From Microcoleus sp. FACHB-672 (GTDB lineage Bacteria; Cyanobacteriota; Cyanobacteriia; Cyanobacteriales; Oscillatoriaceae): DNA of 64,000 nucleotides. A model generated the notes under the pieces. The model saw only the letters and a list, made by a program, of their open reading frames with translations. It was not told the DNA's origin and made no database searches. The position numbers and the translations under genes are program-made. The stretch is taken from contig NZ_JACJOU010000033.1 of NCBI RefSeq assembly GCF_014695725.1, forward strand, positions 124,001-188,000, in the 5' to 3' direction. Each line of letters starts with the position of its first letter. Position 1 is the first letter of the stretch. Positions 1 to 64,000 of this stretch are shown here, piece after piece.

Positions 1-1183
1 GAGAACATTGGGTTATATTGCCCTTCAATACGCGAAAATGGGGCAATCGGAAAAAGCCGCCCAAGTTGCAAATCAAGCATTTAATTCAGTCGCAGAAATT
101 AAAGATGCCCGTCAAAAACTGGATGTTAGTGGGGAGATGCTTCGCAACTACACTAAAGCCGGTTTTTACAATTATGCGATTCAAGCCGGCGAAAAACTAG
201 GGGAGGTCTTTAAACAAGCCGGAAATTCCCTAGATTTGGCAGATGGTATGCTGCAATCAGAGAATTTGCGAAAACTTTCCCTGCAAGCGATAGAAGCTGG
301 AAATTATGATATTGCTTTGCAAGCTGCTCAAATGATTCCTAATTCCATTGGCTATCCATTAAAAAATCCGACTTTGTATCAAGTTGCCCTCGCCTATGCC
401 AAAACCGGCCAGCTAGACAAAGCGGAGCAAATTGCTCGCAATATGGGAAATTACTCGCCTTTCTCTCAATTCCAAATTTTGGCAGCAACTGCCCTTCAGG
501 CTCAAAACTCTGCGCTACTTTCTCAAACGCTTCAAGAGGCGAAGGCCATTGCAGATCCTGAGAAAAAAACTTATGCTCTCGCGGCAATTGCTTTGGAAAC
601 CGCAAAATTTGGACAGAAAACAACTGATAGTGAAATTATTGCAGAAGCGCTAGAAACCGCGCAAACAGTGGATGAGAATACGAATCTTTTGACCGAAATT
701 TCTTACCAATTGATTCAAGCTGAAAAATACGAAATGGCCTTGCCTTTTGTGAAAGCGATCAAGATTGAGGATTACAAAAACAACAAGTTGCAAGAGATAG
801 CCCAAGCTGCGATTCAATCTGAACAGTACAGTGCTGCCATTTCCTCGGCAAACGCGCTCGTCAATAATCCTCAAGCGCACGCCCGAATCCTGCTTTTACT
901 GGCCGATAAACATATCGAAGCCGGCCAAACAGATCGAGTTGATGAAATCCTATCTAAAACCATTGAAGTCACGCGGACAATTGCCGGCCCGGAATCTCAA
1001 ATAATGAATGTCACAGAGAGTATTCAAGTCGATGATGAGTATGACAGAGCCAGCCTCTATGAAACAATAGCCATTAAATATGCTGAAGCAAAGCAATATG
1101 ACCGAGCTTTACAAGTCACGCAAAATATTCAGAACGTCGCTGATCGGGATTTAGCACAGAAACGTCTTGCCTGTTTCCGCTAG
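1..1183 (+). CDS. Helical-repeat (TPR-like) protein, 5' end cut by the window
   Basis: The frame is open to the first base of the window, so the N-terminus lies outside; the TTG at position 8 is only the first possible start codon inside. The roughly 390 visible residues are a series of about 30-36 residue helical units with recurring A-x-x-x-A-x-x-G-Q-x-x-x-A patterns such as 'AYAKTGQLDKAEQIA' and 'KYAEAKQYDRALQV'. This is TPR/SEL1-like alpha-solenoid character, usually a protein-interaction scaffold. No catalytic motif is visible. The C-terminus 'KRLACFR' ends abruptly after a repeat, and the stop is followed at once by a palindromic intergenic repeat. The protein may therefore be naturally short or may have lost its 3' end. 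Function unknown; a solenoid scaffold is inferred from the repeats alone. Confidence 0.7.
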   Translation, partial: RTLGYIALQYAKMGQSEKAAQVANQAFNSVAEIKDARQKLDVSGEMLRNYTKAGFYNYAIQAGEKLGEVFKQAGNSLDLADGMLQSENLRKLSLQAIEAGNYDIALQAAQMIPNSIGYPLKNPTLYQVALAYAKTGQLDKAEQIARNMGNYSPFSQFQILAATALQAQNSALLSQTLQEAKAIADPEKKTYALAAIALETAKFGQKTTDSEIIAEALETAQTVDENTNLLTEISYQLIQAEKYEMALPFVKAIKIEDYKNNKLQEIAQAAIQSEQYSAAISSANALVNNPQAHARILLLLADKHIEAGQTDRVDEILSKTIEVTRTIAGPESQIMNVTESIQVDDEYDRASLYETIAIKYAEAKQYDRALQVTQNIQNVADRDLAQKRLACFR

Positions 1184-1541
1184 CGCTTGATTGTTTTTTT
1201 ACCGCAAATCCACGCAGATGCACGCAGATGTTGTTGGGAATTATCTGCGTGCATTTGCCTATCTCTCTAATTTTAAAACTCTCATATTTTTTTGAAACCT
1301 GTACCAAATACGGCTTTAGATAGTTGATAAAAAAATTGACAAAGTTAATATAAAAAAACGCATCAAATTGGATACAAAATCCCGGATAACCTAGAATTGT
1401 GAGCGTAAAATTTAAAGATCGCTGAAAGCGTGCTTTTCTATTTTCTTTATTTACCCTAAAAACGAAATTAAGCAGCCTCTGCAATTAAACCCATGTTTCC
1501 TAACGAAGCAGGCTGCTTAATCACCGGCTAAAGGGAAAATT
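1184..1541. repeat. Intergenic region with dispersed CGCAGAT palindromic repeat
   Basis: No gene is seen. At 1204-1258 an inverted repeat pairs a GCAAAT...CACGCAGAT arm with ATCTGCGTGCATTTGC. Related CGCAGAT/ATCTGCG palindromes recur near 15945-16015, 24833-24877 and 62137-62200, always between genes, so this is a dispersed intergenic repeat. The rest is AT-rich (1270-1450), followed by a second inverted repeat in front of the MFS gene, listed separately. Confidence 0.6.
1467..1521 (+). promoter_or_regulatory. 12-bp inverted repeat in the leader of the MFS gene
   Basis: ATTAAGCAGCCT at 1467-1478 and its perfect complement AGGCTGCTTAAT at 1510-1521 are separated by 31 bases and end about 20 bases before the ATG at 1542. 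A purine-rich AAAGGG lies between the second arm and the start codon. It could be a regulator-binding site or a leader stem that affects expression of the transporter; there is no T-run for a terminator. Confidence 0.4.
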
Positions 1542-2888
1542 ATGTTAACAAGACAAGGATTGATACTTTCCATGCGCTCGCATCTATCGGTTCCACTTTG
1601 GTTTTTTGCTTTCGTTCCCTACAAGTTAGGCGAAGGTTTGCTCATCACCTTATTGCCTTTATTCATCGTGCAGGTTGCCGGCGGGAGTGTCGCTGATGTC
1701 GGAAACATTCACTCCATTATCTCCCTTGCCGGCGTCGTGGCTTTCATCTTTTGGGGCAACCTTTCTGACATGATGAAACGCCGCCGCCCCTTTTTAACCA
1801 TTGGGTTTCTTGGCTTTGCCGTTTTTACCTGCCTCATCGCTTTAGAGCAAAACGTCTCACACATTCTGCTATGGAGTTTTCTCGTCGGTTTTTTGATGGC
1901 GGCCGTCACACCTGTTGCTTCAGCTTTAGTATTAGATAGTGTGCCAGATGATGAGAGGGCACAATCTTTCAGCCGCTTCTATGAAATTAGCGGTTGGAGT
2001 TTTGTCGCCGGGGTTGTACTCGGTGCAATTTGGCTGGCATTCATGCCTAAATATTGGGGTATTGCCGGCGCAATGCGGAGTTTATTGCTATTCGCCGGCG
2101 GCTTTGCTTCCCTTAGTTTAATTTTATGCCTGTACTGGGTGAAAGAACCGAAAAATGCCCAGCCCCGCCGGCACTTTCAACCCCAACTACGCGGACGTCT
2201 CGGAGTCGGCGTCATTGAAGAAAGGGCGAAGGTTTACTCGGCTCGAATGATTTATTTTATCCTGCATCCAGGAATTTTGCGCCAAGCTCCGCAATTGCTA
2301 GAGAGTCCTTTAATCCTTTACTATTTCTGTTGCATTGCCTTTTTCTTCGCCATCCAAATCGTCTTCGTTCCCTTCCCGATTTTTCTCACGGACATATTAA
2401 AGGCAACCAATACCCAGGTACTTTTAATCACCGTTAGTAAAGCCATCGTGGAAACATTTTTCTACATTCCCGCCGGCAGATTTATAAAACACCGAAATGG
2501 TATAACGCTGCAAGCGGTAGCGACAGGTTCGCGGGTTATCATTTTTCTCATTTTTGCCACAGTCGCGTTGATGCAACCGACGCCGGCAAGCTTGATCATT
2601 GTTGGGGTAACTCACCTGCTAACCGGCATTACTTGGGCAGCAATCAACTTATCTAGCATGACAACCATTGCCAACCTCACTCCCAAAGGTCAAGAAGGCA
2701 CAGCGCTTGGCGTGTATAACGCAATGATTGGTATTTCTACCGTTGTTGGTAGTTTGGTAAGTGGCTGGCTGGCTAAAACCTTTGGCTATGGCATCTGTTT
2801 TGTGACGGGTGCAGTCTTGGTTGGCGGGATCGCAGTGTGTTTATGGAGTCTACGAACGACGCTTCCAACAAAGCCACAACCGGCGTAG
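1542..2888 (+). CDS. MFS-type membrane transporter
   Basis: The 448-residue hydrophobic protein has about 12 membrane segments and a long cytoplasmic loop near residues 205-235, the usual MFS 6+6 layout. The motif-A loop between segments 2 and 3 reads 'GNLSDMMKRRRPFLTIG' (G-x-x-x-D-x-x-x-R-R-x), diagnostic for the family. A second, degraded copy of the loop is 'IPAGRFIKHRNG'. Substrate cannot be told; multidrug or sugar efflux-type carriers have this length. The ATG at 1542 is preceded by an AAAGGG ribosome-binding stretch; a second in-frame ATG at 1572 is possible. It stands alone on the plus strand with a 12-bp inverted repeat in its leader, so it may be individually regulated. Alternatives within the superfamily cannot be excluded, but membership is secure. 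Confidence 0.85.
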   Translation: MLTRQGLILSMRSHLSVPLWFFAFVPYKLGEGLLITLLPLFIVQVAGGSVADVGNIHSIISLAGVVAFIFWGNLSDMMKRRRPFLTIGFLGFAVFTCLIALEQNVSHILLWSFLVGFLMAAVTPVASALVLDSVPDDERAQSFSRFYEISGWSFVAGVVLGAIWLAFMPKYWGIAGAMRSLLLFAGGFASLSLILCLYWVKEPKNAQPRRHFQPQLRGRLGVGVIEERAKVYSARMIYFILHPGILRQAPQLLESPLILYYFCCIAFFFAIQIVFVPFPIFLTDILKATNTQVLLITVSKAIVETFFYIPAGRFIKHRNGITLQAVATGSRVIIFLIFATVALMQPTPASLIIVGVTHLLTGITWAAINLSSMTTIANLTPKGQEGTALGVYNAMIGISTVVGSLVSGWLAKTFGYGICFVTGAVLVGGIAVCLWSLRTTLPTKPQPA

Positions 2889-2997
2889 AGTCAGAGAGCG
2901 CCGGCAATTCGCAAATTTTTGGCAACCCATCCTAAACAGGCTAATGGATCAAGTGCCGGTAATGCTAGAGACGATCTCTCCACTCATACAGCCAAGC

Positions 2998-3450
2998 TCA
3001 GTCGTCAAACTCAGGGCAGTAATATTTAGGAGCCAGAGCGTTAAGCGCATCAACTTCAGCATTGCCTTTAGGTTGCAGCAAGTCAATCGACATTCCCCCG
3101 GTGAGCGCTTTACATATCCCGCGTGCACGTTCGATAGCCGCTTGGGGATTTTGCTGAAGGCGAGACACAGCATCGGATGAGGATGACTTGAGCCGTTTGC
3201 TCAACGATTGTTGGTAATTTTTAATAAAAGCCTGGTCATTTGGCTGTAAAGCGATTGGCTGGCCACTACTACTGCGTCCGCAAAGCTTACCTAAGTCGGT
3301 CGTTTGACCATCACTCGTCTGTATATAGCAAACGTAATCATCAGGTATTTGAGCGAGTGAACTACTAGATTGAAATAGGTCAACGGCAAAGGCACTGAAC
3401 ACCGTTACTACAAAATAAAACACTTGTTTCGACCGGCTGACAGATTGCAC
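2998..3450 (-). CDS. Small secreted protein of unknown function
   Basis: The 150-residue protein begins with a typical Sec signal: basic start, hydrophobic core 'VFYFVVTVFSAFAVDLF' and a likely cut after 'SSLAQ' (residue about 34). The mature part opens with 'DDYVCYIQTSDGQTTDLGKLCG', a pattern I associate with small exported cyanobacterial proteins that carry a two-cysteine N-terminal motif, and then has a helical region with 'IERARGICKALTGG'. The four mature cysteines (two near the N-terminus, one in the helix, one near the C-terminus 'YYCPEFDD') could form disulfides in the periplasm. It faces the MFS gene convergently and lies downstream of the DUF839 gene on the same strand, 154 bases away. 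I do not recognise a biochemical function. Confidence 0.65.
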   Translation of the reverse strand: MQSVSRSKQVFYFVVTVFSAFAVDLFQSSSSLAQIPDDYVCYIQTSDGQTTDLGKLCGRSSSGQPIALQPNDQAFIKNYQQSLSKRLKSSSSDAVSRLQQNPQAAIERARGICKALTGGMSIDLLQPKGNAEVDALNALAPKYYCPEFDD

Positions 3451-3604
3451 GACTCTTCAAACTCCCACAAATCGTTAAACTTTCATAAGCTTGTAGAAAA
3501 ATCACACCGGATGTTGCCACAATCCGGCGTGATTCGTCATTACATAGTGCAAACATTAAGCGTTTTACAGGCAACTAAAATGCTTGCACTACAAGGCAAT
3601 AATG

Positions 3605-4939
3605 TTATGCTCCTCGTTGAGACTTCCAAGGACCCCAGATGGCAAATGTGGTGCCTGGGGTTTGGATATTAACGAACAAAGTTTGACCATCCGGCGAGAA
3701 GCACGCTCCTGCCAATTCTTGATCGTTGATCGCATTTTTTGCCAGACGATACAGTTGCCCCTTGGGAGTTACGCCCACCAAGAACTGCTCATCATCGCCA
3801 TCTTCGCAAATGATCAGATCACCATGAGGTGCCACAACAATGTTGTCAGGACCATCGAGTTCGTCAACCGATTGAGCCTCAACAAACAATTCGATCGCAT
3901 CTTGATCGGGAAGATAGCGCCAAACCTGACCAAATCCGTTCGGTCTGCCACTGACGTCAACAGAGCCACCGTTCGTACAACAGAAATAAACTTCACGATT
4001 GCCGTACCAGATGCCTTCCCCACGAGCAAACTGGGCAGCACCTTTACCGAAACCTTCGACCCGTACCGTATCCGTAGCCGGGTCAGGATTGTCAATGGTC
4101 ACCCATTCCACCGGCATCGGTTGGCGCTGGGGAAAGCCGGCAAAAGTCTTTGCCTGAGGCATATTCTTGATCTTCAGCGCTTGCAGAGTGCCCCCTGCGC
4201 TTAAATTGTTCCCTTGAGATGGGATAAAGCGATAGAAGAGGCTATCTCTTTGGTCTTCAGTCTCGTAGACAATTCCCGTTGTCGGGTCGATCGCAACCGC
4301 TTCATGGTTAAACCGGCCCATCGCAACTAACGGTACGGGATTCACCGGAGTTGTTGCTTTAGCCGGCACTTCAAAGTTGTAGCCGTGAGATTTCGAGACA
4401 TTTGTCGCATTGCCAGGTCGATTAGTCGCCGGAGTCGAGACATTCTCCTCGCAAGTAATCCAAGAACCCCAGGGAGTCGGACCGCCGGCACAATTTCGAT
4501 AGGTGCCGGTAAGCGAAGCATAGTGCTTGATGAGCTGACGATTGGGTCCAACCTCTAGTGTGGTTGTTCCTCCTTTGCAAAGAGGATCGTAAGGATTTGA
4601 ACCCACAACTTGGGTTGTAGAATTCGGACTCAGTTCGTGATTGCGAACCAGAATCACCGTGTTATTGGAACCTGCGAAAGCTGCCATGCCATCGTGACCA
4701 CCAGGCACGGGGGAACCGTCGCTCATGATCTCGCCCGTCCGTGAAAAAGCCCGATACTGAAACCCACGAGGTAAATCTAACAATCCATTCGGATCGGCTA
4801 CGAGAGGGCCATACCCTCCCCCAAATACTGATTGACCATTCGCTTTTCTCGCATAAAGCGCTTCTAGAGGAGACATCATTAAAGCGCCGGCAGCACTCGC
4901 TCCTGCCAAGGTAAAAAACTTTCGTCGTGATAGATGCAT
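3605..4939 (-). CDS. Tat-exported PhoX-like / DUF839 protein
   Basis: The 444-residue protein starts with a twin-arginine signal, 'MHLSRRKFFTLAGASAAGAL', so it is exported folded, as expected for a cofactor-containing enzyme. The mature part has the beta-propeller style of the DUF839/PhoX family: 'GHDGMAAF', 'ILVRNHEL', 'CAGGPTPWGSWITCEEN', 'GRFNHEAVAIDPTTGIVYETEDQ' (quoted in part) and 'LDGPDNIVVAPHGDLIICED'. Acidic and histidine residues in these blocks are the type that bind Ca and Fe in PhoX. Classical PhoX is longer (about 600 residues), so this is a short member, and phosphatase activity is inferred rather than shown. It may release phosphate from organic esters in the periplasm. No Pho-box search was possible; the AT-rich upstream gap offers room for one. 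Confidence 0.8.
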   Translation of the reverse strand: MHLSRRKFFTLAGASAAGALMMSPLEALYARKANGQSVFGGGYGPLVADPNGLLDLPRGFQYRAFSRTGEIMSDGSPVPGGHDGMAAFAGSNNTVILVRNHELSPNSTTQVVGSNPYDPLCKGGTTTLEVGPNRQLIKHYASLTGTYRNCAGGPTPWGSWITCEENVSTPATNRPGNATNVSKSHGYNFEVPAKATTPVNPVPLVAMGRFNHEAVAIDPTTGIVYETEDQRDSLFYRFIPSQGNNLSAGGTLQALKIKNMPQAKTFAGFPQRQPMPVEWVTIDNPDPATDTVRVEGFGKGAAQFARGEGIWYGNREVYFCCTNGGSVDVSGRPNGFGQVWRYLPDQDAIELFVEAQSVDELDGPDNIVVAPHGDLIICEDGDDEQFLVGVTPKGQLYRLAKNAINDQELAGACFSPDGQTLFVNIQTPGTTFAIWGPWKSQRGA

Positions 4940-5658
4940 CAGGGTTCCGGTGAATCAAAAAACAGATTAGTGTTGTTAAGTTTTCGCCACTGCTCAAAGA
5001 ATAGTTAGAGGGTATTTATGGGCTAAGAGTTGCAGGAGCCATTTAGTTATTCTTTGGTTAATGGCGAAAAACTAAATACAGTATCGAAAAAACATCCTAA
5101 CCCTGTATCAAGAGCAAAATAAGGTTGGTTTAATTTCTCATTAAGCTTGTCTTATAGCTGTTCAGGATCAATGGCAACAGCTCGTAACTGCTCGACTTCC
5201 CTGGCTGTTCGTTGTTCTGCCTGTTCTGTAAAAAACCGAGTAAGATCGGCAATAAACACCCTACTCCGCTTTGCTAAAAAGGGTTTTTCTAAAATTTATG
5301 TCTATCTAATATTTGTAAGTTTTTAAGATAATTAACTAATATTTTGGCAGTTTTTATTGTTGAGCTTTTTTAAAAGCTTACTATTTTTTAATTTATCCAA
5401 AAATTTTATTTATAAAACAACCACCAGCTTATAAATATTTTAAATTTTATGTCTAAAACTGTGCTGAGTTTGAGAAATTCTACCAAACTGACACATTCAA
5501 CAGGTCTGTTGCGCTAGCTTGAAACTGCTGTATCTTTAGGGCCGGCACGGTGCCGGCCTGATCTATGTAATTTTTATAACAAAAATCAACTGATATAATT
5601 CCAACAAGTGGGGGGAAGTAAGGCAAAATAAAAAGTTAAAAGTCGTTAATAATTATCC
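4940..5658. other. AT-rich 719-bp gap with a palindrome and a promoter-like box
   Basis: There is no intact gene. The left part holds a short open coding-like fragment on the minus strand (listed separately). At 5540-5558 lies a perfect GC palindrome, GGCCGGCAC-G-GTGCCGGCC, one of the GCCGGC motifs common in this DNA. A TATAAT at 5594-5599 could be the -10 box for the DUF790 gene that starts at 5659; no convincing -35 box is visible. The stretch 5280-5470 is very AT-rich and otherwise featureless. Confidence 0.45.
5152..5295 (-). pseudogene. Possible 3' remnant of a lost gene (47 codons)
   Basis: Read on the minus strand, this frame is open for 47 codons between two stops with no good start codon. 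It gives a charged, helical sequence of protein-like composition: 'RVFIADLTRFFTEQAEQR', then 'EVEQLRAVAIDPEQL' before the stop. Its base composition is GC-richer than the surrounding AT-rich spacer, as if coding sequence had survived. A GTG at about residue 13 could start a 35-residue peptide. I do not recognise the family; it could also be chance. Confidence 0.3.
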
Positions 5659-6873
5659 ATGCTTCCAACCGATTTACTGATGCACCGACTTCAGGGCGAA
5701 ACCATCGTTCCCAAATGCCTAACAATAGATTCTAAACATCTGGTGATCGCTTCCGAAATCATCACTTGTTTCCAAGAGTGCCAAGGTGCGACGCAAGGAG
5801 AACTCGACCGGCAACTCCTCGAACTCGAAGGCGACAGTCCCGACTACCGGCTCAAACGCGGACTCGCGCACCTTCTGAAAAGTGGCTTTTGCACCTTTGA
5901 AGCGATCAGTCCCCTCGATCCTGAACAATTGCGGCAACGCGTGTTTACGCTGGCAGCAGAAACTGTCCCCAGCAGCCACGCCACCGAGAAAACCCTAGAC
6001 AAACTCGCCACCCAACTGAGTCAGGAATTAGAACGGGAAGTGCTGCCGGTGGAAATCAAAGCCGGCCTTTATGCCGATTTAAACGAAAATAAAATCCTCA
6101 CAGAATTTGACGCACCAACGCCCGAAAACTTACTGTACCGCTACAACCTTTCTCAAGTGCAGGGCGTTTTTTACCGCGCCACCCACCTCACCCTCAACGC
6201 ACACCGTAACGTTCCCGGTGAGTATAAGCTTTTATTCCGCTATCTCAAACTTTTTCAACTAATGGCTTATATTGAAGGCGATGCCGATTGCGGTTTCACG
6301 ATCACCATCGATGGCCCGACCAGCTTATTTAAACCAAGCACGCGCTATGGACTCGCCCTCGCCAAAATGATCCCCGCTTTGCTGCACGTTACGAAATGGA
6401 GCATGAAAGCAACGCTGCAAACCCGTGACTTTTATACCGGCGACTGGAAAACGGGACGCTTTGCTCTTGACTCTGAGTGCGGTTTAGTCAGTCATTACCC
6501 CCCCGGCAAGCCTTATGACAGTATGCTAGAAGCATCCTTTGCGGACAGGTGGGACGCAATGAAAACTGATTGGGTTTTGGAAAGAGAAGTGGATTTAATT
6601 CCCATTCCTGGGAGTGTAATGATTCCAGACTTTCGCTTGGTACATCCCGACGGTCGCACATTCTTGCTAGAAATTGTTGGCTACTGGCGGCCTGAATATT
6701 TGCAAAAGAAATTTGCTCAAGTGCGCCGGTCAGATCGCGATAACTTAATTTTGGCGATTTCTGAGCGATTGAATTTAGAAAAAGCTGGAGTTAATCTCAA
6801 AGATGTGCCGGCACGAATTGTCTGGTTTAAAGATAAATTATCACCCAAATCTGTATTAGAAGTCCTTGACTAA
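5659..6873 (+). CDS. DUF790 family protein (Bax1-like nuclease)
   Basis: The 404-residue protein has the layout of the DUF790 family, whose archaeal member Bax1 is the nuclease partner of the XPB helicase. The N-terminus 'MLPTDLLMHR' is typical. The C-terminal part has a PD-(D/E)xK-type nuclease core: 'IPDFRLVHPDGRTFLLEIVGYW' (about residues 323-344, shown in part), where the Asp of 'PDF' and the Glu of 'LEIVGYW' would bind metal. In archaea and many cyanobacteria the gene sits beside a superfamily-2 helicase and the pair is thought to work in DNA repair. Here no helicase gene is adjacent: upstream is a 719-bp AT-rich gap and downstream a signalling gene. It may act with a helicase encoded elsewhere. 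Family assignment is from sequence motifs; activity is inferred. Confidence 0.8.
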   Translation: MLPTDLLMHRLQGETIVPKCLTIDSKHLVIASEIITCFQECQGATQGELDRQLLELEGDSPDYRLKRGLAHLLKSGFCTFEAISPLDPEQLRQRVFTLAAETVPSSHATEKTLDKLATQLSQELEREVLPVEIKAGLYADLNENKILTEFDAPTPENLLYRYNLSQVQGVFYRATHLTLNAHRNVPGEYKLLFRYLKLFQLMAYIEGDADCGFTITIDGPTSLFKPSTRYGLALAKMIPALLHVTKWSMKATLQTRDFYTGDWKTGRFALDSECGLVSHYPPGKPYDSMLEASFADRWDAMKTDWVLEREVDLIPIPGSVMIPDFRLVHPDGRTFLLEIVGYWRPEYLQKKFAQVRRSDRDNLILAISERLNLEKAGVNLKDVPARIVWFKDKLSPKSVLEVLD

Positions 6874-6978
6874 ATTGTTAAGGCATAATTTCGCCGGCTC
6901 ACTACTATAAAAAAGCAGAAGACATCATCCTCTAAAACCACTGCTGTTGAAGAGAGGTCGCTCTCATTTTCATAAAAT

Positions 6979-9900
6979 ATGAAATTTTTAACTTATTTTT
7001 CAGCTAAAATTTCTCGAAAAGCGCCTAAAGCCGGCGGTAAAATTCACTTATTGCCCTATTTCGCCGCCTCATTCGCCTTCGTGATGGTTTTGGGTGTGAC
7101 GGCGGTACTCGATTATTCTGAACAAAAACGGTTTCAAGAGCAACATCGCGCCAATGTTCTTAATCAATTGAGTACCGTTAGAGCTCGCCTTGAAGGCGCG
7201 TTAAACCAGAGACTTTTTCTAGAAAGGGGTCTGGTGGCTTATGTTTCAGCTATCAATTCCGATATTGACCAAAAGCAATTTGAAAGTATTGCTAAAGTCA
7301 TCGTGGCGCAGCAACGGGGCATCCGCAGTGTAGGATTTTATAAAAACACCATTGTCAGTCATATGTATCCCTTAGCAGGGAATGAAGGGGTTATCGGCTT
7401 TGATCCAATGAGCATCCCTGAAGAACGCGAAGCAATCGAACGGGCAATTAGAAACAAAAAAACGGTGGTTGCCGGCCCGATTAATTTAAGGCCCCACGGT
7501 GTGGCATTCATCAGCCGCACGCCGGTTTTTCTCACTCCCCCCGGACAAGTACCTGAAAGTGGCGCTTTCTGGGGGATGGTTGGCATCATCATCGACCAAA
7601 ATACGTTGTTTCAAGATGCAGGACTACTCGATCCCTCAGCGAAACTTCACTACACCATTCGTGGCAAGGATGGGTTAGGGGTGGGTGGGGAAGTCTTTTT
7701 CGGTGATGAGAAAATTTTTAAACAAAATCCAGTCATTTTGCCCGTGACGCTGCCAAACGGTTCGTGGCAGTTGGCAGCAGTACCGGCACAAGGATGGCCA
7801 AGCCAAGCCCCTATTTCCCAATGGTTGCACTTGGGAGGCGGGGTGCTGGCGCTGGTGGCGGGCGGTTTGGTTTACATTTTGGTCAGATGGCCGGCAAAAT
7901 TGCAAGAAGCCGTAGAACGGGCTACAGGGGCGCTGAAAAACAGTGAGACAGCCCTGATGGCAGCAAATACCGAGTTGCAGCACTTGGATCGCATCAAAGA
8001 TGAATTTTTGGCAAATACGTCTCACGAATTGCGAACCCCCCTGCATGGGATGATTGGCATTGCCGAATCGATGATAGATGGAGCGACGGGGGAACTGTCA
8101 GAACAGCAACAGAAAAATCTATTGATGATTGCCCAAAGCGGACAGCGGCTGAACACGCTGGTTAACGATCTCCTCGATTTCTCGCAACTCAAACATAAAA
8201 ATATTGAACTGCAACTGAAGCCGGTGGGAATGAGAGAAATCACTGAGGTGGTTTTAGCCCTCAGTAAAACGCTGGTTGGTAAAAAAGATTTGCAGCTCAT
8301 TAATAAAATTTCTCCGAATCTTCCCCTTGCCAAGGCCGATGAGAATCGGGTTCAACAAATTTTGTATAACTTAATTGGAAATTCGATTAAGTTTACGCAA
8401 TCTGGCACAGTAGAAATTTCAGCGGAATTGGTTGAAAAAGACTTATCCGTATCTTCAGCCAATTCCCAACTCGCAATTACTGTGTCTGACACCGGCATTG
8501 GAATTGCTGAAGATAAATTAGACAGAATTTTTGAATCTTTTGAGCAAGCGGATGGCTCGACAGCCAGGGAATATGGCGGCACCGGCTTGGGTTTAACGGT
8601 TACGAAACAGTTAGTAGAATTACATGGTGGGAAAATTCAGGTTGAATCGACCCCAGGTACTGGATCGCGGTTTACTTTTACCCTGCCGGTGTCTCCTGAA
8701 GAGAGGAAGCTGAAAACTGAAGAAAAAGAAGCTTCTTTGCAAAAGCTTTCCCCAATTGCATCGATGGCCAATTCTCAAGCCCTCATCCCGATTTCTCAAG
8801 CGCCTCAATTCCCAGTTTCTAATTTTGAATCCGTCTCACAGTTCAAAATTCTGGTTGTGGATGATGAGCCGGTGAATCTTCAGGTTCTTTTTAATCATTT
8901 GTCGCTGCAAAATTATGCCATTATTCAAGCAGCAAGTGGCAGCGAGGCACTCGCTGCATTTGATGAAGGTTTCCCACCCGACTTGGTTTTACTGGATGTG
9001 ATGATGCCGAAAATGACAGGCTATGAAGTTTGCCGGGAACTGCGCGAAAAATTTCCAGCTCATGAGCTTCCTATTGTGCTTTTGACAGCAAAAAATCAAG
9101 TCTCGGATTTGCTAGAAGGATTGGATGCCGGCGCGAATGATTATCTAACTAAGCCGATTTCCAAATATGAACTTTTAGCAAGAATTAAAACTCACATTAA
9201 CCTCGCCAATATCAGTCGAGCTTACGGTCGGTTTGTTCCCCATGAATTTCTTCAACTTTTGAATAAGGAAAGTATAATTGATGTCAAACTAGGCGATTCA
9301 GTGCAACAAGAAATGTCAATTTTATTTTCTGATATTCGGGATTTTACAACCCTAAGTGAAACAATGACGCCAGATGAAAATTTTCAATTTATCAATTCTT
9401 ATCTTTCTCGAATGGAATCGGCAATTGCCAGCAATCATGGGTTTATTGATAAATATATTGGAGATGCAATTATGGCTTTGTTTGGGGGCAGTGCAGATTG
9501 GGCGGTTAAAGCCGGCCTTGCGATGCTACAACGGCAGGGTGAATATAATAAAGACCGCGAAGAAGCCGGTAAACCCCCAATTAAGATTGGCATTGGCATC
9601 AATACCGGCTCTTTGATGTTAGGGACAGTTGGCGGACACAACCGAATGGATGGAACAGTAATTAGCGATGCGGTGAATTTAGCCTCTCGAATTGAAGGAT
9701 TGACGAAAAATTATGGCGTGTCTTTATTAATCTCTCACCATACTTTTTCTCATCTCCAGCATCCAGATGACTATTCTATTCGTCTGATTGATAAAGTTAC
9801 AGTTAAGGGAAAATCAGAATTAGTAACGGTTTATGAAGTGTTTGATGCCGACCCCGATAAAATTCGAGAGGGGAAATTAATGACTATCCAGCGCTTTGAG

Positions 9901-10038
9901 GAAGCTTTGTTTCTCTACAATCAAGAAAAGTTTCTTGAATCTGCACAATGTTTCAAAGATTGTTTGTCTAAAAATCCAGAAGACAAAGTTGCTCAAATTT
10001 ATTTAAAACGCTGTCAACGTATGGTTTTTGCACCTTAA
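6979..10038 (+). CDS. CHASE-histidine kinase-receiver-class III nucleotide cyclase fusion
   Basis: A 1019-residue, membrane-bound four-part sensor. Residues about 25-45 are a first membrane segment; about 70-245 form a periplasmic CHASE-type domain ('GIRSVGFYKN', 'VVAGPINL'); about 280-300 are a second segment. The kinase follows: HisKA 'TSHELRTPLHG' with His349, then an ATPase with 'NLIGNSIKFTQSG', 'DTGIGIAED' and 'GGTGLGL'. A receiver has its phosphorylatable Asp673 in 'LVLLDVMMPK'. The class III cyclase has both metal aspartates, Asp785 ('FSDIRDFT') and Asp829 ('KYIGDAIMALF'), and the lysine (Lys825) and 'SDAVNLASR' aspartate typical of adenylate rather than guanylate cyclases. A short TPR-like tail ends the protein. 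An extracellular small ligand thus probably controls cAMP synthesis through phosphorelay. CyaC-like cyanobacterial cyclases are related, but a CHASE input is not the CyaC layout. Confidence 0.92.
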   Translation: MKFLTYFSAKISRKAPKAGGKIHLLPYFAASFAFVMVLGVTAVLDYSEQKRFQEQHRANVLNQLSTVRARLEGALNQRLFLERGLVAYVSAINSDIDQKQFESIAKVIVAQQRGIRSVGFYKNTIVSHMYPLAGNEGVIGFDPMSIPEEREAIERAIRNKKTVVAGPINLRPHGVAFISRTPVFLTPPGQVPESGAFWGMVGIIIDQNTLFQDAGLLDPSAKLHYTIRGKDGLGVGGEVFFGDEKIFKQNPVILPVTLPNGSWQLAAVPAQGWPSQAPISQWLHLGGGVLALVAGGLVYILVRWPAKLQEAVERATGALKNSETALMAANTELQHLDRIKDEFLANTSHELRTPLHGMIGIAESMIDGATGELSEQQQKNLLMIAQSGQRLNTLVNDLLDFSQLKHKNIELQLKPVGMREITEVVLALSKTLVGKKDLQLINKISPNLPLAKADENRVQQILYNLIGNSIKFTQSGTVEISAELVEKDLSVSSANSQLAITVSDTGIGIAEDKLDRIFESFEQADGSTAREYGGTGLGLTVTKQLVELHGGKIQVESTPGTGSRFTFTLPVSPEERKLKTEEKEASLQKLSPIASMANSQALIPISQAPQFPVSNFESVSQFKILVVDDEPVNLQVLFNHLSLQNYAIIQAASGSEALAAFDEGFPPDLVLLDVMMPKMTGYEVCRELREKFPAHELPIVLLTAKNQVSDLLEGLDAGANDYLTKPISKYELLARIKTHINLANISRAYGRFVPHEFLQLLNKESIIDVKLGDSVQQEMSILFSDIRDFTTLSETMTPDENFQFINSYLSRMESAIASNHGFIDKYIGDAIMALFGGSADWAVKAGLAMLQRQGEYNKDREEAGKPPIKIGIGINTGSLMLGTVGGHNRMDGTVISDAVNLASRIEGLTKNYGVSLLISHHTFSHLQHPDDYSIRLIDKVTVKGKSELVTVYEVFDADPDKIREGKLMTIQRFEEALFLYNQEKFLESAQCFKDCLSKNPEDKVAQIYLKRCQRMVFAP

Positions 10039-10559
10039 TTGCTGGGTGTGCATGAGAGCAATTTGGCTGTATTAGAAACGGTTTTTTGTTAAAAATAATT
10101 AAGTTAAAGAAAGTTAAAAGATTTATAGGTTGAAAATTTATCAATAGATTATCTCAAATGAAAGCAGTTAAACCATTTCCATTTCTTCGCCGGTGTTCAA
10201 TGTATCTAGAAATGCCGGCAATGATAAAGTTCTAGGAGAATTTACTGCTGAAGCTGGCTTAGGAAGTAAGCGATTTATCAAGGAATGATCAGCCGCAAGC
10301 GACTTCAAACCCCTGAGTTTTAGATATAACACAGTTCACACCCCTCTTTGCGCTATTGTACCTAGTATGTTAATTTAACACTCATCTTAAGTGCCGGTTG
10401 TGAACTCCACGCTGAAAAACCTTGTTAAGGAATCAAGAAGGTTATCACAAAAGAAAAGCTAAAATTAATAACTTACTCTAGCTTCTCAGACTGGAAGAAT
10501 TCACAGATACTACCATTTGCTCGGTAAATGTTGCTAGTTTTTTTTTTTAGGAGAACACC
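10039..10559. other. 521-bp intergenic gap before the patatin gene
   Basis: I see no gene or terminator hairpin. Short open stretches occur near 10158-10290, but none has a good start and length. The only supported site is a strong ribosome-binding sequence, AGGAGA, at 10549-10554 behind a run of T, 5 bases before the ATG at 10560. Confidence 0.4.
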
Positions 10560-11555
10560 ATGTCAAATGTAGTTAAAGTTTTAGCCATTGATGGAGGCGG
10601 AATTCGCGGGATTATTCCGGCGATGGTTTTAGCTGAAATTGAAGCTCGAACGCAAAAGCGAATTTCAGAGATGTTTGATTTAATTGCAGGCACCTCAACA
10701 GGAGGGCTGTTGGCATTAGCTTTAACAAAACCCAAAAAAAATAGTAACCAACCTCAATATAAAGCTACAAACTTAGTCAGAATGTATGAGGAAGAAGGTG
10801 AGATAATTTTTTCACCTAAAACTTTTGCAAGACTGAGATCCTTAACAGACGAAAAATATCCAGCAGACGGCATTGAAGCCGTTTTAGAAAAGTATTTTGG
10901 TAACACCCGTTTAAGTCAAGCTCTGACCGAAATTATCGTTCCCAGCTATGATATTGAGCAGCGCCGGCCCCATTTTTTTAAAAGCCGAAAAGCTAAAAAT
11001 GACTATGAGCGAGATTTTCCCATGAGAAAAGTGGCACGGGCTACTTCTGCTGCACCGACTTATTTTGAACCGCTCAAATTAGAAAACCATGATCTAACAG
11101 ATTATTATGCATTAATTGATGGAGGTGTTTTTGCCAACAACCCTGCCATGTGTGCCTATGTAGAAGCTAAAGACACTTATCCAGATGCCACTGATTTTCT
11201 CGTTGTCTCATTGGGAACAGGAGAGCTGAGTACCAGACTTTTTTACGATCATGTAAAAGACTGGGGACTGCTTCAATGGGCGCAACCCATTCTTCACGTT
11301 GTTTTTGATGGCAGCAGCGATACGGTAGATTATCAACTCAGACTTTTATTGCCGGCTTTAGAAGAAGGAACGAATCGTTATTACCGCTTTCAAACTAGCT
11401 TAATTGGGGATGTCGGCGATCATCTGGATGATGCAAATCCCAAAAACATCACCGGCCTGAAACGCCTTGCACAAGATATGATTAATAAGAACGACACTCT
11501 TTTAAATACACTTTGCCAGCAGTTAGTTAGCAGCATCCCAACCGGCAACGTTTAA
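10560..11555 (+). CDS. Patatin-like phospholipase
   Basis: The 331-residue protein has every catalytic signature of the patatin family: the oxyanion loop 'DGGGIRG' (residues 11-17), the nucleophile elbow G-T-S-T-G with Ser46, and the catalytic Asp187 in 'LIDGGVFANNPA'. Such enzymes cleave acyl chains from membrane lipids by a Ser-Asp dyad. There is no signal peptide, so it acts in the cytoplasm or at the inner membrane face. The start is fixed by AGGAGA 5 bases upstream. It stands alone; patatins also act as effectors in CBASS anti-phage operons, but no nucleotidyltransferase or other defence gene is next to it, so a housekeeping lipid-turnover role is more likely. Confidence 0.93.
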   Translation: MSNVVKVLAIDGGGIRGIIPAMVLAEIEARTQKRISEMFDLIAGTSTGGLLALALTKPKKNSNQPQYKATNLVRMYEEEGEIIFSPKTFARLRSLTDEKYPADGIEAVLEKYFGNTRLSQALTEIIVPSYDIEQRRPHFFKSRKAKNDYERDFPMRKVARATSAAPTYFEPLKLENHDLTDYYALIDGGVFANNPAMCAYVEAKDTYPDATDFLVVSLGTGELSTRLFYDHVKDWGLLQWAQPILHVVFDGSSDTVDYQLRLLLPALEEGTNRYYRFQTSLIGDVGDHLDDANPKNITGLKRLAQDMINKNDTLLNTLCQQLVSSIPTGNV

Positions 11556-11640
11556 AGGTTGATTCGTGCAAAACACTGAACAGTGCCAGCAACCCTAAAA
11601 CACTTAACTAGGTTGGGTTTTCAACCCAATATTGAGCGAT

Positions 11641-11686
11641 TGGTTTTAGAGCGAAGTAAAACGGAGGGTACGCTTCGCTCTAACCA
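11641..11686. repeat. Hairpin-forming inverted repeat after the patatin gene
   Basis: TTAGAGCGAAG (11646-11656) pairs perfectly with CTTCGCTCTAA (11673-11683), and the flanking TGGTT/AACCA extends the stem after a two-base bulge. No T-run follows, so it is not a standard terminator. It may be a small non-autonomous repeat or an RNA-stabilising 3' stem. Confidence 0.4.
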
Positions 11687-11745
11687 GCCTAGGCTATCTA
11701 ATTTCCCACCTTTTAGAAAGCTTGGCTTGGCTATCCATAATAATT

Positions 11746-11774
11746 TTGACAATTCCTTGTTTGCCTGTGACACT
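11746..11774 (+). promoter_or_regulatory. Possible rpmF promoter
   Basis: A perfect TTGACA lies at 11746-11751, with a weak GACACT 17 bases further on, about 95 bases before the rpmF start. A TACAAT at 11831-11836 is an alternative -10 box closer to the gene. The rest of the 314-bp gap from 11556 holds only the hairpin at 11641-11686. Confidence 0.25.
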
Positions 11775-11869
11775 ACAGGGTGCAAAATCTGATTTTCCCC
11801 AAAAACCCGCTAACCGGCAGAGAATGCCTTACAATAGGAAATTGTCAAAAATTAGCAGCACTCACTGTC

Positions 11870-12040
11870 ATGGCAGTCCCTAAGAAGAAAACATCAAAAT
11901 CCAAGCGCGATAAGCGTAAAGCAACCTGGAAGCACAAAGCAGTCCAGCAAGCGCAGAAAGCCCTCTCCCTAGGCAAGTCGATTTTAACGAAACGCTCCAG
12001 CTTTGTTTATCCACCCGATCAGGAGGATGACGAAGAATAA
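11870..12040 (+). CDS. rpmF: 50S ribosomal protein L32
   Basis: A 56-residue basic protein beginning '[20 protein letters not shown]', the hallmark start of bacterial L32, a large-subunit protein near the peptidyl-transferase region. A longer in-frame reading from 11780 is possible, but the first 30 residues of it do not look like L32, so the ATG at 11870 is chosen. The usual zinc-ribbon cysteines of other bacteria are absent and the tail is acidic ('PPDQEDDEE'), as is common for the cyanobacterial form. It is convergent with queA, with a shared hairpin between them. Identification is secure. Confidence 0.95.
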
Positions 12041-12055
12041 TCCGCACTGTAGTTG

Positions 12056-12122
12056 GGCTAAAGGCTAATTGCTAATCGTTGAGAATTGTAAGCAAAGCTT
12101 GATCGACCATTAGCCGTTAGCC
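12056..12122. terminator. Hairpin between convergent rpmF and queA
   Basis: GGCTAAAGGCTAAT (12056-12069) pairs with ATTAGCCGTTAGCC (12109-12122) with one mismatch; the right arm overlaps the queA stop codon. It could end or stabilise transcripts from both sides, but lacks a T-run. Confidence 0.35.
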
Positions 12123-13292
12123 ATTAGCACGATCACCATCATTGGCAATCACTGCTATGCGTGCCGCCGGCAAAATCAGCATTGCATCGCCAAACGAGTA
12201 AAAGCGATACTCCTTCTCAATTGCATCCCGATACAAATCCAGCAAGCGCTCACGCCCCACCAACGCACTCACCAGCATCAACAAACTAGATCGGGGTAAG
12301 TGAAAATTCGTAATTAGCCCCTCCACGACTCGCCATCGATAGCCGGGATAGATAAACAAATTTGTCTTGCCGCAAAACGGTTGCAGCCGGCCATTCGCAG
12401 CCGCCCCCTCCAGAGATCGCACCACGGTAGTGCCCACTGCAATGATCCGCCCTCCTTTCTGCTGCGTCTGACGAATCGCTTCTACGGTGGCTGCCGGCAC
12501 CTCTACCCACTCTTCGTGCATCTGGTGAGTTGTTACGTCCTCCACCTCCACAGGTCGAAATGTCCCCACGCCGACGTGCAGCGTCACAAACGCGTGATTG
12601 ATGCCGCGTTCAGCCAGCCGGCCAAATAAATCGTCGGTGAAGTGCAGCCCAGCTGTGGGTGCCGCAACTGCCCCTGGTTGCTGGGCATAGACAGTTTGAT
12701 ACTGTGCCGGTGAGGCAGCAGAATTGGTGATGTAGGGCGGCAGGGGCATATAGCCGAATGCTTCTAACATCTGGCTCAGGGGGATGCCTTCTGGAAGCTC
12801 AAAATGCAGCAAGCGTCCGCCGGTTGCTTCATCTGTGTCGATGACTGTGGCGCTCAACCGGCTTGACATTGGGGAATTTGAAGATTTTTGGGGTTCAAAT
12901 TCTATTTTTGAGCCGGCTTTGAAGCGCTTCCCCGGTTTGACTAAAGCCAGCCAGATATTTTCCTGCCGCTCCTCTAATAACAGGACTTCTACCACAGAGC
13001 CGGTGGGTTTGCGTCCGTACAATCGGGCTGGGATAACGCGGGTGTTATTGAGTACCAGCAAGTCTCCAGGGTTGAGCAGAGCCGGTAAATCACGAAAAAT
13101 GCGATGGCTGTGATCAGTGGGGGAATCTACCACCAGCAAGCGGGAGCTATCTCTTGGCACGGCTGGATTTTGAGCGATTCGATCCGCTGGGAGTTCGTAA
13201 TCATAAGCCATCAATGACCGATCCCACTCACTGCCGGCTGCGAGTGAATTGACGGATGAGGAGTGGATCGGCATATTATTCGCTTCTAACAA
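12117..13292 (-). CDS. queA: S-adenosylmethionine:tRNA ribosyltransferase-isomerase
   Basis: This enzyme moves the ribosyl part of S-adenosylmethionine to preQ1-modified tRNA, making epoxyqueuosine in the wobble position of GUN anticodons. Family blocks are clear: '[15 protein letters not shown]', '[13 protein letters not shown]', '[10 protein letters not shown]', '[12 protein letters not shown]', '[17 protein letters not shown]' and '[12 protein letters not shown]'. The reading given is 391 residues, about 30-45 longer than usual at the N-terminus. In-frame ATGs at 13274 and 13211 ('MAYDYELP', closest to the usual family start) are alternatives. The gene is single and convergent with rpmF. 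Confidence 0.95.
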
Positions 13293-14230
13293 AGTTGTAC
13301 TCGCTTCCCCCGGTGTTTGTTTCGATGGGGGAAGATGGGGAAATTTAACCGAAAAATTATCTCGTATATCTATTGTTTTGTCAAAATTTGAAATTTACCC
13401 AGTTGGCAGTCGTTACAAAAATTTATCAGAATTGAAATCGAGCCGGTGAAAAACTCTGTTTTTTCTTTTGAGCTGCATACAAAGCCCACGATAAAATCAG
13501 GGCTTAAGCGTTCACTGCCAGACTTTTTTGTAGTGAGTCATACAGCTCCCTTGATTCTAGAAAATGGATTTTATCAGACAAAAGGCTTCAAATCACGTAA
13601 GTTCGTTGAATAAATAAAAATATTCTCAAAAAGCCAAATAGCTTAACACAGCGTTACATTGAATCATTGTAACTAAATTGTACGACTGATTAGATATTGC
13701 TATAAGGTTTCAAAAGATACCGCTTTCCTTAAAAAAATAGGGAAAACTTATAGCAGATAGCAGGCTTGTGTAAAAAACTTAGAAGTACAGAAATACGATG
13801 ATTGCTTTGCCTTTGAGTAAATATACCGACTATAAAAGAAAAAATTATCTGCTTTGAACGTGTGTGTGGTTCATGGATTCGAGAGAAAAGAGCAGCAGCC
13901 ACCTTTGCGTTTCAACCGTTAAATACAATTAACCCTAAAATTTCAAATATTAAACGAGCGTCTTTCTCTGTAAAAATAAAAAAATTATTTAGAAATCAGC
14001 TATCGCAAGCCGACAGCGCCAAGAGAAGCCTCAACGCTACAGACCGCTTAAAAATATTGAATAGCGCTCTTGAGAAATATATCTTTAGCTAGATGACAAT
14101 AATAATTTTATGATTTCCCGCAACAAAACCCTTTAATTATGCAGTGAATTGGGGAAACTTACCCATTAAAGATCGGGCTTTTCCCGTAGTCGTAAGCACT
14201 CGCACTTCGTAACAATATAAGAAGTAGCGT
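13293..14230. other. 938-bp AT-rich gap without a firm gene
   Basis: No known gene is recognised. Two weak candidates exist. One is a 55-codon plus-strand frame from a GTG at 13446 to 13613, containing 'GLKRSLPDFFVVSHTAPLI', which looks somewhat protein-like. The other is a 76-codon frame at 13862-14092 of basic, low-quality composition. Neither has a good ribosome-binding site, so neither is called. Base composition is strongly AT-rich from 13600 to 14130. Confidence 0.4.
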
Positions 14231-14638
14231 ATGCACACCCCCGAAAAGATGGAATACCTTTATTACCTTGCCAATGCCAGCTTGACCTTGAGAGTCGCTG
14301 AGTACCTGCACAGCGCACGCCATCTTCCCGTGGAGTTCATGAGCGTTATTCATCAGATAGATGGCTGGGTAATTCGGGTCAAGATGAGCCAGCCGTTAGA
14401 ATCCCAGACTGATGGCGACTTTAGAGCGTTCATGAATGAAGTGGGAATTTCCTATATGCCGGGAATTCGGCTGCAAATGGCGCTTTGGAGCTTGGAAAAC
14501 GGACAATCTCCGATTGATGTCATGCGTCGTTATCAAGTAGCAGTCGTTTCTCACGGACATCCAGATCGCGGAGAAATTGAAGAATTTCGCCGGCAGTTTG
14601 TGAAAGGATTGGGCTACTGCCCGGAAACACTAGCTTAA
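14231..14638 (+). CDS. Conserved hypothetical protein
   Basis: A 135-residue soluble protein with no signal peptide or membrane segment. It opens with a helical region ('MEYLYYLANASLTLRVAEYL'), followed by an alternating strand/helix part ('VIHQIDGWVIRVKM') and an acidic-basic tail ('PDRGEIEEFRRQFVKGLGY'). Composition and codon use are like the neighbouring genes, and the length and clear structure argue that it is real. I do not recognise the family. It ends 22 bases before the convergent end of the YraN gene. Confidence 0.65.
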   Translation: MHTPEKMEYLYYLANASLTLRVAEYLHSARHLPVEFMSVIHQIDGWVIRVKMSQPLESQTDGDFRAFMNEVGISYMPGIRLQMALWSLENGQSPIDVMRRYQVAVVSHGHPDRGEIEEFRRQFVKGLGYCPETLA

Positions 14639-14660
14639 GGGTTGTGCCTGTTGAGCTTAG

Positions 14661-15197
14661 TTAACCGTCTTCAGCAAAAGCTGACTCAATGTAATCGATA
14701 AGCGTGAGTTTGCAACCTGGAGCGAAGACGGGTTGACCCAATATAATTGGTTGCCCGAAGGCGTAACTGCCGGCATCCATCCCTATTTCACAATCTTGTA
14801 TTTGCGTAGGCGCGAGTGGCTCAAAGCTAACAAGCGCCACATCAAACCGGCAGGGTAAATCAGCAAAATCCGGGCACTCTGCCAGAAACATCTCAGCAGC
14901 TTTCCTCAGTTTTGCTTGCTTTTGCTCAGTGATAGCTAAAAGTCCGCCGGCATCCCAATTCCACCGGCGACGAGTCTTAACTTCTACAAACGCCAAGGCT
15001 GTTTCCTGCAATCGACACTCAGATCCACTCGCTTGCTGAGCGATGAGATCGAGTTCACCCCACCGGCAGCGCCACCGCCGGCGTAGAATTACCCAACCGC
15101 GCTCCTGCAACCAGTGAGCCACCAAATTTTCCCCAAGCGTGCCGGTGTCAGGTTTGCGATTCTCGCCGGCAGAGGGTGATGAGGGAAAGCTTGGCAT
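14661..15197 (-). CDS. YraN / UPF0102 family protein
   Basis: The 178-residue protein carries the restriction-endonuclease-like core of the UPF0102 family: 'LGENLVAHWLQERGWVIL' followed by 'RWGELDLIAQQ' (Glu-x-Asp) and 'ALAFVEVKTRRR' (E-x-K), the arrangement of a PD-(D/E)xK fold. A role in DNA handling is suspected for the family but not established. Usual family length is about 120 residues; here a 50-60 residue C-terminal extension ('LEPLAPTQIQDCEIGMD' region) is present. The gene is divergent from the pentapeptide gene and convergent with the unknown 14231 gene. Confidence 0.85.
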   Translation of the reverse strand: MPSFPSSPSAGENRKPDTGTLGENLVAHWLQERGWVILRRRWRCRWGELDLIAQQASGSECRLQETALAFVEVKTRRRWNWDAGGLLAITEQKQAKLRKAAEMFLAECPDFADLPCRFDVALVSFEPLAPTQIQDCEIGMDAGSYAFGQPIILGQPVFAPGCKLTLIDYIESAFAEDG

Positions 15198-15347
15198 AAA
15201 GCAAACTCACAGCATTCATTTAACTGGTAGGATTACGAGATAGGAAGCATCGGTAACAGTTGTTACTTTTATTCCCCTCATCAAACAGTGGCAGCCAGCC
15301 GGCTATACCCTGTTAAGGATAAGGTTTCCTATCAACGTAAAAACCGA

Positions 15348-15857
15348 ATGAATCATAGCTTTATTAAGCGTATCCCAGCAATCCTCCTCAGCGCACTCTT
15401 GTGCACTGTCGTGTGCCTGACAGCCATTGGTGCCCTAGCAACCCCTGCGTTTGCGAATGAATACGACAAAGAAATTCTCGTCAATATGGATTTCTCAGGC
15501 AAAAACCTGACAGACTCCAGCTTTAACAAAGCCAACCTGCGCGGTAGCAATTTCAGCCATACCAATCTGCAGGGCGTTAGCTTATTTGGGGCGTATTTGG
15601 ATGGAGCAAATTTTGAGGGGGCGGATATGCGAAACGCCACCTTAGACACTGCTCGTTTTACCAAAGTCAATTTATCCAACGCAATTTTAGAAGGTGCCTT
15701 CGCTTTTAATACCAAATTTGAAGGTGCCACGATTGACGGCGCAGATTTTACCGATGTGCTGCTGCGCGAGGATACCCAGAAATTGCTTTGTCAGATAGCG
15801 ACAGGGAAAAATCCAGTCACGGGTAGAGATACGCGCGAAACGCTTTACTGTGATTAA
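15348..15857 (+). CDS. Lumenal/periplasmic pentapeptide-repeat protein
   Basis: Read from the ATG at 15348 the protein has 169 residues. It starts with a Sec signal ('MNHSFIKRIPAILLSALLCT...', likely cut after 'TPAFA') and then runs of A(D/N)LxX pentapeptides: 'FSGKNLTDSSFNKANLRGSNF', 'LDGANFEGADMRNATL', 'ATIDGADFTDVLL' (shown in part). These stack into a right-handed quadrilateral beta-helix. A tail with two cysteines, 'LCQIATG' and 'ETLYCD', may form a disulfide, as in thylakoid-lumen pentapeptide proteins. An upstream in-frame start at 15288 would bury the signal and is rejected. A decayed copy of its 3' end lies at about 24680-24740. Confidence 0.85.
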   Translation: MNHSFIKRIPAILLSALLCTVVCLTAIGALATPAFANEYDKEILVNMDFSGKNLTDSSFNKANLRGSNFSHTNLQGVSLFGAYLDGANFEGADMRNATLDTARFTKVNLSNAILEGAFAFNTKFEGATIDGADFTDVLLREDTQKLLCQIATGKNPVTGRDTRETLYCD

Positions 15858-16180
15858 TGATGTGGCACGGGTGATGCTGCCATAGACATTACCCGTGCCG
15901 GCATCTTTAATCTCCATTAACGGAATTAAGCTATCACCAACATCTGCGTTTATCTGCGGACGAAGGTGGAACTTGAATGACGAGCAAAGCACATTCAAGT
16001 TTCACCTGCGGAATCTGCGGTTAAAAAATCAAACCCATCAACACTAACCAACAATCTAAGATACAAAATTCCCGATCCAAGGCAACTGCACCAAATCAGA
16101 AAACGTAGTATGACGCTGCCGATCTAATTCTTGAATGCGAGCTTGTTCAGCATAAAGTTGCTGTAAATAAAACTCAAAAA
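15800..16180. repeat. Left direct repeat flanking the kdp cluster (pentapeptide 3' end to dnaG 3' end)
   Basis: This stretch matches about 24680-25033 in the same orientation. It runs from the end of the pentapeptide gene through the spacer into a copy of the dnaG tail. GAAACGCTTTAC at 15837 matches 24720, CCCGTGCCGGCAT recurs in both spacers, and 16055-16180 matches 24908-25033 with about four or five differences. Indels in the spacer make the right copy about 30 bp shorter. It is one arm of an apparent integration duplication. Confidence 0.85.
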
Positions 16181-16183
16181 TAT
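16055..16183 (-). pseudogene. Truncated copy of the dnaG 3' end
   Basis: On the minus strand this encodes the last 41 residues of primase followed by the stop, 'YLQQLYAEQARIQEL...LVQLPWIGNFVS', identical to the intact dnaG C-terminus apart from one Ser-to-Phe change. Three of the four clear base differences are silent, so the two copies seem to have diverged while both were functional genes. Upstream of this point the sequence no longer resembles dnaG. The 120 bases from 16184 to 16303 hold nothing recognisable. Confidence 0.88.
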
Positions 16184-16303
16184 TGGAGTTTTATTTCAAA
16201 CTATCTTAACATTCTGAGAGCCTAAACTAAGACGCTCCACTCTCATCACGATTTTACATGATATTGTATATAACTTTAACCTAAATTCGGCTTACTTATC
16301 TAA

Positions 16304-17455
16304 CTAACTTTGTATTTTTTCTGTTGCGATTATGTGTAAGTCAATATGTTTTAGTTCTCGCATCAATTGTTGAATCAAAGATCCTTTCATTAGTAACTGC
16401 CAGCGTGAACGCTGAGTCTCGCCCAGCACAATTTGAGTAATGTGATATTTTTCCGCCACCTCAGCAATTGCTTGGGAAATATTGGAACTGGTGAAGCGCA
16501 CAAATTCACCTCCGAATTCTTTGCAAAGTTTCTCACAGGTTTCGATATGAAGGCTCTCTTGCTTATTAAGAAAGCGCTCAGGATGATTCACAAACACTGC
16601 GTAGAGTTTAGCATTCATATAGTTAGCGATTCGGGAGCCGCGACGCAGCAACTGCATCCCATTAGGGTAAGTCGAAACACAAACTAACACGCGTTCGTGA
16701 ATATTACAAAATTGACCCGATGAGGTGTTGGAATTAGCATCATCCTCAACAAAATCCGCCACTTCTCGCAGCGCCAACTCTCGTAAGGCAATCAAGTTTC
16801 GGCGTTGGAAAAAGTTTTCTAAAGATTGTTGAATTTTCTCTGGTGCGTAGATTTTACCTTCCATCAGCCGCTCTTCTAGGGTTTCCGGGGTAACATCAAT
16901 AACAATTACCTCATCCGCTTCATCTAGCAACCGATCAGGGATGCGCTCTCGCACCACAACGCCGGTAATTCGAGCTACCAAATCATTGAGGCTTTCTAAG
17001 TGCTGAATATTAACAGTGGAGTAAACATCAATACCGGCAGCTAAAATTACTTCAACATCTTGGTAGCGCTTCTCGCGTAGAGAACCGGGAACGTTAGTAT
17101 GTGCGAGTTCATCTACTAACACCAACTGAGGAACTCGTGTCAAAATCGCATCCGTATCCATTTCGGTGAGTGTCATGCCCCCTCGCAAGATTTGTTGGCG
17201 AGGCACCCTCTCCAAACCTTCGGCTTTTTCAGCAGTTTCTCGACGTCCGTGGGTTTCTAAAAGCCCAATAACAACATCAATCCCTTCCCGCTTAATCTGA
17301 TGAGCTTCTTCTAGCATCCGGAAGGTTTTACCGACGCCAGGAGCCATGCCAATAAAAATTTTGTGCTTCCCGCGCCGGCCAGAACGATTGTAAGTTTTAT
17401 CCGACGAATTGCTAGGGAGGTTGGGAGTACCTGTAACTTCGCTAGAGTGAATCAT
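16304..17455 (-). CDS. kdpD: Short KdpD (N-terminal KdpD and Usp domains only)
   Basis: The 383-residue protein covers only the cytoplasmic N-terminal half of KdpD. It has the KdpD domain with a Walker A 'GMAPGVGKTFRML' and a Walker B-like 'LVLVDELAHTNVPGS', then a universal-stress-protein-like domain ('RVLVCVSTYPNG' to 'LHIIATEK'). The membrane segments, GAF and histidine-kinase parts of the 890-residue E. coli protein are absent. Short KdpD forms are known from cyanobacterial kdp operons such as those of Anabaena. It cannot phosphorylate a regulator by itself; it may sense K+, ATP or c-di-AMP (the latter known for some KdpD Usp domains) and pass this to another kinase. It is the last gene of the kdp operon, 91 bases after kdpC. 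Confidence 0.92.
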   Translation of the reverse strand: MIHSSEVTGTPNLPSNSSDKTYNRSGRRGKHKIFIGMAPGVGKTFRMLEEAHQIKREGIDVVIGLLETHGRRETAEKAEGLERVPRQQILRGGMTLTEMDTDAILTRVPQLVLVDELAHTNVPGSLREKRYQDVEVILAAGIDVYSTVNIQHLESLNDLVARITGVVVRERIPDRLLDEADEVIVIDVTPETLEERLMEGKIYAPEKIQQSLENFFQRRNLIALRELALREVADFVEDDANSNTSSGQFCNIHERVLVCVSTYPNGMQLLRRGSRIANYMNAKLYAVFVNHPERFLNKQESLHIETCEKLCKEFGGEFVRFTSSNISQAIAEVAEKYHITQIVLGETQRSRWQLLMKGSLIQQLMRELKHIDLHIIATEKIQS

Positions 17456-17546
17456 CAGGAATTAATTTTTAGCTTCATTTTTCAGAATTCATTTAACCAA
17501 TCAGAATTTGATAAAATGACAAGAAACTTTAGAAATATGGTAATTT

Positions 17547-18134
17547 TTATTTACCCGTTTGTAAAGCATCTAAAGCCAAATTTAGTTTGAGGGTGTTAAC
17601 ACCCGATTCACCAAAAATTCCGAGAAATCTCCCGTCAACATATTTAGAAATCAGAATTTCAACCTGATTCGTATCTAGCCCTCGCGCCTTTGCCACTCGT
17701 TGAATTTGGGTGCGGGCAGATTCTTCACTAATGTGAGGATCTAAGCTCGATCCAGATGTGTAAACTAAATCCGCTGTAGGCTTGATATTTGCCTGGTTTA
17801 GCCGGCTAACTTCCGATTGAATTCGTTTTACCAAATCTGGATTGCTGGGTGCGAGATTGCTAGCACCAGAAATGCCAGTTTGTTTAGCCGCTTCTCCTGT
17901 ACTGTAGTTCGTGGTGCTGGGGCGACTCCAAAAATATCGCTCTGAAGCAAAAGGCTGACCGATTAAAGCCGAACCCACAACTTGCCCTTGGGCATTTTTA
18001 ATCAAGCTGCCATTGGCTTGATAAGGAAAAATCAGGCCAACACCCAGCATGAAAAAGGGATAAATTAAGGCCGTTAATACCCATAAAATTAGGGTCATGC
18101 GAAGGCCAACAATCGTTTCTCGAATTAGAGACAT
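17547..18134 (-). CDS. kdpC: Potassium-transporting ATPase subunit C
   Basis: The 195-residue protein has one N-terminal membrane segment ('LRMTLILWVLTALIYPFFML') and the KdpC periplasmic domain with 'GSALIGQPFASERYFWSRPS', 'ASNLAPSNPDL' and 'GSSLDPHISEESARTQIQRVAKARGL', shown in part. KdpC stabilises the KdpA-KdpB complex and raises its affinity. Length is normal for the family. It follows the kdpG/F gene by 49 bases in the same operon. Confidence 0.95.
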   Translation of the reverse strand: MSLIRETIVGLRMTLILWVLTALIYPFFMLGVGLIFPYQANGSLIKNAQGQVVGSALIGQPFASERYFWSRPSTTNYSTGEAAKQTGISGASNLAPSNPDLVKRIQSEVSRLNQANIKPTADLVYTSGSSLDPHISEESARTQIQRVAKARGLDTNQVEILISKYVDGRFLGIFGESGVNTLKLNLALDALQTGK

Positions 18135-18183
18135 TTTTTCCTCGGCTGCTTTTTCTTTGATCCTTTGTTTTTAATGCTGCCTT

Positions 18184-18453
18184 TTAAAATCGTTCTGGTT
18201 GGAAAATTACGACAAATAAATAGAGAGAAAGTCCCAACGTTACAAGACCTAAAAGGCTAATTGTCCAGGCAGTGAATCGCTCAATTTCTCTGCCGGCAGC
18301 CCCATAAACTGCGGGTGCGATCACCAGGTTCAAACACATTAAGAGAAACAATTGCACCGGCACCCGATTTTTTCCTCGCAGCATCCCGGCGAAATCCAGA
18401 GTTTCAGCTAAATTACCAGCCAGAATTGTATCAAACAGCTTAATTTTTCTCAT
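18184..18453 (-). CDS. KdpG/KdpF-like small membrane protein
   Basis: An 89-residue protein between kdpB and kdpC. Its middle is a hydrophobic helix ('VPVQLFLLMCLNLVIAPAV') and its C-terminus, 'LGLVTLGLSLYLFVVIFQPERF', resembles the ~29-residue KdpF peptide that binds and stabilises the E. coli Kdp complex. In Anabaena an extra gene named kdpG lies at this place in kdpABGCD. I therefore read it as that gene, with a KdpF-like tail fused to an N-terminal extension. The function of the extension is unknown. It is only 21 bases from the end of kdpB, so the two are almost certainly co-transcribed. Confidence 0.75.
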   Translation of the reverse strand: MRKIKLFDTILAGNLAETLDFAGMLRGKNRVPVQLFLLMCLNLVIAPAVYGAAGREIERFTAWTISLLGLVTLGLSLYLFVVIFQPERF

Positions 18454-18474
18454 GGCTTTTTTTCCTATCTCTTT

Positions 18475-20574
18475 TCAAACCAACCCGACAGCAGAAATCG
18501 CAATATCAATAATTTTGATAGCAATAAACGGTGCGATAACTCCCCCCAGCCCATAAATTAGAATGTTGCGTTGCAGCAATTGATTAGCAGTTAGCGGCTT
18601 GAATTCTACACCCCGCAGCGCCAAAGGAATCAAAGCGGGAATAATCAGGGCGTTATAAATGAGTGCCGAGACAACTGCTGAATTTGCACTGGATAATCCC
18701 ATTACATTAAGGCTACCAATTCCTGCCGGGGCAAACATCGCCGGAATAATTGCGAAGTATTTGGCAATATCATTAGCAAGAGAAAAAGTCGTCAGCGCAC
18801 CGCGCGTAATTAGCAACTGTTTGCCAATCGTAACCAAGTCAATTAGCTTCGTGGGATCTGAATCCAAATCCACCATATTCGCTGCTTCTTTTGCCGCCTG
18901 AGTGCCAGAATTCATCGCTAATCCAACATTTGCTTGGGCGAGTGCCGGCGCATCATTGGTGCCATCGCCGGTCATTGCGACAATTTTGCCTTCCGCTTGT
19001 TCGGCTTGAATTACAGAAATTTTGTCTTCCGGTGTCGCTTCCGCAATAAAGTCGTCCACACCGGCTTCATCAGCAATCACAGACGCTGTAATTCGATTGT
19101 CGCCAGTTAACATCACTGTCCGCACCCCCATTCGCCGCAATTGGTCAAAGCGTTCGCGGATACCGGGCTTAATAATATCTTTGAGGTAAATAACGCCGTA
19201 AATCTTGCCATCTTGACAAACGGCTAGAGGTGTCCCCCCAAGACGGGAAACTCGTTCGTAGGCGGCATCGAGTTCTGGCGTGAGATTGCCGCCGCGAGAG
19301 CGCACAAAGCCTTTAATCGCATCGACCGCGCCCTTTCGCACCTCACGGCCATTGGGCAAGTCTGTACCACTCATGCGCGTTCTGGCCGAAAATTCTATCC
19401 CTTCGGCTTGGCTACGGTCAAAATCAATGGTTGACCCTAATGTCTCTGCTAGGCGAACGATAGATTTCCCCTCTGGCGTTTCATCAAAGACGCTGGCAGT
19501 CAGCGCCACACCGGCAGTCTCCTCGATTGAGTAGCCATTGACTGGAATAAACTCCTCTGCCAGCCGGTTGCCCAAAGTAATCGTGCCGGTTTTATCCAAA
19601 ACGAGAGTATTGACATCCCCGCACGCCTCAACAGCGCGTCCAGAAGTTGCCACCACATTAAATTGAGCCACCCGATCCATGCCGGCAATCCCGATCGCAC
19701 TCAGCAATCCGCCAATCGTTGTGGGAATCAGCGCCACCAATAGAGAAATTAAAATCGCCACACTCACGGGACTATTCACATAGTTAGCCACCGACGGCAA
19801 CGTTGCCACCACAATCAAAAAGACTTGGGTTAAAACCGCCAGCAAAACCGTTAGGGCAATTTCATTCGGTGTTTTCGACCGTTCAGCGCCTTCCACCAAA
19901 GAAATCATCCGGTCAATAAATCCTTTTCCGGGGTCAGCACTTACCCGGAGTGTGAGTTCATCCGAGATAATTCGCGTCCCGCCGGTGACGGAACTGGCAA
20001 TATCAGACCCCGGTTCTTTAAGCACCGGCGCAGATTCGCCGGTAATCGCAGATTCATCGACCGAAGCAACGCCGGCAATCACCTCTCCGTCCGCAGGAAT
20101 CATATCGCCGGCAATCACTTTCACCAAATCGCCTTTTCTCAGCGCAGTTGAAGAAACTTCCTGCACCGATCCATCGGGTGCGAGTTTGCGGGCAACTGTA
20201 TCAGATTTCGTCGCCCGCAAGGCATCCGCTTGTGCCTTCCCCCGCCCTTCTGCCACTGCCTCCGCAAAATTGGCAAATACGACGGTAAAAAATAAAATCG
20301 TCGTAATTAAACCGTTTAACAATCGCAGATTTTCTCCCTGTACTGTGCCAAACAGGTTGGGATCGACCGTCAGCAGTGCAGTGACAATTGTGCCAACCCA
20401 AACGATGAACATGACGGGGTTTTTGACAGTATTTCTGGGGTCAAGCTTGACAAATGCCTCGCGAATTGCTCTTTGATAAAGCCCTTTTGTATTGACCTTG
20501 GGTGTGTGTCTGCGGGAGTCGCGTGGCCCTTCAGGCCGGCGCACAGGTTTAGCAGAAGAATTGGCAGATGTCAT
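18475..20574 (-). CDS. kdpB: Potassium-transporting P-type ATPase subunit B
   Basis: The 699-residue catalytic subunit of the high-affinity K+ pump. The phosphorylated Asp327 lies in 'LVLDKTGTI'; the actuator loop is 'ITGES'; the hinge is '[14 protein letters not shown]'. Membrane segments frame these domains at both ends. The basic N-terminal extension ('[19 protein letters not shown]') is slightly longer than in E. coli (682 residues). It hydrolyses ATP to drive K+ that enters through KdpA into the cell. It follows kdpA by 55 bases. Confidence 0.97.
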
Positions 20575-20629
20575 AGTTGTGAGGAAAGTTTTTTAATGCC
20601 GGGATTGATTGCAGAGAAATTGCGTTCCG

Positions 20630-22312
20630 CTAACCTTTGGCGAGTTGAAAGGCTTCGGCGATGGGGCCAAGCGCTAAAACCGGGAAAAAGGTTAAAGCAC
20701 CGAGAATTAAAATTACGCCGGCTGTAATGCCGGTGAATAGCAGGCTGTCGGTTCTGAGGGTGCCAGGAGTTTCGGGGACAGGTTGTTTGTTTGCCATACT
20801 GTCAGCCAGCAGCAACAAGGCAACAATCGAGATGTAGCGTCCTGCCAAGAGGCTGAAACAACAGCTTAGGTTCCACCAGAGAGTTGCATCTCCCAATCCC
20901 TCAAAGCCTGAACCATTGTTGGCGGCAGCCGAGGCGTACTCGTAGACAACTTGAGAAAGACCGTGAAAGCCTGGGTTACTGATGCCAGCGAGGGTTTCAG
21001 GAAAGGCGAGGGTAATGGCACTCGGAATCAAGACCGCGATAGGGTGGACGAGTAGCACCACACTGGCAAGAACGATTTGCCACTTTTCAATTTTGCGTCC
21101 CAGAAATTCTGGGGTTCGTCCGACCATTAAGCCGGTGAGAAATACGGTCAAAATTAGGTAAATAAATAAGTAAGCGGTGCCGGTGCCTTGTCCGCCCCAG
21201 ACGATTTGCAAAAACAAGTTAAACAAAGTCGAGAAACCACCGGCAGGCATCAGGGAATCGTGCATTCCGTTAACTGCCCCTGTCATGGTGCCGGTGGCGG
21301 CTACTGCCCAAAATGCTGTTGCTGCCCAACCAAACCGAACTTCTTTGCCTTCTAAATTCGGCTGATCTCCTGCTGCCAAAATAGAATTAACCAGCGGATT
21401 GCCTTGATATTCACCAATCGCAGTTACGCCGACTAGAATGACAAAGATGATGAATACCATCCAAAATATCAGCCAAGATTGTTTGGTGTTTTTTGCAAAT
21501 ATCCCGTAGGTGTAGATTAGTGACGCCGGGATACACATCATGGCAAGTGTTTCAATTAAGTTGGTCGCCCCGTTGGGATTTTCAAAAGGATGTGCGGAGT
21601 TAATACCAAAAAATCCGCCGCCGTTTTCTCCAAACTGTTTGATCGCTTCAAAGTGAGACACCGGCCCTCTGGCAATTACCTGAGTTGCTCCTTCTAAAGT
21701 GGTAACGGTTTCTGGGCCGGCTAAAGTTTCTGGAACTCCCAGAATCAGTAATAGCAATGCCCCCACAACCGAAAGCGGAAGCAAAATTCTGGTAATTGAT
21801 TGAATCATATCTGCATAAAAATTGCCGACGGGTCTGCCGGTTAAGCCCCGAATAAAAGCAATTCCTACAGCTAAACCCGTTGCGGCGGATGTAAACATCA
21901 AAAAATTTAGCGTTAGCTGGCTTAAATAACTGAAGGTTGTTTCGCCGGCGTAATGTTGCTGGTCTGTATTTGTCAAAAATGAGATTGTTGTATGTAGCGC
22001 TAAATCCCAGCTAGGTGCTGTTAAGCCAGTAGGATTCAGAGGCAGAAGCCCCTGAAACATAAAAATTAAATAAACTAAAAAGCCCATTGCCAGGTTGCTG
22101 AGTAGCAAAGCACGAGCATACTGCCTGCCGGTCATTGCTTCGAGCGAACGCAATCCACCGGCGCTGTAGATAACTCGTTCAACAGGTCTCATTACGGGGT
22201 CAAGAAAGGTTTTATTTCCCTGAAATACTTGCGCGATGTAACTTCCGAGTGGGCGTACAATTGCCACCAAAATGATTAGAGTTAATGCAATCTGAATGAA
22301 TCCTTGGAACAT
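20630..22312 (-). CDS. kdpA: Potassium-transporting ATPase subunit A
   Basis: The 560-residue channel-like subunit, nearly the same size as E. coli KdpA (557). About ten membrane segments and four pore loops are visible; one contains '[19 protein letters not shown]', a selectivity-filter loop diagnostic for KdpA, and another '[15 protein letters not shown]'. It binds K+ from the periplasm and hands it to KdpB. It is the first gene of the operon; its start is 440 bases from the divergent sensor kinase gene, with a palindromic candidate operator in between. Confidence 0.97.
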
Positions 22313-22752
22313 AAATAGCCACGAATCTCTGTTGTAAACTAAACAAAATTGATGAATTTCTAATTTTTTCCACTAAGGGCCGGCTTAGCGACTTCTTCGT
22401 AAATAGATAGCTGGAACAAATTCTTGATTAAGTTTTTGAAAGTGTTTAAACTTAATCAAATACCACAAAACTGAAAATATTTTTTCACGTATAATTCGCA
22501 AACCTGACTGATTTAATTAGGAAGTTAGCTGATTTTAAAAGTTTTATTTTGAATAATCAATATCTAAAAGGTGATTTGGGAAAGATTACACAAAGCAATA
22601 TATTTTTTAAGTTATATTGAGATTCACTGCGTTTAGCTTTGATCTATAACAACAGATATAGATCAAAACTAAACACGCATTTTGACTGAATCCAAATTGC
22701 TTGTCTGCGTTTAATCTTGATCGGTAGGTTCTTTAAACCATAGCTGTTCAGA
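22313..22752. promoter_or_regulatory. Divergent promoter region between kdpA and the sensor kinase
   Basis: A 440-bp AT-rich region separates two divergent units. It contains a long palindrome at 22631-22674 (listed separately) and, at 22708-22725, a further half site GCGTTTAATCTTGATCGG that resembles the left palindrome arm with its preceding bases, GCGTTTAGCTTTGATCTA. No clear -35/-10 pair was found for kdpA. Confidence 0.5.
22631..22674. promoter_or_regulatory. 18-bp palindrome, candidate operator for the kdp region
   Basis: GTTTAGCTTTGATCTATA (22631-22648) and TATAGATCAAAACTAAAC (22657-22674) are inverted copies with one mismatch around an 8-base spacer. The inner 11 bp, TTTGATCTATA, pair perfectly. 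The position, about 80 bases before the kinase ATG, and a related half site at 22708 suggest a dimeric regulator such as the NarL-type protein encoded at 23903. Confidence 0.5.
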
Positions 22753-23856
22753 ATGGCCATCAAGTTCTCAACGCTCAAAGAAAAGCTGTTAAAGTCTAAC
22801 CAGCGCTTCAACACGAACTGGCTGATGGCTGGCTTATTAGCGATTGTTCTGGGACTGGAGTTTTCCACGCCGCCGGCTTATGTCTTTGGCTACTTCTACA
22901 CCGGCGCGATTTTGTTGGTACATCCCCGCCGGAGTAAGTCTGCAACGGTGCGAGTAACGCTGGCAGCTTGTGGTTTAACTTTGTTAAATCTCGTCTTTCC
23001 CGTTTTGGAAGCTTTCGACTCCGCAACTTTAGCCAACCGATTAATTGCAGTGCTGGCGCTAGTTGTCACCGGCTGGTTAAGCGAACGCAACCAGCAGTAT
23101 GAGGAAGCACTCGCTCGACAGCAAGCGCAACTGCAAGCACAAGCGCAACTCGCAAGTTTGCGTGAAGATTTTGTATCCACGTTAAGTCACGACCTCAAAA
23201 CCCCCCTACTCGGTGCCATTGAAACTATCAAATCCTTTCAGCAGCAGCAATTTGGTGCAGTCACGCCGGCACAACAAAAAGTGCTAGAAATGATGGTTCG
23301 CTCTCACCGCACCACGTTACAACTCGTTGAGACACTGCTAGATGTGTATCACAACGATACAGAAGGACTTCAACTGCGCAGATCGCCGGTGAATTTAGTT
23401 GCCATTGCTGAGGAAGTGATTGCGACCCTCATCGATTTAGCTGCAACCCGCCAAGTCTATATTCGTTTAAGTTATGGAGAATCTGATTTCCGCCGCTCAT
23501 TTTGGGTAAACGGGGATGCCTTGCAATTGCAGCGAGTTTTTGCCAATTTACTGACCAATAGCATCAATCACTCTCCTCGCGGCAGTAAGGTAGAAGTCGC
23601 AATGCAATCACAGTCCGCCTATCAAGTTGTGAAAATTACTGATGATGGGCCAGGAATGAGCGCAGACGAACTGCCTCACTTATTTGAGCGGTTTTATCAA
23701 GGACACAGTAATCGCCACGCCAAAGGTTCTGGGCTGGGTTTATATTTGACGCGCCAGATTATTACCGCCCATGATGGTACAATTTGGGCGGAAAATCGAT
23801 TGCCGCACGGGGCAATGTTTGGCTTTAAATTGGCAGCTTGCTTTCCTAAATCCTGA
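22753..23856 (+). CDS. Membrane-bound sensor histidine kinase
   Basis: The 367-residue kinase has three to four hydrophobic segments in residues 22-110 with very short loops, so it likely senses within the membrane. The catalytic part has His146 in 'STLSHDLKTPLLGAIE', an N-box 'NLLTNSINHSPRG', 'DDGPGMSADE' and 'GSGLGLYLTRQII'. It starts the divergent unit opposite kdpA and precedes a NarL-type regulator by 46 bases, so the two form a pair. The co-located kdpD lacks its own kinase domain. This pair is a plausible replacement for the KdpD kinase/KdpE system, but that is inferred from position only. Confidence 0.92.
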   Translation: MAIKFSTLKEKLLKSNQRFNTNWLMAGLLAIVLGLEFSTPPAYVFGYFYTGAILLVHPRRSKSATVRVTLAACGLTLLNLVFPVLEAFDSATLANRLIAVLALVVTGWLSERNQQYEEALARQQAQLQAQAQLASLREDFVSTLSHDLKTPLLGAIETIKSFQQQQFGAVTPAQQKVLEMMVRSHRTTLQLVETLLDVYHNDTEGLQLRRSPVNLVAIAEEVIATLIDLAATRQVYIRLSYGESDFRRSFWVNGDALQLQRVFANLLTNSINHSPRGSKVEVAMQSQSAYQVVKITDDGPGMSADELPHLFERFYQGHSNRHAKGSGLGLYLTRQIITAHDGTIWAENRLPHGAMFGFKLAACFPKS

Positions 23857-23902
23857 GTTGTGATTCCTCTATGCTCCATCCTTTTTCAAGGATTAATCAC
23901 TA

Positions 23903-24577
23903 ATGAGCGCAGTGCAGATTTTGCTAGTAGAAGATGACGAACTATTTCGCCTTGGTCTTTCAATGCGGTTACAAAAGGAAACGGGATTGGACGTAGTGGC
24001 GGAGGCGGAAGATGGCGATACGGCTGTGGAATTAGCGAATCGGCATCCACTCGACATTGTTCTGCTTGATGTGGGACTGCCTGGAATTGGGGGCATTGAA
24101 GCTTGTCGCAAAATCAAGCAGCAACATCCAGAATTACCAGTTTTAGTGTTAACGTCTCACTCACAAAAGCCTCTAATTGCGCGGTTAATTGAAGCCGGCG
24201 CTCATGGCTACTGTCTTAAAGGAATTGCAGCACAGGCTTTGATTTTGGCGATCCGTTCGGTGGCTGCCGGCGCTTCTTGGTGGGATAAGGCAGCAACGAC
24301 GGAAATTCGAGCGGCTTTTGCAGACAACGACTTAGTTGCTGCCTCACAATCGGCACATACAATAGAAAATCAGTTGACAAAGCGTGAACAAGAAATTTTG
24401 GCATTGGTGGCTGCCGGTAAAAACAATCAAGAAATCGCACAAATGCTTTACATTGCCCCCGGTACAGTGCGGGTTCATGTCCATGCTATTTTGCAAAAGT
24501 TAGAGGTGCGCGATCGCACGCAAGCTGCTATCCTCGCGCTACAGAAAGGATTGATTGATACAAAACTTTTGGCTTAA
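23903..24577 (+). CDS. NarL/LuxR-family response regulator
   Basis: The 224-residue regulator has a receiver with phosphorylatable Asp56 ('DIVLLDVGLP') and acidic pair 'EDDE', and a C-terminal LuxR helix-turn-helix at about 153-212 ('LTKREQEILALVAAGKNNQE', 'APGTVRVHVHAILQKL'). It would bind DNA as a phosphorylated dimer. The canonical Kdp regulator KdpE is an OmpR-type protein, so this is a different family. One of only four HIP1 octamers in the window (24510-24517) lies inside the HTH coding part. Confidence 0.93.
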   Translation: MSAVQILLVEDDELFRLGLSMRLQKETGLDVVAEAEDGDTAVELANRHPLDIVLLDVGLPGIGGIEACRKIKQQHPELPVLVLTSHSQKPLIARLIEAGAHGYCLKGIAAQALILAIRSVAAGASWWDKAATTEIRAAFADNDLVAASQSAHTIENQLTKREQEILALVAAGKNNQEIAQMLYIAPGTVRVHVHAILQKLEVRDRTQAAILALQKGLIDTKLLA

Positions 24578-24908
24578 CATCTCATCTGTGGATATCGTTA
24601 TTTGATAAACTCAGACAACTGACGTTTCAAAACAGTGTATTTTTTCTGATGTCCGGATAAGTTTGTTGCAACTTCTTGCCGCAAGGAATTTCCATCCAGT
24701 TAAGGATCGAGAAACTCGTGAAACGCTTTACGGTGATTCATGATGTGGCACAGGTGATGTTTAAATCGGTAAAATCCAACCTATTAGTAAGCATTCCCGT
24801 GCCGGCATTTTCAATCCCCATTGGCGCTATCATCTGCATATGCCTAACGGCACGCTGCGCTATCATTTGCGGTTAGTAAAAACCAAACCATCGACTTTTA
24901 CACAAAGT
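24578..24908. pseudogene. Spacer with decayed copy of the pentapeptide gene 3' end
   Basis: About 24680-24740 aligns with the last ~20 codons of the pentapeptide gene (15800-15857). GAAACGCTTTAC-GTGATT-ATGATGTGGCAC is nearly identical in both, and the preceding 24 bases match at roughly 17 positions. In the frame that corresponds to the intact gene the copy has several stops, so it is not functional. The following bases match the spacer after the intact gene and contain a CGCAGAT-type repeat remnant around 24833-24877. Confidence 0.7.
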
Positions 24909-25033
24909 CTAAGATACAAAATTCCCGATCCAAGGCAACTGTACCAAATCAGAAAACGTAGTATGGCGCTGCCGATCTAATTCTTGAATGCGAGCTTGCT
25001 CAGCATAAAGTTGCTGTAAATAAGACTCAAAAA
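24680..25033. repeat. Right direct repeat flanking the kdp cluster
   Basis: This is the partner of 15800-16180, in the same orientation. It holds the decayed pentapeptide tail, the spacer and the last 42 or so codons of the intact dnaG gene. The portion 24908-25033 is about 96% identical to 16055-16180. Together the two copies bracket about 8.5 kb that contains only the kdp operon and its kinase-regulator pair. Confidence 0.85.
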
Positions 25034-26927
25034 GATCAGGATTCGTCTTGCTGTCTGTATTGCGCCATAAATCCAGAAATAAACGATAGCGTTTCTCACA
25101 CATTACCCGCTCTATAGAAGCAGCAGCAGCGCGGATAACGAGCGGAGTTCGCAAAATTTCCTGCTTCGTTCTTTCATCTAAATGAAATAGGGGAGAAATA
25201 ACAGCCATATCCTCAGACAACTCCAAGCAACGATCTTGAAGTGTCGAAATAAGCTGTGCCGGTGTTGAGCCGGCAGTCGGAATCTCCGAAATCTGCCGCC
25301 ATAAAAATCGATGATGAGATAAACTAAATTCTAAATCTCGTTCTTCTAAAGCATCAAGAACCGCCTGCCGATGTTCAGGGTAGTGGAGATAAATCAGCAG
25401 CAGTAAAGCTTCAGCTTTTTCTAAAAGATTGCGTTCAGAAGAAAGCGGAAGTGCTTGAGCAGGATTTGACTTTGGGGTGCCGGCACGACGCACGAAACGT
25501 CGCTTATTTTGTTGCAAGCGGCTTTCGATAAACGGCGCAAACCGACACGACTCATCATGGCTGAGAAGTTCGTCACAGTAACGAACAATTTGACTCAGAA
25601 GGTTATCCGCCAATAAAGGTTGCCGGCGAGAATCACCCTGGCTCAAAAGTTCGGCACAGCGATTGATGTAGTGAGTTAACTGATTATCATTAGAAATATT
25701 ACACAATAACTTCACCATTGCCGTCGCCACTTGCTGAAACTGATCCGCTTGTGTCAAGTTGCGCTCAAGTAAAGTTTGCTGGATTTTCCAATCAAGCCAC
25801 AGAGAAGCATTTGCTAAAAGTTCTCGATACTGTTCAGAAGAATAAGTTTTGAGAAATTCATCCGCATCTTTACCCTCGGGAATATTAAGAATTCGTAACT
25901 GTACTTCACCCCGATAAGCCAAATCGGCGATTTCTCCAATCGCTCGTGCTGCCGCATTCGTGCCGGCTTTATCCGCATCAAAATTAAGCACAATTTGCTT
26001 CGATTCTGTGTGGCGGAGCAACTGACGCACTTGATCGATACTGAGAGCAGTTCCCAAAGAAGCAACAACATTGGCAATACCGGCAGCGTGAAGCGCGATC
26101 GCATCAAAATATCCCTCCACCACCACCGCTTGATCTTCTTTAGAAATCGCATTTCGCGCTTTATCTAGAGCAAACAAGGTTCTGCCTTTGTCAAATAGCT
26201 CAGTTTCCGGAGAATTGAGGTATTTCGGTTGCTCATCCGTCAAAGTTCTACCGCCAAAACCAATCGTTCTTCCTTGGATGTCGTGAATGGGAATAATCAA
26301 ACGCTCACGAAATCGGTCATAATAGCCGCTTCCCGACTTGCGCGGTGCAATTAAACCGGCTTGTTCCACCAACTGCACCGGCTGCTGTTTGACTTCCACC
26401 AGATAGCGGTAAAGCGTATCCCAGCCGGCAGGTGCATAACCGAGTTGAAACTGCTGAATCGTTTCTTGGCTTAGTTGCCGCTCAGATTGCAAATACTCCA
26501 GCGCCAGTTTGCCTTGAGGTTGCGTGAGCGCGTGTTGGTAAAAACTGGATGCAATTGCCAGAATTTCATACAATTGCTCTCTGATGGAAATTTGGCGCTG
26601 AAATTCCTGCCGGTGTTCGGCTTGCAGGGTTTTGATCGGCACCTGATAGCGCTTCGCCAAATCTAACACTACATCGCTATAGGATTGCTTACCCACTTCC
26701 TTAAGAAACCCAATCGCATTACCGCCGGCATTACAGCCAAAGCAGTAGTACATTTGCTTCCCAGGACTTACCGTAAAGCTAGGTGATTTTTCCTCATGGA
26801 AAGGACACAAGCCCACATAATCCTTCCCGCGCTTTCGCAGTACAACGTGTTCGGAGATAACATCGACAATATCAACGCGTTGCTTAACTTCTTCAATGGT
26901 GTCTGGATGCAGGCGGGGAATGTCCAT
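24909..26927 (-). CDS. dnaG: DNA primase
   Basis: The 672-residue primase makes RNA primers at the replication fork. The N-terminal CHC2 zinc finger has Cys41, His44, Cys62 and Cys65 ('CPFHEEKSPSF' and 'YYCFGCNAGGN'). The TOPRIM core has the metal-binding 'VVVEGYFDAIAL' and 'LNFDADKAGT'. The C-terminal region (from about 430) is the helicase-binding part. The gene is complete. A second copy of its last 41 codons lies at 16055-16183. Confidence 0.97.
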   Translation of the reverse strand: MDIPRLHPDTIEEVKQRVDIVDVISEHVVLRKRGKDYVGLCPFHEEKSPSFTVSPGKQMYYCFGCNAGGNAIGFLKEVGKQSYSDVVLDLAKRYQVPIKTLQAEHRQEFQRQISIREQLYEILAIASSFYQHALTQPQGKLALEYLQSERQLSQETIQQFQLGYAPAGWDTLYRYLVEVKQQPVQLVEQAGLIAPRKSGSGYYDRFRERLIIPIHDIQGRTIGFGGRTLTDEQPKYLNSPETELFDKGRTLFALDKARNAISKEDQAVVVEGYFDAIALHAAGIANVVASLGTALSIDQVRQLLRHTESKQIVLNFDADKAGTNAAARAIGEIADLAYRGEVQLRILNIPEGKDADEFLKTYSSEQYRELLANASLWLDWKIQQTLLERNLTQADQFQQVATAMVKLLCNISNDNQLTHYINRCAELLSQGDSRRQPLLADNLLSQIVRYCDELLSHDESCRFAPFIESRLQQNKRRFVRRAGTPKSNPAQALPLSSERNLLEKAEALLLLIYLHYPEHRQAVLDALEERDLEFSLSHHRFLWRQISEIPTAGSTPAQLISTLQDRCLELSEDMAVISPLFHLDERTKQEILRTPLVIRAAAASIERVMCEKRYRLFLDLWRNTDSKTNPDLFESYLQQLYAEQARIQELDRQRHTTFSDLVQLPWIGNFVS

Positions 26928-27199
26928 CAGTCAAAATTATGCCAAAAAAATCACTATGCCTATTTTGACGTTTCTGCTGCCGGCAGTAAAGTCGGGCTAA
27001 TTTATTTTAAAATGAATTTCCCCGCGCATCGCTTAAGAGTTAAAAGCTGCTAAAATTTTTATCTACTCAGCATTAAGTTCTTTTAAAAGGATATTTTTAT
27101 CAGTCAGGCATTAAACTTTATTGAGAACTTACACGAAAGTTTAGGAATCCAATTCTCGCAATAAAGCTTAAAGTTTTATTACTAAAAAATAACGGATAT

Positions 27200-28762
27200 T
27201 TATAATTCTAAATTATCTAAATCCAACGGTTTTAAAACTGAGCGGTTTCTTCCCTCAGCTTTAGCTTGATAAAGTGCTTTATCCGCCACAGCCATTAAAA
27301 TTGAAGGGTTCAGTGGATTTTGGGGAAGTAAGCTAACAACGCCCAAACTCAAAGTCACATATTGACTGATCTCAGACTTGGCGTGATCCATCTTAAGACT
27401 TTCAACTTCATTTCGCATATTTTCAGCGATTTGTAAAGCTCCATCAGCATGGGTATTAGGCAGAATTATTACGAATTCTTCGCCGCCATAACGAGCAACT
27501 GAATCTGCTGGACGCTTGAGCACATCACTAATTGTTTGAGCGATCTTCTGCAAGCAAAAATCTCCAACTAAATGACCGTAAGTATCGTTATATTGTTTAA
27601 AATAATCTAGATCGCACAAAATTAAAGACAAGGGTAATCTCTCTCGTGCCATCCGCCGCCACTCTTGGTTCAAGGATTCATTAAACCAACGACGATTCGC
27701 AACTCCTGTCAACTCATCCACCGTTGCGAGGCGGTGCAGTTTCAGGTTAGCTTCTTTAAGAGCGGCTTCAGCTTTTTTGCGCTGAACAAGCGCACCTAAT
27801 TGGGTTGCAACGGCATTAACTAGCTCAATCAGCCGCTGTTTAGGTTCAAGCTTTTCTTTCTTAAAAAAAATCAAAACAGTTAATACTTGGTTATTAAGAA
27901 CAATAGGAATACCGAAGGTTGCTTTGAGTCCCGCATCTACGGCAAGAGCAGAGCGGAAAAAAACTGGGTTTTTGGCAACCGAAACATCTTCTATCCACTC
28001 CGGTTGTTTGGATACCCAAATTCGCCCTGGCAGTCCTGCATTTGGAGCATACGTCAACTTCTTGCTCTCAAGTTGAAATTTTTCTAGGTTCGCTTCGCTA
28101 GAATACCAAGCTCGGCTGTATTCTAAAACCTCCCGTTCCTCCTGGGGAATCCAAGCTTCTCCTAAATCCCAACCTATGGTTTCGCAAACTTGGCGAAGAG
28201 TCACTTCTAAAGCCGAGGGAAAATCTTCCGAGGCGCTAATCGCTTGCGTTATCTTCAGTAAGAGATTGGTTTCCGCTTCAGCGCGTTGGCGTTTTTTAAT
28301 TTCTTGTTGTAAGCACTTTTTTTGTTCAGTGAGCTTTTGTGTTTGCCGCTGGAGTTGAATATAAAAATCTCGAATCGTCAATTGACTTTTAACGCGAGCT
28401 AAAACCTCTGCCGCCTGAAAAGGTTTCGTAATGTAGTCCACTCCACCGGCCTCAAAGGCTTTAACCTTATCAAAGATATCATCTAGTGCGCTGATAAAAA
28501 TTACTGGGATTTTGGCTGTTAGTGGGTTCTCCTTCAGCAACCGGCAGAGTTCATAGCCATCCAAATCTGGCATCAAAATGTCTAGTAAAATCAGAGCCGG
28601 TGGAGCAGTTTGCGCGACTTTTAAAGCCAGATTTCCGTTAATCACCTTTCTAACTTGATATCCTTGCTCAGCAAGTATCGTAGACAAAACTCTTAGGTTG
28701 TCTGCGCTATCATCAACGATGAGAACATCTTCAACACAAATTGGTATGTGGTTACTACTCAT
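27200..28762 (-). CDS. Receiver-GAF-GGDEF response regulator (diguanylate cyclase)
   Basis: The 520-residue protein has a receiver with Asp61 ('ALILLDILMPD'), a coiled region, a GAF domain (about residues 185-335) and a GGDEF domain with 'GGEEF' at 426-430. An inhibitory-site motif R-x-x-D (RPAD, 417-420) lies five residues before it, so c-di-GMP product inhibition is expected. It makes c-di-GMP when phosphorylated. Its ATG overlaps the last 8 bases of the giant ethylene-binding kinase gene, so the two are translationally coupled and the kinase is the likely phosphodonor. Confidence 0.94.
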   Translation of the reverse strand: MSSNHIPICVEDVLIVDDSADNLRVLSTILAEQGYQVRKVINGNLALKVAQTAPPALILLDILMPDLDGYELCRLLKENPLTAKIPVIFISALDDIFDKVKAFEAGGVDYITKPFQAAEVLARVKSQLTIRDFYIQLQRQTQKLTEQKKCLQQEIKKRQRAEAETNLLLKITQAISASEDFPSALEVTLRQVCETIGWDLGEAWIPQEEREVLEYSRAWYSSEANLEKFQLESKKLTYAPNAGLPGRIWVSKQPEWIEDVSVAKNPVFFRSALAVDAGLKATFGIPIVLNNQVLTVLIFFKKEKLEPKQRLIELVNAVATQLGALVQRKKAEAALKEANLKLHRLATVDELTGVANRRWFNESLNQEWRRMARERLPLSLILCDLDYFKQYNDTYGHLVGDFCLQKIAQTISDVLKRPADSVARYGGEEFVIILPNTHADGALQIAENMRNEVESLKMDHAKSEISQYVTLSLGVVSLLPQNPLNPSILMAVADKALYQAKAEGRNRSVLKPLDLDNLEL

Positions 28763-31700
28763 GAGTACATTCTTGAGTCACATCAAAAAGCAGATCCAAA
28801 CGAAAATTATTGAGCAAATCTGTAAGAGTATGTGCTAAAGAAGCTTCAGCAGCAGGAATGTGTTCGATCAGCTTCAAAATTAAGGCTTCATCAGCACACA
28901 GTATTGCTTGGTGTAGCTGCGCTATCCACTCAGGAGACATGACGCTCAAATCTTGCGGGGTAAGTTTTCTGGGCGCTTCTAACTGAAGGGAATCGCTTTG
29001 CTCGTCTTCTTCGTAGATATAGCGTACTCCGAGGTGTTGAGCTATCTTGTCAAACAGTTGCGACTCCCGGAAAGGTTTATGCATGAAGTCGTCGCAACCG
29101 GCAGCCAAAATCTTAGCTTGCTGTTCCTCAAAAGCGTTAGCGGTTAAAGCAATAATTTTAGTTTTACCGGCAGATGAGGTGCCGGCTAGGGACGAGCGAT
29201 TATTCTCTTCTACACCTCCACTTTGCTGTTCCAAAGCTTTAATTTTTCTAGCCGCTTTGTAGCCGTCCATAACTGGCATTCGCATATCCATCCAGATCAG
29301 GTGCGGTTTCCAAGTTGACCACAAAGCAATTGCTTCTTCACCGTTAACCGCTTCTCGCACTTGAAATCCTAAAGGTTCAAGTAATTGTAATAGCAGCTGA
29401 CGGTTCTCTTGGACATCCTCAACTACCAGCATACGGTAGGTTGGCTGGTTTGGCTCTAACCCAATCACCCGCTGGCTACTTGATAAACTTTTTTCATCAG
29501 CTTCAGGCACCTCGTTCACCAGAACATCAAATGTAAAAATTGTCCCTTTGGCAACTTGACTGCTGACTGCAATCTTTCCCCCCATCATCTGGACAAATTG
29601 CCGACTGAGCGGTAAACCTAACCCCGTTCCTTGCATTGATTTGCGACCCGTCTCTGTTTGGACGAAGGCGTTAAATAAACTGCCAATTTCATCGGAAGCA
29701 ATCCCAGGGCCGGTGTCTTCAACTTCAAAGAATAAACAAGTTTCAAGTTTTGGATTTTGGCCATGAGATTTTCCTAGCCTCGAACCCCTCGCTTCTAACA
29801 TTTCACGCCTTTTCACGCGCAGTGCCACATGACCAAAATTCGTGAATTTAATCGCATTTCCCAGCAGGTTAATTAAAACTTGACGCAACTTATTTTCATC
29901 AGTTTGCACGTATTGAGGAATATTTGATGCCCGTTCAAAGATTAGCTGTAACCCTTTAGACGTCGCTTTGAGTTTAAGCATCTGTTCTAAATCGTCAAGT
30001 AGCTCATATAGGTCAAAGCGATTTTTATTAAGAGTGACCTGACCGGCTTCAATTTTGGCCATTGACAGAATATCGTTGATTAAACTGAGCAAATGTTCAC
30101 CACTGCGATTGATGATTTTTAACTGCTCTTTTTGGTCAACGGAAAGAGAATGGCGGCGAACCATTACCTGACTAAAACCAAGAATGGCGTTGAGAGGGGT
30201 ACGCAGTTCGTGGCTCATGTTAGACAAAAAGCGGCTTTTAGCAATGGATGCGGCTTGGGCGGCTTGGAGTGCTTTTTGCAAGGCGGCTTCTGCCTCTCTG
30301 CGATCACTGACATCTATCGCGTGGCCGACTGCTCGAATGGCTTGTCCGTCTGCATCCCTGGCGATTGTCCCATAATCTGATAGGTAAACGTAGTGACCGG
30401 CTCGATGGCGAAGCCGATATTCCAGCACGTAGTTATTTTGAGTTTTACTGGCAAATGCTTCGGATAGGTGCTGGGAAACGTTGGCTAAATCTTCTGGGTG
30501 GACGTGTTTGCTCCACCAATCAATTTTAGCTTCGGCTTCTTCGGGGTGATATCCAACGGCTTCAAATAATCCCTGCGTCCTTAAAACGATATTCTGTTTG
30601 AGATCCCAGTCGTAGATAAATCCTTTAACTGCTGATGCTGCTAGCTGAAAACGTTCGTTGCTTTGTTGCAGGGCTTGCTCCATTTGCTTGCGGTCGGTAA
30701 TATCAAAAGCTAAACCCTGAAGCACTTGAGTCTGTCCGCCGGCAGAAAGAACGAGATGGGCACGATCTCTAATCCAGATCGTTTTGCCATTGCTAGTAAT
30801 CATGCGATATTCGATACTCAATGGTTCTCCCGTCGAAATCGCAGTATTTACAGCTTGCCAAACCCGATGGCGATCTTCTGGATGCACAAAATCAGCCCAA
30901 CTATTAAAGAAGCCAGGAGACCATTCTTCGGGAGAAATCTCTAGCAATTGTTGCAGTTGAGGGCTGATATAAGCTTGCTCAGTCGTTGCTGCAATCGGAG
31001 AAATATAAACAACGCCTGGAATTTGTTCGATTAAGGTGCGATATTTATGCTCTGCCTGTTTGAGCTTTTCTTCTACTTGTTTGCGATCCGAGATATCTAA
31101 GATCACGCCATGCCAAACTTTAGAGCCATCTTCACGGTCTTCAATTTGGGCTTGGACACGTACCCATTTTTGTTTTCCAGAAGGCGCAATATTGCGCCAT
31201 TCAGAAGTGAGCGGTTGCATATTTTCAAGGGCATCAAAAATTGCTGCTTCAAACTTGGGTCGATGCTCAGGAGCAACTTGATTCTCCAGAAGATTTCGAT
31301 CTTCTAGTACCTGCTCCGGCTCAAGTTCAAATAAGTCTCGGCAACCGGCACTAACATATTCAAACTTAGCCGAACCATCAGGATAGTATCCGAAGGAGTA
31401 AAGGGTTCCCGGAACGCTGCTGGTTAAGTGTTTGAGCCGGCTTTCGCTTAACTGGAGCGCCTCTTCTGCCCATTTGCGCTCGCTGATGTCCTCAACAATG
31501 TACGACAATCTCGGACGACCGCTAGGGCCGGTTCCAATCGGGCAAACGCTGGCAGAGAGCCATTTTTGTCCGGTTGGAGTCTCGTGAGCATATTCAAATC
31601 GCACGGCAGCTTGAGTGTGTAAAGCTTCTCGGTAGTGATCGAGCCACTGTTGTAGGTGTGCTGCCGGCACGCCCATCTCAGTTGCAAACCGATTTTTCAT

Positions 31701-34700
31701 CTGTTCTTGGGTACTCCCGAAGAACCGCGCCGTTGTTAGGTTATCGGAAAGATGTAGAATGTCGTCGTCATATAGCTCAACAATACCCATCATCATTGAG
31801 CCGCTGTCAAAGAAGCTGCGAAGCGTTGATTCGCTGTGTCGCAGCGCTTCTTCGGTTCGTTTCAGTTCGGTAATATCGGTTGAGATCCCACAAAGGCCGT
31901 AAATACTGCCATCGGCACGTCTTAGGGGAACTTTCACTGTCCAATAGTAATGAACCTCCCCAGAGTATTTCACGATAGCAACTTCCTGGGATTGCCACAC
32001 CTCAGCGCTCTCAAGAACCTGTAAATCACTTTCTCGCAAGCGTTGAGCTGTTTCTGCTGCAAAAAACTTGGAATTATCTGCGCCAATAATTTCTTCTTTC
32101 CTGCAGCCGAATAATTCCAAGATCGAACGGTTGGCGTAGGTGTAGCGACTATCTAAGTCCTTAATGAAAATATAAGCGCCGGCGTTATCAAAAATACTCG
32201 ATAGCATCGCTTCGCTTTCCCGAAGCGCTTCTTCCATTTCCTTGCGTTCAGTGATATCTCGTCCAACCCCTTGAAACTCTAGGAGTTGACCCTCTTCGTC
32301 GAATATTCCTCGGTTAATCCACTGCGTCCAACGCACCTGTTGTCCCTTGGCAATGACTCGATGTTCGATAATCACGAGCGGATTATCAACGCTAAGGGTC
32401 TTAATCAGTCTTACGACTTTTTCCCGGTCTTCCTCAAACACATCAGGTTCAAAGCAGTGACCGACGAGTTCTTCGCGTGTCTTCCCATAGAATCGACAGA
32501 AAGCTTCGTTGACAAACCTTAAGATTCCATCGGGTGAGGCGCGACCGATCAGTTCCGTTTGATCTTCAATAATCGCAAGATAACGCGCTTCGCTTTGCCG
32601 CAGTGCCTCTTCTGCCTGCTTGCGAGCGGTAATATCAGCGAATGAGCTGACAACTGCATAGGGAAGCGGTGCGCCGGCTCGAAATAAAGGGCGGGAATTA
32701 ATCGAAATCCAGGTAAAACTCCCATCCGGTTTGTGGACTCCCATCACCACGTTAGAGCAAGCTTTGCCGGTTCGCAGCGTCACCATTGCCGGGTGTTCCT
32801 CTCCTGGGAAAGGCGAACCATCTTCGTGAAGCGCTCGCCAAGCCGGATCGAGGCAAGTTCGCCCCATCATTTGCTGGCGAGATAAACCCAAAATGCCGTG
32901 GGCGCTGAGATTACACGTACTAATTGCACCGGCGGCGTCTTGCAAGACAATACCCTCTGCCATCGCTGCGATTACAGTCCGGTAGCGTTCTTCGCTCTCT
33001 TCTAGGGCGGCTTGCGCTCGCTTGCGCTCGGTAATATCGCGCACGAGACACACGACCTCACCGGCATTGCTTTTCATGATGCGCGTCTCGTAGCTGTGCA
33101 TTCCATCGGGTTTTTTGAGGTCGTGTTCGTAAATTTGGAGCGTTCCGGTTGCCACTGCTGCCTGAAAACGTTCCAGCAGGCCGGTTTTAAGGGCTTTGGG
33201 AAAGGGGGTGTCCTGTATTTTTTTGCCAATGAGTGCTTCGCGCGGTAGCAGCAAGGAACTCTCATTTCCCGCGATATCTAGATAAGTACCATCGACCCGA
33301 TACCGAACCATCAAATCGGGTATCGCCCTCAAAAGTGCCTGCATTCGTTCTTCACTTTGCCGCAGTGCTGCTTCTGCCTTTTTGATTTCGGTAATATCTG
33401 TGGAAATCCCGCAAATGGCATAAATATCGCCATCGTAATTTTTTAAAGGAACTTTGGTAGATAAATAGTTATGAAGCTCTCCGTGACGATCAATTCCAGC
33501 TTCTTCAAAGCGATGGACGACCCCAGTTTTTATTACCTGAGCGTTATTTTCTCTGTAATTTACAGCGAACTCTTCTCCAAAAAAATCACGATCATTCGCT
33601 CCAACAATTTCAGCTTCACCGCAACCAAAAAGCTCCGCAGTTGATCGATTTACATAGGTGTAGGTGCCATTCAAATCCTTGATATAAATACAAGCACCTG
33701 CGTTATCTAAGATCGCTGATAGTTTGGTTTCGCTGCGTCGTAATTGGGCTTCTATTTGCTTGCGTTCCTCAATTTCAAGCTCTAAATAAGTATTCATTCG
33801 GCTAAGTGCCGCCGTGCGTTCTTGCACCTGATTTTCTAAAGCTTGATTGTAATCTTTTAAAAGTTGTTCTGCTTGTTTTCGCTCCGTAATCTCCGTAATG
33901 GTGCCGATGTAACCGATGATATTTCTGTCAGCATCTTTTTCTGCAATCGCCTGTCCCAACACCCAGATAACGCTCCCATCAGGTCGCCGAAAGCGGTGTT
34001 CGCAGTGATAGGGAATGCCCTGTTGGACAAAGCTCAACCATGCGGCTATCGTGCGATCACGATCATCCGGATGTATCGCTGTCGTCCAGCCGGCTCCTAT
34101 TGATTCTTCTAGGCTAAGTCCGATCATTTGAGAACTGCGTTCGTTGCTGTACACGCAATTGCCTTGAGTATCGGTGCGGAATATTCCAACCGGCGCGGTT
34201 TTCGCTAAAGTAGCAAAGCGCTGTTCGCTTTGCAGCAATGCTTTTTCTGCTTCTTTGCGTTTGGTGATGTCAATAGCGATGCCGGTGAGAAACCAGTAAT
34301 CCTCAGATTCGTATTTTTTGGCAACCAAAGTGTTACCTAACCAGCACCAATTCCCATCTTTCCGGCGAAATCGATACTCTAGGGTTATTTGGCGTCCAGC
34401 ATACAAATCTTCCATCGCCGGCTGAACGATCGTCTCGATATCTTCAGCATGAATTCGAGAAAACCACAGACTCGAATCGACAGCCAATAATTCTTCACCC
34501 TTGTAGCCCAAAATTTCCTCTGCATTCGGAGAATAGTACTCATATTTCCAAGGTTTTTCAGGATGGATGCGTGCAGAGCAAATGAAAGCGCCTGTATTGC
34601 CAAGCACTCCTTTGAGTCTGGCTTCTGACGCTTGCAGAGCAAATTGTGTTTGTTTGCGATCACTAATCTCCAGCCGCAACTCCTTATTGGCTATTACGAG

Positions 34701-36761
34701 TTGCGCTGTGCGTTCTTTTACCCTCACTTCTAACTCGTTGCGAGCCTGTTTCAGAGCTGCTTCTGCTAAGTTGCGTTCGCGAAGCGCAGCTTGCCGGTCG
34801 GTGATATCGCGAGCGATCGCCAAAACCGATTGCACTGAGCCATCACTGCCAAACTCAGGCACCACGCGAGAAGCATAATAACTTAGCCCTGTAATCGATG
34901 GAATCTCATATTCAATAACTTGCTCTTGGCCTGTTTCAAATACTCGCTGAATGGCTGTTTGCCAAAGATTAACCAACGCTTCGGGTGCGCCAAATTCCTC
35001 AACAGTTTTACCGATAAACGCTGCGGGAGCAATGCCGGATTGTCGTTCAACCGTAGGGTTAATGTAGAGATACCGGCATTCGCGATCCAATCGCATGATA
35101 ATGTCGGGGGCATTTTCGACTAAAGCGCGGAACTCTTGTTCTCGCTGTTGCAGGGCCGCCTCTGCTTTTTTTCGAGCGGTAATATTAATCGCTACTCCGC
35201 CAACTAACACTTGCCCCGATGAACTTGGCAGCGGAAACTTGTAAACCAAAAACTCGCCAATGCTGCCGTCCGGAAGGGGACTGTGCTCAATTGCTTCGAG
35301 CGCTTGATTGGTTTCTACAACTTTGCGAATATTTTTTAAATATTCCTGTCTGAACTCAGATGGATAAATGGTGAGGTCTGTTTTGCCAACTGAATAATTT
35401 GCCGGCAAGTTAAACATACGGAAATAGCTTTGACTGGCGTAGAGAATTTTCCCATCTGCATTTGTAATCCAAGCAGCCGCAGGACTATGGTCCATAAATG
35501 CCTGGAAGCGGGCTTCACTTTCTTGCAAGGCGGCTTCTGCTCGTTTGCTATCACTAATGTCACGCAGAAAGACAGTAAAAACTTTTTCTCCAGCTAATTC
35601 CAATTGAGAAATCAAGGCTTCAGCTGGGAATTCCGTGCCATCTTTACGACAACCGGCAATCTCGCCGCGCTTACCCATTTTTCTTGCTGGGTTAGTAATT
35701 TTGCCAAATTGCTCTATATGCCGGTGATGACTTGCCGCAAAGCGTTCTGGTAAAAGCCGGTCGAGGGTCTGATCTAGCATTTCCTCGGCAGTATAGCCAA
35801 AAATCCGTTCCGCCCCCTGGTTAAATAGGGTAATGCGTTGGCTGGAATCTACTGAGATAATTGCCTCATCGGCAATATCTAGAACCCCAGAAAGACGTGC
35901 TTGGGATGCCCGCAGTGCTTCTTCTGCTCGATAGCGCTCGGTAACATCTTCAAATAGATAAAGGTGACCGAAATAGCGTTCGCTTTCGTCGCGAATTTGT
36001 GTCGAGAACCGACGAATTGTGCGCCCATCGTTAAAAGGAATTTCATCTTCAACAACGTCTCGATTTTCTTCGCTTTGCAGCGGGTTACAAAATTCGCCGC
36101 AAGCAAGAATATCTGTAAAGGAAGGCAAACAGTCAGGAATGATGTCGTTGTGTTTGAGTTGACTGCGCTGCATTCGTTCTTCTAGATGTTCGATGCTCCA
36201 GATTTTACAGAAGCGGTGGTTGAAGTAGAGAATTTTATCGGTGCGATTATCTACGGCGTAAAAAGCAAGTGGCGAAGCATTAGTCATTGAGCGCAGCAAG
36301 GTTTCTTTCCAGCGCAGTTCTTCTTCAGCCCGCTTGCGTTCGCCAATTTGACGCTCCAATTCTCGGTTAGCTGCTTCCAACTGTGCAGGGCTAGGGAGAG
36401 CAAGTACCTTGGGCACTAATTGCAGCATCTCAACAGCCGTTAAGAAAGAAATGAAGGCGGTGATGGCTTTGAGGCATCCACTCAGCCAATAGGTGGGATG
36501 CCAAAGCGTCCAAATCTCCATCAGGTGAGTGCTGCCACAAGCGACGATGAAGGTGCTAAATAGCAGAAATATCCGGGGGTAGGGCAAATCTTGTCGCTTA
36601 CGAACAAAATAGAGTAGGGTGATGGGGATTGAATAATAGGCTAGGGCGATAATTAAGTCGGAAGCGATATGAAGCCCTACCAACCCAGGCTTCCAGAGGT
36701 AGCAATGTCCCTGGGGGAGAAATGGTTGCCAAGCGAAAAGGTTTTTGAATAATTCCAACAT
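28755..36761 (-). CDS. Giant ethylene-binding-domain multi-PAS hybrid histidine kinase
   Basis: A 2668-residue hybrid kinase. The N-terminal three-helix membrane domain matches the plant ETR1 ethylene-binding domain: Asp35, Tyr42, Pro46, Ile72, Cys75 and His79 reproduce the spacing of Asp25, Tyr32, Pro36, Ile62, Cys65 and His69 ('SDLIIALAYYSIP', 'FIVACGSTHL'). Cys and His bind the copper that holds ethylene. Fifteen PAS units then follow (about residues 145-2150), most ending in a D-I-T-x-R-K type motif, with coiled linkers ('VKERTAQL', 'QVQERTAAL'). The kinase has His2184 in 'MSHELRTPLNA', 'NLLGNAIKFTN' and 'GTGLGLPLSRQ'. A receiver ('LIWMDMRMPVMDG') and a short helical tail follow. Synechocystis Slr1212 (SynEtr1) is a known smaller cyanobacterial ethylene receptor. 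The downstream gene is a diguanylate cyclase. Confidence 0.93.
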   Translation of the reverse strand: MLELFKNLFAWQPFLPQGHCYLWKPGLVGLHIASDLIIALAYYSIPITLLYFVRKRQDLPYPRIFLLFSTFIVACGSTHLMEIWTLWHPTYWLSGCLKAITAFISFLTAVEMLQLVPKVLALPSPAQLEAANRELERQIGERKRAEEELRWKETLLRSMTNASPLAFYAVDNRTDKILYFNHRFCKIWSIEHLEERMQRSQLKHNDIIPDCLPSFTDILACGEFCNPLQSEENRDVVEDEIPFNDGRTIRRFSTQIRDESERYFGHLYLFEDVTERYRAEEALRASQARLSGVLDIADEAIISVDSSQRITLFNQGAERIFGYTAEEMLDQTLDRLLPERFAASHHRHIEQFGKITNPARKMGKRGEIAGCRKDGTEFPAEALISQLELAGEKVFTVFLRDISDSKRAEAALQESEARFQAFMDHSPAAAWITNADGKILYASQSYFRMFNLPANYSVGKTDLTIYPSEFRQEYLKNIRKVVETNQALEAIEHSPLPDGSIGEFLVYKFPLPSSSGQVLVGGVAINITARKKAEAALQQREQEFRALVENAPDIIMRLDRECRYLYINPTVERQSGIAPAAFIGKTVEEFGAPEALVNLWQTAIQRVFETGQEQVIEYEIPSITGLSYYASRVVPEFGSDGSVQSVLAIARDITDRQAALRERNLAEAALKQARNELEVRVKERTAQLVIANKELRLEISDRKQTQFALQASEARLKGVLGNTGAFICSARIHPEKPWKYEYYSPNAEEILGYKGEELLAVDSSLWFSRIHAEDIETIVQPAMEDLYAGRQITLEYRFRRKDGNWCWLGNTLVAKKYESEDYWFLTGIAIDITKRKEAEKALLQSEQRFATLAKTAPVGIFRTDTQGNCVYSNERSSQMIGLSLEESIGAGWTTAIHPDDRDRTIAAWLSFVQQGIPYHCEHRFRRPDGSVIWVLGQAIAEKDADRNIIGYIGTITEITERKQAEQLLKDYNQALENQVQERTAALSRMNTYLELEIEERKQIEAQLRRSETKLSAILDNAGACIYIKDLNGTYTYVNRSTAELFGCGEAEIVGANDRDFFGEEFAVNYRENNAQVIKTGVVHRFEEAGIDRHGELHNYLSTKVPLKNYDGDIYAICGISTDITEIKKAEAALRQSEERMQALLRAIPDLMVRYRVDGTYLDIAGNESSLLLPREALIGKKIQDTPFPKALKTGLLERFQAAVATGTLQIYEHDLKKPDGMHSYETRIMKSNAGEVVCLVRDITERKRAQAALEESEERYRTVIAAMAEGIVLQDAAGAISTCNLSAHGILGLSRQQMMGRTCLDPAWRALHEDGSPFPGEEHPAMVTLRTGKACSNVVMGVHKPDGSFTWISINSRPLFRAGAPLPYAVVSSFADITARKQAEEALRQSEARYLAIIEDQTELIGRASPDGILRFVNEAFCRFYGKTREELVGHCFEPDVFEEDREKVVRLIKTLSVDNPLVIIEHRVIAKGQQVRWTQWINRGIFDEEGQLLEFQGVGRDITERKEMEEALRESEAMLSSIFDNAGAYIFIKDLDSRYTYANRSILELFGCRKEEIIGADNSKFFAAETAQRLRESDLQVLESAEVWQSQEVAIVKYSGEVHYYWTVKVPLRRADGSIYGLCGISTDITELKRTEEALRHSESTLRSFFDSGSMMMGIVELYDDDILHLSDNLTTARFFGSTQEQMKNRFATEMGVPAAHLQQWLDHYREALHTQAAVRFEYAHETPTGQKWLSASVCPIGTGPSGRPRLSYIVEDISERKWAEEALQLSESRLKHLTSSVPGTLYSFGYYPDGSAKFEYVSAGCRDLFELEPEQVLEDRNLLENQVAPEHRPKFEAAIFDALENMQPLTSEWRNIAPSGKQKWVRVQAQIEDREDGSKVWHGVILDISDRKQVEEKLKQAEHKYRTLIEQIPGVVYISPIAATTEQAYISPQLQQLLEISPEEWSPGFFNSWADFVHPEDRHRVWQAVNTAISTGEPLSIEYRMITSNGKTIWIRDRAHLVLSAGGQTQVLQGLAFDITDRKQMEQALQQSNERFQLAASAVKGFIYDWDLKQNIVLRTQGLFEAVGYHPEEAEAKIDWWSKHVHPEDLANVSQHLSEAFASKTQNNYVLEYRLRHRAGHYVYLSDYGTIARDADGQAIRAVGHAIDVSDRREAEAALQKALQAAQAASIAKSRFLSNMSHELRTPLNAILGFSQVMVRRHSLSVDQKEQLKIINRSGEHLLSLINDILSMAKIEAGQVTLNKNRFDLYELLDDLEQMLKLKATSKGLQLIFERASNIPQYVQTDENKLRQVLINLLGNAIKFTNFGHVALRVKRREMLEARGSRLGKSHGQNPKLETCLFFEVEDTGPGIASDEIGSLFNAFVQTETGRKSMQGTGLGLPLSRQFVQMMGGKIAVSSQVAKGTIFTFDVLVNEVPEADEKSLSSSQRVIGLEPNQPTYRMLVVEDVQENRQLLLQLLEPLGFQVREAVNGEEAIALWSTWKPHLIWMDMRMPVMDGYKAARKIKALEQQSGGVEENNRSSLAGTSSAGKTKIIALTANAFEEQQAKILAAGCDDFMHKPFRESQLFDKIAQHLGVRYIYEEDEQSDSLQLEAPRKLTPQDLSVMSPEWIAQLHQAILCADEALILKLIEHIPAAEASLAHTLTDLLNNFRLDLLFDVTQECTHE

Positions 36762-37415
36762 TTTATTTTTTTTAGAAGTATTAATCAGGCAGAAAAGTCA
36801 ATGGGATGTTGCTGTGAAGATAGGTTCATACAACTTAAGAGCCGGCAAGCTCAACTTTACAGCTTTCTAATTCCTACCTCTCAGACTGCATTACTTAAAG
36901 GAAAAATTTATTAAGACCAGTATAATTAACTGTTTTGTAAAACTGCAACACGATTCTGTTATTTTACCTAGACCTCAAGCATAAAGTTCAGATAAATGTC
37001 ATTTTTTGTTGTAAAATATTATAAATTTAAATAGCTACTTTTACAATAAAGTTTTATTTTTATAAATAGATATTGCACAATCTAAAACTAAAAATTACGG
37101 CAATAAATAATAATAATAAAACAAAGAAGTTAATATTTAAATTGTGGTAATAATTAAACAGCTTTAAGAAGCTATGACTACAATTTTACTAAACGATTTT
37201 TATGGAAATTTTTGCCGATTCTCACCGATAGTACCTATAGGGCAAGGGTGAGATAAATTTGCCGGCCACTTATCAATGACTTGACCTTTTAGACGCTACA
37301 GCAACTATAGAGGCAGGAAACCCTATCAGCGAGGATGGGAATACCACACCCTTAGCCAGTACGCCTGGGTGGGGAAGATGTCAAACTGGTAAGTGTTGAT
37401 ACACAGAGGAATTCT
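36762..37415. other. 654-bp gap before the DUF3386 gene
   Basis: 36880-37200 is very AT-rich and holds no recognisable gene. Near the right end, TCTCACC and GGTGAGA at about 37217-37251 form a short inverted repeat, and CCACACCC/GGGTGGGG at about 37346-37376 form another, so the leader of the next gene could be structured. AGAGGA lies 7 bases before the ATG at 37416. No known riboswitch was recognised. Confidence 0.35.
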
Positions 37416-38066
37416 ATGACCGAGCAAACGAATGCTCGTGAGCTATTTCGAGCTGCTTACGAAAACCGCTACACCTGGGATGGGAACTTTCCCGGCTACA
37501 CGGCTGATATCGTACTCAAGCAGGGTGATGAAGTTTATCACGGCAAGATCGCCATCAAGCCTGATATGAGTGTCGAAGTCACCGGCATTGAAGACGACGA
37601 GGTGAAACAAAGCGTCTACACCCAACTACGCGACATCGTCACCCACCGCAAACGCAGTAATTTCGAGCAATCTCACGGAAAAAACACCTTTAGTGCGGGT
37701 GAAGCTGACAACACCGGCGCACTCGAAATCTTGGTCAAAGGTGACGCGATGGGATCAAATTACAAGATCCGAGGCACCGAAATTTGCCAAGTCAGCCGAG
37801 TCATGGGACGGATGGCATTCACCATCGACACCCACGAAAGCTTGGATACTGGGGAGGGCTACGCCGCAAGCCGGTATGATGCCATTTTCCGCAATCCCCA
37901 GACCAATGACACCATCAAAGAACTGCAATTTGAAGACAGCTACGAGAAAATTGGCAATTACTATGTAATGACCCGTCAGGTGATTCATTCCAAAGAAAAT
38001 GGCCAAGTAACGACCACCGAGTTCAACTTCTCGAACGTGAAACTGCTCGAACCGGCAGCCGTTTAA
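37416..38066 (+). CDS. DUF3386 family protein
   Basis: The 216-residue soluble protein resembles the cyanobacterial DUF3386 family, recognisable from its start 'ARELFRAAYENRYTWDGNFPGYTADI'-type block (shown in part: 'AAYENRYTWDGNFPGY') and a beta-rich body ending 'EFNFSNVKLLEPAAV'. The function is not known. There is no signal peptide. It is followed by nfu after about 150 bases on the same strand; an operon is possible. Confidence 0.75.
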   Translation: MTEQTNARELFRAAYENRYTWDGNFPGYTADIVLKQGDEVYHGKIAIKPDMSVEVTGIEDDEVKQSVYTQLRDIVTHRKRSNFEQSHGKNTFSAGEADNTGALEILVKGDAMGSNYKIRGTEICQVSRVMGRMAFTIDTHESLDTGEGYAASRYDAIFRNPQTNDTIKELQFEDSYEKIGNYYVMTRQVIHSKENGQVTTTEFNFSNVKLLEPAAV

Positions 38067-38217
38067 TTTGAACGCTCGTAGGGGGGTAAGCGCAGCGTGC
38101 CATAGCAAGAGCGCAGATAGTTGCCGTCGCTCTTGCTTCCCTCTCCTACTCTTCCTACGCCCACGTTGGGAGAACAAAGGTAAAATGACCAATAGAGCAA
38201 GATTTTCCGAGGACACC

Positions 38218-38457
38218 ATGAACACACTGGAACTAACCCCAGACAACGTAGAAACTGTTTTGGATGAACTGCGTCCCTACCTGATGGCTGATGGTGGCAA
38301 CGTTGAGCTAGTTGAATTAGACGGCCCGATTGTCAAACTGCGCTTGCAAGGAGCCTGCGGTTCCTGTCCTAGCTCTACAATGACCTTGAGAATGGGCATT
38401 GAGCGGAAATTGCGTGAAATGATCCCAGAAATTGCCGAAGTCGAGCAAGTGTTCTAG
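38218..38457 (+). CDS. nfu: NifU-like iron-sulfur scaffold (Nfu)
   Basis: A 79-residue protein made only of the NifU C-terminal domain, with the cluster ligands Cys47 and Cys50 in 'GACGSCPSSTMTLRMGIE'. In cyanobacteria this short Nfu is the main scaffold for assembling Fe-S clusters, including those of photosystem I. The ATG at 38218 has a GAGGA ribosome-binding site 5 bases upstream. A longer in-frame reading from 38068 gives a low-complexity, non-family N-terminus and is rejected. A stem-loop follows the gene. Confidence 0.93.
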   Translation: MNTLELTPDNVETVLDELRPYLMADGGNVELVELDGPIVKLRLQGACGSCPSSTMTLRMGIERKLREMIPEIAEVEQVF

Positions 38458-38541
38458 TTATCGCTCATCACTTATTTGTCAACAGCAAACGACAAATGAC
38501 AAGCCATAAAAGATAACTGACAGCTGAAAACTGATACATTG

Positions 38542-38578
38542 AACAGGGAGAGGTAAAAGCTTTTCCCTGTTTGTTTTT
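38542..38578 (+). terminator. Terminator after nfu
   Basis: AACAGGGA (38542-38549) pairs with TCCCTGTT (38564-38571), followed by TGTTTTT. This looks like a Rho-independent terminator just ahead of the GH57 start at 38591. Confidence 0.55.
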
Positions 38579-38590
38579 AAGCTGAAACCT

Positions 38591-40822
38591 ATGCCCCATC
38601 CCCTCTACATTGCGTTTATCTGGCATCAACATCAGCCGCTCTACAAAAATCGCAGCAACGGTCAATACCGGCTGCCTTGGGTACGGCTGCACGGGACAAA
38701 AGATTACCTGGATCTCGTATTATTGCTAGAGCGCTATCCCAAACTGCATCAAACGGTGAACCTTGTTCCCTCCTTGATTTTGCAGTTAGAGGATTACATC
38801 GACGGCACTGCACTCGACCCTTACCTGACAGCAGCGCTAACGCCAACGGAACAGCTCAACACCGAACAAAAGCAATTCATCATTGAGCATTTCTTTGACG
38901 CCAATCACCACACCTTAATTGATCCCCACCCCCGCTACGCCGAACTCTACCATCAACGACAAGACAAGGGCTGGCCGTGGTGCTTAGACAATTGGAACGC
39001 GCAAGATTATAGCGATTTGTTGGCTTGGCATAACTTAGCTTGGATTGATCCCCTGTTTTGGGATGATCCAGAAATCGCGCAGTGGTTAGAGCAAGGCAAG
39101 AACTTTACCTTAAGTGATCGGCAGCGAATTTATTCCAAACAGCGAGACATTCTCCGCCGCATCGTCCCGCAACACCGGCAGATGCAACAAGCTGGTCAGT
39201 TGGAGGTAACAACAACGCCCTACACCCACCCGATTTTACCCTTACTAGCGGATACAGATGCCGGTCGGGTGGCGGTGCCGCACATGACCTTACCGCAACA
39301 CCGTTTCCAGTGGGAAGAAGATATTCCCCGGCACTTGCAGAAAGCTTGGGATATGTATACCGACCGCTTCGGTCAAGCGCCGCGCGGATTATGGCCCTCA
39401 GAGCAGTCTGTCAGTCCCCAAATTTTGCCCTATATTGCAAAGCAAGGGTTTAACTGGATTTGCTCGGATGAAGCGGTGCTCGGTTGTACCCTCAAAACCT
39501 TTTTCCACCGGGATGGTGTGGGGAATGTCTGCGAACCGGAGTTACTTTACCGGCCTTATCGCTTAGAAACGCCTCACGGGGATCTCGCCATTGTATTTAG
39601 AGATCACCGGCTTTCCGATTTGATCGGCTTTACTTATAGCGCGATGGAACCGAAACGGGCCGCAGCCGATTTGGTTGGCCATTTGGAAGCCATTTCACGA
39701 ACCCTGAAATATCGACAACCGGGTGACGGCACAGCTTTAGAACAACCCTGGTTGGTGACAATTGCCTTAGATGGGGAAAATTGCTGGGAATTCTATCAGC
39801 AGGATGGGAAACCGTTCTTAGAACAGCTTTATCAAACCCTGAGTGATGCGCCGGATCTAAAACTGGTGACGGTTTCCGAGTTTATTGAGCAATTCCCGCC
39901 GACGGAAAAACTGCCGACAGATCGTCTGCATAGCGGTTCCTGGGTGGATGGCAACTTTACCACTTGGATCGGCGATCCCGCAAAAAATCGGGCTTGGGAT
40001 TTACTGACACAAGCGCGGCAGGTACTCGCCAACCATCCACAGGCGACGGAAGAAAACAATCCAGAAGCCTGGGAAGCGCTGTATGCGGCGGAGGGTTCTG
40101 ACTGGTTCTGGTGGTTTGGAGCCGGCCATTCCTCAAACCAAGATGCGATTTTTGACCAGCTGTTCCGCGAACATTTAGCGGCGATTTATCAAGCGTTGAA
40201 TGAGCCGATTCCCCCTGAGTTGATGCGTGCAGTGGAGATCCACGAAAATCAGGGGGATCACCGGCCACAAAGCTTTATTCATCCTGTTATCGATGGGGTG
40301 GGGGATGAGCAAGATTGGGATAAGGCCGGCCGGCTCGATATTGGTGGCGCACGGGGAACGATGCACCGCAGTTCAGCGGTTCAGCGGCTGTGGTATGGGG
40401 TGGATCACTTAAATTTCTATCTGCGGCTAGATTTCAAAAGTGGCACGCAACCGGGCAAGGATTGTCCCTCAGAGCTGAATTTGCTGTGGTACTATCCGGA
40501 TCGGACAATGCACAACAGTCGTGCGCCTCTGGCAGATATCCCCGATGAAGCGCCGGTGAATTATGGGTTTCACCATCATTTAGGGATTAATTTGGTAACG
40601 CAAACCGCTTGGTTTCAAGAAGCCGGTGAACACCATAAGTGGCATCCCCGTGCCGGTCGTGCTCAGGTGGCTCTAGATAAGTGTTTGGAAATCGCAATTC
40701 CGTGGGCCGATTTGCCAATGAATCCAGATTGGTCACTGCGATTGGTTTTAATGCTTTCCGATGCTGGTCGTTTTCAAGATTATGTGCCGGAGAATTCCTT
40801 AATTCCGATTGAGATGCCGTAG
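38591..40822 (+). CDS. GH57 family glycoside hydrolase
   Basis: The 743-residue enzyme has the GH57 catalytic domain in its first ~450 residues: motif 1 'HQHQP' (13-17), nucleophile Glu271 in 'GLWPSEQSVS', and acid/base Asp394 in 'IALDGENCWEFY'. The C-terminal third has a beta-sandwich-like sequence ('DHLNFYLRLDFKSG', 'LNLLWYYPDR') of a carbohydrate-binding type. GH57 enzymes cleave or rearrange alpha-glucans (amylases, amylopullulanases, branching enzymes), so a role in glycogen metabolism is likely; the exact specificity is not decided here. No signal peptide, so it is cytoplasmic. Confidence 0.9.
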   Translation: MPHPLYIAFIWHQHQPLYKNRSNGQYRLPWVRLHGTKDYLDLVLLLERYPKLHQTVNLVPSLILQLEDYIDGTALDPYLTAALTPTEQLNTEQKQFIIEHFFDANHHTLIDPHPRYAELYHQRQDKGWPWCLDNWNAQDYSDLLAWHNLAWIDPLFWDDPEIAQWLEQGKNFTLSDRQRIYSKQRDILRRIVPQHRQMQQAGQLEVTTTPYTHPILPLLADTDAGRVAVPHMTLPQHRFQWEEDIPRHLQKAWDMYTDRFGQAPRGLWPSEQSVSPQILPYIAKQGFNWICSDEAVLGCTLKTFFHRDGVGNVCEPELLYRPYRLETPHGDLAIVFRDHRLSDLIGFTYSAMEPKRAAADLVGHLEAISRTLKYRQPGDGTALEQPWLVTIALDGENCWEFYQQDGKPFLEQLYQTLSDAPDLKLVTVSEFIEQFPPTEKLPTDRLHSGSWVDGNFTTWIGDPAKNRAWDLLTQARQVLANHPQATEENNPEAWEALYAAEGSDWFWWFGAGHSSNQDAIFDQLFREHLAAIYQALNEPIPPELMRAVEIHENQGDHRPQSFIHPVIDGVGDEQDWDKAGRLDIGGARGTMHRSSAVQRLWYGVDHLNFYLRLDFKSGTQPGKDCPSELNLLWYYPDRTMHNSRAPLADIPDEAPVNYGFHHHLGINLVTQTAWFQEAGEHHKWHPRAGRAQVALDKCLEIAIPWADLPMNPDWSLRLVLMLSDAGRFQDYVPENSLIPIEMP

Positions 40823-40846
40823 CGTTTAAGTTGTTGTCTAATAAAA

Positions 40847-40870
40847 CGCCTGGGAATCAAATCCCAGGCG
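40847..40870 (-). terminator. Terminator after lysS
   Basis: A 9-bp perfect stem, CGCCTGGGA/TCCCAGGCG with a 6-base loop, is followed on the minus strand by TTTTAT (40846-40841). It ends lysS and may also serve the convergent GH57 gene. Confidence 0.8.
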
Positions 40871-40913
40871 GACTACTGGCTAAGCGAGAGTACAGTAGAA
40901 TTCTTAAACCGGC

Positions 40914-42470
40914 CTAAGAATCCTTCACAGGTCTCATGGTGGGGAACATCACGACATCTCGGATACTTTGCGTATTTGTTAACAGCATCACAAGGCGATC
41001 AACTCCAATTCCCATGCCGGCACAATTCGGCATTCCTAAAGATAAAGCTTCGATAAAATCTTCATCCATTGGATGCGCTTCATCATCACCGGCATTCTTT
41101 TGCGCGAGTTGTTCTTCAAATCGCTTTCTTTGCTCTTTCGGATCGTTCAACTCTGAAAATCCATTGGAATATTCAGTGCCGGCGATAAATAATTCAAACC
41201 GCTCAACATAACCCGGTTTGCTGCGATGTCCCTTCGCCAGGGGACTGACTTCTACGGGGAAATCGATGATAAACGTTGGCTGAATTAATGTTGATTCAAC
41301 TAGCTTATCAAAGACGGCATAGAGAACATAACCTAAGCTTTGTTTCTCTAACTTAGAAAGGTTAAGTCCGCGTTCTTCCGCTGCTTTGATGGCTGCGGGT
41401 AAATCTAAAACCTCAAAATCTAAGCCGGTTTCATCCTTAACCGCTTCAACCATTGTTTTGACTTGCCAATGCTTGCCGGCAAACCCCGGATATTTGTCAC
41501 TGTAATCGTATTGCCGGTTTAAGCTAATCGTTTGTCCCTGATATTCAATTTCTGTTTGCTCACCAAAAACAACCGTAGCAGCATGACACATGACATCTTC
41601 TACCACTGCTAAAATATCGAAGTAATCTGCATAAGCCTGATAAACTTCCAATCCTGTAAATTCAGGATTATGTGTGCTGTCAACGCCTTCGTTTCTAAAC
41701 ACTCTACCCAATTCAAAAACCCGCTCAAATCCGCCACAAACTGCCCTTTTTAAAAACAATTCTGGGGCAATTCGTAGATATAAATCCACATCTAGGGCGT
41801 TATGATGGGTGATGAAAGGTCTAGCCGCTGCGCCGCCATAAATCGCTTGCAAAATTGGAGTTTCAATTTCATAGAAATTAGCGTCAACTAAGTAAGCGCG
41901 AATGCTTTGAATGATGCGGCTGCGGAGTTGAAAGCGGTTGAAAGATTCTAAGTTGCCGGCGAGATCCATTTCCCGATGCCGGCGGCACGTTTCCGGGTCA
42001 TTTACACCGTAATAAGCATCAGGAAAGGGGATGGTTGCTTTTGACAAAACATCCAATTCTTTAACCTGAATTGAAAGTTCTCCCCGCTTGGTACGACAGC
42101 CAATTCCAACGGCGCCGGCGAAATCTCCGACATCAAGCAGTTTTTTAATTTGGTCAAAAGATAAGCCGGGATTGCCAGTAACTTCGTTCTTTTCGATCTT
42201 CAGTTGAATCTTGCCGGTGGCATCGGTTAAGTCGATAAAGCAAATTTTGCCACTATCCCGTTTTGAAGTGATGCGTCCTGAAACCCGAAGTTGGCGTTCT
42301 TCGGGGTCTGTTTCTTCATTTTGTAGTTCGTTTCCTGGCTGACTAAATAAATCGTGAACTTGCTGTGTTGTGTGCGACCGCTGATAAGATTGGCTGGGAT
42401 AAGGTTCTATCCCTTGCGCTCGCAGTTCATCTACTTTTTGCGCTCGAACTTCCGCTTCACTCCGAGTCAT
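40914..42470 (-). CDS. lysS: Lysyl-tRNA synthetase (class II)
   Basis: The 518-residue class II enzyme charges tRNA-Lys. It has an N-terminal OB-fold anticodon-binding domain ('LRVSGRITSKRDSGKICFID', in part), motif 2 'FELGRVFRNEGVDSTHNPEF' and motif 3 'GMGIGVDRLVMLL'. Length is usual for the bacterial enzyme. A strong terminator lies 44 bases after the stop. Confidence 0.97.
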   Translation of the reverse strand: MTRSEAEVRAQKVDELRAQGIEPYPSQSYQRSHTTQQVHDLFSQPGNELQNEETDPEERQLRVSGRITSKRDSGKICFIDLTDATGKIQLKIEKNEVTGNPGLSFDQIKKLLDVGDFAGAVGIGCRTKRGELSIQVKELDVLSKATIPFPDAYYGVNDPETCRRHREMDLAGNLESFNRFQLRSRIIQSIRAYLVDANFYEIETPILQAIYGGAAARPFITHHNALDVDLYLRIAPELFLKRAVCGGFERVFELGRVFRNEGVDSTHNPEFTGLEVYQAYADYFDILAVVEDVMCHAATVVFGEQTEIEYQGQTISLNRQYDYSDKYPGFAGKHWQVKTMVEAVKDETGLDFEVLDLPAAIKAAEERGLNLSKLEKQSLGYVLYAVFDKLVESTLIQPTFIIDFPVEVSPLAKGHRSKPGYVERFELFIAGTEYSNGFSELNDPKEQRKRFEEQLAQKNAGDDEAHPMDEDFIEALSLGMPNCAGMGIGVDRLVMLLTNTQSIRDVVMFPTMRPVKDS

Positions 42471-42716
42471 TCCCTGGCATCCTGTGTTAAGTCAAACATA
42501 AAATTATAGCAGCTTAGGGCAAGATTAATGTCAAAGATAATCTTAAAGCGCGTTTCCCGTTCGCAGATTTGCCTTTTCCGTCCATAAAACCTGATCAAAA
42601 CAACCTTTAAGGGTAAACTTCTAGAAAAATTTGTATAAATATGACAAAAAACTGATATTTTAGCTAATTTCTCAGTTGCCCTCTATAACAAACCTAAATC
42701 TTTAAGTGAGTTCGCC

Positions 42717-43910
42717 ATGATTCATCCAACTCGTCGTCATTTCCTCAAATTTGCCGGTTCTGCCTTGGCAACTCTGGGAATTAATCAATTTTTATTCCAA
42801 CAACAAGCACAACGCTATGGCCAAGTGCTTGCCCAAAGTACCCCTCGCAAACTTGCTTTACTGGTAGGAATTAATCAATATACCTCGCAACCGTTAGAAG
42901 GATGTCTCAACGATATTGAACTGCAACGAAATTTGCTAGTTCATCGGTTTGGGTTTAATCCCAAAGATGTTTATATATTAACCGACAAAGAAGCGACACG
43001 GGAAGGAATGTTAGGAGCCTTTGAAGAACATCTCATTAAACAAGCTAAACCCGGAGATGTGGTGGTTTATCACTATTCTGGACATGGTTCACTGATTCGT
43101 GATCCGAACCCAATTATTGTTGAACCAGGGAAGGAAGGCATGAACGGAACCTTTGTGCCGGTGGATGGTAACTTGCCGGCAGGATATCCCGAAGTGGGAG
43201 GAGCGGTGCAAGACATAATGGGGCATACTTTATTTTTATTGATGTCTGCCCTAAACACTGAAAACGTCACGGTGGTGTTAGATAGTTGTTTTGCCGGCGG
43301 AGCAACGAGAGAAGCACGAGTCCGTTCCCGCGAAGGTGGCAAGAATATTTTAGTATCTGCCGATGAAAAAACCTACCAACAGCAATGGTTATCACGGTTA
43401 AATATGTCGCCAGAAGAATTTGTTAAAGGCTACCGCACAGGTGTGGCGAAAGGTGTTGTTTTAGCGGCGACTGCTCCAGAGCAACTGGCGCGAGAAATTA
43501 ATGTTAATGGGTTCTTGTCGGGGATATTTACTTATTTATTAACCCATTTTTTATGGCAAGAAGATGGAAATATTGAGCGAATATTTCCGAAGATTCAGCC
43601 AGAGATTCCTGAAACCTTCGCTCAAGATCCTCGTTATGAAGTTAAACCAGGAACTAGCTATCAGAAGCAACCTTTGTATTTTATCAATTCTCCCAATTCC
43701 ACTGCACAGGCAGTAGTGACGCAAGTGAGTGGGGATACTGCCCAATTGTGGTTAGGAGGAGTTGATTTACGAAAAGTGGATGTAGGAGCGATATTTACTG
43801 CTGTTAAGGGGACAGGACAGGTGAGAGTTTTGTCTCGTGAGGGGTTAGTCGCACAGGCAAAGATTGAGAAAGCGGTTACGGAAGGAACGCCGTTGCGTTT
43901 GATGAGTTAA
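42717..43910 (+). CDS. Exported caspase-family protease (orthocaspase, peptidase C14)
   Basis: The 397-residue protein starts with a twin-arginine signal, 'PTRRHFLKFAGSALATLG', so it is sent folded across the membrane. The caspase p20-like domain has the catalytic His123 in 'YHYSGHGS' and Cys191 in 'VLDSCFAGG', and the usual start 'KLALLVGINQYTS'. These enzymes (orthocaspases) cleave after basic residues in the known cyanobacterial examples. The C-terminal ~100 residues look like a separate beta-rich domain. It is followed by two secreted WD40-CHAT proteins on the same strand (84-base gap to the first), which contain caspase-like CHAT domains, so a shared proteolytic role is inferred. Confidence 0.9.
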   Translation: MIHPTRRHFLKFAGSALATLGINQFLFQQQAQRYGQVLAQSTPRKLALLVGINQYTSQPLEGCLNDIELQRNLLVHRFGFNPKDVYILTDKEATREGMLGAFEEHLIKQAKPGDVVVYHYSGHGSLIRDPNPIIVEPGKEGMNGTFVPVDGNLPAGYPEVGGAVQDIMGHTLFLLMSALNTENVTVVLDSCFAGGATREARVRSREGGKNILVSADEKTYQQQWLSRLNMSPEEFVKGYRTGVAKGVVLAATAPEQLAREINVNGFLSGIFTYLLTHFLWQEDGNIERIFPKIQPEIPETFAQDPRYEVKPGTSYQKQPLYFINSPNSTAQAVVTQVSGDTAQLWLGGVDLRKVDVGAIFTAVKGTGQVRVLSREGLVAQAKIEKAVTEGTPLRLMS

Positions 43911-43994
43911 ATAACAATAACTTTTTGCTTTTAAGAATTCATATAGATTAGAAGAATTCCAAAAAGTCCCCGCACTCAGGTTGCTGAAAAAATA

Positions 43995-46900
43995 ATGATG
44001 ATGCCAAGTCAATACCGAAAAGTTGAGCGCTGTGTTGCCCTTGTGATGGGTGTAGTATTTGCGACGACTTACAGCATCCCCATCAACGCTCAATCGAGGA
44101 TTCGCATAGTTTCTCAGGTGCCGGCAACTGAACACTCGGCGACAACAGAAACAAAAGAGCCGGTGCAGGCATTTGCCGGCCAATTAGCAGTATTTATGGG
44201 GCATGAGGATCATGTCACCAGCGCTGTCTTTAGTCCCAATAAAAAGCAAATCCTCACCATTGATGTAGATAGCACTGTCCGCTTGTGGGATACTCAAGGC
44301 AATCTCTTAACTCAGTTTGAGGCAGATCAGAAGGAGACAAGTAGCCTTGCTGCTGCTCCAGAAGCTACATTTAGTCCTGATGGCAGCCAAATTCTCACCA
44401 CCACTGAGGATAAAACCGCCCGTCTGTGGGATACCCAAGGCAATCTTCTAGCTGAGTTTCGGGGGCACCAGAATGATGTCAGAAAAGCAGTATTTAGCCC
44501 CAATGGAAAGCAAATCCTCACCATTGGTAACTTTGGCGATAAAGCTGGTATATGGGATAAATTCCATGTATGGGATACCAAAGGCAATCTTTTAGTAGAA
44601 CTCCAGGGACATAAAGTAGTTAGAAATGGTGCGTTTCAAGGAAGAGCAGCCTTTAGTCCTGATGCCAGCAAAATCCTCACAGTCGGTTCAGATCAAACCG
44701 CTCGCTTGTGGGATATCAAAGGTAAGCTTCTCAAAGAGTTCCAGGAGCATAAGATCATCAGGGCTGTATTCAGTCCCGATAGCCGGCAAATTCTCACTAA
44801 TAGTGATGATAAAATCGTTCGCTTGTGGGATACCAAAGGTAATCTCTTGACAGAATTTCAGGAGGCAGGGGTCGCCAATGCAATATTTAGCCCGGATGGT
44901 CGCCAAATCCTCACCGTCAGCAATGGAACCGCCCGCTTGTGGGAGACCAAAGGCAACCTCCTAACTGTATTTGGGCAGCATGGAGATTCTGACTGGAGTA
45001 ATATCTGGATTGCAACAGGATTTAGCCCCGATGGCCGGCAAATCTTGACAAGTAGTCGAGATGGAACTGCTCAAATTTGGGATACGAAAGGCAATCTCCT
45101 AGCAAAGTTGCGGGGGCATAATGATTTAGTCCAGGCTGTATTTAGTCCCGATGGCCGGCAAATCCTTACCTTTAGTTGGGATAAAGTCGCCCGTCTCTGG
45201 GACGTATCAGCTGCAATAGCTGCCGAGTCTGAGCAAATGGCTGGTGTGCAAACTATTCAGGAAAGCGTCTCTAAAAATAATGCTCAACTGGCAATATTCG
45301 GGGGACACAATGGTGATGTCATTGCAGTATTTAGTCCCGATGGCCGGCAAATCCTTACTGCTAGTGATGATAGAAACGCCCGTCTGTGGGATACCAACGG
45401 TAATCTATTAGTACAGTTCCAGGTTCATGAGGGGGTCAGCCGCGCAATATTTAGCCCCGATGGTCGCCAAATCCTCACAATTGGTGGGGACTATAACACG
45501 ACCCGTTTTGATAGAACTACCCGGTTGTGGGATCTTAAAGGCAACCTCTTAGCTGTGTTGCGCGGGAGTGAGTCTCTAATAATCGGAAGTGCAAAATTTA
45601 GCCCCGATGGTCGCCAAATTCTCACTGCTGGTATTAATGGTGGTGGGGATAATACCGCCCGGTTGTGGGATCTTAAAGGCAATCTCCTTGCTGAGTTGCG
45701 ACCCCCTGAGGAAGTATGGGGGGGGGTCGCTAAAAGTGCAGTATTTAGTCCTGATGGTAAACAAATCCTCACCGCTAGTAACGATAAAACCGCCCGCCTG
45801 TGGGATCTCAAAGGCAATCTCCTAACAGAGTTCCGGGGACACCTGAAAGGGGTGAACAGTGCAGTATTTAGTCCGGATGGCGGGCACATTCTCACTGCCA
45901 GTGATGATGAAACAGCCCGCTTGTGGGATCTCAAAGGCAATCTCGTAACAGAGTTTCGAGGGCATCGGGAGAGACTCAAAAGTGCCATATTTAGCCCAGA
46001 TGGCAGCCAAATCCTCACTAAGAGTTTAGATGAGACCGCCCGCTTGTGGGATAGCAAAGGCAATTTTGTGGCAGAGTTTCGAGCAGATGAAACCTATCTT
46101 GGGAGTGTAATTTTTAGTCCCAATGGCAGCCAAATTCTCATTACTAGCAGTGAGAATACCGGCCCTGGCATCGCCCGCCTGTGGGATCTCAAAGGCAATC
46201 TACTCGCTGTGTTCCGAGGGCATGAGCTTGGAATCAATAGTGCAGTATTTAGCCCCGATGGCCGGCACATTCTCACCGCCAGTGGGGATGGCACTGCCCG
46301 TTTGTGGGATGTATCAGTCGCAATGGCTGCTCAAGCGAAGCAAACGGCTGCTTTGCAAACCTTTCAGGACAATCTCTCTAAAAATAATGCCCAACTCGCC
46401 GCATTACGCGATGATAAGGATCAGATCAGGCGTGCAATATTTAGCCCAGATGGCCGGCAAATTCTTACAATTGGTCATTATCCTTCTGCAACTGCCCGCT
46501 TGTGGGATACCCACGGCAATCTTGTCGCACAGTTAGCTGGGCAGGAGTATGTCCAAAGTGCAGAATTTAGCCCAGATAGCCGGCAAATTCTCGTTGCGAC
46601 TGATTCAAGCGTTCGTTTATGGGATACCAAAGGCAATCTCCTGATTGAGTTTCAGGAAAAAGGGCATCGAATCCAAAGTGCAGTCTTTAGCCCCGATGGT
46701 CGGCAAGTTCTCACTGCCGGGTTAGAGAGTACTGCCCGCCTGTGGAATCTCACAGGCAATGTCCTGACTGTGTTCCGAGGGCATGACAGTGCTGTTGACA
46801 GTGCAGTCTTTAGTCCAGATGGCAGTCAAATCCTCACCAGCAGTTTAGATAAAACTGCCCGTCTGTGGGATACCCAAGGCAACCTTCTGCAAGAATTTCG

Positions 46901-49829
46901 GGGGCATGAGTGGGTTGACAATGCAATCTTTACCCCAGATGGCCTGCAAATCCTTACCCTCGGCAATGATTTGCACGGGTATGCCCGTCTGTGGGATACC
47001 AAAGGCAATCTCCTGGCAGAGTTTCGGGGGCAGAAGGATGTATATCAAGGTTCCAGTCATGACAGCCATGTAGAATTTACCCCGGATGGCCAGCAAATCC
47101 TGATCACCAGTGGAGATAGACTTTCTCGCCTGTGGGATATCAAAGGCAATCTTCTAGCAATACTCCGAGATCATGACAGTGCTGTCAACAGCGCCGTATT
47201 TAGTCCGGATGGGAGTCAAATTCTCACTGCCAGTGAGGATAAAACTGCCCGTCTGTGGGATAACAAAGGTAATCTTCTCGCCATATTTCGGGGACATGAA
47301 GATGGGGTCAGAAGTGCAGAATTTAGCCCAGATAGCTGGCAAATCCTCACCGCTAGTAATGATAGAACCGCCCGTATATGGGATATTGCTGCCGGCATCA
47401 AAGTCTCAGCCGCAGAAGTCGCCTTTATCAAAGGTAATCAACTCTCAAATCAAGAAACTATCGAATCTAGACAACTCGCTCTCACTCAGTTAGAAGAAGC
47501 GCTTACTCTCTATCGTGCCGAGCAGAACGCTGCTCAAGCTGCACTCACGCTTTTATCAATGGGTAAAATTCACGCTGATTTAGGTCAATTTCAATCGGCA
47601 CTAGACTCCTACAATCAAGCGTTACCTTTGTCACAACAAGCTGGGTCTAAAAAAGAAGAAGCCGATATTCTCAATAGTCTCGGTCAACTCTACACCGAGT
47701 TAGCTGAGCCAAAAGCTGCCCTTGATTACTATAACCAAGCCTTACCCTTGTTTTATCAATTAAATGACCAAAAGGCCGTCGCCGCTACCCTCAACAACAT
47801 TGGTTCTATTCAAGCAACTTCCCAACCATGGCAAAATGCTCTCAAATCTTACAATCGAGCTTTGGTTATTTCTCGCCCTGCCGGCACTCTAGATGCTGAA
47901 GCCTCTGCCCTCATGGGTATTGGCAACGTTTATATTACCTCTCAAAACTGGACAACGGCTCTCAATGCCTACAACCAAGCTTTATTAATCTCCCAGCATC
48001 TTAACGACAGAATTAAAGAAACCACCATCCTTAATCAGATGGGAAAAATCTACGCGGCTTTAGGTCAAGAATCGGCAGCCATTGAATCTTATAATCAAGC
48101 GTTATCTCTGTCTCGGCAACTCGGTTATAAAACTGAAGAAGCGAACATCCTCTACAATCAAGCGATTTTGAGCCGGCAACAAAATCACCTCACAGTTGCC
48201 AAAACTGAAATCGAAACCGCTATCAATATTATTGAGAACCTTCGCACCCAAATTGCCAGTCAAGAACTAAGACAATCCTACTTTGCCGGCAACCAAGATT
48301 ATTATCAATTTTATATTGATTTATTAATGCAATTGCATCAGCAAGATCCGACTAAAGGATATGATGCCGAGGCTTTGCATATTAGCGAACGTGCCCGTGC
48401 TAGAAGTCTTCTTGAACTCCTGACTGAAGCAACCGCAGATATTCGAGCTGGGGTTGACCCTCAACTACTGGAACAAGAACAAAGTTTACAACAAAAACTT
48501 AATGCCTTAGATCATCAAAAGTATCAATTAGTCAGTGGGTCTTATACGCAAACAGAACTTGAGGAAATTCAGCAAAAAATTGCATCAATGCTCGCTCAAC
48601 TTGATCAACTTAAAGCTAAAATTCGCGTCACAAATCCCCGCTATGCTGAGCTGAAATATCCTGAACCTCTGAAACTGTCAGAAATTCAACAACAAGTATT
48701 GGATGAAAATACTGTACTTCTAGAATATTCTCTGGGCGCAAACCGTAGTTATCTTTGGGCAGTGACTAACAACAGCATTACCAGTTACGAACTTCCCAAA
48801 CAAAACGAAATTGAAACCCTGGTCAAAACCTTCCGAGATTCTGTTACTCAAAATAGTGTAGCAAAACTAGATGCCGGCGTGCCTCTGAGTCAAATTTTAC
48901 TAGGGCCGGCTGCTAATCAACTTGGCAATAAACGGCTACTGATTGTTGGGGATGGGGCATTGCAATATATTCCTTTTGCGGCATTACCTATCCCATCAAA
49001 TCCGACTACTCCGCTTTTAGTACAAAACGAGATTGTGACGCTGCCTTCTGCCTCCACGATTGCCATCCAACGCCGGCAGCTAGAAAACCGACCTCTTGCT
49101 GCGAAAACCTTGGCGGTACTAGCTGATCCAGTCTTCAATCTCAATGATGAGCGGGTTGCCGGCACTCCTGCACAAACTCCTGACACTTCCAGAAATTATG
49201 CCTTAACGCGTGCTGCCCGTAATTTAGGAATTGGGGAAAGTGGGGTGATTCTAGATCGGTTGAAATATACTCGCACTGAAGCTGAAAAAATCCTCGCCTT
49301 GGTTCCCGCATCTCAACGTCTACAAGCCTTAGATTTTAGCGCATCTCGCTCTTTCGCTACTGACCCAAATTTGGCGCAATATCAAATCATTCACTTAGCA
49401 ACTCATGGATTACTCGATCCAGTCAATCCTGAGTTATCTGGCGTGGTGCTATCCCTGATTAACGAACAAGGAAAAGTTCAGGATGGCTTTTTGCGTCTGC
49501 ATGATATTTTCAACCTTAATTTGCCGGCTGAATTGGTGGTACTGAGTGCTTGCCAAACCGGCTTAGGTGAAGAAGTGAAAGGAGAAGGATTAGTTGGTTT
49601 GACAAGAGGCTTGATGTATGCAGGAGCAAGACGTGTGGTGGTATCTTTATGGAGTGTTAATGATGTGGCCACTTCCGAGCTGATGACCAGGTTTTACCAG
49701 AAGATGCTGCAAGACGGTCAAAAGCCGGTGACGGCTTTGAGAGACGCACAACTGGAGATGTGGAATTCTGGGCAGTGGCAGTCTCCCTACTACTGGGCAG
49801 CATTTACCGTGCAAGGTGATTGGCGCTGA
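43995..49829 (+). CDS. Secreted WD40-TPR-CHAT protein, copy 1
   Basis: A 1944-residue protein. A Sec-type signal ('CVALVMGVVFATTYSIPINAQ', in part) ends near residue 33. Then come 24 WD repeats (about residues 55-1135), each with an 'FSPDGxQILT' and 'ARLWDxKGNLL' strand pattern. They fall into three octads separated by helical linkers near residues 402-432 and 771-802, which suggests three eight-bladed propellers. A TPR region (about 1170-1400) follows, with a coiled-coil part after it. The C-terminal CHAT domain (about 1640-1944) has His1804 in 'HLATHGLLDP' and Cys1853 in 'LSACQTGLGE', the caspase-like dyad. The start is one of three adjacent ATG codons. It is a tandem paralogue of the gene at 49998. 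CHAT proteins of this build are likely signal-activated proteases; that is inferred. Confidence 0.93.
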   Translation: MMMPSQYRKVERCVALVMGVVFATTYSIPINAQSRIRIVSQVPATEHSATTETKEPVQAFAGQLAVFMGHEDHVTSAVFSPNKKQILTIDVDSTVRLWDTQGNLLTQFEADQKETSSLAAAPEATFSPDGSQILTTTEDKTARLWDTQGNLLAEFRGHQNDVRKAVFSPNGKQILTIGNFGDKAGIWDKFHVWDTKGNLLVELQGHKVVRNGAFQGRAAFSPDASKILTVGSDQTARLWDIKGKLLKEFQEHKIIRAVFSPDSRQILTNSDDKIVRLWDTKGNLLTEFQEAGVANAIFSPDGRQILTVSNGTARLWETKGNLLTVFGQHGDSDWSNIWIATGFSPDGRQILTSSRDGTAQIWDTKGNLLAKLRGHNDLVQAVFSPDGRQILTFSWDKVARLWDVSAAIAAESEQMAGVQTIQESVSKNNAQLAIFGGHNGDVIAVFSPDGRQILTASDDRNARLWDTNGNLLVQFQVHEGVSRAIFSPDGRQILTIGGDYNTTRFDRTTRLWDLKGNLLAVLRGSESLIIGSAKFSPDGRQILTAGINGGGDNTARLWDLKGNLLAELRPPEEVWGGVAKSAVFSPDGKQILTASNDKTARLWDLKGNLLTEFRGHLKGVNSAVFSPDGGHILTASDDETARLWDLKGNLVTEFRGHRERLKSAIFSPDGSQILTKSLDETARLWDSKGNFVAEFRADETYLGSVIFSPNGSQILITSSENTGPGIARLWDLKGNLLAVFRGHELGINSAVFSPDGRHILTASGDGTARLWDVSVAMAAQAKQTAALQTFQDNLSKNNAQLAALRDDKDQIRRAIFSPDGRQILTIGHYPSATARLWDTHGNLVAQLAGQEYVQSAEFSPDSRQILVATDSSVRLWDTKGNLLIEFQEKGHRIQSAVFSPDGRQVLTAGLESTARLWNLTGNVLTVFRGHDSAVDSAVFSPDGSQILTSSLDKTARLWDTQGNLLQEFRGHEWVDNAIFTPDGLQILTLGNDLHGYARLWDTKGNLLAEFRGQKDVYQGSSHDSHVEFTPDGQQILITSGDRLSRLWDIKGNLLAILRDHDSAVNSAVFSPDGSQILTASEDKTARLWDNKGNLLAIFRGHEDGVRSAEFSPDSWQILTASNDRTARIWDIAAGIKVSAAEVAFIKGNQLSNQETIESRQLALTQLEEALTLYRAEQNAAQAALTLLSMGKIHADLGQFQSALDSYNQALPLSQQAGSKKEEADILNSLGQLYTELAEPKAALDYYNQALPLFYQLNDQKAVAATLNNIGSIQATSQPWQNALKSYNRALVISRPAGTLDAEASALMGIGNVYITSQNWTTALNAYNQALLISQHLNDRIKETTILNQMGKIYAALGQESAAIESYNQALSLSRQLGYKTEEANILYNQAILSRQQNHLTVAKTEIETAINIIENLRTQIASQELRQSYFAGNQDYYQFYIDLLMQLHQQDPTKGYDAEALHISERARARSLLELLTEATADIRAGVDPQLLEQEQSLQQKLNALDHQKYQLVSGSYTQTELEEIQQKIASMLAQLDQLKAKIRVTNPRYAELKYPEPLKLSEIQQQVLDENTVLLEYSLGANRSYLWAVTNNSITSYELPKQNEIETLVKTFRDSVTQNSVAKLDAGVPLSQILLGPAANQLGNKRLLIVGDGALQYIPFAALPIPSNPTTPLLVQNEIVTLPSASTIAIQRRQLENRPLAAKTLAVLADPVFNLNDERVAGTPAQTPDTSRNYALTRAARNLGIGESGVILDRLKYTRTEAEKILALVPASQRLQALDFSASRSFATDPNLAQYQIIHLATHGLLDPVNPELSGVVLSLINEQGKVQDGFLRLHDIFNLNLPAELVVLSACQTGLGEEVKGEGLVGLTRGLMYAGARRVVVSLWSVNDVATSELMTRFYQKMLQDGQKPVTALRDAQLEMWNSGQWQSPYYWAAFTVQGDWR
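47530..47821 (+). repeat. 292-bp tract identical to 53509-53800
   Basis: This stretch in the TPR region of copy 1 is base-for-base identical with 53509-53800 in copy 2, whereas the sequence on either side differs at many positions. The abrupt edges point to recent gene conversion between the tandem copies. Confidence 0.85.
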
Positions 49830-49997
49830 GTTGTGGAGATGGCATTGAGCTAGTTGCATTATTTGACACTGCTAATTTTTGTTGAGCCGGCCATATTTTC
49901 AACATCAAGCAGTTGTTTAATTGGGTTAAAAAATAATTCTTTTGATTAGGCTCTGAATGTGCAACGTCCATAGCTGACTCAAGTGGCTTAAAAAATA

Positions 49998-52900
49998 ATG
50001 ATGATGTCAGGTAACTACGGAAAAGTTGAGCGCTGTGTTGCCCTTGTGATGGGTGTGGTATTTGCAACGACTTACAGCATCCCCATCAACGCCCAACCCA
50101 ACAATCCCACACTAGCCCAGCCACCGGCAACAGAAAGCAGAACGACAGGAAGAACAAAAGAGCCGGTGGAGGCATTTGCCGGTCAACTTGCCGTTTTCTT
50201 AGGACATGAGGCTGATCTCACCAGTGCCGTATTTAGCCCAGATGGGAAACAAATTCTCACGGCCAGCGAAGATAAAACCGTCCGCTTGTGGGATAGCAAT
50301 GGCAATCTTCTGACGGTGCTTCGGGGTCATGAGAGAGAAGTCAGACGTGCTATGTTTAGCCCCAATGGCCGGCAAATTCTGACCATCAGTGAGTATGAAA
50401 GCACCCGCCTGTGGGATACCCAAGGCAATCTCCTGGCTGTGTTCCGGGGAGTTGAGGGGCAAGACAATATTACAAATGCCGTATTTAGTCCAGATGGCCG
50501 GCAAATTCTCACTATTAGTAGACTTACCAATCAAGCCGGCTTAGGGCATAAATTTCGTTTGTGGGATACCAAGGGCAATCTTTTAGTAGAGTTCCAAGGT
50601 CGTCAGGACAGGAGAAGGAGAAGTGGAGGATTAATTTTCTCAAACGCTATCTTTAGCCCCGATGGTGGCCAAATCCTCACTGTCGATTTGTATGGAGTTG
50701 TTTGCTTATGGAATAGCAATGGCAATCTTCTCAAAGAGTTCCAGGGGCATCAGGATCGTGTCATTAGTGCAGAATTTAGTCCTGACGCCAGCCAAATTCT
50801 CACCGGCAGTTCAGATAAAACTGCACGATTGTGGGATAGGCAAGGTAATGTGCTGGCAGAGTTTCAGGGGCATGAGGAAGGGGTCTATAGAGCAATATTT
50901 AGTCCCGACGGAAACCAAATCCTCACTGCCAGTAGCGATACAGCGCGGGTTTGGGATATCAAAGGTAATCTTTTGGCTCAATTCCAAGGGCATGAAATTT
51001 ATAGCTGGAGTGTACAAGGATTTAGCCCGGATGGCCGGCACATCCTAACCAGTAGTCGAGATGGAACTGCTCGTCTGTGGGATACCAAAGGCAATCTGCT
51101 GGCAATATTGCGGGGACATGATAGTGTAGGTGCAGTTGCGGCAGTATTTAGTCCAGATGGCCGGCAAATCCTCACCTTTGGTTGGGATAAATTTGCTCGC
51201 TTATGGGATGTTTCAGCCGCAATTACTGCTGAATCCGAGCAAAGGGTTGCGACAACAACCCTTCTAGAAAGCGTATCTGAGAATAACGCTCAACTGGCAA
51301 TATTTCGGGGACATAAAAGTTATGTCACCAGTGCTGTCTTTAGCCCCGATGGTCGGCAAATTCTCACCGCGAGTCGAGATGAAACTGCACGATTATGGGA
51401 TCTTAAAGGCAATCTCTTGGCAGAGTTTAAAGGACATGAAGAAGGGATCTATCGAGCAAGATTTAGCCCAGATGGTCGCCAAATCCTCACCACGAATGGT
51501 GAGAACATCCGTTTATGGGACACAAAAGGCAATCTCCTCTCTGTATTGCAAGGACACAATCGCATTAATGCAGTATTTAGCCCGGATGGAAGCAAAATCC
51601 TCCCCAGCGATTGCCTGTGCTATCCGGTTAGCTTGTGGGATAGCCAAGGTAATCTCCTCACTGAGTTGCGGGTGCCAAAGAAAGTTGAGGACGAAGAAGA
51701 ATGGCAGTGGATTGTTAACAGTGCAGCATTTAGTCCCGATGGCAATCAAATTCTCACCGCCAGTGAGGATAGAATTGCCCGATTGTGGGATACCAAAGGT
51801 AATCTTTTAGCTGAATTCCCACTAGGACATGAGAAGGCTGTCAACAGTGTCGTTTTTAGCCCAGATGGTCGCCAATTCTTGACAGCAAGTAATGATGAAA
51901 CTGCCCGGTTGTGGGATCTCAAAGGCAATCTTCTAGCTGAGTTTCGGGGGCATAAGGAGAGACTCGAAAGTGCCGTATTTAGTCCAGATGGAAGTCAAAT
52001 CCTGACCAAGAGTTTAGATGATACTGCTCGTCTGTGGGATCTCAAAGGCAATTTCTTGACAGAGTTTCGGGTAGATGAAAGACATCTCAGAAGTGCAATC
52101 TTTAGCCCGGATGGCCGGCAAATTCTCATGACCAGCAGTGACACTTTCGGCCCTGGAATCGCCCGGTTGTGGGATCTCAAAGGTAATCTCCTGGCAGTGT
52201 TCCGAGGGCATGAAGGCACCACCCACAGTGCAGTATTTAGCCCAGATGGCCGGCAAATTCTCACTGTCGGTGATGATGGCACTGCCCGGTTGTGGGATGT
52301 ATCAGTCGCAATGGCTGCCCAAGCCAAGCAAATGGCTGCCCTGCAAACCTTTCAGGAAAGCTTGTCCAAAAATAACGCTCAACTGGCAGAGTTACAGGAG
52401 AACGAGGAAGTCCAGCGTGCCGTATTTAGCCCGGATGGTCGCCATATTCTCACCACTACCGAGAAAATCGTCCACCTGTGGGATAACAAAGGCAATCTTC
52501 TAAGCGAGTTTCAAGTCCCTAAAGAAAGGGTCTCCAGACCAGTATTTAGCCCCGATGGCCGGCATATCCTTGCAGTGGGTGATGAAACCGCCTACTTGTG
52601 GGATATCAAAGGTAATATCCTGGCAAAATTCCAAGGACACAAGGGTTCTGTTACAAGGGCAGTATTTAGCCCGGATGGGGGTCAAATTCTCACCGCTAGT
52701 ATAGATAGTACCGCCCGCCTGTGGGATACCAAAGGAAATCTCCTCGCTGAGTTCCGGGGGCATGAGTATGAAGTCATCAATCCAGTATTTAGCCCTGATG
52801 GTAGCCAAATCCTCACCGCCAGTTTTGATAAAACTGCCCGTCTGTGGGATACCAAAGGTAATCTCTTGGCTGTGTTCCGACATGAAGATGCTGTCATCAA

Positions 52901-55811
52901 TGCCGTATTTAGCCCAGATGGTCACCATATCCTCACTGCCAGCGATTATTCTTATGGATATGCCCGTTTGTGGGATACCAAAGGCAATCTCCTTGCTGAG
53001 TTTCGGGGACAGAAGGATGTAGAGAAAGGCACCGCTTCTCACAGGAGTGCAGAATTTAGCTCGGATGGCCAGCAAATCCTGATCACCAGTGGAGATAGAC
53101 TTTCCCGCCTGTGGGATATCAAAGGCAATCTCCTGGCAATATTCCGAGATCATGACAGTTCTGTCAACAGCACCGTATTTAGTCCGGATGGCCGGCAAAT
53201 TCTCACCGCTAGTGAAGATAAAACCGCTCGTTTGTGGGATAACAAAGGCAATCTGTTAGCGATATTCCGGGGACATGAAGATGGGATCAACAATGCAGAA
53301 TTTAGCCCAAATGGCCGGCAAATTCTCACGGCTAGTCAGGATAGAACCGCCCGAATCTGGGATATTGCTGCCGGCATCAAAGTTTCTGCCGCAGAAGTCG
53401 CCTATATCAAAGGAAACCAACTCTTTAGTCAAGAAACCATCGAATCGAGACAACTAGCACTAACCAAGTTAGAAGAAGCCCTTGAACTCTATCGTGCAGA
53501 GCAAAACTCTGCTCAAGCTGCACTCACGCTTTTATCAATGGGTAAAATTCACGCTGATTTAGGTCAATTTCAATCGGCACTAGACTCCTACAATCAAGCG
53601 TTACCTTTGTCACAACAAGCTGGGTCTAAAAAAGAAGAAGCCGATATTCTCAATAGTCTCGGTCAACTCTACACCGAGTTAGCTGAGCCAAAAGCTGCCC
53701 TTGATTACTATAACCAAGCCTTACCCTTGTTTTATCAATTAAATGACCAAAAGGCCGTCGCCGCTACCCTCAACAACATTGGTTCTATTCAAGCAACTTC
53801 ACAACAATGGCAAAATGATGCCCTCAAATCTTACAATAAAGCCTTAACTATCTCACGACCTGCCGGCACTCTAGATGCCGAAGCCTCTGCCCTCATGGGC
53901 ATTGGGAACATCTATATCACCTCAAACGAATGGGCAACGGCTCTCAATGCCTACAACCAAGCCTTATTAATCTCCCAGCATCTTAACGACAAAGTTAAAG
54001 AAACCGCCATCCTTAATCAGATGGGAAAAATCTACGCCGCTTTAGGTCAAGAGCCGGCAGCCGTTGAATCTTATAATCAAGCGTTGTCTTTGTCTCGACA
54101 ACTTGGTTACAAAACTGAAGAAGCTAATATTCTCTACAATCAAGCGATTTTGAGCCGGCAACAAAATCGCCTCACAGTTGCCAAAAGCGAAATCGAAACC
54201 GCTCTCAATATTATTGAGAACCTCCGCACCCAAATTGCCTCTCAAGACCTGAGACAATCTTACTTTGCCGGCAACCAAGATTATTATCAGTTTTACATCG
54301 ATTTATTAATGCAATTGCATCAGCAAGACCCGAATAAAGGTTATGATGCCGAGGCTTTGCATATTAGCGAGCGTGCCCGTGCGAGAAGTCTTCTTGAACT
54401 CCTGACTGAAGCAACAGCAGATATTCGGGCTGGAGTAGAACCCCAACTGCTTGAAAGTGAACAAAGTTTACAACCACAACTCAATGCCTTAGATCATCAA
54501 AAGTATCAATTAGTCAGTGGGTCTTATACGCAAACAGAACTTGAGGAAATTCAACAAAAAATTGCATCAACGCTCGCTCAACTTGACCAACTCAAAGCTA
54601 AAATTCGCATTTCTAGCCCTCGCTATGCTGATTTGAAATATCCTGAACCTCTGACTTTGCAGGAGATTCAGCAACAAGTTCTGGATGAAGAAACTGTCCT
54701 TTTAGAATATGCTTTAAGTGAGAAACAGAGTTATCTGTGGGTGGTTACAAAAAATAGCTTAACTAGTTATATCTTACCAAGACAAGGTGAAATCGAAGCG
54801 GCAGCGGAAACCTTCCGAGAGGCTGTCACGATAAATAGTGGGAGAAATATAGAAGCCGGCTTACCTTTAAGCAAAATGTTACTAGAGCCGGCTGCGTCTC
54901 AACTAGAAAATAAACGTTTATTAATTGTTGGGGATGGGGCACTGCAAACGATTCCATTTGCTGCATTACCGCTTCCCGCTTCTCCCAATACACCGCTTTT
55001 AGTACAAAACGAGATTGTGACGCTGCCTTCTGCCTCTACTGTTGCCATCCAACGCCGGCAACTGGAAAACCGGCCTATTGCTAATAAAACTTTGGCTGTG
55101 ATTGCCGATCCAGTCTTCAATCTCAATGATGAGCGAGTAACCGGCATTCCTGCTCAACCAACTGCTTCTATTAATAATTCTGCCCTAACTCGTGCGACCC
55201 GCAATTTAGGAATTGGGGAAGGTGGAGTAGTTCTTGACCGGCTCAAATTCACCCGCACTGAAGCTGAAAAAATCCTCGCCTTACTTCCCGACGCGCAACG
55301 TTTGCAAGCCTTGGATTTTGATGCTTCTCGGCAAGTTGCCACTGACCCGAATTTAGCTCAATATCAAATGATTCACCTGGCTACTCATGGCTTACTTGAT
55401 CCGGTGAATCCTGAATTATCGGGGGTGGTGTTGTCGCTATTTGATCAACAAGGGAAATCCCAGGATGGCTTTTTGCGTCTGCACGATATTTTTAACTTGA
55501 ATTTGCCGGCTGAATTGGTGGTGTTGAGTGCCTGTCAAACCGGCCTCGGTGAAGCGGTGAAAGGAGAAGGATTAGTGGGATTGACAAGAGGCTTTATGTA
55601 TGCAGGGGCACGGCGTGTAGTGGTGTCTTTATGGAGTGTCAATGATGTGGCCACTTCCGAACTGATGACCAAATTTTACCAGAAGATGATTAATGAAGGA
55701 CAAAATCCAGTTAAGGCGTTGAGGGCGGCACAACTAGAGATGTGGAATTCTGGGCAGTGGCAGTCGCCTTATTATTGGGCAGCATTTACCGTGCAGGGTG
55801 ATTGGCGCTGA
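49998..55811 (+). CDS. Secreted WD40-TPR-CHAT protein, copy 2
   Basis: A 1937-residue tandem paralogue of the preceding gene with the same plan: a signal sequence nearly identical to copy 1, 24 WD repeats in three octads (linkers near residues 404-434 and 767-797), TPRs, coiled part, and a C-terminal CHAT domain with His1797 in 'HLATHGLLDP' and Cys1846 in 'LSACQTGLGE'. The leaders of the two genes also match (AAAAAATAATGATGATG before the third codon). Several WD blades differ considerably between the copies (for example blades 4, 10 and 11), whereas the TPR and CHAT parts are close. The propellers have thus diversified while the protease end was conserved. The 168-base spacer suggests both can be read from one transcript. 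Confidence 0.93.
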   Translation: MMMSGNYGKVERCVALVMGVVFATTYSIPINAQPNNPTLAQPPATESRTTGRTKEPVEAFAGQLAVFLGHEADLTSAVFSPDGKQILTASEDKTVRLWDSNGNLLTVLRGHEREVRRAMFSPNGRQILTISEYESTRLWDTQGNLLAVFRGVEGQDNITNAVFSPDGRQILTISRLTNQAGLGHKFRLWDTKGNLLVEFQGRQDRRRRSGGLIFSNAIFSPDGGQILTVDLYGVVCLWNSNGNLLKEFQGHQDRVISAEFSPDASQILTGSSDKTARLWDRQGNVLAEFQGHEEGVYRAIFSPDGNQILTASSDTARVWDIKGNLLAQFQGHEIYSWSVQGFSPDGRHILTSSRDGTARLWDTKGNLLAILRGHDSVGAVAAVFSPDGRQILTFGWDKFARLWDVSAAITAESEQRVATTTLLESVSENNAQLAIFRGHKSYVTSAVFSPDGRQILTASRDETARLWDLKGNLLAEFKGHEEGIYRARFSPDGRQILTTNGENIRLWDTKGNLLSVLQGHNRINAVFSPDGSKILPSDCLCYPVSLWDSQGNLLTELRVPKKVEDEEEWQWIVNSAAFSPDGNQILTASEDRIARLWDTKGNLLAEFPLGHEKAVNSVVFSPDGRQFLTASNDETARLWDLKGNLLAEFRGHKERLESAVFSPDGSQILTKSLDDTARLWDLKGNFLTEFRVDERHLRSAIFSPDGRQILMTSSDTFGPGIARLWDLKGNLLAVFRGHEGTTHSAVFSPDGRQILTVGDDGTARLWDVSVAMAAQAKQMAALQTFQESLSKNNAQLAELQENEEVQRAVFSPDGRHILTTTEKIVHLWDNKGNLLSEFQVPKERVSRPVFSPDGRHILAVGDETAYLWDIKGNILAKFQGHKGSVTRAVFSPDGGQILTASIDSTARLWDTKGNLLAEFRGHEYEVINPVFSPDGSQILTASFDKTARLWDTKGNLLAVFRHEDAVINAVFSPDGHHILTASDYSYGYARLWDTKGNLLAEFRGQKDVEKGTASHRSAEFSSDGQQILITSGDRLSRLWDIKGNLLAIFRDHDSSVNSTVFSPDGRQILTASEDKTARLWDNKGNLLAIFRGHEDGINNAEFSPNGRQILTASQDRTARIWDIAAGIKVSAAEVAYIKGNQLFSQETIESRQLALTKLEEALELYRAEQNSAQAALTLLSMGKIHADLGQFQSALDSYNQALPLSQQAGSKKEEADILNSLGQLYTELAEPKAALDYYNQALPLFYQLNDQKAVAATLNNIGSIQATSQQWQNDALKSYNKALTISRPAGTLDAEASALMGIGNIYITSNEWATALNAYNQALLISQHLNDKVKETAILNQMGKIYAALGQEPAAVESYNQALSLSRQLGYKTEEANILYNQAILSRQQNRLTVAKSEIETALNIIENLRTQIASQDLRQSYFAGNQDYYQFYIDLLMQLHQQDPNKGYDAEALHISERARARSLLELLTEATADIRAGVEPQLLESEQSLQPQLNALDHQKYQLVSGSYTQTELEEIQQKIASTLAQLDQLKAKIRISSPRYADLKYPEPLTLQEIQQQVLDEETVLLEYALSEKQSYLWVVTKNSLTSYILPRQGEIEAAAETFREAVTINSGRNIEAGLPLSKMLLEPAASQLENKRLLIVGDGALQTIPFAALPLPASPNTPLLVQNEIVTLPSASTVAIQRRQLENRPIANKTLAVIADPVFNLNDERVTGIPAQPTASINNSALTRATRNLGIGEGGVVLDRLKFTRTEAEKILALLPDAQRLQALDFDASRQVATDPNLAQYQMIHLATHGLLDPVNPELSGVVLSLFDQQGKSQDGFLRLHDIFNLNLPAELVVLSACQTGLGEAVKGEGLVGLTRGFMYAGARRVVVSLWSVNDVATSELMTKFYQKMINEGQNPVKALRAAQLEMWNSGQWQSPYYWAAFTVQGDWR
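53509..53800 (+). repeat. 292-bp tract identical to 47530-47821
   Basis: This is the partner of the identical tract in copy 1, within the TPR coding region. Confidence 0.85.
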
Positions 55812-56037
55812 GTGAAATTTATTCCTCTGAAATATTAAGTGCAGTGATGGCTCAACTGTTTTTATTGCTCAAATTCATCTCCCTGCCAGGAATATTTAGT
55901 TTGCGCTTACTCTGCGAGTCGGTTGCCGGCACTTCCAGGCAATTTTCTTTATTTTTAGATTGCCGGATGCCGGCTGTAACAAATCCTCAACATTTTTGCC
56001 TATAATAGCAAAATTTGCTTTTAGAAATTGAAGTTAA

Positions 56038-59000
56038 TTATGATGCCGGCAGAGGTAATGTGAACCAGAAAGTAGACCCGGAACCTGGAACACTATCGAC
56101 TCCAATTTTACCGCCGTGAGCCGTAATAATCTGCCGGCACAAATATAACCCTAAACCAAGGCCGGTAGATCGGCGTGATTGAGTACCACGAGTGTAAAGT
56201 TCAAATAATTGATTGCATTGCTCTTGACTCATTCCCACACCACTGTCTTGAACTGTGCAGCGAATCATCTCCAATCTTCGATTAGAAGAAATGACAAAAT
56301 TTGCTGCTTCCGCTTCTGTTGTTTCTGTTATTTCTGTTACTTCCTCACTGATAACTGTCGCAGCAATCGTTAACTGAAGTTCTGGCGGATTATGATTTAA
56401 AGCATTCGTGATCAGATTTTCAAACACGCGCCATAACTGCGCCGAATCCGCACTCACCACCGGCAGTTCTGCCGGCACCAAATTGCTCAGCATCGCTTGA
56501 TTTTTAGCCAGCAGAGGCTCTAACTCCGCCACAATCGCTGCAATCAGCCGGCTCAACTGCACCGGCTCTCGCTCAAGTACAATGCCTCGCACTTCAGTCG
56601 CATGAACTTCTAGCAGCGAATTAATCATCTTAAGTTGCCGCTGGCTGCCTTGAATCATCCGCTCTAAAATTGAGCGAGGAATTTCAATTTTTGAGGATAA
56701 ATTCTGAATACCTTGCTCACTAGGAGCCTGCTGACTGCTCAGCAAATTATTCAACACTAATAACGAACCCATCACCGGGGTTCGCAAATCGTGAGTAACT
56801 GCGTGTAAAAATAAATCCTTCAACTGATTAATCTCTTGCAATTCCTGATTTCGCTGTTGCAGTTGTGCCGTGCGTTCCCCCACCAGCCATTCCAAATTAG
56901 CCGCACTCGCTGCCAATTTTTGATAAAGCTGGGCTTGTTTAATTGCCATTGATACCGGCGTTGCCAATCGCTCCAAAAATTGCAGCTCAAAAGGTTCCCA
57001 GTGACGCGGATGATCGCATTGATTTGCTACCAACAATCCAAACATCTGATCATCCACAAGCAACCGAACCGCCAAGCTCGATTTGACCTGAAAATCTGCA
57101 TAATACTGGGCGATATAAGCAGAAGGAAATACCTTCTGACTTGTATCATCAACAGCACGAACTGCAACCTCGTCAAAAAGTATTTTAATTTCCCCAAAAT
57201 AGATATCACGCGGGGTAACGTGACCTAAAGAAGAAGGAAAGCCGGCGGCCACAGATTCTGCGACAATTAAACCATCTAAATTCTCATCCAAGTGACCAAT
57301 ATAAACGCGATCCGCTTTCAAGAATTGCCGAACTTCCTCAACTGTTGTGTTAAGAATTTGCTCCAAATCACAAGACTGGTGAACGCGCAGGGCAATTTCT
57401 GCTAGCAACCGTTCGCGTTCTTGCGCTTCCCGCAATTGTTTCTCAGCAAAAACTCGGTCAGTGATATCATTCGCAACTGCTAACAAACACCTCTCACCGT
57501 TAAGTGTAATAATTTCAGCAGAAAGCAAGCCCACACGCACCTGTCCTGTTTTTGTCTGCAGTTGAACTTCTTTGTTGTAAACTGCCCCGTCCTGTTGTAA
57601 TTGCTGTTTCATCCGTTCGCGATCTTCAGGATTAACCCAGAGATTGAGTTCATAGGAAGTTCGCCCGATCACCTCCTCACGCTGATAGCCAAAAGTCTTT
57701 AAGCAACTCTCATTCACATCCAAGTAGCGCCCCTCATCTAGGGTACTAAGGCTCATTGAACTGGGACTAGAACGAAAGGCTTTTGAAAACTTTTGCTCTG
57801 ACTGTAACAACGCTTCCTGAGCTTGCTTGCGCTCTGTAATATCAACACCGACACAGACAGCGGCTTGACCTTGTAAGTATTTTTGAGCCACCAATAAATG
57901 ATGTTTGCTTGGAGTTTTTCTGGCAGTTTTTTCATCCGGCGGCTGAGCGATCTCAATTTCTTGAGAAGCTTCCTGTGCCGGCGAGGCAAAAAATTGCTCC
58001 ACAAAATTTCTAAATCCACCGGCTATATTGAGAAAGCCCATTTCTTTGCCCACAAAGTCTGCCGGTGATAGCCCACAAATATTTGCTAAATACCGATTGA
58101 CTCCCCGATACTTTAAATCTGAGCCAATCCAAGAAACACATCCCGGCACGGCATCTAAAACAGCTTGCAATTGGTCTTTTGCTTCTCGGAGAGCTTCTTC
58201 GGTCTGCTTGCGTTGAGTGATATCTCGCACAATGGTCAAAACTTCATCTTCCCCACTGACGACAATTCGTGCCTCATAATAATGTTCTTTCAAATCAGGG
58301 AAAGGCAACTGAAACTCAAAAACTTGTAACTCACCTGTTGCTAAAGCTTTTTCAACATAATCCATGCGTTGCTTCGCTACAGATGCCGGCAAAATCTCAT
58401 AAATATTTTTGCCAATCTGTTCACTGGCAGGTCTCAGGATAAAGCTATCTTTTGGCGCTTTTACATCTAAATACGTGCCATCTCTGTCGATCCGAAAAAT
58501 TAAATCTGGGATGGCGCTTACTAAACTGCGATGTGCCTCTTCTGCCCGCTTACGGTCGGTGATATCGAGAACATACCCCTCATAATTAATCACTTGTCCG
58601 GCGTCATTTCTAACAACAAACGTGAAGTCATAAACCCACCGTACCTGACCGTCGGGGCAAATAATTCGGTAGTCCTGTTCAAAAGAAGTCAAGCCGGCAG
58701 CAATATGGGCTTGCACCTCAGCACACGCTCTGGCAAGATCATCGGGATGCAGAATGCTGTCGTAGGGCACTCCGCCACTCATTAACTTTTGTGGATCGAA
58801 CCCCCACTGACTGACATTTGGTGAGACATATTCCACCGGCCAGTTTTCTTGCTCGCGCCACCGGAAAACTGTCACCGGCCCTCCCATAAACAGCCGACGT
58901 TCTCGCTCAATTGCCTCTAGCGCTCGTTTGCGTTCGGTAATGTCAAATGCCGTTCCAATTACGCTGGTGACTTGACCGCTATCGTTAAATAGTGGACTGT

Positions 59001-60570
59001 ACCAAGACTCGAATGCCATCCCATTCAGCTCTACCGTACAGTTAAATGCTTCGCCGGCCAACGCGCGGCGGCAGTTTTCTACAATTTGGGGCACTTCCCG
59101 ATAAACATCAAAAATTGATTGCCCTAGCAGTTGTCCGGGACGCAATCCTAGAGTTTCTAAAACTTTGCCTTCTGAAAAGGTGAATTTCCCCTCAAGATCA
59201 ACGGCCCATAATGTGATTGGTGCATTCGCAACGATGGTACGCAGAAAGGCTTCACTTTTTCGCAGCGCTTCTTCAGCTGTTGAACGTTCGGTAATATCAA
59301 TTCCGCTACCAATAATATATTCAACATTGCCAGTGCTATCTAAAAGCGCCTTATTCGACCAAGCAATCAGCCGGCGTCTGCCATCCCGTGCCACCCAATG
59401 GTTTTCATACTGCATCGGGAGTTCCCCCAAGCAAAGGGTTTTAAAGACGTTTTTAACCGGCTCAACTTCTTCCGGCAGCAAGAACAAATCCCAGAAAGGC
59501 TCACCAATTACTTCCTCAGCCAAGTATCCTGTGGTTTGCTCGCAAGCTCGGTTAAAGCGGATAATTCTCCCTTGCGTGTCGAGAACCACCACTAAAGCGC
59601 CGGCTGTATCCAGAATTGTAGAAACAAAGTTGCGCTGAAGTTTCAGCGCTTGCTCTGCCTGCTCGCGTTGAGCAATTTGTAAGCGCAGGTGCTTGTTTGC
59701 TTTCATCAAAGCAGCGGTGCGATCCTCCACCCGGCATTCAAGTTCTGCATTTGCCAGTTGTAGGGCTGCTTGTGCCTGTTTCAGAGGGGTAATATCTCGC
59801 CCCACACACTGATATTCAATAAAGTTACCTTGCTCATCAAACAGTGCCCGATTCGTCCACTGGTGCCACTGAGTATGTCCGTTTGGTAACGTGACTTTGT
59901 GTTCAACTATCCTCACTGGCTCTTCCCGATTGAGGCAAGTCATATAACCTTCAATCGTTTCTCGCTCTTCTTCTAAAATTAAAGAATAGAGATTTTTTCC
60001 GATTAATTCTTCACTTTCTTTCGCAAAGTAACGGTAATAGGCACTATTAACAAAACTTAGGGTGCCATCTGCCAAAAATCGGCAGATCCACTCTGTTTGA
60101 TCTTCGATAATCGCCCGATAGCGGGCTTCGCTTTTCCGCAGTTCCTCTTCAGCTTTGATTCGAGCTGTTATATCGTTACCAATACAGAGGATTTCTGCAA
60201 TGTGCCCGTCTGCGTCTAAAATCGCTTTGTTCGTCCACGCCACCCAGAGACGATCGCCATTGCGACACATATTTTCGTTTTCATTGCGCTGATACTGTTC
60301 CGGGTGCTGAATGATATCCCGGATCGTGGCGTCGAGATCGCGCCCGGATGTATCTGTTTGAGGCACAATGGTGCCAACGACGCTTCTGCCTAGAATTTCA
60401 TCCTGAGAGTAGCCAAAAAAGGTTTGAGCGAAATGATTGATAAAAGTAATGTGCCCCTGAGTGTCCATTTGCAAAATGATGCAATTTGCATTTTGGACAA
60501 GTTCTCGGTACAAGTTCTCATTGTGGCGTAATGACTTTTCTGGCTGAGTCTCTGCAAGGTTTGTAGACAT
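56038..60570 (-). CDS. Multi-PAS/GAF sensor histidine kinase
   Basis: The 1510-residue soluble kinase has eight PAS units (about residues 20-1000), then a GAF domain (about 1035-1205), a short coiled part, and the kinase with His1260 in 'VTHDLRTPVMG' and ATPase motifs 'ENLITNALNHN', 'DSGVGMSQEQ' and 'STGLGLGLYLCRQII'. There is no receiver or DNA-binding domain, and no membrane segment, so it needs a partner regulator, not found nearby. The GAF lacks the Cys-His chromophore motif of cyanobacteriochromes, so bilin binding is not supported. The second and sixth PAS units closely resemble units 10 and 8 of the giant kinase at 28755. It is divergent from the RTX gene. Confidence 0.92.
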   Translation of the reverse strand: MSTNLAETQPEKSLRHNENLYRELVQNANCIILQMDTQGHITFINHFAQTFFGYSQDEILGRSVVGTIVPQTDTSGRDLDATIRDIIQHPEQYQRNENENMCRNGDRLWVAWTNKAILDADGHIAEILCIGNDITARIKAEEELRKSEARYRAIIEDQTEWICRFLADGTLSFVNSAYYRYFAKESEELIGKNLYSLILEEERETIEGYMTCLNREEPVRIVEHKVTLPNGHTQWHQWTNRALFDEQGNFIEYQCVGRDITPLKQAQAALQLANAELECRVEDRTAALMKANKHLRLQIAQREQAEQALKLQRNFVSTILDTAGALVVVLDTQGRIIRFNRACEQTTGYLAEEVIGEPFWDLFLLPEEVEPVKNVFKTLCLGELPMQYENHWVARDGRRRLIAWSNKALLDSTGNVEYIIGSGIDITERSTAEEALRKSEAFLRTIVANAPITLWAVDLEGKFTFSEGKVLETLGLRPGQLLGQSIFDVYREVPQIVENCRRALAGEAFNCTVELNGMAFESWYSPLFNDSGQVTSVIGTAFDITERKRALEAIERERRLFMGGPVTVFRWREQENWPVEYVSPNVSQWGFDPQKLMSGGVPYDSILHPDDLARACAEVQAHIAAGLTSFEQDYRIICPDGQVRWVYDFTFVVRNDAGQVINYEGYVLDITDRKRAEEAHRSLVSAIPDLIFRIDRDGTYLDVKAPKDSFILRPASEQIGKNIYEILPASVAKQRMDYVEKALATGELQVFEFQLPFPDLKEHYYEARIVVSGEDEVLTIVRDITQRKQTEEALREAKDQLQAVLDAVPGCVSWIGSDLKYRGVNRYLANICGLSPADFVGKEMGFLNIAGGFRNFVEQFFASPAQEASQEIEIAQPPDEKTARKTPSKHHLLVAQKYLQGQAAVCVGVDITERKQAQEALLQSEQKFSKAFRSSPSSMSLSTLDEGRYLDVNESCLKTFGYQREEVIGRTSYELNLWVNPEDRERMKQQLQQDGAVYNKEVQLQTKTGQVRVGLLSAEIITLNGERCLLAVANDITDRVFAEKQLREAQERERLLAEIALRVHQSCDLEQILNTTVEEVRQFLKADRVYIGHLDENLDGLIVAESVAAGFPSSLGHVTPRDIYFGEIKILFDEVAVRAVDDTSQKVFPSAYIAQYYADFQVKSSLAVRLLVDDQMFGLLVANQCDHPRHWEPFELQFLERLATPVSMAIKQAQLYQKLAASAANLEWLVGERTAQLQQRNQELQEINQLKDLFLHAVTHDLRTPVMGSLLVLNNLLSSQQAPSEQGIQNLSSKIEIPRSILERMIQGSQRQLKMINSLLEVHATEVRGIVLEREPVQLSRLIAAIVAELEPLLAKNQAMLSNLVPAELPVVSADSAQLWRVFENLITNALNHNPPELQLTIAATVISEEVTEITETTEAEAANFVISSNRRLEMIRCTVQDSGVGMSQEQCNQLFELYTRGTQSRRSTGLGLGLYLCRQIITAHGGKIGVDSVPGSGSTFWFTLPLPAS

Positions 60571-60935
60571 AATGTGCGATCGCTGCCCTTCAAAATTTAA
60601 AGCACAAAGGTTTTCTTCGCTTGCCCTCTAAAATCCCTACTGCAAGCTCTCTCAGTTGAATGTGGCTATATTCTAATGCGATTGAAACCCGGCTGCCATG
60701 ATTGCCGGTTGTTACGAGTAGTCAAAAGCGTTTTTTAACTTTCTTCTTCAATTCAAGGCTGTTTGCTTCTTATACCTGTAGAGGCTGTACGCCTTGCCGG
60801 CTCAAAGTTTGGGCTAACTCAGCAATGGCAGCCGGCAGAAAACTGTCAAAAATCCGCATAAGTGCTCGTTTCTCAAACATATATTCCTGTGGCAGCCGGC
60901 TACAGGCTGAGACGTTAGTAAACGGAGTGCACATT
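60571..60935. other. 365-bp divergent region between the kinase and the RTX gene
   Basis: One HIP1 octamer, GCGATCGC, lies at 60576-60583. The frame before the RTX start is open back to 60702 but does not code for recognisable sequence. GCCGGC occurs several times between 60690 and 60905. No clear promoter was seen for either gene. Confidence 0.35.
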
Positions 60936-62123
60936 ATGCCTACTTACTTGGGGACTATCTTCAGTGACATCTACATTGGGACTTTCCGCGATGAAGACAT
61001 CATGGGTAGAAGCGGCAATGACACCCTTGCCGGCGAAGGTGGCGATGATATCATCGAAGGCGGCTTTGGGGATGACTTACTTGATGGCGGACTCGGTGCT
61101 GATATCCTTGATGGCGGATACGGCGCAGATATTATCGATGGGGGTGCCAATTCTGACTTACTTTATGGCGGAAGCAACTTTGACATCATTGTAGGCGCAG
61201 GCGGCAGAGACACGATTTATGGGCAAGCCGGCATAGACTACATCGACGGGGAAGAAGGCGACGATCTAATTTTCGGTGGCATTGGCGATGACTATCTCGA
61301 TGGCGGCATTGGCGATGACTTGCTCAATGGCAACACCGGCGACGATACCTTATTAGGTGCCGGTGGCGATGACTACCTTGATGGCGGAGATGACGATGAC
61401 TTGCTTTGGGGAGAATTTGGCGCAGACACCCTTTTAGGAGACTCCGGCAATGACTCTCTGATTGGCGAGGAAGGCAATGACTCGCTTGATGGCGGCAATG
61501 GCAGCGACTACCTCGATGCCGGCAGCGAAAATGATGTTCTCTTTGGCGGGGGTAATGATGACACGCTATTAGGCGCGGATGGAGAAGATTACCTCGATGG
61601 TGAGACGGGAGAAGACTATCTCTTTGGTGAAACCGGCAACGATATTCTCTATGGCAGGAGTGGCAATGACTACCTTGATGGTGGCATTGGGAGAGACTCT
61701 CTTGATGGGTTTAATGGCAATGATATTCTCATCGGTGGCGCGAATAACGACACTTTAGACGCCGGTTATGGCAAGGATACTATCATTGGTGGCACCGGTG
61801 ACGACATCATCCTGCTCGGAGATGATAACTCCTCAGATACCGTTATTTATGACTTTCTAGATGGCTATGATGTCATCGTTGAATTTGATCGGTGTCGGTG
61901 CGGCGAGTTTGTCGATATCATCGTCTTTAACGGCATTTACTCAATCGATGTTGTTACCGTTGAAGACGGGACAGAATTCCGTCTCAGCGATGGAATTGTA
62001 GGAAATAGCGGGTTTGGAAGCGGTGAATTGCTGATCACCATGCTCGGAACTCAAGGTTTTACAGCCGATAATATTCAGTACAATATTGCCTCCACCAACA
62101 CCACTGAATTATTATTTGACTAA
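60936..62123 (+). CDS. RTX-type calcium-binding repeat protein
   Basis: Read from the ATG at 60936 (GGAG 9 bases upstream) the protein has 395 residues and almost no other domain than tandem G-G-x-G-x-D-x-L nonapeptides ('DDLIFGGIGDDYLDGGIGDD', 'NDILYGRSGNDYLDGG'), which fold into a calcium-binding beta-roll. A C-terminal domain of about 90 residues ('DTVIYDFLDGYDVIVEFD') ends the protein and could carry the uncleaved type I secretion signal. No HlyB/HlyD/TolC-type exporter gene is next to it. The role may be in the cell surface or sheath. A longer frame from 60702 adds an unrelated N-terminus and is rejected. Confidence 0.88.
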   Translation: MPTYLGTIFSDIYIGTFRDEDIMGRSGNDTLAGEGGDDIIEGGFGDDLLDGGLGADILDGGYGADIIDGGANSDLLYGGSNFDIIVGAGGRDTIYGQAGIDYIDGEEGDDLIFGGIGDDYLDGGIGDDLLNGNTGDDTLLGAGGDDYLDGGDDDDLLWGEFGADTLLGDSGNDSLIGEEGNDSLDGGNGSDYLDAGSENDVLFGGGNDDTLLGADGEDYLDGETGEDYLFGETGNDILYGRSGNDYLDGGIGRDSLDGFNGNDILIGGANNDTLDAGYGKDTIIGGTGDDIILLGDDNSSDTVIYDFLDGYDVIVEFDRCRCGEFVDIIVFNGIYSIDVVTVEDGTEFRLSDGIVGNSGFGSGELLITMLGTQGFTADNIQYNIASTNTTELLFD

Positions 62124-62136
62124 TCGATTACTCGCT

Positions 62137-62200
62137 TTTTTAACCACAGATGAACATAAATAAACAGCCAATCCTAGCTGTGTTTATCTGTGGTTAAAAA
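62137..62200. repeat. Dispersed CACAGAT palindrome between RTX and proA genes
   Basis: TTTTTAACCACAGAT (62137-62151) and ATCTGTGGTTAAAAA (62186-62200) form a perfect 15-bp inverted repeat. It belongs to the intergenic CGCAGAT-like family seen at 1204 and 15945. It lies between convergent genes and could also act as a weak terminator. Confidence 0.6.
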
Positions 62201-62314
62201 CTGGCGAAATGACAAAGAGGGCTGAAACTCAGCTAATATAAATGCTTTTGAAGCTTTTACTCAAACAAGATAAATCAACGACTCATTTGCCTATGTTTCA
62301 TGCTTCAAGAATTA

Positions 62315-63580
62315 CTAAAACTGTCCGTTACCTTGAACAATATGTTTAATCGTTGTCAGGGTTTCTAAACCGATTAAGCCCCGGCGATGTCCTTTTTGAT
62401 TGGACATTCCTAGAAAAACTGCGTCTCCTTGTTTGGGATTGCGGGAAAATCGGGGAGAAGCATTGATGTAGGTAGAGGCGCTATTGATTCCTAAAGCAAA
62501 TTGCCGGCTTTCTTGGTAAGATTCCGTCACGATGCAATCAGCATGGCCGCTACTGTAGTGATTAATCCAAGCAATTGCTGCTTCTAGATTTTCTACGACT
62601 TTAAACGCAATGGTTTTGGTTAAATAAGCGTTTCCCCACTCTGAAGTTTGAGCCGGCTTTAATTCTGGAAAATCCTCGACTAGATGAGCATCTCCCCGAA
62701 TTTCAAAGCCTTTTTCTTTAAGGCTATTCCACAGCGTTGTTAAGGAGGAGGGTTTTTGATCGCGGTGAATTAAGACTTTCTCGATGGCGTTGACAGGATC
62801 GGGTTCGCTTTGATGGCTATCTGCAATCACCCAGCGAGCCATTTCTAAGCTGCCGGTGGGTGACCAATAGAGGTAACAGTTGCCCATTGCGGATTTTAAC
62901 ACCGGCGCGGTTGCCTGTCGCACAACTTGCTGCACCAAACTAGGCCGGCCATAGGGAATGACTAAATTGAGATAGTGGTCTAAAGTAACTAAATCCCGGA
63001 TGGATGAGCCTTGGTCTGAGGGGAGTAACTGCAAGCATTCCCCCGGCAGCCCTGTTTGTTGCAGTGCGGACTGTAAGGCTTGCACAATCACTGCATTCGA
63101 GTGGCTTGCTTCACTCCCCCCTTTAAGAATTAAAGTGTTGCCGGTTTTCAGGCACAAGCCGGCTGCAATTGCGCCTAATTCTGGAAAGGCTTCGTAGATC
63201 AGCGCGATCACACCCAGCGGCATTAACTGGCAGTAAATTTGGGAGTGCTCGATTTGGTGGGAAGCGTTCATCACCCGCCGCAGGGGATCGGAAAGTTCCG
63301 ACAAGCGTTGGAAAATTTGAATGGTTGTTTGCAACCGTTCGGGCGTCAGTTTCAGCCACTCCAGAATCAATTCTGGCACTGCCATTTCCCGGCTTGCTTC
63401 CAAGTCCAGGGTGTTGGCTTCTAAAATCTGGTTTGCCTCACGCTTGAGGGCTTGTGCCATTGCTTGTAAGGTTCGAGAGCGGTCTATTCCCTTGACAGTT
63501 GCTAATTCTAGGGAAGCCTGATAAGCACGACGCGCAGCTTGAGCGAATGCCGGTGAAGGATGTAACGAGTCAGTTGTCAT
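62315..63580 (-). CDS. proA: Gamma-glutamyl phosphate reductase-like protein (ProA family)
   Basis: The 421-residue protein has the length and blocks of ProA, which reduces glutamyl-5-phosphate in proline synthesis: 'MPLGVIALIYEAFPE', 'LKTGNTLILKGGSEASHSN' and the tail 'RRGLIGLETLTTIKH'. At the place where ProA enzymes read x-C-N-A/T-x-E (the nucleophilic cysteine), this one reads 'EPDPVNAIEKVL', with Val263 in place of Cys. Several other blocks are divergent ('MGNCYLYWSPTGS'). It may be inactive, have another substrate or be a cyanobacterial second ProA-like protein. The gene is 4 bases downstream of the zinc-ribbon membrane gene and so is co-transcribed with it. Confidence 0.75.
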   Translation of the reverse strand: MTTDSLHPSPAFAQAARRAYQASLELATVKGIDRSRTLQAMAQALKREANQILEANTLDLEASREMAVPELILEWLKLTPERLQTTIQIFQRLSELSDPLRRVMNASHQIEHSQIYCQLMPLGVIALIYEAFPELGAIAAGLCLKTGNTLILKGGSEASHSNAVIVQALQSALQQTGLPGECLQLLPSDQGSSIRDLVTLDHYLNLVIPYGRPSLVQQVVRQATAPVLKSAMGNCYLYWSPTGSLEMARWVIADSHQSEPDPVNAIEKVLIHRDQKPSSLTTLWNSLKEKGFEIRGDAHLVEDFPELKPAQTSEWGNAYLTKTIAFKVVENLEAAIAWINHYSSGHADCIVTESYQESRQFALGINSASTYINASPRFSRNPKQGDAVFLGMSNQKGHRRGLIGLETLTTIKHIVQGNGQF

Positions 63581-63584
63581 GTAG

Positions 63585-63995
63585 CTAACGCCGATAAGCC
63601 AGCCAGACCATAAGCGCCGGCAGCACTGCTAACAGTACCGCGACGATAATGGCCCAGGGAATAACATTAGAACCCAAGGGTAAACTCAGTGCTGAGGGCA
63701 GCCAAATGATCAGCAGCACTAAAATAATTCCCAGTGCTAAGGGCAAGTAACTGTCCCTCAGTCCAGAATAGGCTTTACTCCACTGCTGTCCCGTCCACCG
63801 CCAAGCTTGCTTGTAGGGATAGTTTGTGGAGAGTTGCTCGATCGCAAAGCCGTTTTCATCGACAACGAATATCTGCTGACATCGATTGCAGCCAAATGCT
63901 TCGGTCAGGACGATCGGAATGAGACGTCCCCGACGCCGGCAGGGGCAGGGGTAGTCAGTATTTAAGTCAATCTTCTGGGCTTTTTGAGATTGCAC
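63585..63995 (-). CDS. Zinc-ribbon membrane protein, start near window edge
   Basis: The 136-residue protein has an N-terminal four-cysteine motif, 'CPCRRRG' and 'CNRC', likely a zinc ribbon, then a loop with tryptophans ('WRWTGQQW') and two membrane segments ('LALGIILVLLIIWLPSAL', 'VIPWAIIVAVLLAVLPAL'). The frame is open to the window end, so the GTG at 63995 may not be the true start. I do not recognise a function. It precedes the proA-like gene by 4 bases. Confidence 0.6.
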   Translation of the reverse strand: MQSQKAQKIDLNTDYPCPCRRRGRLIPIVLTEAFGCNRCQQIFVVDENGFAIEQLSTNYPYKQAWRWTGQQWSKAYSGLRDSYLPLALGIILVLLIIWLPSALSLPLGSNVIPWAIIVAVLLAVLPALMVWLAYRR

Positions 63996-64000
63996 AAGCG

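Follow-up and report, generated by a model that had tools for sequence, protein, structure and literature searches.

The window analysed here (the whole 64,000-nt stretch of Microcoleus sp. FACHB-672, G000 in the genome comparisons) holds a cassette of kdp genes between a pentapeptide-repeat gene, hereafter P, and the convergent dnaG (Table 1). All cassette genes are open, with kdpD, kdpC, kdpF/G, kdpB and kdpA on the reverse strand and a histidine kinase and a LuxR-type regulator on the forward strand. KdpA, KdpC, KdpF and KdpD score above the Pfam cut-offs and are joined by the P-type ATPase KdpB, identifying the kdp operon. The gene content is that of other cyanobacterial kdp cassettes, the kinase and regulator both being present in 17 of the 20 other loci examined; the sole special feature here is the location between P and dnaG.

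Table 1. Features of the P–kdp–dnaG region (positions in the window; L and R, left and right repeat copy)
Feature	Position	Strand	Basis or remark
P, intact, left flank	15351..15857	+	orthologue adjoins dnaG in G001 and G002
Left direct repeat (L): P 3' end, spacer, last 41 codons and stop of dnaG	15811..16183		repeat and relatives' alignments
Dispersed intergenic repeat within left spacer	15937..16035		34 genome rows for whole query, 31 to this part only
Orphan dnaG tail in left repeat	16056..16183	-	private changes 16171, 16181
Putative left (illegitimate) joint	16165..16196		inverted repeat AAATAAAACTC...GAGTTTTATTT, left arm resembling dnaG AAATAAGACTC
kdpD, short form: KdpD sensor domain and Usp	16304..17455	-	domain scan; kinase domain: none reported
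kdpC	17547..18134	-	Pfam domain
kdpF/G, KdpF domain C-terminal	18184..18453	-	Pfam domain
kdpB	18475..20574	-	P-type ATPase domains; orthologues adjoin kdpA
kdpA	20630..22312	-	Pfam domain; G001/G002 without match
Histidine kinase, divergent from kdpA	22753..23856	+	domain scan, comparison of kdp loci
Response regulator, receiver and LuxR-type HTH	23903..24577	+	domain scan, comparison of kdp loci
Relic, 3' end of another histidine-kinase gene	24604..24699	-	79% to G000 C17, 78% to G002 C28
Putative right joint, older	24694..24699		ATCCAG common to kinase 3' end and P
Right direct repeat (R): decayed P tail (24694-24759), diverged spacer, 3' part of intact dnaG	24694..25036		alignments and private-site counts
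dnaG, intact, 672 aa, right flank	24909..26927	-	ORF, domain scan, genome matches

Repeat search and gapped alignment place the cassette between direct repeats of the convergent junction, as in a Campbell-type integration. The initial annotation had described these repeats, with the end of intact P and a 41-codon dnaG tail on the left and a decayed P tail and intact dnaG on the right, and the alignments bear it out. Its further statement that only kdp genes and a kinase/regulator pair lie between them holds for kdpA to kdpD, kdpF/G and the pair, but overlooked the relic of another kinase gene, frame-shifted as read here. The copies align in blocks at 16025-16183/24878-25036 (159 nt, 90%), 15811-15876/24694-24759 (66 nt, 85%) and 15892-15918/24796-24822 (27 nt, 89%), and the spacer similarity is partly that of a repeat family, because the left spacer holds a dispersed intergenic repeat with many copies genome-wide. 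The right P remnant has an altered stop codon and several replacement changes. Between the dnaG tails, 5 of 128 sites differ; the three silent differences had been recognized among four counted initially, but there are two replacements, both in the 14 nt adjoining the left joint. Private sites lie at 24966 and 24999 in the right tail and at 16171 and 16181 in the left, a pattern that fits a reciprocal switch between resident and donor, although the sites number just four and the hairpin region accounts for two. One state is common to both tails (GCT, versus GCG in G001 and G002).

In the two congeners examined, G001 and G002, the same flanks are collinear and the P/dnaG junction is uninterrupted (about 150 bp), with no match to kdpA in either genome; the suggested synteny comparison has thus produced the adjacent convergent pair lacking kdp. 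The left repeat follows the congeners except for about 50 nt of the dispersed repeat, absent at this place in both, and its last 14 nt, and no part of their junction is missing in this strain. FACHB-672 and G001 appear as sisters in a joint tree (83%) and in three single-gene trees (82, 60 and 47%), whereas the queA tree pairs G001 with G002 (52%).

The two copies have decayed unequally. Sites private to this strain amount to 9/66 in the right P tail and 31/113 aligned columns in the right spacer; four intergenic stretches from the flanks, taken as reference, have 61/1472. Right P tail and spacer thus hold about 3-7 times the private change of this lineage's intergenic DNA (Fisher p = 0.002 with the P tail by itself, 4e-15 when the spacer is added). 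In the kinase relic, 14 of 86 sites are private against G000 C17 and G002. The left dnaG tail, in contrast, has 2 private sites in 128, both within 14 nt at the joint, and none in the remaining 114 (p = 0.001 and 8e-5, respectively, against the right P tail). Just past 25036, dnaG is not enriched in private changes (3/125, 0/125 and 3/125 in windows from 25069). By these counts the repeats differ in history and in age, and a recent tandem duplication is unlikely, because the right P tail and spacer have decayed and the left dnaG tail has not. The initial annotation had likewise argued against a recent duplication, but it derived the tails from diverged genes, a point on which these tails are uninformative: as few as 3 of 128 sites distinguish G001 from G002 here, and a donor tail would thus resemble the resident one. 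With the dnaG end this conserved, we make no claim on the crossover location from its private changes.

Both cassette ends carry sequences that may represent the joints. On the left, a hairpin follows kdpD, and one of its arms is similar to the dnaG tail; on the right, the putative joint is the hexamer shared by the kinase relic and P. The contig is 590 kb long and the two copies are not identical, so an assembly error at the left joint is not expected. The stretch left of ATCCAG in the right copy was suggested by tblastn to be P, but 18% of 1000 shuffles gave an equally high DNA score, and what the stretch does match is the end of the kinase gene. No significant similarity links 16184-16303 or 24578-24699 to the kdp flanks of G003 and G006, from the sister genus (shuffle fractions 0.10-0.93). 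In these two genomes the kinase gene to which the relic corresponds lies on the kdp contig, about 19-23 kb past kdpD; as this is the other side of the cassette, the linkage is suggestive only.

Neither an integrase-borne nor a tRNA-site island is indicated, since the Pfam scan detected no recombinase among nine proteins from P to dnaG, the longer of the listed ORFs, and the tRNA scan no tRNA in the window. Base composition gives no foreign signal either: cassette GC is 0.459, against 0.445 and 0.458 in the 10-kb flanks. In the kdp tree FACHB-672, G003, G006 and G007 are set apart from the rest (98%), and its kdp genes group with those of the family. The GC3 of kdpA and kdpB (0.47/0.49) fits the own genus (dnaG 0.41-0.42) and not the sister genus (kdp 0.60-0.69), but this does not point to the own genus exclusively, because like values occur in other genera (0.45/0.46 in G045, 0.48/0.55 in G008). 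Of 60 genomes searched, 30 have kdpA, FACHB-672 among them; in the other 29, the listed kdpA and dnaG matches never lie less than 10 kb apart on one contig, although drafts with the two on different contigs may still have them adjacent. Six cyanobacterial plasmids, among 463 plasmid records with a match, carry kdpA at 68-73% identity.

What could have brought the cassette into this junction? We consider it probable that kdp was gained laterally through one homologous exchange and one illegitimate joint. A fragment from a relative, comprising kdp, the kinase-gene relic, the decayed P tail, the spacer and the 3' end of dnaG, would have entered an intact P/dnaG junction in an ancestor of this strain. 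Homologous exchange across the common P/spacer/dnaG end would have joined one side; on the other, the illegitimate joint may have formed through a short resemblance of the dnaG tail to the hairpin that follows kdpD. The relic end would be older: an illegitimate joint at ATCCAG would have arisen there first, and the decay would have followed while this DNA was still in the donor lineage.

The most economical topology is a single crossover, and we tentatively prefer it, short of calling it probable: the trimmed fragment would have circularised at the left joint and then integrated, duplicating part of the target, with P kept whole at one end of the insert and dnaG at the other. Such a Campbell-type event was the initial proposal, and the empty junction in both congeners and the unequal age of the repeats agree with it; the left joint, however, may also have formed without a circle, through that resemblance of the dnaG tail to the hairpin. 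There is precedent in Escherichia coli, where trimmed linear DNA closed into circles and entered by a single crossover; by PCR, 56 of 60 clones had a partial target duplication, which measured 109-950 bp in the 14 of these that were sequenced (PMC3240628). As here, where the duplication is about 350 bp, one target copy was incomplete, but those plasmids were engineered from known parents, whereas the present event is natural. Against the circle stand its limited homology (about 340 bp, only about 130 well matched), the failure to find a donor among the kdpA-bearing genomes or a circular molecule in this analysis, the shared GCT state, which gives no help to a donor/resident split, and the KdpA tree, which taken alone does not group this strain with the sister genus. 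Natural transformation, if it was the uptake route, also speaks against a circle, as circularisation may be prevented or the DNA single-stranded (PMC3240628).

A linear donor, requiring no circle, is the foremost rival, though an unlikely one. In such homology-facilitated illegitimate recombination, dnaG would serve as the long homologous arm, with a crossover past the orphan tail, and short similarity would join the other end; the product is identical in sequence if the illegitimate joint falls within the homologous gene. Short similarity is present at the left joint; the lack of excess private changes in dnaG just past 25036 speaks against this route, and private changes do not show how far donor dnaG would reach. 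Most such joints in competent species have 3-10 bp of short homology, but three of four examined in E. coli had none, and the usual product is a deletion (PMC3240628), whereas here the target is duplicated and the junction of the congeners is preserved in full. The genome encodes the competence families PF03772 and DprA (PF02481), weak evidence given that E. coli, in the control set, has both. The trait in common would be one homologous anchor with one illegitimate joint, a route also proposed for T6SS immunity-gene arrays (PMC5361080).

It is improbable that kdp was inserted before the radiation of the genus and that recombination of one direct repeat with the other later removed it from G001 and G002, leaving a clean junction. 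The right-hand relics seem as old as the radiation or older, the kdp tree is family-like and the comparison comprises two congeners; yet the orphan dnaG tail should then have decayed like the P tail, and conversion by dnaG, which could have spared it, is at odds with two states that the tail retains and dnaG has lost. Two losses would moreover be required if FACHB-672 and G001 are sisters. Slightly more improbable still is the reverse polarity, in which kdp originally lay next to a truncated P and intact P with the dnaG tail arrived on the left from a relative: the sequence is symmetric and neither flank is unusual in its divergence from the congeners, but the right P tail and spacer have several times the private divergence of this lineage's own intergenic DNA. 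Insertion of a kdp fragment in one event, with about 350 bp of resident sequence duplicated, would account for short similarity at both joints but is very improbable, as the copies would be equal in age and, barring strong rate differences, 9/66 versus 0/114 (or 2/128) opposes this. Merodiploidy through alternative pairing was considered and set aside, the model yielding duplications of 100-900 kb between existing repeats (PMC3784515).

If kdp was gained laterally, as preferred here, the locus is a case of natural insertion in which the empty site, the two ends and their relative ages are legible from sequence. It would indicate that an entire regulon for an ion pump can be acquired next to dnaG with no mobile element in sight. 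With direct repeats on either side, the cassette is also predicted to be cleanly lost again, which may partly explain the patchy distribution of kdp in cyanobacteria. The footprint of gene gain without an integrase is clear, but its kind is broadly known, and none of the papers listed in our literature searches on the transfer of kdp, or on joints of this type, in cyanobacteria describes this case. Integrase-free hotspots likewise hold accessory genes by a core gene, with no integrase found; there, however, homologous exchange occurs on both sides in flanking core genes (PMC5635113), which by our reasoning would leave no torn copy.

Filamentous cyanobacteria might even use the P/dnaG junction repeatedly as a docking site that needs no integrase, its torn 3' ends offering homology for the next insertion and the cargo being exchanged, though we regard this as quite unlikely. 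Among the best 80 loci in a scan of contig collections, where records near this genome may be absent, this junction holds a SET-domain gene and an EamA transporter, flanked by similar imperfect repeats, in Microcoleus vaginatus HSN003 (L091); in L097, a related Oscillatoriales MAG, a LysE transporter and a fatty-acid desaturase are found in the same setting.

A complete kdp cassette, including a histidine kinase and a LuxR-type regulator, lies here between a pentapeptide-repeat gene (P) and dnaG. On both sides it is flanked by direct repeats of the junction at which these two genes converge. The window comes from a filamentous cyanobacterium, on a contig of 590 kb. We searched 60 genomes, this one (G000) included, among which G001 and G002 are the only other members of the genus. 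In both, P and dnaG are convergent and ~150 bp apart, each with 98% protein identity between orthologues; both lack a KdpA match and are collinear with the two cassette flanks in blocks of 89-96% identity, and DNA query 16184-18460 finds no match in either. In the wider family, P adjoins dnaG without intervening kdp in G003, G004, G005 and G007, and kdp occupies other sites in G003, G006 and G007. The empty site and the direct repeats bear out the insertion of kdp at this junction proposed in the initial annotation: the gain is real, probably recent, and leaves a readable footprint, and no integrase was found with it. A tree of five flanking genes joins G000 to G001 at 83% and is nearly star-shaped; the same pair appears with dnaG (82%), a yraN-like gene (60%) and P (47%), whereas queA disagrees, pairing G001 with G002 at 52% (the names yraN-like and queA, not dnaG, are our presumption).

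Features of the kdp insertion and of repeat-bearing P/dnaG loci (L091 and L097 in their own coordinates, all others in the window)
Feature	Coordinates	Strand	Remark
P, pentapeptide-repeat gene	15351-15857	+	left flank of kdp cassette
Left repeat	15811-16183		P 3' end, spacer, orphan dnaG tail
Inverted repeat AAATAAAACTC...GAGTTTTATTT	16165-16196		left repeat runs into it
kdpD-C-F/G-B-A	between P and dnaG	-	complete kdp cassette
Histidine kinase + LuxR-type regulator	22753-24577	+	part of kdp cassette
Histidine-kinase gene 3' end, relic	24604-24699	-	similar to genes on G000 contig C17 and in G002
Right repeat	24694-25036		decayed P tail, spacer, dnaG 3' part
dnaG	24909-26927	-	right flank of kdp cassette
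L091 repeats	12694-12895/14456-14657		SET + EamA between
L097 repeats	12543-12640/16075-16172		LysE + desaturase between

Sequence comparison indicates that the two repeats differ in age. A four-way alignment shows the left copy tracking G001 and G002 across P, spacer and dnaG tail; the exceptions are its last 14 nt and, in the spacer, ~50 nt of a dispersed repeat. Private sites (changes in G000 where G001 and G002 agree) number 2/128 in its orphan dnaG tail, at 16171 and 16181, both within the 14 nt adjoining the joint; the reference rate, from four intergenic stretches of the flanks, is 61/1472. In the right P tail the stop codon is gone, replacement changes occur and 9/66 sites are private; in the right spacer 31/113 aligned columns are private (gap columns dropped), a count possibly inflated by members of dispersed intergenic repeat families in the spacers. 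The P-tail tests are independent of the spacer figure and set the P tail apart from intergenic DNA (p = 0.002) and from the left dnaG tail (p = 8e-5 without the 14 nt, 0.001 with them). The divergence of the copies noted in the initial annotation stands. Had both copies been made together, the orphan dnaG tail should have decayed equally, and the decay is unequal; gene conversion by dnaG keeps a small chance as the cause of its intactness. The dispersed family at 15937-16035 has many copies in the genome, and a related short element in the right spacer (24824-24889) has many matches in G000, G001 and G002.

The inverted repeat at the left joint has a folding energy of -11.1 kcal/mol (50-nt stretch), and inverted repeats with perfect 11-bp arms set 3-14 nt apart occur five times in the 64-kb window. 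The matching dnaG stretch is AAATAAGACTC in the right copy, G001 and G002; we infer that the hairpin came in with the kdp fragment and that its similarity to dnaG was where the joint formed. At the right joint, the kinase relic, frame-shifted in our reading, has 14/86 private sites and terminates in ATCCAG, common to P at the same place, which we read as a putative old illegitimate joint. Its relatives are on C17 and in G002, there next to a gene which we take to encode ribosomal protein L10. The receiver/histidine-kinase gene at C17:79826-81244 (L193) is present in G002 at 94%, whereas G001 lacks a close orthologue, its top match being 67% over part of the gene's length.

How could such a structure have arisen? 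The pattern requires two steps, a homologous exchange within the P/spacer/dnaG end and an illegitimate joint. Given a precedent in E. coli, the Campbell-type crossover of the initial annotation is the most economical form of these, with somewhat less than an even chance of being right; the circle itself we infer. That study (PMC3240628) sought one-sided events; a diagnostic PCR was positive for partial target duplication in 56 of its 60 clones, and 14 of these were sequenced. The authors' explanation is that trimmed molecules re-circularised and entered through one crossover, a route ~10 times commoner in E. coli than homology-facilitated illegitimate recombination. They also suggest that in natural transformation circularisation may be prevented or the DNA be single-stranded, which counts against the Campbell-type reading. 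Competence and DprA family matches are present in G000, and likewise in E. coli of the control set. A linear donor with its illegitimate joint inside dnaG would leave an identical sequence product and seems unlikely to us; the dnaG end is conserved too strongly for the crossover point to be placed.

It is doubtful that the junction is a recurrent integrase-free docking site, torn gene ends giving homology for the next cargo: three cases underlie the idea, and the majority of the large gaps lack such a pattern. By our own count from two tables, 18/60 genomes (G000 included) have dnaG and the best P match in convergent orientation on one contig, no more than 20 kb apart. The gap exceeds 2 kb in four of them: G000, G006 (an IS200-type transposase in 2.3 kb), G008 (LysE and desaturase genes in 4.3 kb) and G045 (15.9 kb, repeat search alone). 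P lies downstream of dnaG in 26 of the best 80 contig loci, some from the same 60 genomes, with gaps of 12-4285 bp within the stretch fetched. Direct repeats are absent from 9 of 13 P/dnaG stretches searched, two of the 13 being from one genome. Microcoleus vaginatus HSN003 (L091) and the G008 record (L097), two related genomes, hold spaced imperfect repeats that resemble each other and enclose different cargo; L222 has one 24-nt pair and L117 closely spaced repeats.

The source of kdp may lie in or near the genus, which fits both tree and composition, the latter being no proof. Six concatenated proteins from 21 cassettes set G000 with G003, G006 and G007 (sister genus and wider family) apart from the others at 98%, a split repeated by KdpB (73%) and the kinase (96%); KdpA alone places the sister genus elsewhere. 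GC3 of kdpA (0.47) and kdpB (0.49) is closer to this strain's own genus (dnaG 0.41-0.42) than to the sister genus (kdp 0.60-0.69, dnaG 0.61-0.67), and is similar in several other genera, e.g. kdpA/kdpB 0.45/0.46 in G045 and 0.48/0.55 in G008. KdpA matched 463 records of a plasmid collection, six of them above 60% identity, all cyanobacterial (68-73%); kdp is thus carried on circles in the phylum, and none of the six is the donor here.

The kinase/regulator pair and the kdp genes are conserved together as one unit: among 20 other kdp loci (L160-L179, from 19 genomes) both genes are present in 17 and the kinase in 18, the regulator side being cut by a contig end in one; in L164 the pair lies ~6 kb from kdpA. 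Because of this co-occurrence, and because no kinase domain is reported for KdpD of the window, the pair is a candidate regulator of kdp. In G006 (L170, 12947-17779) part of the kdpC-kdpD stretch is seemingly doubled, with a second kdpD piece at 17132-17779 and an ORF with a kdpC-like end at 14901-15473. Elsewhere in the window, private sites rise to 18-25% of aligned columns at 31194-31443, inside a 2668-aa kinase-like ORF (28755-36761), for which either an exchanged domain or the closeness of the alignment end may be responsible.
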